From positions 1 through 43,694 of the IMG/VR virus record IMGVR_UViG_3300045902_000713: DNA of 43,694 nt; one strand, written 5' to 3'. A model generated the notes under the pieces. It was given only the letters and a program-made list of their open reading frames with translations, searched no databases and had not been told where the DNA came from. The stretch is from a virus. Positions 1 through 43,694 of this stretch are shown one piece after another (the first letter of the stretch is position 1; each line of letters begins with the position of its first letter). A program made the position numbers and the translations under genes.

Positions 1-501
1 CACCAGTACGCATCGGATTTGTTGCCTCCAAACGTGTTAGAAACCTGTTCGCTTGAAGAACCAAACAAAGCCATTGTCTACTGCGCACGTTTGTTGCCAA
101 TCGAACTACTTGAACGATGTGCGTTGCACGCATGCAGTGAGGCACTTACATATTGCCCGGATCTACTGTCGCCAAACCTGCTCGTCAAATGCGCATGGTT
201 AGCACCTGTACAAGCGTTGCAAAATGCAGCGAAACTATTGCCGCAGGACGTACTTTCCGAAATTGCATACGAATACCCAGCCGAAGCGGTTACTTACGCT
301 GCGTGTTGGTTACAAAAGGGCGTACTAGAAGACTGCGCACATAAAGCACCTCGTGAATCCGTGCAATACGCCGCGCATCTGCTTTCCCCGGACGTGCTGG
401 AATTGTGCGCGTGCAAAGCCCCCCGTACGGCAATTGAATGCTGCGCGCACTTGTTGCCGGATGACTTACTGGAAAAATGCAAACGTTTCGCTGGTCTTTC
501 A
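1..501 (+). repeat. In-frame 72-bp tandem repeat array (coding)
   Basis: Units begin at 70, 142, 214, 286, 358 and 430, each 72 bp and in frame, with a partial unit at 1-69. The period is constant at protein level (LLPxxxLExC core) while the DNA of the units has diverged. This indicates old duplication kept under selection for protein shape, not a recent expansion. Confidence 0.85.
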
Positions 502-534
502 AACAACAATACCACCAAAACAAAGACCAACTAA
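1..534 (+). CDS. Repeat protein of 24-residue helical units, 5' end cut by the window
   Basis: The reading frame is open to the first base, and the residues before the first possible internal start (HQYASDLL) already fit the repeat, so this is the C-terminal part of a longer protein. The visible 177 residues hold six full units of exactly 24 residues plus one partial unit. The pattern is roughly A-h-x-Y-C/A-A-x-L-L-x-x-x-h-L-x-x-C-A-x-x-A-P-x-x. Each unit would fold as a helix pair, giving an alpha-solenoid. Cysteines recur at fixed positions in most units. The tail is Asn/Thr-rich. GC content is visibly lower than in the replication genes that follow. I do not recognise the family. A protein-binding scaffold is the natural inference for a solenoid, but the partner is unknown. 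Confidence 0.85.
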   Translation, partial: HQYASDLLPPNVLETCSLEEPNKAIVYCARLLPIELLERCALHACSEALTYCPDLLSPNLLVKCAWLAPVQALQNAAKLLPQDVLSEIAYEYPAEAVTYAACWLQKGVLEDCAHKAPRESVQYAAHLLSPDVLELCACKAPRTAIECCAHLLPDDLLEKCKRFAGLSNNNTTKTKTN

Positions 535-538
535 CCCT

Positions 539-613
539 ATGACAAAGCAAAAAATCCTCGAGATCGCTGAAAAGAAAGGCGCATGCGATAGTGGGATATG
601 GGCATTCCAATGA
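539..613 (+). CDS. Very small ORF, 24 aa, coupled to the next gene
   Basis: ATG lies 4 bp after the stop of the repeat gene, and the TGA (611-613) overlaps the next ATG (610-612) as ATGA, as in translationally coupled phage genes. The product starts MTKQKILEIAEKK, an amphipathic helix, and ends in IWAFQ. It may be a genuine micro-protein or a leader peptide that loads ribosomes for the following gene. No function can be named. The evidence is spacing and overlap only. Confidence 0.45.
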   Translation: MTKQKILEIAEKKGACDSGIWAFQ

Positions 614-849
614 AACTCCCCTTTGTGATCCTAAGCCGACGCAAGTATGAGGCGGACAAACGAACCGCCCACGCGGCCAATCAACGGCTTGCCGATTATG
701 CCAAAAGACTGTTGGCTGAACGAGAAATTGAGCCAATGGAAAAACTGGTTGAATGCCTGGTTGATGCCCTGTTGGTGTCTGGCACTTCGGACGTTGATTC
801 GTGCATTGACTTTGCTGTTTCACTTGCTGACCCGCTAAACTATGTCTAA
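610..849 (+). CDS. Hypothetical protein, 79 aa
   Basis: The ATG at 610 overlaps the preceding stop. A further in-frame ATG at 598 lies inside the upstream micro-ORF and is less likely. The product begins MKLPFVILSRRKYEAD and is predicted mostly helical: a basic, coiled N-terminal half (KRTAHAANQRLADYAKRLL), then an acidic helical half. It resembles the small helical accessory proteins common beside phage replication genes, but I do not recognise the family. Composition is closer to the repeat gene on its left than to the GC-rich helicase block on its right. Confidence 0.6.
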   Translation: MKLPFVILSRRKYEADKRTAHAANQRLADYAKRLLAEREIEPMEKLVECLVDALLVSGTSDVDSCIDFAVSLADPLNYV

Positions 850-885
850 GCGAGAAGACGAACGTACCACTAACCACACGCTTTT

Positions 886-1116
886 ATGGGGAAAGAAACC
901 AAACTCGTTCCGCCGTCTCCCGGGGCGGCAGCCGCGCTGCGGTTCAGGGCGCAGAACCTTGCGATGCTGGCCGCTTTCTATGCGCCCGGGTCGCGCGTCC
1001 ACGCGTCCCTTTGCGCCGGGAGCCTTTTGCTGCTGGCGCTTTCCGATAGGCATTCCGACCTCCACCCAGTATCTGACCGACGGTCAGCTCTTGACGCAGC
1101 GGGGGTGCCGCTATGA
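886..1116 (+). CDS. Hypothetical protein, 76 aa, upstream of the helicase
   Basis: The ATG at 886 is the first start after an in-frame TAA at 871. The TGA overlaps the helicase ATG at 1113 (ATGA), so the two are probably translated together. The protein is Ala/Leu-rich and helical, with a hydrophobic stretch near residues 44-52 (AGSLLLLAL) that is short for a membrane segment. GC-rich third positions match the helicase. Position suggests a replication accessory role, such as a helicase loader or a regulator, but nothing in the sequence shows it. Confidence 0.55.
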   Translation: MGKETKLVPPSPGAAAALRFRAQNLAMLAAFYAPGSRVHASLCAGSLLLLALSDRHSDLHPVSDRRSALDAAGVPL

Positions 1117-2471
1117 TGTGGGACAAAGAGGCAGAGGCGGGGCTGCTTGCCTCCGTCCTGCGCCACCCCGCCGCCGCCGCCGCGCTGTGGGACAGGCTTT
1201 CGGCTGGCCTTTTCACGGACCCACCCGCCGTGTGCGTACAGGATGCCGTGTACGCGCTCTGCGCGCGGGGCGATGTCCCGACCCTGGCCACCGTTTCCGC
1301 GGAGGTGCGGACGCGCGGGGATGTACCGCCCGATTTCACCGGGTACATGGCCATGCTGGGCGGGCGGGAGGCGGCGGAGTCCGATGCGCACACCCTGCTC
1401 CCCGTCCTCGAGGCGTACAAGGTGGCGCGGGATGCCGTCGCGGCGGCGCAGTCCGTCGCAGCCGCGGTGCCCCTTGGCCCCGTGGCGGTGGCTGGGGCCG
1501 CCGCCGATGCGGCGGCGCGGCTCCAGGACATAGCGGCGGCCCCGCCGGCCACGGAGCCTGTCCGCCCGGTGGATTTGTCGATGGACGTGGTGCTCGACGT
1601 GGAGGCGCGCATGCGGGCCCCCGGCGGCGTCACTGGGGTCCGGACGCACATCGGCCCGCTTGACTCCATGCTGTGCGGGCTGCAGCCCGGCGAGCTTACG
1701 ATAGTGGGGGCGCGGCCATCGATGGGGAAGACGGCGTTCGCCCTCACGGTGGCGCGCAACGTGGCGGGCGGGGGCGTGCCCGTGCTTTTCTTCTCGCTTG
1801 AGATGGGGGCGCGGCAGCTGGTGACCCGGCTTGCCATATCCGAGTCGGGGCTTGACGGCACGCGCGTCCGGCGCGGGGACATTTCCCCCGCGGAGCTATC
1901 CGAATTCATGGTGGCTGTTGGGCGCGTCGAGCGGCTGGATATCTACATAGACGACGCCCCCAGCCAGACGATTGGGGCGATCCAGTCGAAGAGCCGCAGG
2001 TTCGTGCGCGACAAAGGGGTTGGGCTCATCGTGCTCGACTATTTGCAGCTGGCGCGCGGGCCGGAGCAGGGGCGCAACGGGACGCGGGAGCAGGAGGTGA
2101 GCGCGCTTAGCCGCGGGCTCAAGCTCCTGGCCAAGGAGTGCGGGGTGCCGGTGGTCGCGCTTTCCCAGCTGTCGCGGGTGAGCGAGCGGAGGAACGACAA
2201 ACGCCCCACCCTTTCCGACCTGCGCGAGTCGGGGGCCATCGAGCAGGACGCGGACAATGTGCTCATGCTGCACCGCCCCGAGTACTACGGGGTGGTGCAG
2301 GACGAGGCGGGGGAAAGCCTGGAGGGGGTGTGCGACGTCATCGTGGGCAAGCAGCGCAACGGGCCCGTCGGCGAGGTGCGGCTTGCGTTCGACAGCCGCC
2401 GCGGTTTGTTCACCGCCCCGCAGCCGTCCGGGCACGCCTTCCATGGCCACAACCCCATTGCGCCGTTCTAG
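1113..2471 (+). CDS. dnaB: Replicative DNA helicase, DnaB family
   Basis: A 452-residue RecA-fold helicase that would unwind DNA at the phage fork as a hexamer. The N-terminal domain (about 1-110, MWDKEAEAGLLASVL) corresponds to the DnaB N-domain. The helicase core has Walker A GARPSMGKT at about 199-207, the SLEMG motif, Walker B VLDYLQL with Asp309, and the downstream LSQLSR and SDLRESGAIEQDAD motifs typical of DnaB/DnaC-type helicases. Length fits the family (about 450). ATG is at 1113, and an adjacent ATG at 1116 is equally possible. The primase follows after 2 bp, giving a helicase-primase pair. Third codon positions are almost all G or C, more extreme than in the structural genes. Confidence 0.95.
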   Translation: MMWDKEAEAGLLASVLRHPAAAAALWDRLSAGLFTDPPAVCVQDAVYALCARGDVPTLATVSAEVRTRGDVPPDFTGYMAMLGGREAAESDAHTLLPVLEAYKVARDAVAAAQSVAAAVPLGPVAVAGAAADAAARLQDIAAAPPATEPVRPVDLSMDVVLDVEARMRAPGGVTGVRTHIGPLDSMLCGLQPGELTIVGARPSMGKTAFALTVARNVAGGGVPVLFFSLEMGARQLVTRLAISESGLDGTRVRRGDISPAELSEFMVAVGRVERLDIYIDDAPSQTIGAIQSKSRRFVRDKGVGLIVLDYLQLARGPEQGRNGTREQEVSALSRGLKLLAKECGVPVVALSQLSRVSERRNDKRPTLSDLRESGAIEQDADNVLMLHRPEYYGVVQDEAGESLEGVCDVIVGKQRNGPVGEVRLAFDSRRGLFTAPQPSGHAFHGHNPIAPF

Positions 2472-2473
2472 CC

Positions 2474-3478
2474 ATGCGCAGCGACCCACTGGCCATACTG
2501 GAGTCCCACGGGATACGGCTCCGGTCGCTTAGGGAGGGCGAGAACCGCGCGGTTTGCCCCGTCTGCAGCGCGGGGCGCAAGAACAGGTCGCAGCGGTGCC
2601 TGAGCATACGGAACGACGCGCGCGGACTGGTGTGGTACTGCCACCATTGCGGGTGGCGTGGGTCCGGCCAAACCGGGGCTTCGGCCCCGCGCGCGCGGCA
2701 GCCCGAGGCGGCTGGGGAGGCCACGTTCCGCACGGTGCCGCAGGAGCTTGTGGGCCGCACGTGCGCCGCGCGCGAAAGGGAGCCGACCGCCTTGTGCCGG
2801 TGGCTTGCCGGGATCTTCGGTGCGGCGCGCGCGGAGGCGGCCCTTTCCCTTTACCGCGTCGGGCGCAGCCGGGCGGGGCATTCCGTGCTGTGGCTCATCG
2901 ATGCGCACGGGCGCGCGCGGCAGCCAAGGCTCACCGCCTACGCGGAGGATGGCGGTTCCGGCGGGTCGCGCGTGCGCGGCCTCGTGCCCGAGGGGTTCCG
3001 GGTCGCCGATGGGTACGCGCCGTGCATGTTTGGGGAAAGCGTGGCGGCGGCGAAGGGCGGGGCCCCCATCGTCTACGTGGAGGCGGAGAAGACCGCCCTG
3101 GTGGGGGAGTGCCTGTGCCCGTCGTTTGCGTGGGTGGCCATCAACGGCGCTTCCAACTGGCGGCGCGCGGCGGCCTCCCCGCTCAACCGGGGCCGCTGCG
3201 TGTTCGCGATGTTCGACCCGGACGATGCCGGGCGCGAGGCGGAGGCGCGGCTGCGCGCGGCGGTGGACGGCGCAGCCGTGTACCAGGGGCTGGACACGTG
3301 GCCGGGCGGCGGCGGCGGGGAGAACCTGGCCGACTACGCGTACAACCCGGAAGGCGTGGAAATGGACCTCGCGGCGCGCACCGAGCTGCGCAGGCCGGCA
3401 ATGGCCCCCGCCGCCTTCCACGCGGCCGCGGCGGAGCTTGCCGCGCGCATCCTTGCGCACCGGGAGAATTTCCGGTAG
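2474..3478 (+). CDS. DNA primase with zinc finger and Toprim domain
   Basis: A 334-residue protein that would make RNA primers for fork synthesis next to DnaB. A zinc-ribbon lies near the N-terminus (Cys28-x2-Cys31 and Cys56-x2-Cys59, the second as YCHHCGW). The Toprim core shows VEAEK (Glu203/Glu205) and FDPDDAGRE (Asp248, Asp250) for metal binding. It is shorter than bacterial DnaG (about 600) and lacks a recognisable helicase-binding C-domain, as in many phage primases. ATG follows the helicase stop by 2 bp. An open frame extends upstream inside dnaB, but that is a GC-rich shadow. Confidence 0.9.
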   Translation: MRSDPLAILESHGIRLRSLREGENRAVCPVCSAGRKNRSQRCLSIRNDARGLVWYCHHCGWRGSGQTGASAPRARQPEAAGEATFRTVPQELVGRTCAAREREPTALCRWLAGIFGAARAEAALSLYRVGRSRAGHSVLWLIDAHGRARQPRLTAYAEDGGSGGSRVRGLVPEGFRVADGYAPCMFGESVAAAKGGAPIVYVEAEKTALVGECLCPSFAWVAINGASNWRRAAASPLNRGRCVFAMFDPDDAGREAEARLRAAVDGAAVYQGLDTWPGGGGGENLADYAYNPEGVEMDLAARTELRRPAMAPAAFHAAAAELAARILAHRENFR

Positions 3479-3533
3479 CGCCGTGCGCACCGCCTTCGTA
3501 ACTTGCGCAAGGCAACAACGAAAGACTGGAACG

Positions 3534-4154
3534 ATGGTTACACCCACGCTAGAACAGCTTCAGGCCGCTATGCGGAACCTTGGGTACCCCTTTTTCGAGA
3601 AGGGTGTGCAGAACGTGAACACGATTGGGATCCGCGCGGCCCGGCACGCGACGACCGGCAAGCCCGTCACGGACGAGTACATAGACCTTATCGTGCTGGC
3701 GTACAAGGACGAGCGGGGGCAGTGGCGCGTGGATGGGCACCCAGCCACCACGGTGCCCGGGCTGCACTACTTCCGGAACCCCATCAACCAGGCGTGGGGG
3801 ACAGGCGTCCTGGTGCCAGGGTTCTACCGCGGGGTGTACCAGCTGGGGCGGCACATGGGGCTTCCCGCGCTTCAGCAGGCCGGCACGTTCCGCGTCTACC
3901 GGGACAGGAACCGGGATGGGTTCCTGGACTTGGTCGACCCGCAGGAATGCGGGCCGGAGTGCGCGTTCAACCTGCACTACAGCTGGGGCCAGCGGAACGT
4001 GCACAACGCAAGCGCCGGCTGCCAGGTGGTCCGGTACACGGCGCAAAGCCCCGAGTATTCGGCGCTCATGCACCTGTACAAGTGCGCCGCCGCGCGCTGG
4101 GGCAACAGGTTCAGCTACGCGCTGCTGCTGGAGACGGACATCCCCCAGCCTTGA
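3534..4154 (+). CDS. Cell-wall-enzyme-like protein with SAGCQV motif, possible L,D-transpeptidase-fold hydrolase
   Basis: A 206-residue soluble protein without a signal peptide. The centre reads like proteins of Bacteroidota phages that carry an H...SAGCQV signature. Here NLHYSW (His148) and HNASAGCQVV (His157, Cys163) lie 15 and 6 residues before and up to the Cys. A His and a Ser-x-Gly-Cys arrangement recalls the YkuD L,D-transpeptidase active site, so peptidoglycan cleavage or remodelling is a fair inference. A DRNRDGFLD stretch before it looks like a calcium loop (DxNxDG). A second lysin-like gene lies at 24222. It sits between primase and recT, an odd place for a lysis gene. The fold assignment is tentative. 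Confidence 0.55.
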   Translation: MVTPTLEQLQAAMRNLGYPFFEKGVQNVNTIGIRAARHATTGKPVTDEYIDLIVLAYKDERGQWRVDGHPATTVPGLHYFRNPINQAWGTGVLVPGFYRGVYQLGRHMGLPALQQAGTFRVYRDRNRDGFLDLVDPQECGPECAFNLHYSWGQRNVHNASAGCQVVRYTAQSPEYSALMHLYKCAAARWGNRFSYALLLETDIPQP

Positions 4155-4171
4155 TTTTTTTTAGAAAAAGC

Positions 4172-4201
4172 TTGCGGCGAAATTTTATTCCGCTAATTTT
4201 G
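4172..4201 (+). promoter_or_regulatory. Bacteroidota-type promoter before the recombination operon
   Basis: TTG at 4172-4174, 19 bp, then TAATTTTG at 4194-4201, matching the -33/-7 consensus of Bacteroidota primary sigma (TTTG, N19-21, TAnnTTTG). It lies in an AT-rich 81-bp gap and would start RNA about 30 bp before the recT ATG. The oligo-T run at 4155-4162, just after the preceding stop, may weakly end upstream transcription, but no GC stem precedes it. Confidence 0.65.
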
Positions 4202-4235
4202 CCTCGCGGGTACTGGAAAACGGCCCGCGCATGCA

Positions 4236-5345
4236 ATGAGCAACGCCATCGTAGCCGCCATACAGGAGGCCCTCCCCGCCCACGAGGCATCCATCCGGGC
4301 AATGCTTGGGGGCAGCAACGCAAAGTATGAGAAGTTCGTTACCTCCGTTTTGAAGGTCGCGGTCGACCCCGCGCTTTCGAGCTGCACCCCGGGGTCGATT
4401 CTAAACGCCTCGCTCAAGTGCGCCGAATGGGGGCTGCTGCCGATAAACGGGCACGTGTGGATTTTGCCCAGGTTCAACAGTCGGGCCAACAAGCTGGAGG
4501 CCGTCGCGCAGCTGGGGGTTAAGGGGATAAGCGTCCTGCTTGGGCGCGTGAACATAATGGTGGAGTCCGTCCTCGTGAAGGAGAAGGATACGTTCGAGCT
4601 AATCAACGATGGGAACGGCCTTCGCGTCCGCCACACCATATACCCTGGCCGGCGCGGCGCGGCCATTGGGGCGTACGCGACGTTCCGCCATAACGGCAAC
4701 CTCGTGTCGACCCACTACTCCAACATAGACGAGATAGAGGCGGCCATGCTTGAAAGCAAGTCCTACGTGCTGGATGCCAAGGGGGCCCTCGTCCCGGCTC
4801 CCAAGAAGAGCGGCCCATGGCTTACGCACCCGGAGGAGATGATGCGCCGCGTCCCGATACTGAGGGGGTGGAAATACCTGCCCATAGAGGACGACGGGGT
4901 TGCGTCCGCCATGCTCCACACCGAGTACGCGGAACACGCGGACTTGCATGAAACAAGGACCACCGCCTCGCCCGCGCCACAGATAGCGGCGCCGGCCATC
5001 CCATCCATCCCGGCAGGCAAGCCGCCTGCGGCCATCCCCCCGCCCAGCGACCCACTGAAAGACGCCCGCAAAAAGGCGATGAACGCCGTGGCCAAATTCG
5101 TGAAGGCGCTTGACAAAGGCGTGGTGGGGATGGTTGGCGATGCGTTCAGGGGGGCCGAAAGCCTGGAGGAGATTGTGTGGGCGCAGGAAAGGCTCCAGGC
5201 CGCCTCCGTTTTCGCCGACGACATACAGGCCGGTAGGCTGGACGCCAAGGATGTGGTTGGGCGTTTCCTTGCCTGCAAGAACCAGTACCAGGTTAAGGAC
5301 GCCACCGTTTTCTTCATTGACGCCATTGGCACACCGCACAAATAA
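4236..5345 (+). CDS. recT: RecT-family single-strand annealing recombinase
   Basis: A 369-residue protein. Residues about 1-230 carry the RecT pattern: the early CTPGSILNASLKCAEWGLLP block, IPRF-like ILPRFNS, a central LGVKGI, and SGPWLTHPEEMMRR near residues 188-202, equivalent to the conserved W...EM..K/R region. It would pair exonuclease-resected strands. The C-terminal third (about 245 onward) is a Pro/Ala-rich linker followed by a helical tail, longer than in E. coli RecT (269 aa), perhaps for contacts with SSB or the exonuclease. The gene heads an operon with the exonuclease 15 bp downstream and its own promoter upstream. Confidence 0.88.
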   Translation: MSNAIVAAIQEALPAHEASIRAMLGGSNAKYEKFVTSVLKVAVDPALSSCTPGSILNASLKCAEWGLLPINGHVWILPRFNSRANKLEAVAQLGVKGISVLLGRVNIMVESVLVKEKDTFELINDGNGLRVRHTIYPGRRGAAIGAYATFRHNGNLVSTHYSNIDEIEAAMLESKSYVLDAKGALVPAPKKSGPWLTHPEEMMRRVPILRGWKYLPIEDDGVASAMLHTEYAEHADLHETRTTASPAPQIAAPAIPSIPAGKPPAAIPPPSDPLKDARKKAMNAVAKFVKALDKGVVGMVGDAFRGAESLEEIVWAQERLQAASVFADDIQAGRLDAKDVVGRFLACKNQYQVKDATVFFIDAIGTPHK

Positions 5346-5360
5346 CCCCCCATCGTCCCT

Positions 5361-6179
5361 ATGTTTTCAGAAGTGAGGGTGGCATTGGAGGAGGAGGGCA
5401 ACGCGTACTATTCCGTCCCGGCCCTTTCCAACTCGCTGCTAAAGTCTGTGGATTTCCCGGAGCTTTTCTGCGCGCTTTGGGACTGCCTTTTGACGGGGGC
5501 CCCGGACCCGCGCGAGCGGACGGACTCAATGCTGGCCGGCCAGATGCTGGAGGACCTCCTTACCGGCGGCAAGACGGTGTGGGAGCCGCGCAACCGCCGC
5601 AAGCTGGAGGATAAGCCAGAGGGCGTGGAATGGCTCCCCGAATCCAAGTACGACGAGACAAAGGCCATTGCGGAGGAGCTGCTCAAGCTTCCCGAGATCC
5701 GGTACCTGAACGGTGCCGGTGTTTACCGGCAGGTGGAGCTGTACGCCACGCACACGGCCACTGGGCTGCCGTTTAAGGGGAGGCTGGACGCCTTGTGCCT
5801 CGATGGGGACATCCCGTACATCGCGGACCTCAAGCGCCCCGGGGAGCTAAAGAACGACAGGGGGATGGGCTACTGGATGGCGGACTTCGGCGTGCCTACG
5901 CAGGGGGCCGCCTACCTGGGGCTTTGCCACGCCGCGTTCGAGGAGTTCGCCCTGCCGGCCAGCCCCACCCAGTTCCTCATTGTGGCCGCTTTGCCCAAGT
6001 GGCCGTACGCCGCCCAGGTGTACGTGGCCCTTAGCACGGAGCGGGAAAACGATGTGGCGTATGCCAACTACCTGGCTGGGGTGGAGGCCCTGGAAAGGAA
6101 GATGGAAATGGCCGCCGAGATGATCCGGACGGGCGTCCCCAGGCGCGCCCCCCGGGCCATACACATCCCCATCGCCTAA
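5361..6179 (+). CDS. RecE-like PDDEXK exonuclease (DUF3799 type)
   Basis: A 272-residue nuclease, the expected partner of RecT, that would resect double-strand ends. Visible motifs are the N-terminal YYSVPALSNSLLKSV helix, an AGQMLEDLL stretch in the place of the usual G-x2-x-H-x-LL, the core KGRLDALC with Asp143, then YIADLKRP with Asp156-x-Lys158, and GVPTQGAAYLG with the Gln-x3-Tyr motif of this superfamily. Length matches the phage exonuclease VIII nuclease domain. The conserved early His appears replaced, which would be worth testing for activity. Order recT then exo, without the usual exo-first order, is common in phages. Confidence 0.82.
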   Translation: MFSEVRVALEEEGNAYYSVPALSNSLLKSVDFPELFCALWDCLLTGAPDPRERTDSMLAGQMLEDLLTGGKTVWEPRNRRKLEDKPEGVEWLPESKYDETKAIAEELLKLPEIRYLNGAGVYRQVELYATHTATGLPFKGRLDALCLDGDIPYIADLKRPGELKNDRGMGYWMADFGVPTQGAAYLGLCHAAFEEFALPASPTQFLIVAALPKWPYAAQVYVALSTERENDVAYANYLAGVEALERKMEMAAEMIRTGVPRRAPRAIHIPIA

Positions 6180-6213
6180 ACCGATAAACCCAAACACTTT
6201 ACAGAAACGGAAC

Positions 6214-6468
6214 ATGAAAGGGCTAGAGACCGCCAAAGAGTTCGCCAAGCGGCACGGGTTCACGGATGCCGTCCACCTTGGCATCGAGGGCAAGGTGTGG
6301 TTCCTCCGGAGCCGCATAGACAAACGGGTGTGGGCAGCTGAAAACGGGATAAGCGAAAGCTACCTTAGCTCGTTCCTTGCAGGCCGCTACACGACCGCCA
6401 CCCCCGAGCGCGCCAGGATCCTGAAATGCATGTACGATAGCGGGTTCAGCGGCCCGCCTAAATGCTAA
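6214..6468 (+). CDS. Small HTH-like protein, 84 aa
   Basis: The second half reads like a helix-turn-helix of the Cro/XRE type: residues about 44-60 (VWAAENGISESYLSSFL) fit helix-turn-recognition helix, and AGRYTTATPERARILKCM fits the following helices. The N-terminal half is a separate helical or beta segment. It may be a DNA-binding regulator of the recombination genes between which it sits, or an accessory protein with a degenerate HTH. The leader before the ATG is A-rich without a Shine-Dalgarno site. The regulator role is an inference from the motif alone. Confidence 0.5.
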   Translation: MKGLETAKEFAKRHGFTDAVHLGIEGKVWFLRSRIDKRVWAAENGISESYLSSFLAGRYTTATPERARILKCMYDSGFSGPPKC

Positions 6469-6532
6469 GAAACAACGCCACGCGCACGATGGGCGCGGGC
6501 ACAACCTTAACCCTAAAAAAACGCACGCACAA

Positions 6533-7027
6533 ATGGAGCTAACAGGAGTACTTTCCAAAAAGCTGGAGGTGAAGACTTTCCCCGGCAAGGATTTCAAGAA
6601 GCAGGAATTCGTAGTCACCTATATGGATGGCTCGTACGAGCAGCACATCCTGTTCGAGGCGACCAACGACAGGATGAAGATCCTGGAGGGGGTCGACGAG
6701 GGGGACAATGTCACCGTCCAGTTCGACATACAGGGCCGGCAATGGAGCAAGGACGGGCGCGAGGGCTACATGAACAGCCTGCGCGCATACGGCGTGAAGT
6801 GCCTGGCCAAGGGTGGCAACGGTCCCCAGGATGTGGGGGACTTGCGCGAGGCGAAGCGCGCCCTGTACAACGACTACCAGAACGAGTTCCAGACGCTTGG
6901 GCTGACCAAGGAGGCCGCCACGGCGGCAATTGGGGGGTGCGAGTCGCTGGCCGACCTGGTGAAGCTCCGTTCCAAGTGGAAGGCAGAGATCGACGCAAAG
7001 GCTTACGACGACGACCTGCCGTTCTAG
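6533..7027 (+). CDS. ssb: Single-stranded DNA-binding protein, OB fold (DUF3127-like)
   Basis: A 164-residue protein. The first about 90 residues show the beta-rich pattern of a small OB-fold binding protein found in Bacteroidota and their phages (MELTGVLSKKLEVKTF, KQEFVVTYMDGSYEQ, VDEGDNVTVQFDIQGR, YMNSLRAYGV). A helical linker of about 50 residues follows. The C-terminus YDDDLPF is the acidic-aromatic tip by which SSBs recruit partner proteins. It would coat single strands during replication and RecT pairing. ATG follows an A-rich leader. The stop shares the CTAG palindrome with the stop of the resolvase gene on the opposite strand. Confidence 0.85.
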   Translation: MELTGVLSKKLEVKTFPGKDFKKQEFVVTYMDGSYEQHILFEATNDRMKILEGVDEGDNVTVQFDIQGRQWSKDGREGYMNSLRAYGVKCLAKGGNGPQDVGDLREAKRALYNDYQNEFQTLGLTKEAATAAIGGCESLADLVKLRSKWKAEIDAKAYDDDLPF

Positions 7028-7647
7028 CTGGCTTTGTCCCGATCGCCCTCCGCCTTATGTATGGGGCGGAGGGCGCCTTCTACGGCTGCGCTTGGGAGGA
7101 GGAACGGGTTGTGCGAGAACAGTATGATGTGCACGCCTGGGTTGCGCTTGCTTTTGTAGGCGGGGAGCCATATGGGGGCAAACTGCCACACATTGTCGTC
7201 TTCCCATAGGCCCGCCTTTGTGCCGGCATCCGCCACCGACTCCATTGGCCCCTGCCAGTCGAACAGGCCAAGCGTCTCGCGCGCGAACCGGAGGCCAACG
7301 AAGAGCGGGGGCTGCACGCCGTGGTCCCGGATGGCGGCCTTCCATTCCCCCCGCATGGCCCCCATTTGCAGCTTGGCGCTTTGCTCCCAAAGGCAGTAGC
7401 GATCCGAAGGCAGCACGCGTATCGTGCTCCTGGCGCGCTTGGGGTCCAGCGGCCCGCCCCCAAGCTTGACGTACTGCCCCCACGAATGGCGCGCGTCCCC
7501 GGCTGGATGGCGCGTCTTCCCGACCACCCTCTTGTTGTTCTTGAGGGATGGGACCTGCCCTTCCACGAACATGCGGTACACCTCGAACGGGAACCGGTAG
7601 TCCTCCGGCAAGCTTATGGGCAGGTTGCCCTTTGGCTTTGCAGGCAT
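7024..7647 (-). CDS. RusA-like Holliday junction resolvase
   Basis: A 207-residue protein. It starts as SLKNNKR-type RusA enzymes do (VEGQVPSLKNNKRVVG near residues 30-45) and carries the acidic core GPMESVADAGTKAG followed by LWEDDNVW, corresponding to the DxD...D metal-binding region of RusA. It would cut four-way junctions or branched replication products before packaging. It is longer than E. coli RusA (120 aa), with an insertion in the middle. ATG at 7647 is chosen over an upstream TTG at 7662, since it follows the stop of the membrane gene by one base. It is transcribed against the recombination operon and ends tail-to-tail with ssb. Confidence 0.8.
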   Translation of the reverse strand: MPAKPKGNLPISLPEDYRFPFEVYRMFVEGQVPSLKNNKRVVGKTRHPAGDARHSWGQYVKLGGGPLDPKRARSTIRVLPSDRYCLWEQSAKLQMGAMRGEWKAAIRDHGVQPPLFVGLRFARETLGLFDWQGPMESVADAGTKAGLWEDDNVWQFAPIWLPAYKSKRNPGVHIILFSHNPFLLPSAAVEGALRPIHKAEGDRDKAS

Positions 7648-7648
7648 G

Positions 7649-7966
7649 CTAATCGCGCCCAATTACCTCCATTGCCATTGCCGCGAGGGCCGCCGCCGCC
7701 GCCGGCGCAAGCAGCCAGGCTTCCGCCACTGGGCACCGCCCAAAGGCGCACATAACGCCCATTGCCGCAAGCGAGACCCACGGGGTGAAGCACCAGATGC
7801 AGTTGCCGAGCGGTTTGGAAAGGGCCCGCGCGATGGGGCTCCGGCTGTTGGCCATCCTGTCGAGAAGGCGCCCCCACGCGGAAAGTAACATACCCGGCTC
7901 CTTGATGTCCGAAAGGAACACGGATGCGAGTGCGCACACAAGCGCCAAGAAAAAAATCTCTTCCAT
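7649..7966 (-). CDS. Small membrane protein with C-x2-C-x3-W motif, 105 aa
   Basis: Three hydrophobic segments are visible: residues about 3-20 (FFLALVCALASVFL), about 60-78 (WVSLAAMGVMCAF) and about 83-100 (AWLLAPAAAAALAAMAM). A central loop carries NCIWCFTPW. This pattern recalls small phage membrane proteins of the DUF1360 sort with a Cys-x2-Cys...Trp signature. Role unknown. Topology would suit an inner-membrane accessory. It is the first gene of the minus-strand pair with the resolvase. The promoter -7 box ends 5 bp before the ATG, so the mRNA is probably leaderless or nearly so. Confidence 0.65.
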   Translation of the reverse strand: MEEIFFLALVCALASVFLSDIKEPGMLLSAWGRLLDRMANSRSPIARALSKPLGNCIWCFTPWVSLAAMGVMCAFGRCPVAEAWLLAPAAAAALAAMAMEVIGRD

Positions 7967-7970
7967 AGCA

Positions 7971-8001
7971 CAAATATAGCTTGCGCGTTTGGTTCTGTCA
8001 A
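7971..8001 (-). promoter_or_regulatory. Minus-strand promoter of the membrane/resolvase pair
   Basis: Read on the minus strand: TTGACA beginning at 8001, then 20 bp after the TTG to TATATTTG (7978-7971), an exact TAnnTTTG box. Transcription would begin about at the ATG (7966). The site interlocks with the plus-strand promoter of the integrase. Confidence 0.65.
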
Positions 8002-8012
8002 CCCTACATTTG
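7981..8012 (+). promoter_or_regulatory. Plus-strand promoter of the integrase
   Basis: TTG at 7981-7983, 21 bp, then TACATTTG at 8005-8012, an exact -7 match. Expected start near 8018 gives a leader of about 26 bases to the ATG at 8044. It shares 7981-8001 with the opposing promoter, so the two should exclude each other. Confidence 0.65.
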
Positions 8013-8043
8013 CAGTGTGTTGCACATTAACCAGCTACCACAC

Positions 8044-9111
8044 ATGACTGCAGAAGGAATGAACTCGCACGCCATGCTTTCCGAGGCACTGGTGATCCGG
8101 ATTTCGGTCGCCGAGGCGGGGCAAAGCAAGACGACTATAGCGACGCTTCGGCGGCTATACCGGATCCTCCAGACCCTCCCCCCCTCCTCGTCGGAGGGGA
8201 TGGACCTGGGTGCCTACGCCACTTGGTTTTTCAATTACCTGCGCGACGCGACGGAAAAGAAGCTGCGCCGCCTCAAGGGCATACCGGATTCCCGCGCGGA
8301 AGACAACCCCTGGCGGAAGGAGACGCATTTCCACAACCTCCGCATGCTCAACCTCGCCCTTTCGCACTACTACAAAATAGGGCGCTGCGGGCCTGTTTCC
8401 GTCTATGCCCCGTGGTCCAGGTCGCACGTGGCGATAATGCGCGAGTCAGCCGTGGCGGAGGAGCGCCGCGGCGTGGTGTTCACGGATTCCGAGTGGGAGG
8501 AGTTCATTGCGGAGTGCGCCGCCAGGAGCCGCGCGTTCTCCGTCGCCATGACAATCATGCAGATATTCGGGCTGCGCGGGGGCGACCTGCTGGAGGCCAG
8601 GCTCGCCAACTTCCAGAAGCTTAGCCGCAAGGCCACACCAACGGCTGGGTGGTACTTCGTGACGTCCGGCAAGATCGGGAAGATGCGGGGGACGGTGCAC
8701 CGCCGTTACCTGCCGGAGGAGCATGCGCGCAAGATACTGGCGGCCCTGAAAAGCGTAGGGGTCACCGACCCGGAACACTACATTATGCCTTGGCACGAGA
8801 TGCACCGCATCGGCCCCCGCCATTTCGAGTTCACCCCGGACCCAACGAGGCAGATGCCGCGCAACACGTTCCACAGGTGGTTCCGGAAGATGTGCGCCAA
8901 CATTGGGTTCGACCTCCCGCACGGGGTAAACACGCACTCCGTCCGCATAACCAGGGTGACGCGGCTTAAGGAGATGGGTGCCCACAACGAGGACGTCGCC
9001 CGCCTTGTGGGGATGAGCATAACCAACATAAGCCGCTACGACAAAAACGAGGCCCACAAGATCGGGCACGCGATAGACACCTCGCTGCTTGCATACTCGC
9101 TTAGCCTATGA
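8044..9111 (+). CDS. int: Tyrosine recombinase / phage integrase
   Basis: A 355-residue recombinase that would cut and rejoin DNA at specific sites through a tyrosine. The N-terminal SAM-like core-binding domain covers about 20-135 (WFFNYLRDATEKKLRRLKG). The catalytic domain shows FGLRGGDLLEAR (Arg178), THSVRITRVTRLKEMG (His298-x2-Arg301) and a terminal LVGMSITNISRYDK with nucleophile Tyr332. The usual second His/Trp of the box before the tyrosine appears to be Met here. ATG 8044 lies after the promoter, and an upstream TTG frame (7981) would lie in the promoter itself. It resembles the Bacteroidota transposon/phage integrase type. Its TGA overlaps the next ATG. Confidence 0.88.
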   Translation: MTAEGMNSHAMLSEALVIRISVAEAGQSKTTIATLRRLYRILQTLPPSSSEGMDLGAYATWFFNYLRDATEKKLRRLKGIPDSRAEDNPWRKETHFHNLRMLNLALSHYYKIGRCGPVSVYAPWSRSHVAIMRESAVAEERRGVVFTDSEWEEFIAECAARSRAFSVAMTIMQIFGLRGGDLLEARLANFQKLSRKATPTAGWYFVTSGKIGKMRGTVHRRYLPEEHARKILAALKSVGVTDPEHYIMPWHEMHRIGPRHFEFTPDPTRQMPRNTFHRWFRKMCANIGFDLPHGVNTHSVRITRVTRLKEMGAHNEDVARLVGMSITNISRYDKNEAHKIGHAIDTSLLAYSLSL

Positions 9112-10124
9112 GGGTGCACGTGTACGAGACACCCCAGACGTGGGGGGTGTTCCTTGACTGGCTTGGCACGCGCCCGGAGGAGGAGCTTGCCCGGATGCCC
9201 ACGTTCATGGGGATGTTCCGCGCCCGCGGGCACCTGGCCCACAAGCCCGCGCACTTCGTGTTCGAGGCGTGCTGCGCGGATTTCATTGCCACGAAGGTTG
9301 GGACCATCCCCGACACGGCTGCCCGTGCGGAGATGCTGGCGGCAAGGGCCCTTGGCAAGGCGGCGTGGTTCTGCGGGGCCATTGGGCGCGTCAGGTACCC
9401 GGAAGGGTTCGCCGGGCCAGTCAAGAAATACGCCCCTTCAAACGGGCCCGCGCAAAAGCCGCCAAGCAAGCGCAAGCGGGGGACCAGCTTCCACGCGATT
9501 GCTGGCGAGGTCCCGGTCGGCGTGTGGGCGCGGGCCGTCCTGTCCCTGTACTGCGGCATCCCGGACGCGCTCATAACAAGGCCAAACCCTTCGTGGTCCT
9601 ATGATAACGGGGTGTTCAGGGCAGTGTTTGGCAGGCGCGCGTACAAGTGCGACGGCGGCGGCCTTGGGGAGGCCCTCGCCATATGGGCATCCGGGCTGGA
9701 GGACGGGGCCCCGCTTGGGGCGTGCACATCCAAGACCACCGTCGCCCTGGCGTGCAGGGAGGTGTGCAGCCGGCTTGGCTGGGACTTCCGTTACGTAAGA
9801 CCGCCGCAAAAGGTGCCGGGCGGGTGGCGCAGGCCGCCGCAGCCCCCGACGCTAAAGGTTTCAGGCGGGTTTATGGAGATGGCCAAGGCCCTGGGGAATA
9901 TGGGGCGGGGGGAAATAAAACGTATTATTGCGAACGCCGCAAAACAAACAAGCCGCGAGAATGTTCACGACAAAGAAGCAGGTGGCAAAGGAGATCCCGG
10001 TAAGGCCAATAAGCCTTCCCCCAGTGATACTCCCTACCAACCCATCCCAAAACATCTATACCCTGAACCCCCACATTTCGGAATGGACATACCGGAAGAT
10101 AGCGGAGAACCGGATTGGGCTTAG
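9108..10124 (+). CDS. Unknown protein, 338 aa, overlapping the next gene
   Basis: ATG 9108 overlaps the integrase stop (ATGA). Residues 1-110 are helical with aromatic and Cys content (WGVFLDWLGTRPEEELARM, FEACCADFIATKVG). Residues about 115-130 form a basic KYAPS...KPPSKRKRG linker. About 130-240 looks like a second globular part. The tail from about 285 is polar and Pro-rich (SPSDTPYQPIPKHLYPEPP) and lies entirely in the 164-bp out-of-frame overlap with the gene at 9961, where its codon use drops away from the phage norm. I do not recognise the family. A role in integration control or DNA packaging is suggested only by location. Confidence 0.65.
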   Translation: MRVHVYETPQTWGVFLDWLGTRPEEELARMPTFMGMFRARGHLAHKPAHFVFEACCADFIATKVGTIPDTAARAEMLAARALGKAAWFCGAIGRVRYPEGFAGPVKKYAPSNGPAQKPPSKRKRGTSFHAIAGEVPVGVWARAVLSLYCGIPDALITRPNPSWSYDNGVFRAVFGRRAYKCDGGGLGEALAIWASGLEDGAPLGACTSKTTVALACREVCSRLGWDFRYVRPPQKVPGGWRRPPQPPTLKVSGGFMEMAKALGNMGRGEIKRIIANAAKQTSRENVHDKEAGGKGDPGKANKPSPSDTPYQPIPKHLYPEPPHFGMDIPEDSGEPDWA

Positions 10125-10713
10125 GACCGTGGAGGAAGACGTCCCGGTTTTCCCCGGCGGGGAGGACCAGCCGGAGCTGGTGCACTACGTGCTCCTGCTT
10201 TCGTGGCTGGCCAGCCCGTGCCTACAGGAGCCCAGGCTGAAGGAGCGGCGCATGATGGCCGGGGCGCGGTCGGGGCTGCTGCCCAACCCAAAGGACGAGC
10301 GCAGCATACCGGCCAAATGGCAGGCCGCGTACCTTATGCGCGACACGGGCAACCCCGCTGGCGGCTACGCCTATTTCCGGAACATGCTCTCGTTCCAGCA
10401 GCACTACGGGATGCTCGCCATCCTGGAGATGCAGCTTTTCTTCCACCAGCTCGCGGACAAAATAAACGAGGTGGATGTGGTTGCCCTTGAGAAGCCTGGC
10501 GTCGGGGCCGTGCTGGCCAAGCAGACGGAGACGCTCTACAACATTGGGCGGCAGCTCATAGAGACGTACCCAAGGGTGTACTCCATGCACTTCGAGGCCG
10601 GTTCCCTTCTGGAGGACCTGCGGGCCAACTTCGCGGCAGGGTTCACCACAGACGCTGGCGACCCGGTGCCGCAGGACGCCGACCCAGACTTTTCAAACGA
10701 TTCGTTCCTATGA
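9961..10713 (+). CDS. Protein upstream of TerL, possible small terminase subunit
   Basis: A 250-residue protein, ATG 9961. An in-frame TTG at 9928 extends it by 11 residues but is less likely. The body is helical (PELVHYVLLLSWLASP, GMLAILEMQLFFHQLADKIN, ETLYNIGRQLIETYP), and the last 25 residues are strongly acidic. Its TGA overlaps the TerL ATG (ATGA), the classical place of the small terminase subunit that recognises phage DNA. No helix-turn-helix was identified with confidence, so the call rests on position. Codon use in the overlap with the preceding gene favours this frame. Confidence 0.55.
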   Translation: MFTTKKQVAKEIPVRPISLPPVILPTNPSQNIYTLNPHISEWTYRKIAENRIGLRTVEEDVPVFPGGEDQPELVHYVLLLSWLASPCLQEPRLKERRMMAGARSGLLPNPKDERSIPAKWQAAYLMRDTGNPAGGYAYFRNMLSFQQHYGMLAILEMQLFFHQLADKINEVDVVALEKPGVGAVLAKQTETLYNIGRQLIETYPRVYSMHFEAGSLLEDLRANFAAGFTTDAGDPVPQDADPDFSNDSFL

Positions 10714-12995
10714 CAATAGAAGCCCTAAAAGGTGCCACGGAGGTTATCGAGAACAAAGTGCTCCGCATAATGGAGCGGGCCCGCGTGGCCAAGGACAAAG
10801 ACATCCCCGTCGTGGATTTTTTCCGGGAGCTGTACGGGGAAAAGAAGTTCGACTACTGGCGCAGGCTGTACGTTGGGCGCGGGCGCATGGACGATGGCAA
10901 CCCGGACAGCAGGCTCCGGTGGCACTATATGGAGCTGTACGACGGGGACGGACGGAAGATTGGCACCTACGATGTGTCCGACGAGTACTTTATGGCGCTC
11001 CCGGAAGACCGCCGTTTGGCCTACGCGGAGCGCGAATCCCGCCGCCGCACGTATGGGCTCTGGGTGGATTGGCCAGGGTGGCGTGGGCTCCCCAAGGAAG
11101 AGCAGGAGGCAATGCTGGCGGAAGACCCAATGGCCCCATACGTAAGGGTGTTCAGCCCGACCGAGTACTTCCTCATGCTCTACTTCCCCATCACCCACCC
11201 AAACAGGGGGACGATTCCGGCGGAGTACAGCCGCAAGACTGGGCAGGTGTTCACGATACTGGACGCGCTGGAGAAGGTGAAGACGGACCGCGGCCTGCAC
11301 CGGCAGGGGATCCTGGTTACGAAGTCCAGGCGCGCCCGCTTCACCACCAACATGCAGGTCTTCCAGCTTAACCGTCTTGTTAACAACGAGTTGAAGTATG
11401 CCTGCGCAACCGTTATGGACGCGTCCGACAAACTCAAGGACATAATGGTGCGGATAGGCGATATGTACACCGAGCTCCCGTGCTGGACCAGGAGTTACGT
11501 CACCGGGTTCCCGATGGAGAAAATGGCCCAGTCCAAGCGCACCAAACAGGGCGAGTGGAGCTACAACCCTTCCGGGGAACCGCCCACCATAAGCATATCC
11601 GTCAAACCGGTGGACGGGAAGTCGAAGTACGATAACATACTGTGCGTCACGTTCGGTATCCCCAAGAAGCTCGAGGGGAAAGGGATTGCCATGCTGTTCA
11701 TCGATGAATACGGCCTGTACGATGATGGGCAGATGGTGTACGAGCGCGGCGAGAAGATCCTTGCGGATGGGACCAACACAAGGGTCGGGTTCTGCGTGGT
11801 TGGCGGGGTGACGTCCACGAACAAGTCCGCGCTGGAGACGATGCGGCAGATGTCGGAGAATTGCGAGGAGTACAACCTGTTCCACCTGTTCCTTGGGATC
11901 CACCACTTCAAGTACACGGATGAAAGCACCGGGTGGGCCGACGAGCAGCGGTGCATAGAGGAGGTCCGCAACGAAAGGAAGTCGTGGCAGGAAAAGGGGC
12001 TTCGGGACAAACTCCGCAGCTCGTTCTTGCAGGATGCCATCCACCCCAACGACTGCTTCCAGGTTACGGGCATGAGCCAGGTGGATGTGTGGGCGATACA
12101 GACGCGCATCGAGGAGATCCGGACGGGCATCGAGCGCGGGGAGCTGGTGATACAGCGGGGCCGTTTCCGGGAGAACATGGATGATTACTACAACCCAATA
12201 TGGGTGCCCGACCAGGCGAACGGCCCGTGGTACATATCCGAGCACCCCGACGCCGCCTCCCGCGGCAACCCGCGCGAGGGCCCCAACATGGTGTACGTCG
12301 CCGGGTCCGATAACGCCAACAGGAACATAACGGAGCAAGGGGCTGCGGAGATAAACGCCGGGGGTGGCCGGCACTCATTGTCGTGTATGGTCGTTGGCAA
12401 GGTGTGGGGCGACGACATAGTGGCCATGTACCGGTACAGGCACGCGGACAGGCGCAAGGACTACCTCCAGATGCTCCTTGGTAGCCTTTACTTCAACTGC
12501 AAAAACCTGCCGGAGTACAACAAGGAGGGTCAGGGGGACTTCATTTTCGACTTCAAGCCGCCAGAAGGTGCCAAAGGGTTTTTTATGCCGGGCGCGTTCC
12601 GCAAGTGGGGGCTTGAGGTCCCCGTCGCCTACAGGAGCAAGTCGTCCATACGGGCGCACTGGATAGGGGCGGACAATTCAGGGCCGCTGAAAAAGCAGCG
12701 GTACGAGCAGGACCTGCTCCCGTTCATCGCCGAGAAGCTTATGTGCATCCCGTTCGAGCAGCTGCTTATCCCGATATCCGAGTGGGACATCGATAACCGG
12801 CGCAACACGCCAGACGAGGGGATGGCCCTGCTGATGCAGAGGGTTGCGGCAAGGTGGGCGCAGGCGAAGTACAAGAAGCCGTCCGAAGTCGCCCGGGAGC
12901 AAGACGAGGCCAAGTCGGAGCGGGCGTGGCTTATGGCCCGCAGGCAGTTTGCAAACTGGCGCAGGACGGAGACGACGTTGCGCCAGTTCAGATAA
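10710..12995 (+). CDS. terL: Terminase large subunit
   Basis: A 761-residue packaging motor. The ATPase domain has a Walker A-like GILVTKSRRARFTT near residues 196-209, in the divergent style of terminases of Bacteroidota podoviruses, Walker B AMLFIDEYG near 327-335 and a coupling-motif candidate VVGGVTST. The C-terminal nuclease has an acidic VAGSDNAN near 530-537 and a following VGKVWGDDIVAMYR, as in RNase H-like terminase nucleases. It is longer than most TerL (450-600), with a long N-terminal lead (about 140 residues) that includes WVDWPGW. It would drive DNA into the procapsid through the portal encoded downstream. Confidence 0.85.
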   Translation: MTIEALKGATEVIENKVLRIMERARVAKDKDIPVVDFFRELYGEKKFDYWRRLYVGRGRMDDGNPDSRLRWHYMELYDGDGRKIGTYDVSDEYFMALPEDRRLAYAERESRRRTYGLWVDWPGWRGLPKEEQEAMLAEDPMAPYVRVFSPTEYFLMLYFPITHPNRGTIPAEYSRKTGQVFTILDALEKVKTDRGLHRQGILVTKSRRARFTTNMQVFQLNRLVNNELKYACATVMDASDKLKDIMVRIGDMYTELPCWTRSYVTGFPMEKMAQSKRTKQGEWSYNPSGEPPTISISVKPVDGKSKYDNILCVTFGIPKKLEGKGIAMLFIDEYGLYDDGQMVYERGEKILADGTNTRVGFCVVGGVTSTNKSALETMRQMSENCEEYNLFHLFLGIHHFKYTDESTGWADEQRCIEEVRNERKSWQEKGLRDKLRSSFLQDAIHPNDCFQVTGMSQVDVWAIQTRIEEIRTGIERGELVIQRGRFRENMDDYYNPIWVPDQANGPWYISEHPDAASRGNPREGPNMVYVAGSDNANRNITEQGAAEINAGGGRHSLSCMVVGKVWGDDIVAMYRYRHADRRKDYLQMLLGSLYFNCKNLPEYNKEGQGDFIFDFKPPEGAKGFFMPGAFRKWGLEVPVAYRSKSSIRAHWIGADNSGPLKKQRYEQDLLPFIAEKLMCIPFEQLLIPISEWDIDNRRNTPDEGMALLMQRVAARWAQAKYKKPSEVAREQDEAKSERAWLMARRQFANWRRTETTLRQFR

Positions 12996-13007
12996 TTTGT
13001 AAGTTTG
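12978..13007 (+). promoter_or_regulatory. Promoter of the small gene between TerL and portal
   Basis: TTG at 12978-12980, 19 bp, then TAAGTTTG at 13000-13007, an exact -7 match. It overlaps the 3' end and stop of terL (12993-12995). Expected start near 13013, about 28 bases before the ATG at 13041. Confidence 0.65.
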
Positions 13008-13040
13008 CTCGGCTTCCGCCAACCGGGGCCAACCCAGCAA

Positions 13041-13208
13041 ATGCGAAACACAGATAAAGTCGGAGCCCCATCGGCATCCTGCGGAAAGAAAAATGGGTGT
13101 GAAACAACGTATCTCCCAGATGGGCGTGCCCACATCCACTTCGAATCCGCAAAGAGCAGCGGGAAAGGAGGCAAGGGGGGGAAAGGCGGCAAGGGCGGCA
13201 TGTGCTAG
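13041..13208 (+). CDS. Small Gly/Lys-rich protein, 55 aa
   Basis: ATG 13041 follows an A-containing leader (CAGCAA). The product has a polar N-terminus with two cysteines, a short GRAHIHFES strand, then a tail of four GKG-type repeats (GKGGKGGKGGKGGMC). The basic flexible tail could bind nucleic acid. Small genes at this place between TerL and portal occur in related phages, but I cannot name the family. It has its own promoter and is followed by a hairpin terminator, so it forms a separate transcript of about 270 bases, which may matter as RNA as much as protein. Confidence 0.55.
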   Translation: MRNTDKVGAPSASCGKKNGCETTYLPDGRAHIHFESAKSSGKGGKGGKGGKGGMC

Positions 13209-13261
13209 CCCGCATGAACGCCAGCCCCACCTCTTTGCCGAGGGACGAGCACCCCGCAGAT

Positions 13262-13285
13262 GCCCGGCGTGAGCCGGGCTATTTT
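13262..13285 (+). terminator. Hairpin terminator before the portal gene
   Basis: Perfect 7-bp GC stem GCCCGGC (13262-13268) / GCCGGGC (13273-13279) with loop GTGA, followed by TATTTT. It lies 53 bp after the small gene and about 35 bp before the portal ATG, so it would end the short transcript. The U-tract is short, so leakage is likely. Confidence 0.6.
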
Positions 13286-13312
13286 GTCGTGTCGTCTTGT
13301 TTGGGTAAATTG
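13283..13312 (+). promoter_or_regulatory. Possible weak promoter of the portal gene
   Basis: TTTG at 13283-13286, 19 bp, then TAAATTG at 13306-13312, one T short of the TAnnTTTG box. Start would fall close to the ATG at 13320. Supported by spacing and by lying just after a terminator, weakened by the imperfect -7 box. Confidence 0.3.
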
Positions 13313-13319
13313 CGTCTGA

Positions 13320-15575
13320 ATGGATAAAACCTTCCCCCACTATATGTACGAGGAGCCTATCCTGGATAGGTTCCATGGCACCGTCTCCATCGTCAGGCGG
13401 CGGAAGCGGTCGGAGTTCCCCGAAGGGGAGGAGGGGTTCAAGGAATGGTGCAAAAGCGAGGTGATGCTCCGTGCGCGCATATCCGACCCCACCATACAGC
13501 TTGTGCACGCGATGCAGCGGGAGGGCCTCCGGCTGTACAGCCGGTACACCGGGAACAACCTTGGGAAGGCCACGGCCCCATTCGACACAAGCGGGCAGTC
13601 CCTCGCCACGTCGTTCAACTACCAGAACTTCATCTTTGGCACGATACGGAACAAGGCCGGGCAGTTCATTAGCCGCAGGATGACGGTGACGGTCGACGCC
13701 GTCAACTCGCATGCCGTATCCCGCAAGGAGCGCTATATGGCCGCATACACGCTTGACAGGATAACGCGGGAGATTATTGGCGACACGGCGGCGCGCGAGC
13801 TTAGGGCATCCGGGTCCGAGCTTCCTGATTCGGAAACGCTTGAGGCCATCAATGGGCGCGGCAACGGGATGGCTACGTACAAGGACCAGTACGCGGAGGC
13901 CGTGACAATGCTGCTGAAGGACTGGATGCAGAGGCACCGGTTCGATGAGTGGCTGGCCCGGCAGTACAAGCTGTACCTCATTACCAACGTGTACGTGGCG
14001 ATGCCGACCGTAAACGAGTCGACGCTGGACGTGGAGCTTCCGTTCCTCTCCCCCGACAATTACGTGTTCGACGTTACGTCAAAAGACGACAATTTCAAGG
14101 ACGCCAAGTACGGGATATTGTGCGAGTACAGGTCCATCGAGTCCATCCTGTACGAGTACCCACACATCACGGAGAAAGAGCTGGAGGAAAAAGGCAGCGG
14201 GGTGCCAACCCCGATGGCGGTCTTCGGGTTCCCGGCGTGGCGCGTGGTGCAGGGCGTTGGGCGGCAGGCGCTGGTGATGACCTGCCGGTTCATAGTGAAC
14301 GAGCGTATGGAGGTTGGGGCCGGGATGGAGGAGCGCTACAAGGCTGTTGTGGACGGGGATAACCCGTTTATGGAAGGGGCCCCCGCAAAGGGGGAAAAGA
14401 AGGAGCACCCGAACGGGGAGGAGCTTTACGAGGTGGTGCTTATTGGCGGCGACATAGTTGCGCGGGCCGGCAAGTGCAAGTGGCAAGTCCGATCGGTGGA
14501 GGCCCCGCTCAAGGCCGATATTGGGATCATCACCGCAAGGCTGGACCAGAAGGTTTCGCCCATTGCCCCCACCGTCCTTATGAGGGCGGCTGCGTTTCAG
14601 GAATACATAAGCCTAATACTCAAGAAGATAGGCGAGATAGTGAATGATATTGGCCCAGCCACAATCATTGTGGATGAAAGCCAGATCCGCCCGCGGGCAG
14701 GGGAGACCCAGGGGGAGGCCTTCCAGCGGTTTATGGAGGGGTACATGAAGGACAAACTGGTGACGTACGATGGGGCCTGGGCATCCGAGGTGGCCAGGGA
14801 ATCTGGCGTTAACCGGCCTATAATCGAGGTGCGCCCAAGCCAGGGCGGGGAGCAGACGGAGCGGCTAATCAACCTGCTGCGGATGTACAAGGAGCAGCTG
14901 TACGAGGTGCTTTCCTGGAACCCGCAGAGTTCGGGCGTAATAAGCCCGTACCAATCAACAGCTTCCGCACAGCTGGCGATAACCCGTTCGGAGTTCGGGT
15001 CGTGGGAAGAGGACGCGGTGTTCAAGCGCGCCGCCGAGCAGACCCTCAAGAAGGTTGCGGATCTGCTCAAGCTCATTTTGTACAAGAAGGCAAGGGACAC
15101 GGAGGAGGACAGGCCCCCAATAGGGCTGGATGCGGCGAACATGCTTTCGTTCCGCATAGGGGACAAAGCCCTGAACGAGCTGGAGTCGACGGGGTACCTT
15201 ACCACAGACCTTGGGCTTGGGATAAAACTTGACCGTTCCGCCGACGACATCCGGCTTGAGGTCGAGCAGGCTGCGGTCCTCGCGCTGCAGGCCGGCAACT
15301 TGAGTATGGAGGAGTACCTGGTGTTCAAGCAGGAAAGCGACCCGCACGAGGCTGTCAAGAAGGTTATGGCCGCGCTCGAGGCGAAGCGCTTGCAGGTGGA
15401 GGCCGCCCAGCGGGAACAGGTTGCGCTACAGGCGCAGCAGCTGGAAATGCAGCGGCAGCAGCAGATGCTGGCGGCGGCGGAGGGCGATGCCAACCGGGCT
15501 GCCCGCATGGATGCCACACGCCTGAACGCGGCGGCAGACTTGTTAGGGGAACAGATTAAGGTAGAGAACGTTTGA
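13320..15575 (+). CDS. Portal protein
   Basis: A 751-residue protein directly after the terminase block, in the order and size of podovirus portals. Secondary-structure features fit: mixed N-terminal wing (about 1-330), a central helical region (VLMRAAAFQEYISLILKKIGEIVNDIG near 420-445, a candidate clip/stem segment), and a long Gln/Ala-rich C-terminal helix (about 690-751, QLEMQRQQQMLAAAEG) as in the barrel of P22-like portals. It would form the dodecameric channel through which TerL packs DNA. No single diagnostic motif exists, so the call combines position, size and C-terminal pattern. Confidence 0.75.
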   Translation: MDKTFPHYMYEEPILDRFHGTVSIVRRRKRSEFPEGEEGFKEWCKSEVMLRARISDPTIQLVHAMQREGLRLYSRYTGNNLGKATAPFDTSGQSLATSFNYQNFIFGTIRNKAGQFISRRMTVTVDAVNSHAVSRKERYMAAYTLDRITREIIGDTAARELRASGSELPDSETLEAINGRGNGMATYKDQYAEAVTMLLKDWMQRHRFDEWLARQYKLYLITNVYVAMPTVNESTLDVELPFLSPDNYVFDVTSKDDNFKDAKYGILCEYRSIESILYEYPHITEKELEEKGSGVPTPMAVFGFPAWRVVQGVGRQALVMTCRFIVNERMEVGAGMEERYKAVVDGDNPFMEGAPAKGEKKEHPNGEELYEVVLIGGDIVARAGKCKWQVRSVEAPLKADIGIITARLDQKVSPIAPTVLMRAAAFQEYISLILKKIGEIVNDIGPATIIVDESQIRPRAGETQGEAFQRFMEGYMKDKLVTYDGAWASEVARESGVNRPIIEVRPSQGGEQTERLINLLRMYKEQLYEVLSWNPQSSGVISPYQSTASAQLAITRSEFGSWEEDAVFKRAAEQTLKKVADLLKLILYKKARDTEEDRPPIGLDAANMLSFRIGDKALNELESTGYLTTDLGLGIKLDRSADDIRLEVEQAAVLALQAGNLSMEEYLVFKQESDPHEAVKKVMAALEAKRLQVEAAQREQVALQAQQLEMQRQQQMLAAAEGDANRAARMDATRLNAAADLLGEQIKVENV

Positions 15576-15601
15576 CTCTTTCCCGCAATGGGTTAGTTTT
15601 G
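15571..15601 (+). promoter_or_regulatory. Promoter of the scaffold/capsid operon
   Basis: TTTG at 15571-15574 (overlapping the portal stop), 19 bp, then TAGTTTTG at 15594-15601: the full TTTG-N19-TAnnTTTG consensus, the best promoter match in the window. Start near 15607, with a leader of about 46 bases to the ATG at 15653. Confidence 0.72.
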
Positions 15602-15652
15602 CCGTTGATTAGCCAGGATGCAAATGCCAAGGCACACCCAATAGCAAGCCAA

Positions 15653-17086
15653 ATGGACCCAAACAACACCCCCAAAGAACAACCCCAGCAGCCCGCCGCT
15701 CCGCAGCCCACCGCATCGCAGCCCGTGACCCCAACAGGGGCGACGCCCGCTGTGACGCAGCCAGCCGCCCCGCAGCCAGTGGCCAACGACGCAAGCGCGA
15801 CACCCGCCGCGCCGCAGCCCGTCACCCCGCAGCCAGTGGCCCCAGCAGGGGCGACGCCCGCTGTGACGCAGCCAGCCGCCCCGCAGACCGTGGCCAACGA
15901 CGCAAGCGCGACGCCCGTCGCCCCGCAGCCCGTGCCCAACGACGCACCCAGTGCGGAGTCGGCCCAGCCTGCGGACGACGACTTGCTCGGCAGCCTTTTC
16001 TCCGCGGAGCAGCCAGTGGCTTCGCCACATACGGCAGACCAGGCGGCTGCGCCCCCGCCGACGCCTGAATGGCGCGCCGCTGTTATAAGCAAGTTCAACC
16101 AGGAGCTTGGGGCGTCTTACGAAAGCGAGGACCAGGTAATAAGCGAGGTGCGGCAGCTTCGCGACCAGTTGGGGAGGATAAACACCTTGCCTGGTGGGGA
16201 CGCGTTTGCATCGGCAATAATCGACAGGCTCAAGACCGGGACGATTGACGATGCCATGCACCTGCTCCACGCGGTGAAGGCCGATTTCCTGGACTTTGAC
16301 CCAAACGCCGTCGTTACGGAAAAGGTGGAGCTGGAGGATGGCACAGAGTCCACCAAAGAGCTGCCAATAGGGGCATTCCGCCACCCGCTTGACGACGTGC
16401 TCCGGGCTGAGGCCTATTACCTGTACAAGGACAGGTTCGCCGAAAACCCCACCGACCCAAGGTTCGCATCCTTGGTTGAGCTGCACATAGCCGACAGCAA
16501 GAAGCGGCTTGCCGGCATTGTCAGCCCGCTTGTGCGCCAGCAGGAGGAGCGCAGGCTCCGCGCGGCCGTTCAGGAAACGCACAAGGCGGCCATTTCCGAC
16601 CTAATCAAGCACACAAGCGAGAAGGCGAACGAGGTGTACAAGCGCGAGCAGCAGGCGCGGGAGCGCATAAACGAGCTTGTGAACGGCCTTGGGACACCCC
16701 CTTCGGAGCTTTGGGGGCAGAAGCTGCGCCCAGAAGTGCAAAAAAAGATGGCCGATTCCCTCATTGACCGCATCAAGACAGACCCTGTGGGCTACCTGCT
16801 TGAGCTAGTCTCCGTTCGGCAGCCGGACGGCAGCCTGGCCGTGTCCGCCGAAAAGCTTATGATGCTGGAGGCGGACTACAACCCAAGGCACGACAAAGAG
16901 GGCAAGGGGCTCCGGAACAAAATCATAGCCCGTTCCGCACAGCAGATGGCGGCCGAGCTCGCCATCAAGCTTACCGCCCAAAAGGTAAACATAGACCCGA
17001 CAAAAGAGCCGGACAAAGCCCCCAATGCTGAGAATGTTTCCAATTCCCAGCCTTTCAAGGTGATTGCATCAAAGAAATTGTCGTAA
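15653..17086 (+). CDS. Scaffold-like protein with Pro/Ala-rich N-terminal repeats, 477 aa
   Basis: ATG 15653 (AAATG, A-rich leader) is preferred over an upstream in-frame start that would include the promoter. Residues about 1-105 are a low-complexity Pro/Ala/Gln/Thr region with a 37-residue tandem duplication, then an acidic SAQPADDDLLGSLF patch. Residues about 140-440 are helical with charged heptad-like stretches (KHTSEKANEVYKREQQARERIN). An unstructured head plus helical body just before the major capsid gene is typical of scaffolding proteins. A virion-internal or capsid-associated protein is the alternative. No protease motif was seen. Confidence 0.6.
   Translation: MDPNNTPKEQPQQPAAPQPTASQPVTPTGATPAVTQPAAPQPVANDASATPAAPQPVTPQPVAPAGATPAVTQPAAPQTVANDASATPVAPQPVPNDAPSAESAQPADDDLLGSLFSAEQPVASPHTADQAAAPPPTPEWRAAVISKFNQELGASYESEDQVISEVRQLRDQLGRINTLPGGDAFASAIIDRLKTGTIDDAMHLLHAVKADFLDFDPNAVVTEKVELEDGTESTKELPIGAFRHPLDDVLRAEAYYLYKDRFAENPTDPRFASLVELHIADSKKRLAGIVSPLVRQQEERRLRAAVQETHKAAISDLIKHTSEKANEVYKREQQARERINELVNGLGTPPSELWGQKLRPEVQKKMADSLIDRIKTDPVGYLLELVSVRQPDGSLAVSAEKLMMLEADYNPRHDKEGKGLRNKIIARSAQQMAAELAIKLTAQKVNIDPTKEPDKAPNAENVSNSQPFKVIASKKLS
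15719..15940 (+). repeat. 111-bp tandem duplication in the scaffold-like gene
   Basis: Two adjacent copies (15719-15829 and 15830-15940), nearly identical across the stretch encoding GATPAVTQPAAPQ and VANDASATP, differing at a few positions. Each codes for 37 residues, so frame is kept. It looks like a recent duplication by slippage or recombination in a disordered region. Confidence 0.75.
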
Positions 17087-17132
17087 CATTGCCTTTTGTA
17101 AAGGGGAACAAGCAAACAAACAACCCACTCAA

Positions 17133-18731
17133 ATGCCGTTGACACTTGACGTTATACAGCCAAGCCTTGGCTCTGGTAACACGCAGTTTACCATTGAGGA
17201 GAAAGGCGATTACCCAATCATCCAGACGACTGGGGAGAACGGGGCCCCGATTACCATCCGGCACATAGAGGCTGTCGGTGGGATACAGGGGCATGTTTCG
17301 GATGTTATCCTTGATTGTGCCGGGCGAGCTTCAGGCTTTGACGTTGAGCCCGTCACGAAGTACCTCCAGAAACGCCGCGTGGATTCGTACCGCCACATCT
17401 TTATGCGCGGGACCGAATACAAGTTCCGCGGTGTGGTGCGCGAGATCCTTACCCCGGACGGGGCTGCGCTAGGCGAGATATCAATCAAGGTCGCTGCGGA
17501 GCAGCCAGACGGCTCGCACATCAACTTGAGTTTTGTGGATGCCCTTTCGGTGGTGGAGGGGCACACGTACGCGCAGTTCGTGGTTACGGAGGTGTCGACC
17601 GACCCCACGGATGGCTACCAGATCCTTGTGGTGCAGCGTGTGGATGGCGCAGCGGATATGGAGGTCTCCGGCGGCAATTTTGCGGACCTGGCCGTTGGGA
17701 CGTTCTTTACCACGTCTTCCGCCAACCGGGACCAGTCAATGGACGCTGGGTACCAACCATCCGCCCAGTACGTTTCCAACTACCAGCGGGAGCAGGTTGG
17801 CCTGTTCAACACGACAAAGAGCTTTGTGATCAACGGGCAGTTGATTGCAGACCCTGCGTACGTTTCCAGCAACGCTATCTTTTACGCCATAACAGGCGAC
17901 GGGACGCCAGTGGATAGCTCGGCCAGCAACCTTGGGTACAGCTACATTATGAAGTCGGAGGCGCAGCAATGGGCCCGAATGCTGTTCGAGGATAATTTTA
18001 GGCTCATTTATGGCAAGCCAGTCACCAACCCGAAGGTGAACGTATGGCCAGGCTCTGGCCTTGTGTCGCAGGTTGCCCCCGAGCTTCGGTTCCAGATGGC
18101 CCTCGCATCCTACAACTACAAGATGCTGGAGCGCATTGTGGATTCGATGCAAGAGTCGAACCAGTTTATGGGGCGCGACTTGTACGCCTTTATGGGGCTT
18201 ACCGCCTTCCGCCAGATCAGCACGTCGATCCCGGTTGAAACGCGGTTCACCATTAACGGCAACCCATCCGAAACCCCCGACAAATACCCGTTCCGCAACC
18301 AATGGGTTGGGGCATCTTTGGGTGGGTGCATCACATCCACCGGTGTGAACATCCATTTCGTTGGGCTGCCTTCGTTGGATAACAAGGCCTACAGCCCAGG
18401 CAACAACTCCATCCGCACGCGGACTGGCAGCCGCTCTTCGGATATCATTATTATGGACCCGAGCCCGATTATGAACTACCAAATGCCGAATGGCGATAAC
18501 CCGTTTGGGATGTCTACAGTCCCAATGGCTTCCGCAGGGCACAAGGTGGAGCTGCTTACGCACAAGGACGAGTTCCAGTCCTACCGCACCGAAGGCACGA
18601 TAGACGTGATGGGCAAGCGGAAAAACGGAGTCGTGGTGGATATGCAGAAAGGCATTTACAGGCAGCTGGAACACCGGTTTGGCATAGCCATCCAGGACCC
18701 AACATCCGTTGCCTACATCCAATGCAGCTAA
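17133..18731 (+). CDS. Major capsid protein candidate, 532 aa
   Basis: ATG 17133 after an A-rich leader. The protein has no low-complexity region and is rich in beta segments with one long helical stretch (LRFQMALASYNYKMLERIVDSMQES near residues 315-340), which would suit the spine helix of an HK97-like capsid fold. Its size agrees with capsid proteins of crAss-like podoviruses (about 500 aa), and it follows the scaffold-like gene. Codon use is less GC-extreme than in the replication genes. The alternative is another abundant structural protein. The call rests on order and composition, not on a motif. Confidence 0.65.
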   Translation: MPLTLDVIQPSLGSGNTQFTIEEKGDYPIIQTTGENGAPITIRHIEAVGGIQGHVSDVILDCAGRASGFDVEPVTKYLQKRRVDSYRHIFMRGTEYKFRGVVREILTPDGAALGEISIKVAAEQPDGSHINLSFVDALSVVEGHTYAQFVVTEVSTDPTDGYQILVVQRVDGAADMEVSGGNFADLAVGTFFTTSSANRDQSMDAGYQPSAQYVSNYQREQVGLFNTTKSFVINGQLIADPAYVSSNAIFYAITGDGTPVDSSASNLGYSYIMKSEAQQWARMLFEDNFRLIYGKPVTNPKVNVWPGSGLVSQVAPELRFQMALASYNYKMLERIVDSMQESNQFMGRDLYAFMGLTAFRQISTSIPVETRFTINGNPSETPDKYPFRNQWVGASLGGCITSTGVNIHFVGLPSLDNKAYSPGNNSIRTRTGSRSSDIIIMDPSPIMNYQMPNGDNPFGMSTVPMASAGHKVELLTHKDEFQSYRTEGTIDVMGKRKNGVVVDMQKGIYRQLEHRFGIAIQDPTSVAYIQCS

Positions 18732-18763
18732 TGCGCAAAACGTTACAAACCAACCTAAAGTAA

Positions 18764-20173
18764 ATGGCAAAGCACGAGCCCAATCTTGACCCGCGGGAAA
18801 GCTTCAGCAAGAATAGCCACTGGGTGAAAGGCGACTTGACGCACATCAAGATGACCAGCACACCACCTGAGTTCAAGCTCAAGCACCCGTACAGCGAACC
18901 GTACATTATGTACGACTACCTTACGCCAAGGACCGTAACCGTTTTGAAGCTTATCCCCGGTGCGCGTTTCCGCATCCCGACGGAGGATGGATCGGCCCCT
19001 GGCGGGTATAGGTGCTACGGCAGGCGTTATGTGCGGGATGCATACCGCGACGGGTCAAGCGGGTACACAATGGACGATTTCGAGTACTGCCAAATGGACC
19101 AGGAGGTCTTGAACGGTGCCAGTGGGAAAACAATCAAGTTTATCCCCCGCGTCGATTCTGCCGGCAAGCCCATACCATGGGTGCCAGACCTACAGGATGG
19201 CGGCCTTCACTTGGAGTTGCCAAAGGATGCCTGGAAGCTTCACCAGCTTTTGGAAGACGTTGGGCTAAGCAACCGTGCGGAGGCTTTCGGCGTCCCCATC
19301 CCCAAGGATAGCTCTTCGTTTACAATAGTCCTGCGGGACCCACTGTACACGGCAAGCAAGACGGACCTGGAAGGGGAATACGTCACCGCGGCTACGGCCT
19401 ATTACGAGTCGGTCGTGTCCGGCGATCCCAAGATTAAAATTGCGCTTGCCGACTACGCGCGCCAAGCCAAAAAAGAGCCAATCCAGGTGCGAAGGGGCGC
19501 GGAGCAGGTTTTGGCCAACGAAGCCGACACCTTCCTTACGCGCCTCCGCACGGATAGCCCAAGGGAATTCTACAACCTCTTTATCCGCCCGTCGGATAAA
19601 GAGTTCCTCCAGCGGGCCATGCTTTACCTGGCGTTGCGGGGCGGCATAGTCCGGTTTGTGGATGGGGCGTACGTATATATGCACCCAGACACAAGGTCGG
19701 AGTTTACGCTTGGGGCAACCGAGGCGAAAGCCATTGCCTCCATTAGCGAGACATACCACGCCATCCGGCAGCACATACACGAGGGCACATCTATTGCGCA
19801 CTTGATATCGCGTTTAGAGCACAGCGACACGCAGACAATGCTAAAGAAAGTCCGGGGGAGGGTAACCGCCAAGGAGACAAACGTCGCCCTTCCAACCCCA
19901 ATAGAGAGGGATTCGGCAGGGCGCCTTTCGGGCGTCCCGATGATGGACTCCATCAAGAGCATTGTTGGCGGGAAGACCGGCGGGGCGTCGCAGACCGCGC
20001 ATAGCATTGAGGTTATACAGGCTATGCTGGATGCCAACAACAAGGCACTGGCCGTCCTTGCCGACAGCACGGCTAAAATGGCGGATGCCATAAAGAAGCT
20101 TGCTGAACGGCAGGATACCGGTACGAATACTGCCCAGCCACCAACCCGCAAATGGAAAGAAGTCGTTTCTTAG
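18764..20173 (+). CDS. Structural protein candidate after the capsid gene, 469 aa
   Basis: ATG 18764 follows AAAGTAA, a typical leader here. Residues 1-140 are beta-rich with aromatic motifs (YIMYDYLTPRTVTVLKLIPG). Residues 170-350 are mixed (AYYESVVSGDP, DTFLTRLRTDSPREFYNLFIRP). The last about 70 residues form a helix with heptad-like spacing (VIQAMLDANNKALAVLADSTAKM), probably a coiled coil. No signal peptide or membrane segment. By place it is a virion or assembly protein, perhaps head-associated. I do not recognise a family. Confidence 0.6.
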   Translation: MAKHEPNLDPRESFSKNSHWVKGDLTHIKMTSTPPEFKLKHPYSEPYIMYDYLTPRTVTVLKLIPGARFRIPTEDGSAPGGYRCYGRRYVRDAYRDGSSGYTMDDFEYCQMDQEVLNGASGKTIKFIPRVDSAGKPIPWVPDLQDGGLHLELPKDAWKLHQLLEDVGLSNRAEAFGVPIPKDSSSFTIVLRDPLYTASKTDLEGEYVTAATAYYESVVSGDPKIKIALADYARQAKKEPIQVRRGAEQVLANEADTFLTRLRTDSPREFYNLFIRPSDKEFLQRAMLYLALRGGIVRFVDGAYVYMHPDTRSEFTLGATEAKAIASISETYHAIRQHIHEGTSIAHLISRLEHSDTQTMLKKVRGRVTAKETNVALPTPIERDSAGRLSGVPMMDSIKSIVGGKTGGASQTAHSIEVIQAMLDANNKALAVLADSTAKMADAIKKLAERQDTGTNTAQPPTRKWKEVVS

Positions 20174-20205
20174 GCAACTTACTAAACCAACAACCAAACA
20201 CTTAA

Positions 20206-21321
20206 ATGGCAACTTTGTTTCCAAACACAGGCATGCGCGAATACCCGCCCGTTCGTGCAAACGAGATGTTTACCGGTACCTCTCCGGTATTCCTTGTTAA
20301 GGGCGATTCCGTATTTGGCCCGCTGAAGGGCAAGATACAGATGGGCAAATGCAACGGGGTTGTGGAGGGGAGCGTTGCAATTAGCGTATACAACCAAGGC
20401 GGCTTCCTTGTTGGGGGTATGACGGACACGACCCCCGGTGTGCTTGCCACCGGTACGGATGTATACGGCACAATAGAAAGCTACGGCCCCAACTTCATTT
20501 TCTCGGTAACCACTTGGCTTTCGCTGCCCCTTTCCGGCGGCGGTTGGGTGGTGCTGCAGTATAGCGACCAGTGCGGGGTAACACATACTATCCGGATTGC
20601 AGAGTTGTTTGACGGTATGCAGGATAGCCTGGATGTTACGTACCCCAGCGGCGTTTCAGGGTACCACGGCGTTATGTGCCCGATTAACCTGTGCGGCGAC
20701 TGCGAAGCCGAGGTGTGGGTCACGCACCCAAGCGATGCAGGCCTTATGGTTAAGCTTGGGTATTTTGAAAAGCCGACCGGCGTTTTTGTGCTTGAGGCCA
20801 CGGAGCTGTACCCTGGCCTTTCTTTCCACGTTGACTATGCCCCCAACGGGAATGCCTACGATGGCTTCCAGTTTGCCCAGGTTGGCCTTACCGTGCAGGG
20901 GGTAAACGATGGCAACCATGGGCTCCCAATCGGCACGCGTGTTGAAGTACGTGTATGCGGGGATGTGTACCCGCTTAACGACTGCAACAAATGCTGCACG
21001 TACACCACCGAGCTCAACTCGGATTCGCTCGATGTCAACGCATGGCTGGGCGGTGCCACTTCGCCGTTTGTGGTTACAAGCCTTGTGATAAACGGCAACA
21101 ACATCCTCACGACACCGTATGCAGGCATTGACCCAATCACGGATTTGGCAAGCCTGGTTAATGCGCTGACCCAGCTTGGGTATGGGGAATGGGTGACAGA
21201 TGGGGACAACCTAATATCCCCAAAGTTTACCACCCTTGTGTTTGAGAGCATAACGCTTTCAGATACCGATACCCCAGCTGTTACTTCAGAGTTCGCTTTC
21301 GGGGCGGACTGCACCGTTTAA
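20206..21321 (+). CDS. Beta-rich virion protein, 371 aa
   Basis: ATG 20206 after ACTTAA. The protein is almost wholly beta-type, rich in Gly, Thr and Val, with repeated short strands (GSVAISVYNQGGFLVGG) and clustered cysteines (CPINLCGDCEAE and CNKCCTY). This composition suits a head decoration, fibre or appendage protein exposed outside the cell. It is the last gene before a strong terminator and so closes the head operon. No named family recognised. Confidence 0.6.
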   Translation: MATLFPNTGMREYPPVRANEMFTGTSPVFLVKGDSVFGPLKGKIQMGKCNGVVEGSVAISVYNQGGFLVGGMTDTTPGVLATGTDVYGTIESYGPNFIFSVTTWLSLPLSGGGWVVLQYSDQCGVTHTIRIAELFDGMQDSLDVTYPSGVSGYHGVMCPINLCGDCEAEVWVTHPSDAGLMVKLGYFEKPTGVFVLEATELYPGLSFHVDYAPNGNAYDGFQFAQVGLTVQGVNDGNHGLPIGTRVEVRVCGDVYPLNDCNKCCTYTTELNSDSLDVNAWLGGATSPFVVTSLVINGNNILTTPYAGIDPITDLASLVNALTQLGYGEWVTDGDNLISPKFTTLVFESITLSDTDTPAVTSEFAFGADCTV

Positions 21322-21370
21322 CCTATTTGCCACGATGCTTACCTAACCTTGCGATTGGCTGTGTTTTGTA

Positions 21371-21401
21371 AGGGTGCACCATCAAGCGGTGCACCCTTTT
21401 T
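21371..21401 (+). terminator. Strong Rho-independent terminator closing the head operon
   Basis: Perfect 9-bp stem GGGTGCACC (21371-21379) / GGTGCACCC (21387-21395), 7-base loop, then six T (21396-21401). It lies 50 bp after the stop at 21321 in a 107-bp gap. This is the clearest intrinsic terminator in the window. Confidence 0.9.
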
Positions 21402-21402
21402 T

Positions 21403-21410
21403 ATATCTTT
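21403..21410 (+). promoter_or_regulatory. Possible -7 box after the terminator
   Basis: TATCTTTG matches TAnnTTTG and lies directly after the terminator, 18 bp before the ATG at 21429. No TTG is found 19-21 bp upstream because the hairpin occupies that place, so this is a half-supported promoter. Confidence 0.35.
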
Positions 21411-21428
21411 GCGCAAACCGAAGGCCAA

Positions 21429-22016
21429 ATGAACGCGCGGCGGAACCCAATAGCACCCAAAAAATGGAAGCCAGGCTACTACGCACAAAACACGTTTGTG
21501 CTTGGCCCGGACGGCACCAACTACAGGTCGACCGTCGAGATCAAAAAATCGGTTTCGTTCCACATAGAGCTTGGCCTTGGGATGTGGGAGGCAATAGGGT
21601 CTGGCATTGGGGGCAACCAAGTGACCATAATCAACCAGACCATCGTAACCTCCATGCTTGGGGCGACCATCTTGAACGTGCCCCCTGAAACGGTTAACGG
21701 TGGCGTTGTGGAGCTTAGGCAGCTTATGCCCGGCGAAAGCGCAAGCATAGAGTATTTCAGGGCCTATACAAACATAGGCTCGCTGAACTACAAGGTGCAG
21801 GTTGGCGTTGGGGGAGGACCGCTGGCGGACGTCCCCGGGTGGGGCACTACGGCCACCCCCCTGTCGGCAAGCACATCTACCCGAACAACAGACAGGATCC
21901 CATCCACCGCCCCACTTTTGCTGGGGCCCTTAGATATCGTGGCCTTGGTAGTCGTAGCTTTTACGAGCGCACCCACAACCCCATACGGGCTTAGCATTTC
22001 ATTCAAGAACTCGTAA
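21429..22016 (+). CDS. Surface protein candidate, 195 aa
   Basis: ATG 21429 after GGCCAA. The product starts with a basic, Tyr-rich segment (NPIAPKKWKPGYYAQN), continues as beta-rich sequence (STVEIKKSVSFHIELGLGMWE, VTIINQTIVTSMLGATIL), and ends in Ser/Thr/Pro-rich sequence with a final hydrophobic strand. No signal peptide. It opens the operon after the terminator and precedes a lectin-like gene, so a fibre-base or appendage role is plausible. No family recognised. Confidence 0.5.
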   Translation: MNARRNPIAPKKWKPGYYAQNTFVLGPDGTNYRSTVEIKKSVSFHIELGLGMWEAIGSGIGGNQVTIINQTIVTSMLGATILNVPPETVNGGVVELRQLMPGESASIEYFRAYTNIGSLNYKVQVGVGGGPLADVPGWGTTATPLSASTSTRTTDRIPSTAPLLLGPLDIVALVVVAFTSAPTTPYGLSISFKNS

Positions 22017-22019
22017 AGT

Positions 22020-22748
22020 ATGCGCCGCGTTATCAATAGCGTTTATGGGTTTGGGAACGCGCTCCAGTTCGACGGGCTAAACGACTCCGTTGTTTCTAAC
22101 GGGGCTGAGCCCGATAACCTGTTCAACACCACCACAGGGTTCACGCTAAGTTTCTGGCTCCGCCTACCAAGCATACCTGTTTCCGGTTCAGCCCTTTTGA
22201 TAAGCAAAAGGGCAGGGACAATTGGTTTGCGCGTCACAATTATTACTTTCCTAGGCAATATGGCGATAACCGTTAGGGGGACAAATGCCGGCTCCCAATT
22301 GTATGGGAAGGCATTGGCATCAATACCCCCCACGTCTGACGGCTGGAGGCACATTGTGGCCAGATGCCCGGCTGGGTATACAGCGAGCGCGACTGTTTTG
22401 CCAAGCCTGGCCGTCGCAAACGGTGTGATAGGGGCCGGGTGGGCAGCCGCCACGGTTATAAACTGGACGTCTGGGATAGCAAGCTCCGCCCCATTTAGGC
22501 TTGGGCAAACAACCGCTTCGAACACGTCCTACAGGCTGGACGATGTCGCAGTGTATGGCCGGGCGCTATCGGACACGGAATGCCTGTGGCTATGGAACAA
22601 CGGGCATGGCAACGACCCGTTGCTGCTTGGCCCAGACTTGTGCTACAAATTGAACGAGACAGCCGGCCCAACCGTTTCCGATTCAAGCGGCAACGGGTAC
22701 AACGGCACAATGGTAAACTTCACTGGCTCCCCATTCACCCCACATTGA
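22020..22748 (+). CDS. LamG/concanavalin-like lectin domain protein, 242 aa
   Basis: Nearly the whole protein is one LamG-type jelly roll: ALQFDGLNDSVV near residues 16-27, FTLSFWLRLPS near 41-51, GWRHIVARC near 108-116, and the closing YRLDDVAVYGRALSDTE near 170-186. An extra C-terminal segment has LCYKLNETAGPTVSDSSG, the start of another LamG-like repeat or a linker. Such domains bind glycans. In a phage this suggests host-surface recognition or a capsid decoration that sticks to mucus or polysaccharide. ATG at 22020 is 3 bp after the previous stop. Confidence 0.75.
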   Translation: MRRVINSVYGFGNALQFDGLNDSVVSNGAEPDNLFNTTTGFTLSFWLRLPSIPVSGSALLISKRAGTIGLRVTIITFLGNMAITVRGTNAGSQLYGKALASIPPTSDGWRHIVARCPAGYTASATVLPSLAVANGVIGAGWAAATVINWTSGIASSAPFRLGQTTASNTSYRLDDVAVYGRALSDTECLWLWNNGHGNDPLLLGPDLCYKLNETAGPTVSDSSGNGYNGTMVNFTGSPFTPH

Positions 22749-22750
22749 TT

Positions 22751-23320
22751 ATGTACGCGGCAATACCTTACCAAACGAGCCTGCCACCTGGCCTCGCGAC
22801 CGTCGAGACTAGAACCGAGATCCTTAAGTATGGGGACATTTGCCCTGGGTGCCTCAAGGATAACCCAGGGGATTCATACGATGGGTGGGCTTCCGAGACA
22901 TGGATCCTGCTAGAGGCGGAAGAGTTCAGCGGGGACCAGCTGGATGCCATAGCGGATGCGGGTGGCGTTATATTCGACAGCGAGGAGGAAGTCCGTGAAT
23001 GGCAAGGCGGCCCATTTATCGATGGCCGGTGCACTTCGCTTGCCGTCAACCTGGATTTGGATTTGGGCGTCCCCATTGCCACATTCTACTCCACGCTGGG
23101 GGCCTTAAGTGGTGCCGCACTGGCCCTTGAGAGGCTAAGCGGGGTGGGTTGGGTAGAGGTTGGGGGGGAAATTGCGGATGGACGCATTACCCCTTACGCA
23201 ATGCTGGACTACACGCTTTCCCCGGTTTGCGGGGCACACCAATACCGCGTTGTTGTGTCGTACCCGGATACAACAATAGACGTTTTGTGTGAAGCTGTTG
23301 GCAACTTTGGCGAATGTTAA
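22751..23320 (+). CDS. Hypothetical protein, 189 aa
   Basis: ATG 22751 follows the lectin gene by 2 bp. The first half is acidic, with CPGCLKDNPGDSYDGW (a Cys-x2-Cys) and EEFSGDQLDAIADAGG. The second half looks beta-sandwich-like (LGALSGAALALERLSGVGW, HQYRVVVSYPDTTIDVLCEAVG), similar in texture to immunoglobulin or fibronectin-type repeats. Together with the neighbours it probably belongs to a surface appendage. No confident family. Confidence 0.5.
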   Translation: MYAAIPYQTSLPPGLATVETRTEILKYGDICPGCLKDNPGDSYDGWASETWILLEAEEFSGDQLDAIADAGGVIFDSEEEVREWQGGPFIDGRCTSLAVNLDLDLGVPIATFYSTLGALSGAALALERLSGVGWVEVGGEIADGRITPYAMLDYTLSPVCGAHQYRVVVSYPDTTIDVLCEAVGNFGEC

Positions 23321-23332
23321 CCAGGTGCTGGA

Positions 23333-23674
23333 ATGGAAAAGCCGGAATTGGGGACTGACATTGGGATGGTGGTGGCTGTAGCGGCCATTGTGCTGTCGGT
23401 CGCCACCCCTTTGATTACGTCAATTGTCACCGGGAAGGCCACCGCGCACAAGCTATCCCGGCTTGAGGAGGACCTCCTTAACTCAAGGCTGGAGGCCGTC
23501 GCCGCAAAAGGGCGGTCCGAGGCTTTAGAGGAAGGGCTTGCCAGGCTTGAGAAACAGCAGGATATAATGCACGTTGAGCAAAAGCAGTTCCAGGCGGAGC
23601 AGCGGCAGGCCGCCATAGACTTGCAGAAGCAGATTAGCCGCATACTTGAGCGAATCCCCCAGCTTGCAAAATGA
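23333..23674 (+). CDS. Membrane-anchored coiled-coil protein of the lysis cassette, 113 aa
   Basis: One hydrophobic segment (residues about 11-30, GMVVAVAAIVLSVATPLIT) is followed by about 75 residues of heptad-patterned, charged helix rich in Glu, Gln, Lys and Ala. This is the architecture of XhlA-type haemolysin-like proteins and of i-spanins (Rz). It overlaps the next gene by ATGA at 23671. Next to a holin-like protein and an endolysin, a role in lysis of the inner membrane or in envelope bridging is a reasonable inference. No outer lipoprotein partner (Rz1) was found. Confidence 0.55.
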   Translation: MEKPELGTDIGMVVAVAAIVLSVATPLITSIVTGKATAHKLSRLEEDLLNSRLEAVAAKGRSEALEEGLARLEKQQDIMHVEQKQFQAEQRQAAIDLQKQISRILERIPQLAK

Positions 23675-23922
23675 GGACAAACGGTTTTTTGGTTGATTCG
23701 GCTGGCAACAAAAGCCACAAGCGGCTACTGTCTTGCGCATGCGTGTTTGTTGGGCTCGGGATGGGCGCGGCCACGCCGTGGGTTGGGTATTCCGAGACGC
23801 TTGTGGAGATGACGCTGCTCTTTGGCCTTTCGCTTGCCGGGGCCACGATGGCGGAACGACCGCGCTTGCCCATCGCTGGGGGGGATGATGGCGCCCCCAA
23901 TGGCGGGGGCGCGCCGCAGTAG
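23671..23922 (+). CDS. Holin-like membrane protein, 83 aa
   Basis: Two hydrophobic segments at residues about 20-36 (LSCACVFVGLGMGAATP) and 43-60 (LVEMTLLFGLSLAGATM) sit between a polar, basic N-terminus and a Gly/Pro/Asp tail. Size and two-helix hairpin fit a class II holin. It starts inside the stop of the coiled-coil gene (ATGA) and precedes the endolysin, with one regulator between. The 3' end of the coding region contains a GC-rich hairpin. Holin function is inferred from context. Confidence 0.55.
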   Translation: MRTNGFLVDSAGNKSHKRLLSCACVFVGLGMGAATPWVGYSETLVEMTLLFGLSLAGATMAERPRLPIAGGDDGAPNGGGAPQ

Positions 23923-23935
23923 GCTCGTTTTTTTT
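23891..23935 (+). terminator. Possible terminator after the holin-like gene
   Basis: An 8-bp GC stem GCGCCCCC (23891-23898) / GGGGGCGC (23905-23912) lies within the last codons of the gene, and a T-run of eight or nine starts about 15 bp later near 23927. The distance from stem to T-run is longer than in classical terminators, so function is uncertain. Confidence 0.35.
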
Positions 23936-23945
23936 GCAAAACAAC

Positions 23946-23976
23946 TTGCTTTTGTAAAGCGAAGTTTACATCTTTG
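23946..23976 (+). promoter_or_regulatory. Probable promoter of the XRE regulator/endolysin pair
   Basis: TTG at 23946-23948, 20 bp, then CATCTTTG at 23969-23976, one mismatch (C for T) from TAnnTTTG. The ATG at 23984 starts 8 bp after the box, giving almost no leader. The AT-rich gap at 23925-23983 supports a control region. Confidence 0.45.
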
Positions 23977-23983
23977 CCTTTGT

Positions 23984-24229
23984 ATGAGGCTAGACACGGT
24001 GAACTTCGCCAAAAGGGTAAGGGCAGCCCGGGGAGGCGTTGGCTATACGCAGGCCGACTTGGCCAAGTTAATGGGCGTTAGCCGGATAACCGTGGCCAAT
24101 GTGGAGGCTGGGTGCATCCCATCCCTGCCTGTTTATATGTGGCTATGCGGGTGGCTTGGGGAGCCCCCGCCGTTTGCCAAGCCGCAAACACCCCCCACCC
24201 AAGACCCAAAGACTTACGGCGATGCGTAA
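23984..24229 (+). CDS. XRE-family helix-turn-helix regulator, 81 aa
   Basis: A clear Cro/CI-type HTH: FAKRVRAARGGVGYTQADLAKLMGVS...ITVANVEAG, with helix 2 TQADLAKLM near residues 22-30 and recognition helix RITVANVEAG near 34-43. The rest is a short helical segment and a Pro-rich tail. It would bind DNA as a dimer. It sits between the holin-like gene and the endolysin, overlaps the endolysin start by 8 bp, and has its own probable promoter. Control of lysis timing or of lysogeny is possible. It is the best repressor candidate in the window. Confidence 0.8.
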   Translation: MRLDTVNFAKRVRAARGGVGYTQADLAKLMGVSRITVANVEAGCIPSLPVYMWLCGWLGEPPPFAKPQTPPTQDPKTYGDA

Positions 24230-24764
24230 CCCAGCCATTTCAATCCCGCTTGCAGCCCTATGGCTTGCCGGCATCTTTTGCGTTTCCGTGCTGTTGCAAG
24301 GCACCGCCACCCCACCCACAATGTGGCACGGCGTTATGCCTGCCAACCCAGCCCCCCACACCCACACAATGTGCGGCGGCTCTGTGGACACGGCCACCAC
24401 TATGGCCGGGTACTTGCGCCTGCATTCCGTCCCATACCCTGAAATGTTTGCCAGGGTGGCTTGGGGGGAGACAAACTTCGGCACGCAAGGCGTGGGGTTA
24501 ATGGGGAACCTGTTTGGCATGCGCTGCCACGACCGAGATACGCAGTGTGGGTGCGCATACGGGTACGGGATTTACCTTAGCCACGTTGACGCAATATGCG
24601 ACCTGGCCGATTGGTGCATGATGGCCCCGCCCCTTGAAGGGGAAACAGGCTACCAGTATTTGGCGCGGCGTGGCTGGCAGCCATGCGAGCTTATGCCTGG
24701 GTACATTGCCTACCTGGAAACGCTTGTTTTTGCCGACACCATAAGGTGGGCCCCCAACTTATAA
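24222..24764 (+). CDS. Glucosaminidase-type endolysin with N-terminal membrane anchor, 180 aa
   Basis: Residues about 5-25 (ISIPLAALWLAGIFCVSVLL) form a signal-anchor or signal-arrest segment. The catalytic part resembles the FlgJ-like N-acetylglucosaminidase family: ARVAWGETNFGT with candidate catalytic Glu83, GNLFGMRCH near residues 93-101, YLSHVDAICDLADW, and the closing YQYLARRGW...YIAYLETL pattern. It would cleave the glycan strands of peptidoglycan. Small size fits a single-domain lysin. Export by the host Sec pathway through the anchor would make holin-triggered release optional. It overlaps the regulator gene by 8 bp. Confidence 0.72.
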   Translation: MRNPAISIPLAALWLAGIFCVSVLLQGTATPPTMWHGVMPANPAPHTHTMCGGSVDTATTMAGYLRLHSVPYPEMFARVAWGETNFGTQGVGLMGNLFGMRCHDRDTQCGCAYGYGIYLSHVDAICDLADWCMMAPPLEGETGYQYLARRGWQPCELMPGYIAYLETLVFADTIRWAPNL

Positions 24765-24777
24765 CCCGACAAAACCA

Positions 24778-25260
24778 ATGACTTTCAGAGAGTATACCGC
24801 CAACAGCAGGCAGTTCATTGTGTATGAAGAGGGGGCTTCCCTCTTAACAGATGCCGGCCAACCATACCCGTTCCCCCCACACTTAATGTACGTTGGGCTC
24901 CAGCTGGCCAACGAGTATATCGAATACCTTGAGGCCAAGCGTTCCGGCGGGGATGAATATTCTGAACTTGGCGACTTGTGGTGGTACGCGGCGCGGCTGT
25001 GCGAATTCTTTGGGACGGACCCGGATATTGTGGGTGGCAGCGATGCCCCATTGATGGAGTGCGTTAAAAAGGTCTCGTCCAAAATAGCCAAAAGCTACAG
25101 GGCCCGCACCCCACTCCTTTTGGAGGGCGATGTTGTGCAGCTTGTGCGCGCCATCGTTGACGCGTGCGCAGAGGGGGGGCACGATGTTGAGGGCATCTGG
25201 ACCGCAAACCTGCTAAAGCTAGGGAAACGGAAAGCGGATGGCACCATCCAAACACGTTGA
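24778..25260 (+). CDS. MazG-like nucleotide pyrophosphohydrolase, 160 aa
   Basis: It matches the all-alpha NTP pyrophosphatase pattern. A central helix pair carries NEYIEYLEAKR then EYSELGDLWWYAARLCEFFG (residues about 61-80), corresponding to E-x2-E...E-x2-D metal ligands. After about 60 residues comes IWTANLLKLGKRKADG, the family's N-x2-KL-x2-R ending. Such enzymes hydrolyse non-canonical NTPs or alarmones such as ppGpp. In phages they may adjust nucleotide pools or starvation signalling. It lies late in the genome after the lysin, and the next gene overlaps its end. Confidence 0.72.
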   Translation: MTFREYTANSRQFIVYEEGASLLTDAGQPYPFPPHLMYVGLQLANEYIEYLEAKRSGGDEYSELGDLWWYAARLCEFFGTDPDIVGGSDAPLMECVKKVSSKIAKSYRARTPLLLEGDVVQLVRAIVDACAEGGHDVEGIWTANLLKLGKRKADGTIQTR

Positions 25261-25540
25261 ACAACTTACTACGGGTATGAGGTACTTCACGCACAGGAAC
25301 AAGGCCGGCAGGGACCTGCTTGTTGCATCGCCGGCATACGCAAGCGAAAACCCAATAGCCTGCTACAGAATTAGGTGGGAAGACTACAAGGAGAAGAAAT
25401 GGGTGCTGGACTACGATTCGTACCTTGAGCTAAGGCCCGCAAACGGGGTTAGCGGGTATTACGAGGTAGGGTCTGGCAAGCCAGGGCGGCACTGGGTGGA
25501 AGTCGATGCGGTTAAAGCAATGGCGATACTTGTGCGATGA
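25238..25540 (+). CDS. Hypothetical protein, 100 aa
   Basis: Two starts are possible: ATG 25238, overlapping the MazG gene by 23 bp, or ATG 25277 (87 aa), which follows the stop. The body is a compact beta/alpha protein (RYFTHRNKAGRDLLVA, CYRIRWEDYKEKKWVLDYDSYLELRP), rich in aromatic residues. The end overlaps the next start (ATGATC at 25537). I do not recognise it. It belongs to a run of three small unknown genes between MazG and GroES. Confidence 0.55.
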   Translation: MAPSKHVEQLTTGMRYFTHRNKAGRDLLVASPAYASENPIACYRIRWEDYKEKKWVLDYDSYLELRPANGVSGYYEVGSGKPGRHWVEVDAVKAMAILVR

Positions 25541-25833
25541 TCCCATATTCGGATTACGACAAACTGTGCGCAAGCCTTGGGGCAACCCCAGGAATGGGAC
25601 GGGTGCGCATGGCCAAGGTATTTGGCGGCACAATTGCTGAAATGGAGTACCGCATAACCTACCTAAGGGGGCGCGTTGATGTTTGGGCCGTCCGCACTGG
25701 CCCCAATGCGCAACCCACCACGGATGGGGTTAAGGTTCTTACGGCATTTGCCATTGGCGACCTTGCCCCAATATGCGCGCACATACGAAAGTGCGCAACC
25801 GCAAGGCTCCCGTTCGGTGGGGATGCCAATTAA
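25537..25833 (+). CDS. Hypothetical protein, 98 aa
   Basis: ATG 25537 overlaps the preceding TGA (ATGA). Residues 1-50 are mixed, with a GATPGMGRVRMAKVFGG stretch that looks like a small HTH or nucleotide-loop-like turn but lacks a GKS/T. The second half is beta then helix (LTAFAIGDLAPICAHIRKCATARLP). No membrane segment or signal. Function unknown. Linked by overlap to its neighbour and probably co-translated. Confidence 0.5.
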   Translation: MIPYSDYDKLCASLGATPGMGRVRMAKVFGGTIAEMEYRITYLRGRVDVWAVRTGPNAQPTTDGVKVLTAFAIGDLAPICAHIRKCATARLPFGGDAN

Positions 25834-25851
25834 CCCACACAACAAGTCACA

Positions 25852-26199
25852 ATGCCAAACCCACACCACAACAGAAGGCGGGCAGCGGGTGCAAACCGAA
25901 CCGCCAAAACCTACAAGCTGCGGACCCCGCTAACGCCCGAGCAAGTGGAGTCCGTCCACATTAGCCGTTTCCTGGCCCTTGCCCATTGCACGGCCATAGA
26001 TATGGCCCTGCACGATGGGATAAGTTGGGAACTTATGAACCCAGATGAGCAGCGGGTGTGGAAGCACATAAAGCGGGTGAAGGACGAGATAATGAAGAGG
26101 TACACGGCAGGCATGCCCGAGTCCGAGCTTGACCAGCTGGAGGAGTTCGCGGGCGAGCTGTATGCCGCTTCCATGCGGTGCATCCACCGGGAGCACTAA
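25852..26199 (+). CDS. Hypothetical helical protein, 115 aa
   Basis: ATG 25852 after AAGTCACA. The N-terminal 20 residues are basic and Asn-rich (PNPHHNRRRAAGANRTAK). The remainder is helical, with a possible helical bundle (PEQVESVHISRFLALAHC, EQRVWKHIKRVKDEIMKRY, ELDQLEEFAGELYAASM). A nucleic-acid contact is conceivable from the basic head but unproven. It precedes the GroES gene, which has its own -7 box in the gap. Confidence 0.5.
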   Translation: MPNPHHNRRRAAGANRTAKTYKLRTPLTPEQVESVHISRFLALAHCTAIDMALHDGISWELMNPDEQRVWKHIKRVKDEIMKRYTAGMPESELDQLEEFAGELYAASMRCIHREH

Positions 26200-26214
26200 C
26201 TAGTTGTGGGTTTG

Positions 26215-26222
26215 TATATTTG
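26215..26222 (+). promoter_or_regulatory. -7 promoter box before the GroES-like gene
   Basis: TATATTTG, exact TAnnTTTG, in the 47-bp gap and 25 bp before the ATG at 26247. The expected upstream TTG at 19-21 bp is absent (nearest TTG copies are too close), so strength is uncertain. Confidence 0.5.
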
Positions 26223-26246
26223 CAACGCACCCAATACGCAACACAA

Positions 26247-26633
26247 ATGGCAACATTGAAAGACACACCAATACCAAGCATCGTTTTGCGGGATCCAATT
26301 GCATCTGGGCAGGATGGCGCAAGGCCGGAGGCTGAATTCTCGCCGGCCCCCAAATTCACCCCTGTCGCGCTTGGCGAGAAGCTGGTTGTTCGGCATAAGT
26401 ACGTCGGCCTAACCAAGACGGAGGAGGGGCTGATACTGCCAGCCGAGACGGCCGCCGCCCCGGCTATTAGCGAGGTGGTTTCAATAGGCGTCTTTGCCAA
26501 GGAGAAGCTGGGCGGGGCCCTAAGCGTAGGGGATTTGGTTGCGCACAGGAAGCAGTCCGGGGCCCCAGTGCCTTGGTTTGGGGAGACGCTCACCGTCCTT
26601 ATGCCGCAGGACGTGCTGTTCAAGGCCGAATAG
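26247..26633 (+). CDS. GroES-like cochaperonin, 128 aa
   Basis: Residues about 40-128 follow the GroES chaperonin-10 pattern: ALGEKLVVRHKYVGLTKTEEGLILPAE (start strand, mobile-loop region, roof turn), then EVVSIGVFAKEKL, SVGDLVAHRKQSG and a final VLMPQDVLFKAE. It would cap host GroEL during folding of phage proteins, as T4 gp31 does. An N-terminal extension of about 40 residues is absent from bacterial GroES (about 95 aa). No GroEL gene lies in the window. It ends tail-to-tail with the minus-strand operon 6 bp away, near a CCTAGG palindrome. Confidence 0.75.
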   Translation: MATLKDTPIPSIVLRDPIASGQDGARPEAEFSPAPKFTPVALGEKLVVRHKYVGLTKTEEGLILPAETAAAPAISEVVSIGVFAKEKLGGALSVGDLVAHRKQSGAPVPWFGETLTVLMPQDVLFKAE

Positions 26634-26639
26634 CCTAGG

Positions 26640-27410
26640 CTAGGTAAGCCCGTTCCTGATGGCTGCGCTTTCCTGCGAGAACCCTTGGTAGTCGGGGGAC
26701 GACTTGAAGTACAGCGCCACGGCCCTGTTGACTATCTCGTTGTGCCTGTATGCGGGGAACCCACAGTCAACGTCGGCTGGCGTGGCGACGTACCCAGGCT
26801 GCGCCGACCAGTCCGATGCCTCCTGCGCCGTGTTCTGTATCTGGATCCCCCAAGGAAGTTTTAGGTACCTTATGTAGAGCCGGTATTTCCTGTCGTTGGG
26901 GTATATCCGCAGCCCGCTTGTTTGCTGGGGGCCGCCAGGGTTTGCGTTATCCATTACCCAGTATGGGGCGTACCAAATTGGCCCCCATACCGGGCGCGTA
27001 ATGGAGTTGCGCAGCGTGGCCACAAGCTCCGAGTCCCGTAGGTATTTTGGTTCGCAGTAAGGCGGCTCCCCGTTGCACCCGTCTGTGACTATCCCCAGCT
27101 CTGTCACGATTTGCAGCCCTTGCGGGAATGGCCAGAACCCCTTGTTGTTTGTTTCCGGGTTCGGGGAGTTCTGCGGGGATGGCAGCGTTACCTCGAAAGG
27201 GGCCAAGTCCGTGGCGAACTTAAACTCCTTTTGGTAGGAAACAGGCGGTGGGGCCTCACCCCGCTTCCCGTGGTCCGGGTACATTAGCTCGTTCCACAGC
27301 TGCACCTGCGCCCTGTCCAGCCACTCGGCCACCTTCCACGTGCGCAAGTCGCCGGTATAGGCGGAATTTGCCAAGTCCAAGAAGGCGTAGTACATTTCCG
27401 TCGCTGTCAT
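26640..27410 (-). CDS. Connector/ring protein candidate (P22 gp4-like position), 256 aa
   Basis: It begins MTATEMYYAFLDLANSA and continues EWLDRAQVQLWNELM, a pattern of connector proteins in podoviruses of Bacteroidota, where an N-terminal helix pair is followed by beta sheets. The end (YRHNEIVNRAVALYFKSSPD) is a helical closing segment seen also in the plus-strand protein at 29918. This suits a head-tail adaptor ring binding the portal. Last gene of a four-gene minus-strand operon. The family call is an inference from pattern and context. Confidence 0.55.
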   Translation of the reverse strand: MTATEMYYAFLDLANSAYTGDLRTWKVAEWLDRAQVQLWNELMYPDHGKRGEAPPPVSYQKEFKFATDLAPFEVTLPSPQNSPNPETNNKGFWPFPQGLQIVTELGIVTDGCNGEPPYCEPKYLRDSELVATLRNSITRPVWGPIWYAPYWVMDNANPGGPQQTSGLRIYPNDRKYRLYIRYLKLPWGIQIQNTAQEASDWSAQPGYVATPADVDCGFPAYRHNEIVNRAVALYFKSSPDYQGFSQESAAIRNGLT

Positions 27411-27419
27411 CCCGTAGCC

Positions 27420-28052
27420 CTAGGTTATTGTGGTTTCGACAAAGTACGTGAAGTGCCCGCGCAGGTTTGGGAAGCTGGTGGATGTGGTGGTGAGGATCAC
27501 CGTCCCGTCTTGCGCGATGGAGTAGGCCCCGCAGTCAAGGGGCCAAGGGGAATTGGCAAGCAGCTGTTTCAGGGACGTGCCGTTTGGCGAGCTTGCGTTT
27601 GTTCCCGTGGCGTATATGCTGCTTGGGGTGAAGTTTGCCCCCAGAACCCCTAGCACAATGTTCACCCCCGCCACCCCGTAGGAAATGAACCCCCCCCTCA
27701 AAGAAACGAATGCCGTGTTGCCAACCCGCCGGGCCTCTATGCTTGGGGCCCCGTTTGCGGTTGGGGTGGGGGATAGGGTGGGGTTAAGGAGCAGTAGCGT
27801 TTCATTTGTGATGGGTATTGTCTCCTCCGCGCTAACAGACTGTACGCACTCGAGTATGTATTCGCACGACGGTTTGTACGGCGGCGGGGCGCATACCCAT
27901 TGCCCAAGGCTGCTGTCCCACAGCAGTATGGATGTTTCCTTTGGGCTGCAAGGGGGTGGGGGGAACTCCCCGCAACAATTTTCCTGCTTCCGGCAGGCTG
28001 GGCGGGCGAAAGGGGATGGGGCCCCACAAGGTTTCTTTTTATGGCACGGCAT
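27420..28052 (-). CDS. Cys/Pro-rich head with beta-rich tail, appendage candidate, 210 aa
   Basis: ATG 28052 (MPCHKKKPCGAPSPF). Residues 1-75 are basic and rich in Cys and Pro, with nine cysteines. Residues 80-210 are beta-type (NTAFVSLRGGFISYGVAGVNIVLG, DGTVILTTTSTSFPN), like the C-terminal domains of phage fibres. Stop and next start are 9 bp apart. It may be a small fibre or adaptor whose Cys-rich head binds metal or forms disulfides. Family not recognised. Confidence 0.5.
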   Translation of the reverse strand: MPCHKKKPCGAPSPFARPACRKQENCCGEFPPPPCSPKETSILLWDSSLGQWVCAPPPYKPSCEYILECVQSVSAEETIPITNETLLLLNPTLSPTPTANGAPSIEARRVGNTAFVSLRGGFISYGVAGVNIVLGVLGANFTPSSIYATGTNASSPNGTSLKQLLANSPWPLDCGAYSIAQDGTVILTTTSTSFPNLRGHFTYFVETTIT

Positions 28053-28082
28053 GGCTGTTCGGTTTAGGTTACGTATGTAGTT

Positions 28083-28541
28083 TCATTTTGGGTTCCCAGT
28101 GTAAACGCCCCCACCCCCATTTGTTGGGCGTTGGGATGTGCCCGCCATCGTGTTGCCATTGCTGGAATGCCCAACATGGCCAACCCCCCCGCATGCGTTC
28201 GTTTCGGCAAGCCGCCTCAACTTGCGCAATGCCTTGGCCACTGGGTGGCAATGGCACGCGCCTGCAAGTATGGCCGCGCCAAGGGCAAGCCCAACGCCTG
28301 TCTGCTGCGTCGCCTTGGCCTTTGGCGTCCACCCCATTTTGGCCTGCGCAACGGCGCATAGGTGGAGGGCGGCGGCGGCTGTCTCGGCCTCGCATACGTC
28401 CTCGTTGCCGCAAGGGGCGCCCTGCGGCGGGATGGTGTGCGATGGGCACACGGGCCTTGGGGCGGCGCAGCATGGTTTGCGCGGTGGGGACGGGCGGCAT
28501 CCGCAAGGGAGCGTGTAGGGGGCGAACCAAATGTTTTGCAT
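28083..28541 (-). CDS. Cys-rich protein with hydrophobic segment, 152 aa
   Basis: ATG 28541 lies 7 bp after the upstream gene's stop, which favours this frame over two other long minus-strand frames in the same place. The first 65 residues contain about 13 Cys in short-spaced pairs (YTLPCGCRPSPPRKPCC). A hydrophobic stretch follows (TGVGLALGAAILAGACHC near residues 81-98), then a basic and Gly/Asn-rich tail. It could be a virion protein anchored in the membrane during entry, or a disulfide-linked appendage. No family known to me. Confidence 0.5.
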   Translation of the reverse strand: MQNIWFAPYTLPCGCRPSPPRKPCCAAPRPVCPSHTIPPQGAPCGNEDVCEAETAAAALHLCAVAQAKMGWTPKAKATQQTGVGLALGAAILAGACHCHPVAKALRKLRRLAETNACGGVGHVGHSSNGNTMAGTSQRPTNGGGGVYTGNPK

Positions 28542-28548
28542 ACCTTGG

Positions 28549-29838
28549 CTAGCAACGGGTTACGGGGGCGCACGGATTGTTTGTCAGGAAGTCCACCTTT
28601 GCCTTGGCCAGCATCTCTTTTGCCCCGTTATAGTCGCCTTCCGCCAGTACCACGCGCACCGCCTGCATCGCCGCAAATATGCGCGCGCTTTCCGGGAAGC
28701 ACGGGGATTCGGAGCACCCGGCGGATTCCTTCACATAGGCGCGCTCAAGCCTTTTCTGGAGCATAGGCATCCACGCGTCGCATACGCGGTCGGATATGGC
28801 CACTTCGGTTTCTTCCCCAACGATAGGCACTGTGCTGGTGGTGATGGAAGCGGTGGATGATGCGGTGCAGGTGGTGCCATCTAAAGCGCATTCCTCTAGG
28901 GTTATGGTTAGGAGGTCGACCGAATAGGCGTCAATGAACGTCTGCGTGAGGTATAGGTACACCCCGTCCGCGTTCGGCGTTGCAAACGCGTCGTCTGGGG
29001 ATGCGCCAAGTATTGCAATGGCGTTGTTTATCCCGGCGGCCAATGCGATGGACGCTTCCTGCACGCTGGCCCCCACCGATACGGGTATGGCCGGGATGGA
29101 CGTCCCAAGGAACCTATAGAGGGTGTTGATGGGGGTGGCGAACGCCCCGTCAAACATAAATATAACCCTATATATGTTTGGCCTGTTGAAGGCGTACGAC
29201 AGGATTGCGCACACAATCGTGTCCTCGTCCACGCATGCCCCGACCGAATCCTCCCCTTCCTGTAGGTTGCCGACGTTTTCGGTGACAGTGGTGGATTCGA
29301 ACGTCGGGTCCGTGCCCTCGCTTGGCTCCACGTCCAGATCGTAAACAAGCGGTATCCCGGGGTACGTCGACCGGATGGAAAGCCAGCACTCGGAAGGGCT
29401 GCACGGCGACGTCCCAAGCTGGAGTTCAAACATCGGCTGGCACCCAAGCGAGTTTAGGGCTTCCAGGTATTTGGCGTACAGCGCGTTGAATATGTTGCGG
29501 ATTGTTTCAATGATGGCCTCCTCCAGGGAGGTCTCCGCATCCTCCGCCACTATATCCGCCTGTGCGACAGTGTGCGTGATAACAACGTCCCCCGCAATTG
29601 GGTCGTGAACCGTTATCGTGTACACCTGCCCAACGGCGTAGGATGTTGGCTGGTCCAGCGTGATTAGCCCGTCAATGGCTAAGCAGTCCACCTGGGCGGT
29701 TGACCCTGTGGTAAGGATGTTGCCGCAGGAGTCGAACGCAAGTATGTTGCGGGATGTGAGCCAGCTTGGGCGGATGTGTGGGCCCGCTTCGGTGACGTCT
29801 GACACGACGAAGCAGCCGCATTCGCCGCCCTGCGCCAT
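28549..29838 (-). CDS. Beta-rich virion protein candidate, 429 aa
   Basis: ATG 29838 (MAQGGECGCF). A GTG at 29874 would add 12 residues (MGAFDC...). The protein has many regular beta segments (YTITVHDPIAGDVVITHTV, LYLTQTFIDAYSVDLLTITL), an acidic middle, scattered cysteines (about 18) and a helical C-terminal domain of about 90 residues (CDAWMPMLQKRLERAYVKES, GDYNGAKEMLAKAKVDFLTN) resembling a tetratricopeptide-like helix pair. It heads the minus-strand operon. A tail or fibre component is likely, though no motif identifies it. Confidence 0.6.
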   Translation of the reverse strand: MAQGGECGCFVVSDVTEAGPHIRPSWLTSRNILAFDSCGNILTTGSTAQVDCLAIDGLITLDQPTSYAVGQVYTITVHDPIAGDVVITHTVAQADIVAEDAETSLEEAIIETIRNIFNALYAKYLEALNSLGCQPMFELQLGTSPCSPSECWLSIRSTYPGIPLVYDLDVEPSEGTDPTFESTTVTENVGNLQEGEDSVGACVDEDTIVCAILSYAFNRPNIYRVIFMFDGAFATPINTLYRFLGTSIPAIPVSVGASVQEASIALAAGINNAIAILGASPDDAFATPNADGVYLYLTQTFIDAYSVDLLTITLEECALDGTTCTASSTASITTSTVPIVGEETEVAISDRVCDAWMPMLQKRLERAYVKESAGCSESPCFPESARIFAAMQAVRVVLAEGDYNGAKEMLAKAKVDFLTNNPCAPVTRC

Positions 29839-29901
29839 GGCTAACTTGGGTGTGGTACAGTCGAAGGCTCCCACTGGCTGTCTTGTTTGGGCGAAGATAC
29901 G

Positions 29902-29909
29902 TATATTTG
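29902..29909 (+). promoter_or_regulatory. -7 box directly before the tail operon
   Basis: TATATTTG, exact match, ending 8 bp before the ATG at 29918, so the transcript would start almost at the start codon. TTG at 29883-29885 is 16 bp upstream, shorter than the usual 19-21, so the -33 element is imperfect. It lies in the divergent gap between the minus operon (ends 29838) and this one. Confidence 0.55.
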
Positions 29910-29917
29910 GGATCTAT

Positions 29918-30538
29918 ATGGCAACACTCCGGGAATACCTTGACATGATTGAGCTTGAAGTTGGGCGGGGAAGCGTCTCGCACGACTTGAAGTTTGACCA
30001 GCGGGCCGCCAAGCTGTGGCTGGACTGGTATTCGGCCAAGGCGATGGACGATAAGGCCAAGGCGGAGGCGCGCGGGAGGACCGGGTATTCCCCGGCCATA
30101 TACACCACGGCCGAGGTAAAGCTTTCCCCAGACCCGGGCAGGCCCCAAATGGTGGCGGGGACCATTCCGGTGGCCCCAATGGACCTGTTCCTGAACAACG
30201 GGGTGCACGCCGTTTACTATTACGGCCCGGATGGCTCCCCACAGCCGCTTGCGCAGGCCACGCCGGGCACGCAGCGGTTCTCGCGGGCGCAGCTGTTTTC
30301 CAAACCCCAGTATGCGCGCGTCGGACAGCGCATAGAGATTGCCCACGCCCCTTTCCTTGAACGGGTGTTCGTGGTCTACATTGGCAGCCCAGTCCCGGAA
30401 GGGGATGGGAGTTATCTTGACACGGAATACCCGCTCCCCCCTGACCTGGCGGGGGCGGTCGTGCTCCAGGTCGCCAAGAAAATGCTGGGGCAGGAGCTTG
30501 CCCCGGCGGATGCAACGAACAACGCAAGGGAGAACTAA
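29918..30538 (+). CDS. Connector/ring protein candidate, 206 aa
   Basis: ATG 29918 lies just after the promoter box. Residues 1-55 are two helices (TLREYLDMIELEVG, AAKLWLDWYSAKAMDDKAKAE), the middle is beta-rich (GTIPVAPMDLFLNNGVHAVYYYG), and it closes with LAGAVVLQVAKKMLGQEL. That matches the layout of the minus-strand protein at 26640. Both would suit rings between portal and tail. The first gene of the plus-strand tail operon, followed after 18 bp by another possible ring protein. Confidence 0.55.
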   Translation: MATLREYLDMIELEVGRGSVSHDLKFDQRAAKLWLDWYSAKAMDDKAKAEARGRTGYSPAIYTTAEVKLSPDPGRPQMVAGTIPVAPMDLFLNNGVHAVYYYGPDGSPQPLAQATPGTQRFSRAQLFSKPQYARVGQRIEIAHAPFLERVFVVYIGSPVPEGDGSYLDTEYPLPPDLAGAVVLQVAKKMLGQELAPADATNNAREN

Positions 30539-30556
30539 CGGCAAACAGGCTAGGCA

Positions 30557-31351
30557 ATGAGCGAGTTCTATTCACCTGTTGTTGCTAACCAGGATGCGCC
30601 TTCCCGCTACCTGCCCGCAACGCAAATGGCCGCCATGGTTATGAACGAGACTGGTGTTTCGGAAATGCCAAAAGTCGGCGACAGGGACGATTTGTACGTG
30701 CAGTGGCTGTTTGACTGCAACCTGCAAATGGGGGTGCTGGCCGGTTCGGACGAGCCGCAGGTGCACGAGGCCGTAGTCGAAGGGCTTAAGGCGCGGCTGC
30801 CAAAGAACTACTTTGCCATACACGATGTGCGGGTGAAGGGGGAAAGCGCGCTGCCCATATGGGTGGGCATTGCCAGGTTCCTGTGCAGCCCAAAGTTCCG
30901 CAACGGCGGGAGGCCTTCGCAAGGCGCGTTCATCCTGAACAGCGCCGGCCCGTTCCACGTGTCCACATCGCAAAACCTAGAGGGCAGGACGCTGGTGTTC
31001 AGCTACTACGGGCCGCTTGTGGACGAGCACGGCATCCCGTACTGCGATTACCTGTACAAGGATGCCTACATTGCGTTCTGCGAATGGAGGCTGTCTATGT
31101 ACACCAGGGGGGCGATAGACACGCAGCGCGCGCTAAAGCGGAGGTTTATGCTGGCCGCCGCCCATTGCGCCGCGCAGGGGTTCAGGGCGGAGGTCAGCAA
31201 GGACCAATGGGACTTCATCGTGTCGAACTTAAAGAACCCCTACTATTTCGGTTCGAACCCATACACAGCCGCCGCATCCCAGGCAAACTGGGGCCCGCAC
31301 ATCCGTTTCCCGTTTGGCCGGGTGGGTTCATCCTGGCCGTTAGGCACGTAG
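30557..31351 (+). CDS. Tail/connector protein candidate, 264 aa
   Basis: ATG 30557 after CAGGCTAGGCA. Mixed alpha/beta with many aromatic residues: a helical start (ATQMAAMVMNETG), a beta core (SQNLEGRTLVFSYYGPL), a helix bearing YKDAYIAFCEWRLSMY near residues 170-185 and ALKRRFMLAAAHCAAQ near 193-208. Proteins of this texture follow connectors in short-tailed phages of Bacteroidota. No enzyme motif seen. The stop is 5 bp before the next ATG. Confidence 0.5.
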   Translation: MSEFYSPVVANQDAPSRYLPATQMAAMVMNETGVSEMPKVGDRDDLYVQWLFDCNLQMGVLAGSDEPQVHEAVVEGLKARLPKNYFAIHDVRVKGESALPIWVGIARFLCSPKFRNGGRPSQGAFILNSAGPFHVSTSQNLEGRTLVFSYYGPLVDEHGIPYCDYLYKDAYIAFCEWRLSMYTRGAIDTQRALKRRFMLAAAHCAAQGFRAEVSKDQWDFIVSNLKNPYYFGSNPYTAAASQANWGPHIRFPFGRVGSSWPLGT

Positions 31352-31356
31352 CTGGC

Positions 31357-31848
31357 ATGAAGTTGAACTGGGAACGCGTCACATTGGCCGCATTGGCGGC
31401 GGCGGCATGCGCGCTTGGCGTTTGGCTTTGGCGTGCGCATGGGGAGCTGGAGGCGTACAGGGTGGGTATCGGGCACCCGGCCCCCCCAGACACCGTGCGC
31501 AAGCGCGCCTTCAAGCCAGACCCAATCCCCCACGGTGTGGAAGAGCCCCCGCGCGTCGTGGTTGTTTACGAAAGCCGGGACACGGCCCTGCGCAAAAGCA
31601 TAGAGGCGGGGGATGCGATTGCCCAGGTGCAGGTAGACAGGCGGATGCTCACAATCACAACCGTATCCCCGGACGGCACCGTGCGGGGGGCCGAGTACAG
31701 CCTTAAGGATATCCGCCGCGGGGTTGTGGCGCACGACGGGACGGCAAGGTTTGAGCGCCGGGCCAAGCGGCGCAAGGTTGCCAAGCGCGTGGCCGTGGCC
31801 GCCGCCGCGGCTGGGGCCGTCGTAGCGGCTATCTTGCTGGCCAAGTAG
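31357..31848 (+). CDS. Membrane protein with N- and C-terminal hydrophobic segments, 163 aa
   Basis: An N-terminal segment (residues about 8-26, TLAALAAAACALGVWLW) and a C-terminal one (about 143-161, AVAAAAAGAVVAAILLA) flank a soluble middle part with beta strands (RVVVVYESRDTAL, RMLTITTVSPDG) and a strongly basic stretch just before the second segment (RRAKRRKVAKR). It may be an inner-membrane protein involved in assembly or DNA entry, or an ejected protein that becomes membrane-inserted. Its place between ring and hub genes argues for a virion-linked job. Not recognised. Confidence 0.55.
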   Translation: MKLNWERVTLAALAAAACALGVWLWRAHGELEAYRVGIGHPAPPDTVRKRAFKPDPIPHGVEEPPRVVVVYESRDTALRKSIEAGDAIAQVQVDRRMLTITTVSPDGTVRGAEYSLKDIRRGVVAHDGTARFERRAKRRKVAKRVAVAAAAAGAVVAAILLAK

Positions 31849-31879
31849 TTGGCAATACTTATATTGCGGTGTTTATTTG
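31849..31879 (+). promoter_or_regulatory. Possible promoter of the large tail gene
   Basis: TTG at 31849-31851, 20 bp, then TTTATTTG at 31872-31879, one mismatch from TAnnTTTG. The ATG at 31884 starts 5 bp after the box, similar to other near-leaderless starts in this genome. Confidence 0.4.
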
Positions 31880-31883
31880 GCTT

Positions 31884-34800
31884 ATGCGCAACATCCCCAC
31901 GCAGACAATAGTCCCAATTGGGGGGATGAACAAGGATTCATCCCCGGAGGTCATCAAGGATGGCAAGTACATCCACGCGGAGAACCTAGTCCCAACCGAT
32001 ACGTTCGCGGACGCTGCCGGCATCCAGGGCGCAGATTACGGGCATGCAACAAGGCTGTCAACCGCCCAGTCGGACAGCCTTGTTGGCACCCTCCCCCCCA
32101 TCCCCACACAGGGCAGGTACAAGTGCTGCTTCGAAGTGACCACGCCAGGCGACCCATACCTGCTTGATCTGACGGTGGGGTTTTTGATTGACGGCACGGG
32201 CCCGGTTACGGGGACGGTGTTTAGCCTCCCGTCCCCGCAGTGGGTGGCTGACTTGGCTGCCATGATTAACTCCGACCCAGTCGTCGGGGAATGGGTGTTT
32301 GCGGCAGAAAGCTGCGGGTGCATAACCATCCGCCCGCGTTCGTTCCGGGTTAAGTCCCTGACCGTTTACTCCTCTGGTGGGTTCAACATAACGGCAACCA
32401 TCACACAGGACGATATCCCAGGGCAGCCGTCCCACTTCCCAATAGGGTGGGGGGCCACCAACGATTACTGGGTTTTGTTTACAACAGCGCCTGAAAACCA
32501 TTTGCCGGCAGACACCACCCCGTTCAACTATGGGCAAGTATGGGTGTTCAAGATAGACCAGGCTGGGGGCGGCATTGGGATCCCCACCACGGATGCCGAC
32601 CTGGATGAATGCGTTGCATACCACGGGGAGCTCAACTTTTCTAGGCTGCACCAGATGACGTCCGTCGAGGTCGTCCCGGAAAGCGACTGCCTGCTGAATG
32701 TGGTTTTCACGGATAACTACAACCCTGTCCGCATACTAAACGTTCTGGACCAATGGAAGACGCGCCTCCTCACCCCAGGCCAGCTGCGCCTTGCGCAGCC
32801 AGAGGCCAAACTGCCACCCATTGTTTTTATGGGGCAGGGAAACGGCTCGTTGCCGCACGGGGCATTCTTTTATACGTACCGCCTCATAGGGACCACAAAC
32901 CAGCGGTCCATATGGGCGCAGCCGACCATCCGCATAAACAACCTGATCCTCAACACAGACCCATCCGTTAACGACTACCAGTACACGCGGGCGTTCGCGA
33001 CTGGCGCGCCAGGCGGCGGCGGGGCCGGGGCCTACGACGTCGGGAGCCCCACAAGCAACAGCAACCAGCTCCGTATCGAAGATGTGGATACCACCTATTC
33101 TGTCGCCGAGGTGGTGTGCCTGTACTGCGAGACGCTTGACGGGCCGCCAACGGAGGCGTTCATCATAGGGAGGTACCCGATAAATGGGCCTATAGTGGAG
33201 TTCTCCCATATAACAATGGATAGGAACTTCCCGGATATAACCGTTGAGGAGATCGTGACGGAACCAATCTTCGCAAACACTGTGAAGGCATTGGCGCAAA
33301 GCCAGTCAAGGATTGTGCTGGGCAACATATGCTCGGGGTACAGCCTCCCGTACACCCAGAAGATTGGCACACAGCCGTCCGACATACAGGTGCAGTTCGT
33401 GAGGCACCGCCTACTGGTAGATACCCTAGTGGGGACACCGCCCCCATCATGGGGGTCGTACCTCGATTACATAAAGGGGCACCCGCTTTCCCTTGCCACC
33501 AACATCCCGGGCGACGACTACACGACGGCCACGCTTGCTGGCGGCTCCCCTTCCATAAGGCTGAACGGGAACAGGCAGTTCCTCGACCACAAGGGGGCGT
33601 ACGTTGAGCATATGCTGCGCGGCTATATGAGCCAGGAGATCTACAGGTTTGGCATTGTATTCCACCTCAAGTCCGGGCAGCGGACGGCCCCCTACTGGAT
33701 TGGCGACGTGCAGATCCCATTGCGGAGCGACGGGGGTGCGACGCTTAACTACCCGCTTAGCGAGCTGGGGCAGTTTAACACGAACTCAGGCCCAATAAAC
33801 GTAGGCTATGTAAACCCAATTGGCATACGGTTCAACGGGATAAACGTTGCCGCCATCCGGGACAGCATAAATGGGTTCAGCATTGTGCGGTCGAAAGCGG
33901 CTGGGCGCGTGGTGATGGGTGGCTTCCTTGACGCAAGGGTTGGCCCCTCGCCCGCCCCAAATAGGCAGGGTTTGTTTTATTCCCCGGACGACGACTCTGG
34001 CGAAGCCCAGTACTTTTTCCAGGACGGGGACTACCTAAGCGTAACCCTGCACCTGGAACTGGTGAACCCACTTAGCATAAGCTACTACAAACATTACATA
34101 AACAGCGAGATAATAGGGTTGGTCAGCGGCACCCCACTTGCGGAGGTGAAGGTCTTCCCCGAAACGTTCCAGCGCACAAACGGGCCGATTGGCGGCTACT
34201 GGGACTACGATGGGACTTCCCCGGGGCTTGGCAGGTGGCTTATAGAGCCAAGCGCGCTGTCGATCCCGGAATGGGACGAGCTAGTTGAGTTCATCCCCAC
34301 CGCCATTTTGTATGGGCGCTCATTTTACGCCCAGGTTATCCGCCCGGTGGTGCCTTTTGGGGGCGACGACGCCAAGGCCCTTGAGGCGACGGAATGGTAT
34401 TACACCGGCAATTACGTGCGAGTCGGGGAATGCTTTAGCGGCGGTGGCGAGTACGTGTATGGCCCAGTCGTGTATGGGGGGGACACGTTTTGCGACCTGT
34501 ACAGCAGGATAGAGACTGTAACCTTCCAGGACAGGGCGGTATTTGCAACACAGCAAGTAGGGGCTGAGAGGATTGCCCCCGGGATATTCCCGACCGAGAG
34601 CCGGTGCAACCCCACGCTGCGGTCCATCCAGGACGAGGCAACGCAGACGTTTGCCGAAATACACGTGGCGTCCCCAACGGCACCGAACCCGCCGTACGAG
34701 AACAAGATGGAAACGCACGCCAACAGGTCGGTGTTCTGGCGCGGGGGGATCGTCCCCCTTGTTGGCGAGTCAAGCGTTGCCACAAAATGCGAAATATGTT

Positions 34801-36041
34801 TCCCCTACTCGATAATCCCCACAGCCAGGAGGCTGGTTGGGGAGGACTACAACGTGTGGCAAAACGTATTGATAAACGACCAGGTCCAGCTGGACGCCCG
34901 GTTCGGGGAAGTGAACAAGATTGCGGCGGAGACGGACGGGAGTGCGGTCGTTGTGGCGTGGCAGGAGAACGCCGTATCCATCATCCCGGTGGGCTCCCAG
35001 CGTTTGTCGTCGGACGGGGCTACAATTGAGCTTGTTGCCGGCAGCGGGACTGTTATAGGCACGCCAAGGTACAAGAGCTTTTTGTATGGCACCCAGCACA
35101 TACATTCGGTTGTGCGAACCCCTGCCGGGTTTATGTGGGTGGACGCGGCCAGGCGTGCGCACGTGGCCCTTGGCACCGACGGGGTGGCCGCAATAAGCGA
35201 GTTTGGCGATATGCGGTCGTGGTTCGAACGGGCGGTGCCCCCTGTCGGCTACATAGACAACCCGGCGTTGCTTGGCGGGCTGCATTCCACTTACGATTTC
35301 AAAAACAACCTGCTGCTCCTTACGCTCAAATACAACTCCGAAGCGCTCGGGCAGTATGGCAAGCAGCCTGAAAACGGGGTAAGCGAATGGACGCTAATGT
35401 ATTCCCCGGCAAGGAAGAACTACCCTGGCTTTTACACCCCGAAGCCGTTTATGTTCTTCAGCCTCCCCGGCAACAGGCTCCTTAGCTTCGACCCCACGCT
35501 TTCGGTCCCCAACCCAATAAACCCCGAAAACCCAAACGACCTGTACAGGCACTTCTCCGAATCCGTGGGGCACCTGTTGTTCTATGGTGCCGCGCCCATC
35601 CCCCCCGCAACGCCTTCCACGCTTTATATCACCCCCACGCCGGCCAAGATCGTCCTTGCCGTAAACGAGTCCCCGCAAGTGACAAAAGCCCTGCAGTCCT
35701 TCATCGCGATGCAAAACAAGGTCTGGAGCAAGTGCGAGGTTGCGACCAACGAGCAGAACCAGCAGCCGCCGGCAAGCCCAATGCTGTCGAACATCCACAC
35801 GGGCAGGTACAGGGGGGCCAGGTCCATGGGGGATGCAAGGCCAAGGGGGGGCAAGTGGTTGTTCCCGGCCCCGCCGATGCTGGAGCGGTATACGGAAAGC
35901 GCGGGCTGGCTGCCACTGGATAGGTGGCAGCCGGTGGCAAGGGGGGAGTATTTCTTTGTAGCTTTGGAGTGCGCCTTTGTGGACAGGCGCGACCTGGCTG
36001 CGCTTGCCGCAGTGTTTGCCCCCATAGCCAACAACACCTAA
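31884..36041 (+). CDS. Large tail protein, P22 gp10-like (packaged-DNA stabilisation/tail hub type), 1385 aa
   Basis: ATG 31884 is preferred to GTG 31869. It opens IPTQTIVPIGGMNKDSSPEVIKDG, the GGxNKD...G.Y signature of gp10-like stabilisation proteins in podoviruses of Bacteroidota, followed by YIHAENLVPTD. The bulk is beta-rich with many aromatic and Gly turns, as expected of a beta-propeller-like plug plus added domains. Near residues 1030-1110 LDARFGEVNKIAAETDGSAVVV and SIIPVGSQRL fit propeller blades. It is far larger than P22 gp10 (about 470 aa), so extra domains may replace separate tail proteins. The operon continues with the ejection-protein candidate. Confidence 0.68.
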   Translation: MRNIPTQTIVPIGGMNKDSSPEVIKDGKYIHAENLVPTDTFADAAGIQGADYGHATRLSTAQSDSLVGTLPPIPTQGRYKCCFEVTTPGDPYLLDLTVGFLIDGTGPVTGTVFSLPSPQWVADLAAMINSDPVVGEWVFAAESCGCITIRPRSFRVKSLTVYSSGGFNITATITQDDIPGQPSHFPIGWGATNDYWVLFTTAPENHLPADTTPFNYGQVWVFKIDQAGGGIGIPTTDADLDECVAYHGELNFSRLHQMTSVEVVPESDCLLNVVFTDNYNPVRILNVLDQWKTRLLTPGQLRLAQPEAKLPPIVFMGQGNGSLPHGAFFYTYRLIGTTNQRSIWAQPTIRINNLILNTDPSVNDYQYTRAFATGAPGGGGAGAYDVGSPTSNSNQLRIEDVDTTYSVAEVVCLYCETLDGPPTEAFIIGRYPINGPIVEFSHITMDRNFPDITVEEIVTEPIFANTVKALAQSQSRIVLGNICSGYSLPYTQKIGTQPSDIQVQFVRHRLLVDTLVGTPPPSWGSYLDYIKGHPLSLATNIPGDDYTTATLAGGSPSIRLNGNRQFLDHKGAYVEHMLRGYMSQEIYRFGIVFHLKSGQRTAPYWIGDVQIPLRSDGGATLNYPLSELGQFNTNSGPINVGYVNPIGIRFNGINVAAIRDSINGFSIVRSKAAGRVVMGGFLDARVGPSPAPNRQGLFYSPDDDSGEAQYFFQDGDYLSVTLHLELVNPLSISYYKHYINSEIIGLVSGTPLAEVKVFPETFQRTNGPIGGYWDYDGTSPGLGRWLIEPSALSIPEWDELVEFIPTAILYGRSFYAQVIRPVVPFGGDDAKALEATEWYYTGNYVRVGECFSGGGEYVYGPVVYGGDTFCDLYSRIETVTFQDRAVFATQQVGAERIAPGIFPTESRCNPTLRSIQDEATQTFAEIHVASPTAPNPPYENKMETHANRSVFWRGGIVPLVGESSVATKCEICFPYSIIPTARRLVGEDYNVWQNVLINDQVQLDARFGEVNKIAAETDGSAVVVAWQENAVSIIPVGSQRLSSDGATIELVAGSGTVIGTPRYKSFLYGTQHIHSVVRTPAGFMWVDAARRAHVALGTDGVAAISEFGDMRSWFERAVPPVGYIDNPALLGGLHSTYDFKNNLLLLTLKYNSEALGQYGKQPENGVSEWTLMYSPARKNYPGFYTPKPFMFFSLPGNRLLSFDPTLSVPNPINPENPNDLYRHFSESVGHLLFYGAAPIPPATPSTLYITPTPAKIVLAVNESPQVTKALQSFIAMQNKVWSKCEVATNEQNQQPPASPMLSNIHTGRYRGARSMGDARPRGGKWLFPAPPMLERYTESAGWLPLDRWQPVARGEYFFVALECAFVDRRDLAALAAVFAPIANNT

Positions 36042-36047
36042 CAGATT

Positions 36048-36947
36048 ATGGTCCCACTCGTAGCCCCATTAGCCATACAGGGAGGCCTTGCCGGGGCCCA
36101 GCTTATCGCCGGGCTGATTGCCGCCGGCACCAACAGGCGTCCCGACCTGGACCCCTTGCAGCGGAACATAGCCGATGCGGAGCGCATAGCGAACTCGGCC
36201 CAGGCAAGGGCCGTTTACGGGTACGACCCGTACACCCGGAACACCTTGCTCAACAGGTACCGTGGGATGGAAAGTGCGGCGGCCATCTCCGCAAGGGAGG
36301 GTGGGCTTACGCCGGCGCAGGTACAGGCGGCGCGCGTCTCCGGGGCGATGCAGGCTGGGGCTGGCATAAATTCCGTCATGTCCCAGGACCAGCAGCTTAT
36401 GCAGCAGAAACAGCAGTACGCGGACAGCGCATTGCGGCAGGTGGCCGTGCCCAGGACGGCGTTGTTCGACGAGGAAACCCGCAGGTATATGCAGCGGGCG
36501 CAGGCCGCGAACGCGCTAATCGGGGCCGGGCTCCAGAACGTCGGCAACCTTGGGCAGGACCTTAGCGACGTCGTGTCCGGCCAGCAAAAGCTTGCGCAAA
36601 TGGCCTCCATGGGGAAGGCTTACAGCAGCCAAATGCTCGACCCAAACTACATCCCGGACGCTTCCCCGCTTGGGAAAATGGATGCGCCGCTTGGCGGGGC
36701 CGCCCCAGCCGCCTACCCACCGGCGTTTATCCCGCAGGACCCGATGGTATACGCCGGCGGCGGCGCCCCCCTGTACCAAGGGGCCCCAATGGCCCCAATA
36801 CAGCCCGCGCAGAACTACTACTCGCAGGATTGGCGGAGTAGCGTGCCGACCGCGCCAACGTCCCCCATATACGCCCCATGGACGAACGCGTCCTCCTTTA
36901 TGCAGGCGATGCCGCTGTGGATGATGGGGGCAATGGGAATGCCGTAG
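36048..36947 (+). CDS. Ala/Gln-rich helical protein, probable ejection or internal virion protein, 299 aa
   Basis: ATG 36048 follows the hub gene by 6 bp. Residues about 8-30 form an amphipathic or hydrophobic Gly/Ala segment (IQGGLAGAQLIAGLIAAG). Residues 30-200 are helical (LQRNIADAERIANSAQARA, AQVQAARVSGAMQAGAG, LMQQKQQYADSAL). The last 90 are Pro/Tyr/Met-rich and probably disordered. This resembles internal proteins that leave the virion with the DNA. It ends tail-to-tail with the giant minus-strand gene, 7 bp apart, with no obvious terminator between. Confidence 0.55.
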   Translation: MVPLVAPLAIQGGLAGAQLIAGLIAAGTNRRPDLDPLQRNIADAERIANSAQARAVYGYDPYTRNTLLNRYRGMESAAAISAREGGLTPAQVQAARVSGAMQAGAGINSVMSQDQQLMQQKQQYADSALRQVAVPRTALFDEETRRYMQRAQAANALIGAGLQNVGNLGQDLSDVVSGQQKLAQMASMGKAYSSQMLDPNYIPDASPLGKMDAPLGGAAPAAYPPAFIPQDPMVYAGGGAPLYQGAPMAPIQPAQNYYSQDWRSSVPTAPTSPIYAPWTNASSFMQAMPLWMMGAMGMP

Positions 36948-36954
36948 GCGTGCC

Positions 36955-39900
36955 CTAGTCGTCCCCGCCGGTCAGTTGTTGGTAGCGCTCCTCCATCTCG
37001 CGCAGCCTTGCCCGCCACTTCGCCACCTTGGCCTGCACTTCCTGGTTGTATTCGTTGAGCGCTTGGGGGTTATCCTCCAGGGCTTTTTGTTTTTTGTAGG
37101 CATCCCCACGCAGCTCGTCGAACTGGTGCTGGATTCTGGATAGCCTGCGCCCGAACGCCATGCGCCATTCCCGCGTCCATTGCGACTTCGGCACCTTGCG
37201 GGCTGCCAGAATTTCGCGCACCTCAGTGGCCGCCGCGCTGTTCATGAACGGCAGCCTTTGCCCATGGAATGGGATTTGCCGCTCTGCCACGGCGAACAGC
37301 CCCCCCGGCCTGTTGGATGCCACTGCGTCGACGGTCTTGAGCGCGGCCTCCCCGGCACGTGGGAACAGGCTCTTCACAATGTGGTCCACATCCTCCGCCT
37401 GGAGCCAAGGCGCGTTTACCGCCCCGCTTATGAACCTGCCGAACGTGGACGCGGTACCCGAAAACCCAAGGTCCTGGGCCTCGCGCGGGGAAAGGCCTTC
37501 CGGCACGAACGTGATTGGCTGCCGGGTAAACGTGTTCTTGTTTGTCGCAACCTCCATTATCGTTTCCACCCCGGCAAGTGTGGGGACCCCCATTGCCGAG
37601 TTGGCCTCCACTATGCCAAGCGGCGTAATGTTGCTCAGAAGCTGCTCAAACACCCTGCTTTTGTTGCCGTGTCGGTTAAGGAGTACGTCTTCCCACACAT
37701 TCACCATCGCCCCAAACAGCCCGAACGGCTTGGGCACCAGGAACGGGTGGCCCTCGTCGTCGTAGCCAATGCATATGAACCGGTTGCGCACGTACTCGGG
37801 TTCTTGCGCCCAGCGCCTTTCGTCCTCGTCGTCCATCAACCCAGCCCCAAGGCTGGCCAGCAGGAAGCTTTGCGTGCCGAGGGCAAAGATCCTGTTCAGG
37901 ATTGCCTTCACTTTCGCTTCGGGTTCGGCTTCGGCTGCCGTGATGGTGCGGATGTCCTTCGCCCATCCCTGAACGGCGGCGTTAAGGAACGGAATGTACT
38001 GGTTAAGCGTCTGGATTGTGCGCCCGGCCCTTGTGAAGTCCATCAACTCGCGGGCCGCAATTGCGGCTGTCTGTTCCGCCTCCTCGTGGGATTTGCCTTC
38101 GTTGATGGCCTTCCTGTACTTGGCCCTGAATTCCGCAACGCGGGTGCGGCCCTCCTGCCGTTCCGCCCACGCATCCCAAGCCGCCCTTAGGTCCCTTAGC
38201 TTCTTGACCGTGAAAAAGGTAGCCTTGCCTGGGCGCTCGCCACGCATCCGCTTGAGCATTTTGTCGATTTCCTTCCGGTTGCCGGCAAGCCCAAACTGGC
38301 CGCCGCCTGCATACTGTATCCTCAGGATATCCTCTTCCAGCTTTGCGTTCCTGTTGACCAGCGTGGCGACCGGGTCGGCAAGCATCCCCTCCGCAAACGC
38401 CCGCAAGCTTTCCGCGCTTATCCCCCTGTCCCCCCAGTAGTGCTTATTCAGGAACCCAAGGTAGCCATATGCATCCGAATAGAACGGCTGCGTGAGCGCG
38501 TCCGTTATTGGGTTGTTTAGGAGGAACTTGAACGAAAAGAACGGGACTTGCGTGATGAGTGCGCGCTGGAGCCTGCTTAGGTACCGTATCGGGGCCAGCC
38601 ACTTGGCAATGGCCCCCTGCCCGGCCATTGCCTTGCCAACGGCCATGTTGAACGTGTCCACCATTTCCTGCGGCCACATCCCCTCGCTAAACTGGTACTC
38701 GCTGCGCTCCCCGCGCTTTATAACGACAAACGACCTATCGGGGGCCCTTGACCCTTTGGCGACCGGCACAATCCCCAGGTCGTAATGCCCACCCGTCTCC
38801 CTGTCCAGCTCTTCCTGGATGCTAACCAGCTCTTTGTATATGTTGTTGAGCGTGATGGCCTCAAGGGCGTCGCGCAAAGACTCTACTATGTTATCCGTGA
38901 ACGGCTTGACCTGCCGGTTGAACGTGCCCTCCCTCCTCATTGTGGATTCCACGTTCTTGGCTGGGTCGGTGTCCGCCCTTACGTTGGTGCCCGCCCGGTA
39001 TGGGGCGCCATCGCCAAACACGGGGGCCTCTAGGTGCTCAAGGAACACGACGGCTGGGCTCATTGCCCCACGCTCCGCTTCCGGCACGCGGCTTTCAAAA
39101 GACGCGAGGTCCTCGCTGCCGCGGAACATAGGGAGGTACTCCTTGTTCCCAAGCCATTCGATGTACTTGCCGTATGAGATGAGCCCACCCCTGTAGATTA
39201 CCTCCAGTATGGCGTTTGCGGCCTCCTTGTGGCGTTCCAGCGCTTCCACCACCGTTAGGCTCTTTCTTAGCTCCGGGATTGAGTCCACCAGTTTGGCCAC
39301 GGCCTTTGCATACCCTGGGCTTGTGGGCCCGATTACCTTGCCGTTCCTGGCCACAGACTCTATCTCCGGCACCCCGTTTTTCATCACCACCTCGAACCCG
39401 CCGCCAAGGTCTATGACGCGCCGCCCCCCAAGCGCGGCGATTGCCGCGGCCCTGTCTTGCCTGTACTCGCGCTCTATCTTTGCGGCCTCGAGCACCTCGT
39501 TAACCCTTACGTCCGGGGCCAGCCCCGTCATTTGCCTGTACGACCCGTCCGCGTTCCGCAGGAGGAACTTCTCCGAATGCGGGTCCATTAAGTTCCTGGC
39601 TATCCTGCCCGCAAACGTGTGCCCGCTGTAGGCGTTTGGGTTCCATTTGGGGTACCCGTCTTCATCGGCTTCCGCATAGTCCCCAAACCCTGCCATTGGG
39701 CTGTATGTTGCCACCGTATCCAGTATCTTGTTGACGGCTTCCACCCTCTTGCCCGGGTCTGTTGCCAGGATGTCCGCCGCTAGGCTTGCCGCCGATGTTT
39801 TGTCAAGGGCCCCAAGGACGGGGTCGTTGGCCACGAAGTTATGGATGGATGCGTAAGTTGCGCCAGGCCCCAGCACTTTGGTGGCCGTCGCCTTTGCCTC

Positions 39901-42900
39901 TTGGCATGCCTTGTTCAAAATGTTGCCAAAATAATGCGGTACCTGCCTTGATATCCCAAGTGCCTGCATTTCCGACTCGAGCGTCGCGACGTCCGGCCCG
40001 GCGATTGGGGCTAGCATATAACGCAGGTTTATAAGCTGCCCTGTCCGGCGGCTCTTTATTGGCTGCTTTGTGATGGGGTCTACTATGCCGTTCACAATGT
40101 TCGCCTCGATCATCCTGTCCGACCCTTTCCGGACGGCTATTGTCTCTAGGCGGACGCGCTTGCCGTTCCCCTTTATGCTGGCCGCGCGCCTTGCCTGCCG
40201 CACAGCCTCGTTCACGCGGGATATGAACGGGCCTTCTTGCGATATGAACTCGAAGTTGAACCTGTCCAGTGCCTTCTTGGCAAATGTGGACGCGTTCCGC
40301 CCAAACGCTTTCGCGTCGCCGGAAATGGCTGCGGCGGCAACTTCGGCAGCCTGCGCCATAAGGCTGCCGGACTTTTCCACCTTCTGCCCCCTTGCGGCGA
40401 TCCTGCGGCTTGCGTCCGCACCGTTGAACTGCCGGACTTTCTCTGCCGCCGCCTCCAGCAGGGCCAGTATTTCCCCCCCGAACGCCTTGTTCGTGGCCGC
40501 GTCGAGCTCCTTTAGCCTGCCCACCACGTGCTCGTAAAGCGCGCTTTGCATTGGCCCCCGCCCTTGGTAGTACTGGGCAAACGTGGGGTTGGTGGCCATA
40601 AGCAGGATGAAGTTTGCAAACCCCTCGTTCTGCGCGTACCGCTTCTGGAGCATGGCCGCAGCCTCCCCCGCCAAGGCCGGGTCGCCGGCGATGCTGGGTA
40701 TTTGTTCCTTTATGATATCCCGGGCTTGCTGGATGTCCAAGTCGCTGGCCGGGTGCCAAGTCGCCAGCCATTCCAGTTCGGCAAGGACCCTTGGGTCGGT
40801 GGTTTCAAAGATCGGCCTGTTTGTCGCTTTATCCTTGATTTCCATCAGCCAATGCCCAATCTCGTGGGCGATGATGGCCAAGGGGGAGTTGGATGGGCGG
40901 GTTGCCCGGGCGGATATCTCCACTACGCCGGTTGGCGTGCGGTAGACCCCAAGGCCCCTGCGCATAGTGGTGCCAGCGACTATCTTGAGATCTGGTATTG
41001 ACACGTTGCGTGCACCCTGCATCCTTGCCGAAAGGGCCTCGAACCCATTCGCCAATGCGGATGCCACCTCGGTTGGCGGGTATATTTTCGTGCCGGGCGG
41101 TGTAGCCTCCTGCTGTATTGGGAACATTGGCTTCGCCCCGGATGCGCCTTGCCCCTTGGCCCCGTACACTTCCGTGTATAGCGGCGGGTCCCCGGCGTAT
41201 GCGTCGTGCGGCGTTTTTGCCCCGGGCTTGCCCACGTTTGATATGGGGGTTGCCCCGGCCCCCTGGGCAAGCGGGTCAAGGCCTGAAATAAGCGCGTTTA
41301 TCTTTTCGTTCCGGGCCCTTGTTTCTTCATCCGTTTCCCCAGGCTTCGGCTGGTCGCCAACTATGGCCCCCGTGTCGACGTTGACCGCCGCCTCCACCTT
41401 TTTCCCGTCCACAATGGCGGAGGCTATCGCCGCGCTTTCGGCTGGCGCTTCCTGCGCGTAAGTGGGCTGTGCCACCTCGACCTCCGCTGGCGGTTCCGGG
41501 TACACCCTTGCGCTTTGCACGTTGGCGGCTGCCGAGCCAAAGGCTTCGTTCATCCGTAGCGGGGTCTCCCTTATGTCGTCTATGGAGGACTCTATGTCGG
41601 CCTGCATGGCGGCCATGTAGGCATCGAGCTTCCCTATGTTGCGGAGTGCGGTTATGAACGCCTGCCCAGCGGGGGTGTGGATTGCGGCTAGCCGCTGGCT
41701 GACGGTGTCCCAGCTTGGCTGCCTGGCTTCCCGCGGGTCGAGCTTAGACATCACGCGGAGCAGCGACTCCAGGCTATCCACCGCCTCGCGGTATGGGAGC
41801 TTGCCCTTTGGCGTGGCCCCGCGCGTCCCCCCAACGTCCTGCCCTGTGGCCGCCTTCACGATGGATTTTGCGATGGCCTGCGCCGTGTCGCTAGTCGCAC
41901 CGGTTATAACGGATGCGTCTGGGTTCTCCGCCCACATGGCAAGCGCATCCGCTATTTCAGCGCGCATAAGCGCGTTCGCTTCCCCAGCTGCGTAAGGGCT
42001 GAACGACGGGCGCAGCTCGGATGCTATATCTTCCAGGCGGGCCTTTGCCACGTCGCTTTTTGCTGCGGACGCAAGCCCCAAGACGGATGCGTACAGGGTG
42101 GATTCGGACGGGTTGCTGCCTGGGCTGTGCCCGCTTCCCCCCATTGGGATGGCCTTTGTCAGGAATTGGCGGAGCATGGCCTCGTCGGCCTGCAGCTTTG
42201 CGGCCGCAGACGCAATGCCATCTATCCCCCCCTTCGCTTTTTTGTAGGCCGATGCGGCGTCCTTTGCCATCTTGGTTTGCGTTTTATCCAGGCTATCCCC
42301 AAACTCGAAAAGGGCCCCCTGGTCTATTGCCGTTGCCTGCACTGGGGCCCTCACGGCATCCAGCGTTATGGATGTTTGCGCCTCCGTTTCCGCCACCGTT
42401 TGCTCCTTCGCCTGTGCGGCGTCCCGCACTGGCTTCCGGGGCTTGGCGCGCGGCGGCCTCGCCCCCCCTTCGGGCTTGGGGGCTGGCGCTGTGGGCGCGG
42501 GCTGGGCGGGGGGCTCCCCAGCGCCTGGCGTGGGGGGTGCCTCGGCGGCTTCCCCAAGCGGCGCTGGCTCCGCCCCTTCGGGGGCGGCGGGGGGCTGTGT
42601 TTCTGGGGCGGTGGCACCCGCCACGTCCGCCGGCACGGCGGCCACGTCGGCCACGTCGGCTGGCGTGCCGGGTGCCCCAGGCTGCGGCGGCACAGGCTGG
42701 CCCGGCTCCATAGTGGGGGCCGGCTCCGGCGTTGGCGTGGCCAGCGCCTTGTTCGCCTCCTCCACCATTTGCTGGAGCTTCGCCTCCCTCGCCGCGACTG
42801 TGGCGGCTGGGTCCTGCAAGCCCGTGCCTTCCTTGGCCAGTTCCTCCGCAAGCCCGGTCAGCCCCTCCTGCGTCATTGCGGATAAATGGGGGGTAGTCCT

Positions 42901-43694
42901 AAGCGCGGAGGCAATGGTTTGCACGTCGCCCCCAAGCGCGCCACGCTGTTCGGGCGTAAGCGCAAGGGGGGCCCCTTCCTGCCCCTGCTGCCGTATGCTT
43001 GCCCCTATATCGTCGATTGGGGTGGGCGTGCTTGCCGCTTGCCTTGGGGCCGTTTCCGTTTCGGTGGGGGTGGGGATGGGAATGGGGGCCTCCCCATCCC
43101 CCCCTGGCGCGGGGGGCGGCTGTGGGTTCAGTATGGCGTCTAGCTCCCCGTTAAGGCGCGCGATGTCCGCGTTGAACCTTGCCCTTTGCTCCGCGTACTC
43201 ATTCCCCTTGCGGGGGTCCATCGTGTTGAACGCCTCCACCACGGAGGCGCGGTACACGGCTTGGCTGCTGCCGGCGCCGAAGTCTTGCCGAAGCCGCTGC
43301 AACCTGGCTTCCGGGGCCCCCTGCGGGTACAGGGTGTTGGCCACCGCCGTTTCCATCTGGTCGAACGCATCCTGCTCCGCCTTGGAGGCGACGGCCCTAA
43401 TGTTGGCTATCTGCCTTTGGATGGGCTCGGCCATCGCATTGCGCCCCACTTCCGAAACGGCCTGCGCCACCAACCCGGCTGTTGCCCTTGGGTCGCCGGC
43501 CTGGGTTGGCCCCACCTCCCCGATAAGGTCGGCAATGCGGGATGCGACCGCTGCGACGTTCCGGTCGGTAACCATGTCCGGCCCCAGCTGCTTTACTATC
43601 AACTCGCGCGCATTGCGCGTGAGGTTCTCGTATGCGGACTCCCCCGGCACTATGTTGTGCTCCCGCGCCACGCTTTCGAGGTGGGAGATGGCCT
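36955..43694 (-). CDS. Giant virion polyvalent-type protein with zincin motif, N-terminus cut by the window
   Basis: The frame stays open to the last base. A GTG at 43671 gives 2238 residues, but in-frame sequence continues upstream, so the true start is outside. Numbering from that GTG: 1-185 helical; 185-235 and 312-420 Pro/Thr/Ala-rich linkers; 430-800 Ala-rich helices; 900-950 metallopeptidase-like (GVYRTPTGVVEISAR, then IAHEIGHW with His936, Glu937, His940); 1000-1650 mixed; from about 1705 a C-terminal region like large polyvalent protein domain LPD38 (KFLLNNPITDALTQ, LNQYIPFLNAAVQG, VPKPFGLFGAMV); then a helical end with QKALEDNPQALNEY. Such proteins are packed in the head and enter the host with the DNA. 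The family match is by pattern memory. Confidence 0.75.
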   Translation of the reverse strand, partial: AISHLESVAREHNIVPGESAYENLTRNARELIVKQLGPDMVTDRNVAAVASRIADLIGEVGPTQAGDPRATAGLVAQAVSEVGRNAMAEPIQRQIANIRAVASKAEQDAFDQMETAVANTLYPQGAPEARLQRLRQDFGAGSSQAVYRASVVEAFNTMDPRKGNEYAEQRARFNADIARLNGELDAILNPQPPPAPGGDGEAPIPIPTPTETETAPRQAASTPTPIDDIGASIRQQGQEGAPLALTPEQRGALGGDVQTIASALRTTPHLSAMTQEGLTGLAEELAKEGTGLQDPAATVAAREAKLQQMVEEANKALATPTPEPAPTMEPGQPVPPQPGAPGTPADVADVAAVPADVAGATAPETQPPAAPEGAEPAPLGEAAEAPPTPGAGEPPAQPAPTAPAPKPEGGARPPRAKPRKPVRDAAQAKEQTVAETEAQTSITLDAVRAPVQATAIDQGALFEFGDSLDKTQTKMAKDAASAYKKAKGGIDGIASAAAKLQADEAMLRQFLTKAIPMGGSGHSPGSNPSESTLYASVLGLASAAKSDVAKARLEDIASELRPSFSPYAAGEANALMRAEIADALAMWAENPDASVITGATSDTAQAIAKSIVKAATGQDVGGTRGATPKGKLPYREAVDSLESLLRVMSKLDPREARQPSWDTVSQRLAAIHTPAGQAFITALRNIGKLDAYMAAMQADIESSIDDIRETPLRMNEAFGSAAANVQSARVYPEPPAEVEVAQPTYAQEAPAESAAIASAIVDGKKVEAAVNVDTGAIVGDQPKPGETDEETRARNEKINALISGLDPLAQGAGATPISNVGKPGAKTPHDAYAGDPPLYTEVYGAKGQGASGAKPMFPIQQEATPPGTKIYPPTEVASALANGFEALSARMQGARNVSIPDLKIVAGTTMRRGLGVYRTPTGVVEISARATRPSNSPLAIIAHEIGHWLMEIKDKATNRPIFETTDPRVLAELEWLATWHPASDLDIQQARDIIKEQIPSIAGDPALAGEAAAMLQKRYAQNEGFANFILLMATNPTFAQYYQGRGPMQSALYEHVVGRLKELDAATNKAFGGEILALLEAAAEKVRQFNGADASRRIAARGQKVEKSGSLMAQAAEVAAAAISGDAKAFGRNASTFAKKALDRFNFEFISQEGPFISRVNEAVRQARRAASIKGNGKRVRLETIAVRKGSDRMIEANIVNGIVDPITKQPIKSRRTGQLINLRYMLAPIAGPDVATLESEMQALGISRQVPHYFGNILNKACQEAKATATKVLGPGATYASIHNFVANDPVLGALDKTSAASLAADILATDPGKRVEAVNKILDTVATYSPMAGFGDYAEADEDGYPKWNPNAYSGHTFAGRIARNLMDPHSEKFLLRNADGSYRQMTGLAPDVRVNEVLEAAKIEREYRQDRAAAIAALGGRRVIDLGGGFEVVMKNGVPEIESVARNGKVIGPTSPGYAKAVAKLVDSIPELRKSLTVVEALERHKEAANAILEVIYRGGLISYGKYIEWLGNKEYLPMFRGSEDLASFESRVPEAERGAMSPAVVFLEHLEAPVFGDGAPYRAGTNVRADTDPAKNVESTMRREGTFNRQVKPFTDNIVESLRDALEAITLNNIYKELVSIQEELDRETGGHYDLGIVPVAKGSRAPDRSFVVIKRGERSEYQFSEGMWPQEMVDTFNMAVGKAMAGQGAIAKWLAPIRYLSRLQRALITQVPFFSFKFLLNNPITDALTQPFYSDAYGYLGFLNKHYWGDRGISAESLRAFAEGMLADPVATLVNRNAKLEEDILRIQYAGGGQFGLAGNRKEIDKMLKRMRGERPGKATFFTVKKLRDLRAAWDAWAERQEGRTRVAEFRAKYRKAINEGKSHEEAEQTAAIAARELMDFTRAGRTIQTLNQYIPFLNAAVQGWAKDIRTITAAEAEPEAKVKAILNRIFALGTQSFLLASLGAGLMDDEDERRWAQEPEYVRNRFICIGYDDEGHPFLVPKPFGLFGAMVNVWEDVLLNRHGNKSRVFEQLLSNITPLGIVEANSAMGVPTLAGVETIMEVATNKNTFTRQPITFVPEGLSPREAQDLGFSGTASTFGRFISGAVNAPWLQAEDVDHIVKSLFPRAGEAALKTVDAVASNRPGGLFAVAERQIPFHGQRLPFMNSAAATEVREILAARKVPKSQWTREWRMAFGRRLSRIQHQFDELRGDAYKKQKALEDNPQALNEYNQEVQAKVAKWRARLREMEERYQQLTGGDD

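What the first reader, a model, noticed from the sequence alone, without database searches (positions are those of the whole stretch)
36955..43694. Giant zincin-bearing polyvalent-type protein likely injected with DNA
Seen: more than 2240 residues on the opposite strand to the tail genes, two long Pro-rich linkers, HEIGH metalloprotease motif after a strand pair typical of zincins, and a C-terminal LPD38-like region. Known: polyvalent proteins of phages and conjugative elements combine effector domains and enter the recipient cell to disarm defences. Inference: the most promising novel system here, a virion-packed protease effector, perhaps self-processing between linkers. The middle 1000-1650 region has no assignment.
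Basis: partly seen in the sequence, partly recalled or inferred. Interest (0 to 1): 0.75.

Follow-up and report, generated by a model that had tools for sequence, protein, structure and literature searches.

The report
Phage giant protein with metalloprotease domain
A phage encodes a very large protein, cut off by the contig end, whose back half is a diverged copy of a widespread 'metalloprotease plus LPD38' unit that closes many giant phage proteins probably packed in the virion and ejected into the host; it is a real but unremarkable new member of the known 'polyvalent protein' class.

Summary
The ORF (36955-43692, minus strand, at least 2245 aa) is coding, but runs off the end of a linear IMG/VR contig, so its N-terminus is missing. 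It has proline-rich linkers, HEIGH with the zincin third ligand (NEGFANF, Glu1023) and a significant LPD38 domain.

No close relative was found, but a scan with related zincins matched 276 phage contigs (80 fetched). Of 86 proteins examined, 83 have LPD38 downstream at fairly constant spacing; the other three are cut by contig ends. A 58-sequence profile of that unit matches the window protein collinearly (hmmsearch 2.4e-44; hhalign 99.9%, residues 862-2220) and explains part of the 'unassigned' middle (about 1478-1700). AlphaFold gives a confident zincin core. In relatives the C-terminal unit has constant length while N-terminal parts vary and carry lysozyme, ART or methylase domains, suggesting payload plus carrier.

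A published LPD38 giant (phage JC1) is abundant in purified virions. N4 vRNAP shares the zincin-then-helical-C-terminus layout.

Best reading: a virion-packed, ejected polyvalent protein whose zincin probably processes it. Catalysis, ejection and target are inferred. New member of a known kind.

The parts
36955..43692 (-). giant ORF, at least 2245 aa, 5' end beyond the contig
   Evidence: coding by codon usage
42982..43131 (-). proline-rich linker 1, residues about 188-237
   Evidence: composition
42409..42741 (-). proline-rich linker 2, residues about 318-428
   Evidence: composition, up to 32% Pro per 60 residues
41503..42345 (-). N-terminal region residues 450-730, no family assigned (payload candidate)
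   Evidence: no match in Pfam, PHROGs, NCBIfam, PADLOC or fetched loci
41068..41502 (-). weaker proline-rich stretch before the zincin, residues about 731-875
   Evidence: composition
40363..41067 (-). zincin (gluzincin-type) metallopeptidase domain, residues about 876-1110
   Evidence: alignments A4 and A8, profile match, AlphaFold core, Foldseek to selecase
40852..40866 (-). HEIGH active-site motif, residues 943-947
   Evidence: H, E, H invariant in 59 sequences
40624..40626 (-). Glu1023, predicted third zinc ligand (NEGFANF)
   Evidence: invariant in 59 sequences
39343..40245 (-). residues about 1150-1450, mostly an extension not shared with relatives
   Evidence: long gaps in the profile alignment
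38593..39261 (-). conserved middle segment, residues about 1478-1700 (Y-x-P-x-x-R motif)
36982..38592 (-). LPD38 region, residues about 1701-2237 (Pfam LPD38 core 1959-2128)
37834..37890 (-). most hydrophobic segment of the protein, residues 1935-1953, in the LPD38 region
   Evidence: global hydropathy maximum; same position is the maximum in 53 of 86 proteins
31869..36041 (+). neighbouring virion structural ('stabilization') protein gene
36048..36947 (+). last plus-strand gene, convergent with the giant gene

Best explanation
A phage-type polyvalent protein. Its C-terminal unit (zincin, conserved helical middle, LPD38) most likely gets the protein packed into the virion and ejected with the DNA, carrying a variable N-terminal payload strung on flexible proline-rich linkers. 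The zincin most likely cuts the polypeptide itself, freeing the payload in the head or after entry. Shown here: domain identity, conserved catalytic residues, predicted zincin fold, and the constant C-part with variable N-part in relatives. Inferred: packaging, ejection, zinc binding and self-cleavage (self-cleavage alone about 0.4).
For: Profile of the unit built without the window protein matches it at E 2.4e-44, three collinear pieces; hhalign 99.9% over 862-2220. HExxH and third-ligand Glu invariant in 59 sequences. Zincin core predicted mostly at pLDDT 80-93; Foldseek to selecase, probability 0.95. LPD38 follows the zincin in 83 of 86 proteins, the rest being cut. HExxH-to-end length 884-1190 aa, CV 0.07; N-part 451-2701 aa, CV 0.56, with lysozyme, ART, MuF-C or methylase payloads. 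JC1 gp69 (LPD38) is second-ranked in purified virions. HTVC034P's LPD38 gene lies between internal virion protein and tail fiber genes. N4 vRNAP has the same layout and is ejected.
Against: No direct evidence for this protein in virions. The gene is antiparallel to the structural genes, while 57 of 60 relatives are co-directional with the upstream neighbour. N4 vRNAP is packaged unprocessed despite its zincin (PMC5512222), which weakens self-cleavage before ejection. Many LPD38 proteins have no HExxH, so the zincin is not essential to the class. No payload identified. The zincin and middle pieces are weak by HMMER when taken alone.
Confidence: 0.6

Rival explanations
1. Ejected as above, but the zincin is an effector that cuts a host protein, for example a defence or regulatory protein, early in infection.
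For: Proposed as one option for polyvalent zincins (PMC5512222); weak profile similarity to M34-type peptidases that act on other proteins; catalytic residues invariant.
Against: The zincin stays with the LPD38 part at nearly fixed spacing, whatever the payload, as expected of a unit acting on its own chain or on packaging rather than of an exchangeable effector.
Confidence: 0.2
2. The zincin domain serves packaging or folding and regulation of the ejected protein, without needed proteolysis, as the N4 C-terminal domain may do.
For: In N4 the region with the zincin is required for encapsidation and the protein is packaged whole (PMC5512222); the N4 C-terminal domain dampens polymerase activity (PMC12633501).
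Against: H, E, H and the ligand Glu are invariant in 59 diverged sequences, which points to metal binding and probably catalysis.
Confidence: 0.15
3. Not a virion protein: expressed from its own minus-strand unit, for example early or in lysogeny, and acting inside the cell.
For: Opposite strand to the structural genes; most relatives are co-directional with theirs. An integrase suggests a temperate phage.
Against: The class sits at the end of the structural block (L002-L009) and one member is a major virion protein.
Confidence: 0.1
4. The end of the contig is a chimera, so the giant gene belongs to another phage.
For: A second, 99.9% identical contig covers window 1-33217 but stops before the giant gene.
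Against: Codon usage correlation with the other genes is 0.96; the junction is two complete convergent genes 7 bases apart, not a broken gene.
Confidence: 0.04

Closest known systems
Phage-type polyvalent proteins with zincin-like MPTase and LPD38 (Iyer et al. 2017, PMC5512222)
   Same: Very large phage protein, zincin with HExxH and a Glu ligand on a later helix, LPD38 (listed there as phage-only), position near structural genes.
   Different: No second enzymatic domain identified in the part available; gene antiparallel to the structural block; zincin strongly diverged.
Zincin-LPD38 giants of isolated podoviruses (Vibrio VvAW1, Shewanella X14, Thalassomonas BA3)
   Same: Zincin, conserved middle and LPD38 in the same order.
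   Different: Annotated as DNA methylase or DarB-like (VvAW1, X14); only about 22% identity to the window protein in the zincin (VvAW1); window protein has longer spacings.
Bcep22-like DarB-like giants (phage JC1 gp69)
   Same: LPD38 at the C-terminus of a giant; shown in purified virions (PMC9144972).
   Different: Carries lytic transglycosylase-like, methylase- and helicase-like regions; presence of this zincin was not checked.
N4 virion RNA polymerase gp50 (PMC12633501)
   Same: HExxH domain followed by about 1100 mostly helical residues; last structural gene; weak profile-profile match of the LPD38 core to gp50 3361-3449.
   Different: N4 has an RNA polymerase domain, the window protein shows none; HMMER finds no homology between the unit and gp50.

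Membership tests
Phage-type polyvalent protein | LPD-type associated domain | tested here: met
   LPD38 above Pfam's cutoff
Phage-type polyvalent protein | several unrelated functional domains in one chain | tested here: inconclusive
   zincin plus LPD38 found; N-terminal part unassigned and cut off
Phage-type polyvalent protein | delivered into the host with the DNA | not testable with these tools
   only by analogy with JC1 and N4
Zincin-like (gluzincin) metallopeptidase | HExxH plus downstream Glu ligand | tested here: met
   HEIGH 943-947 and Glu1023, invariant in 59 sequences
Zincin-like (gluzincin) metallopeptidase | N-terminal helix, three-stranded sheet, active-site helix, ligand helix | tested here: met
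   predicted in that order, pLDDT mostly 80-93; Foldseek to selecase at probability 0.95 but E 0.7
Zincin-like (gluzincin) metallopeptidase | zinc-dependent proteolysis | not testable with these tools
   needs protein
Zincin-middle-LPD38 unit | the three parts in order in one chain | tested here: met
N4-like virion RNA polymerase | single-subunit RNA polymerase domain | tested here: not met
   no such Pfam or PHROG match in the 2245 residues available
N4-like virion RNA polymerase | homologous C-terminal domain | tested here: inconclusive
   hmmsearch negative; LPD38 core profile-profile P 0.005, above 150 of 150 block-shuffled controls
DarB/DdrB-type antirestriction protein | methylase/helicase or DdrB-ParB domains | tested here: not met
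   no such match in Pfam, PHROGs or PADLOC

The most novel reading that the evidence does not exclude
The zincin-middle-LPD38 unit is a general carrier shared by many short-tailed phages, and N4 vRNAP is one instance of it: a fixed C-terminal packaging and ejection part with a built-in protease that releases interchangeable N-terminal payloads.
Probability: 0.25. Interest if true: 0.65.

Novelty: new member of a known kind. Interest (0 to 1): 0.4.

Why it matters
The protein itself is one diverged member. The wider pattern, a length-constant zincin-LPD38 unit behind very variable payloads, gives a testable account of how short-tailed phages may load and release large protein cargo, and points to isolated phages (Shewanella X14, Thalassomonas BA3, N4) in which the role of the zincin could be settled.

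Tried and rejected
Close relatives: single-protein scans found none for the whole protein or the zincin; scans with an alignment led by the window zincin, in the viral and genome collections, confirmed none either. The terminase scan found only a near-identical contig of the same phage that does not reach the giant gene.

N-terminal payload: no match in Pfam, PHROGs, NCBIfam, PADLOC, PDB sequences or among the fetched loci. The Fe-ADH Pfam hit (E 0.025, below cutoff) was rejected as chance.

Fold search with the C-terminal model (mean pLDDT 68) gave only low-probability transporter matches, treated as meaningless.

Pro-Pro idea: the alignment profile is weakly similar to Pro-Pro endopeptidases (E 0.4-0.5) and PP dipeptides occur only before the zincin here (11 against 0). 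In relatives PP per 1000 aa before the zincin is 3.6, against 1.6 in giants without HExxH, but that is about what proline content predicts. Suggestive at most.

Full report
The window is itself a whole IMG/VR record, a linear contig of 43,694 bases. It carries a tailed phage: DnaB helicase, RecT, exonuclease VIII, integrase, terminase and portal by PHROG match, and a 1390-aa virion structural protein that resembles the 'stabilization' protein of crAss-like phages. The giant ORF runs on the minus strand from 43692 to 36955 and is open at the contig end, so 2245 residues are a minimum. Codon usage and GC3 show that it is a real gene of this phage. It converges on the last plus-strand gene of the structural block with a gap of 7 bases. 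A second contig, 99.9% identical, covers window 1-33217 and 5.4 kb upstream but not the giant gene, so the junction has no independent confirmation.

The proline-rich stretches are where stated, with a third, weaker one before the zincin. LPD38 is significant. The HEIGH motif alone would occur in about 2% of shuffled versions, so it needed homology. Direct searches gave only LPD38-region matches in isolated phages and nothing for the zincin. An alignment of the LPD38 region led to 59 phage contigs, about half of whose giants carry an HExxH. One subgroup has the signature of the window: a G-x-Y strand context, HE(I/L)GH, and an EGFAEF third-ligand motif, NEGFANF here. A scan with that subgroup matched at least 276 contigs, of which 80 were fetched.

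In 83 of 86 such proteins an LPD38 region follows the zincin; the remaining three are cut by contig ends. A profile of this unit from 58 sequences, built without the window protein, matches it with 151.7 bits (E 2.4e-44, search space set to 20,000) in three collinear pieces: zincin 907-1039, middle 1481-1532, LPD38 1652-2237. Most of that score is LPD38; the zincin and middle pieces alone are weak by HMMER (conditional E 1e-4 and 9e-4), and the zincin-only profile gives E 0.005. HMM-HMM alignment spans 862-2220 with 99.9% probability. In the 59-row alignment the two His and the Glu of HExxH, the ligand Glu and the Arg of a 'Y-x-P-x-x-R' motif are invariant, window protein included. About 1150-1450 is mostly not shared with relatives.

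AlphaFold on that alignment gives a zincin core with pLDDT mostly about 80-93 (one block at 71): helix, three strands, HEIGH helix, then, after two helices that the model places between them, the helix with Glu1023. Foldseek's best short match in the PDB is selecase, a minimal gluzincin (probability 0.95, but E 0.7), with M61 and M1 peptidases further down. The alignment profile weakly finds M34-type peptidases across both ligand motifs (best E 0.007), and four members match Pfam's ATLF family at E up to 0.01 (best 7e-4). The same kind of similarity was reported for the N4 zincin in 2017. The fold assignment is therefore well supported; zinc binding and activity are untested.

Function has to be argued from relatives. 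From HExxH to the C-terminus, the complete ones measure 884-1190 aa (CV 0.07), while their N-terminal parts range from 451 to 2701 aa (CV 0.56) and, in five of six examined, match tail lysozyme, ART, MuF-C, DNA methylase or DUF3293 families (the ART matches are below Pfam's cutoff). That is what a payload-carrier arrangement predicts. LPD38 giants are virion proteins in at least one case: JC1 gp69 is the second-ranked protein of CsCl-purified particles, with 51 unique peptides (PMC9144972). In Pelagibacter phage HTVC034P the LPD38 protein lies where T7-like phages have the ejected internal protein gp16, between an internal virion protein and the tail fiber (the T7 order is from general knowledge). 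The most hydrophobic segment of the window protein lies within the LPD38 region, at a position that is the global maximum in 53 of 86 proteins, compatible with membrane contact.

N4 vRNAP offers a structural parallel: RNA polymerase, then an HExxH domain, then about 1100 helical residues without known homologues, ejected through the tail (PMC12633501). HMMER finds no homology between the unit and N4 gp50. Profile-profile comparison places the LPD38 core on gp50 3361-3449 with a score above all 150 block-shuffled controls, the reversed alignment and two unrelated alignments. The P value of 0.005 is modest and the comparison was one of several, so common origin is a lead, not a result.

Verdict: a diverged, N-terminally incomplete member of the phage polyvalent proteins. 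Ejection with the genome is likely. Self-processing by the zincin is the most economical role, because the zincin stays with the carrier whatever the payload, but an effector or a purely assembly role is not excluded. The antiparallel orientation is unusual (upstream neighbour co-directional in 57 of 60 relatives) and unexplained.

Noticed in passing
window 31869-36041: The 1390-aa virion structural protein resembles the stabilization protein of crAss-like phages (E 2e-7 over 115 aa; PHROG 28748 at 7e-24), while terminase and portal match no isolated phage by tblastn. The phage looks like a distant, uncharacterised short-tailed lineage.
   Followed up: partly
L010, L011, L012 (contig IMGVR_UViG_3300045922_001042): A second contig of the same phage, 99.9% identical, extends the window 5.4 kb upstream and adds an open frame that reads like a DNA methyltransferase (DPPYEIA motif; L012 3004-4098, minus) and short tandem repeats at its end.
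   Followed up: partly
window 15692-15933: A self-match at an offset of 111 bases (93% and 89% identity over 131 bases) points to tandem repeats inside the ORF 15572-17086.
   Followed up: no
window 1-534: The first ORF, cut by the window edge, is built of degenerate repeats rich in Cys, Leu and Ala (complete copy of 227 aa open frame in L012).
   Followed up: no
L013-L071: Giants that end in LPD38 carry several different HExxH signatures (for example HEWWH, HEALH, HELLH) or none, so zincins seem to have been gained, swapped or lost repeatedly in front of LPD38.
   Followed up: partly
window 26640-29874: A group of minus-strand ORFs without any PHROG match interrupts the plus-strand block before the giant gene.
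   Followed up: no
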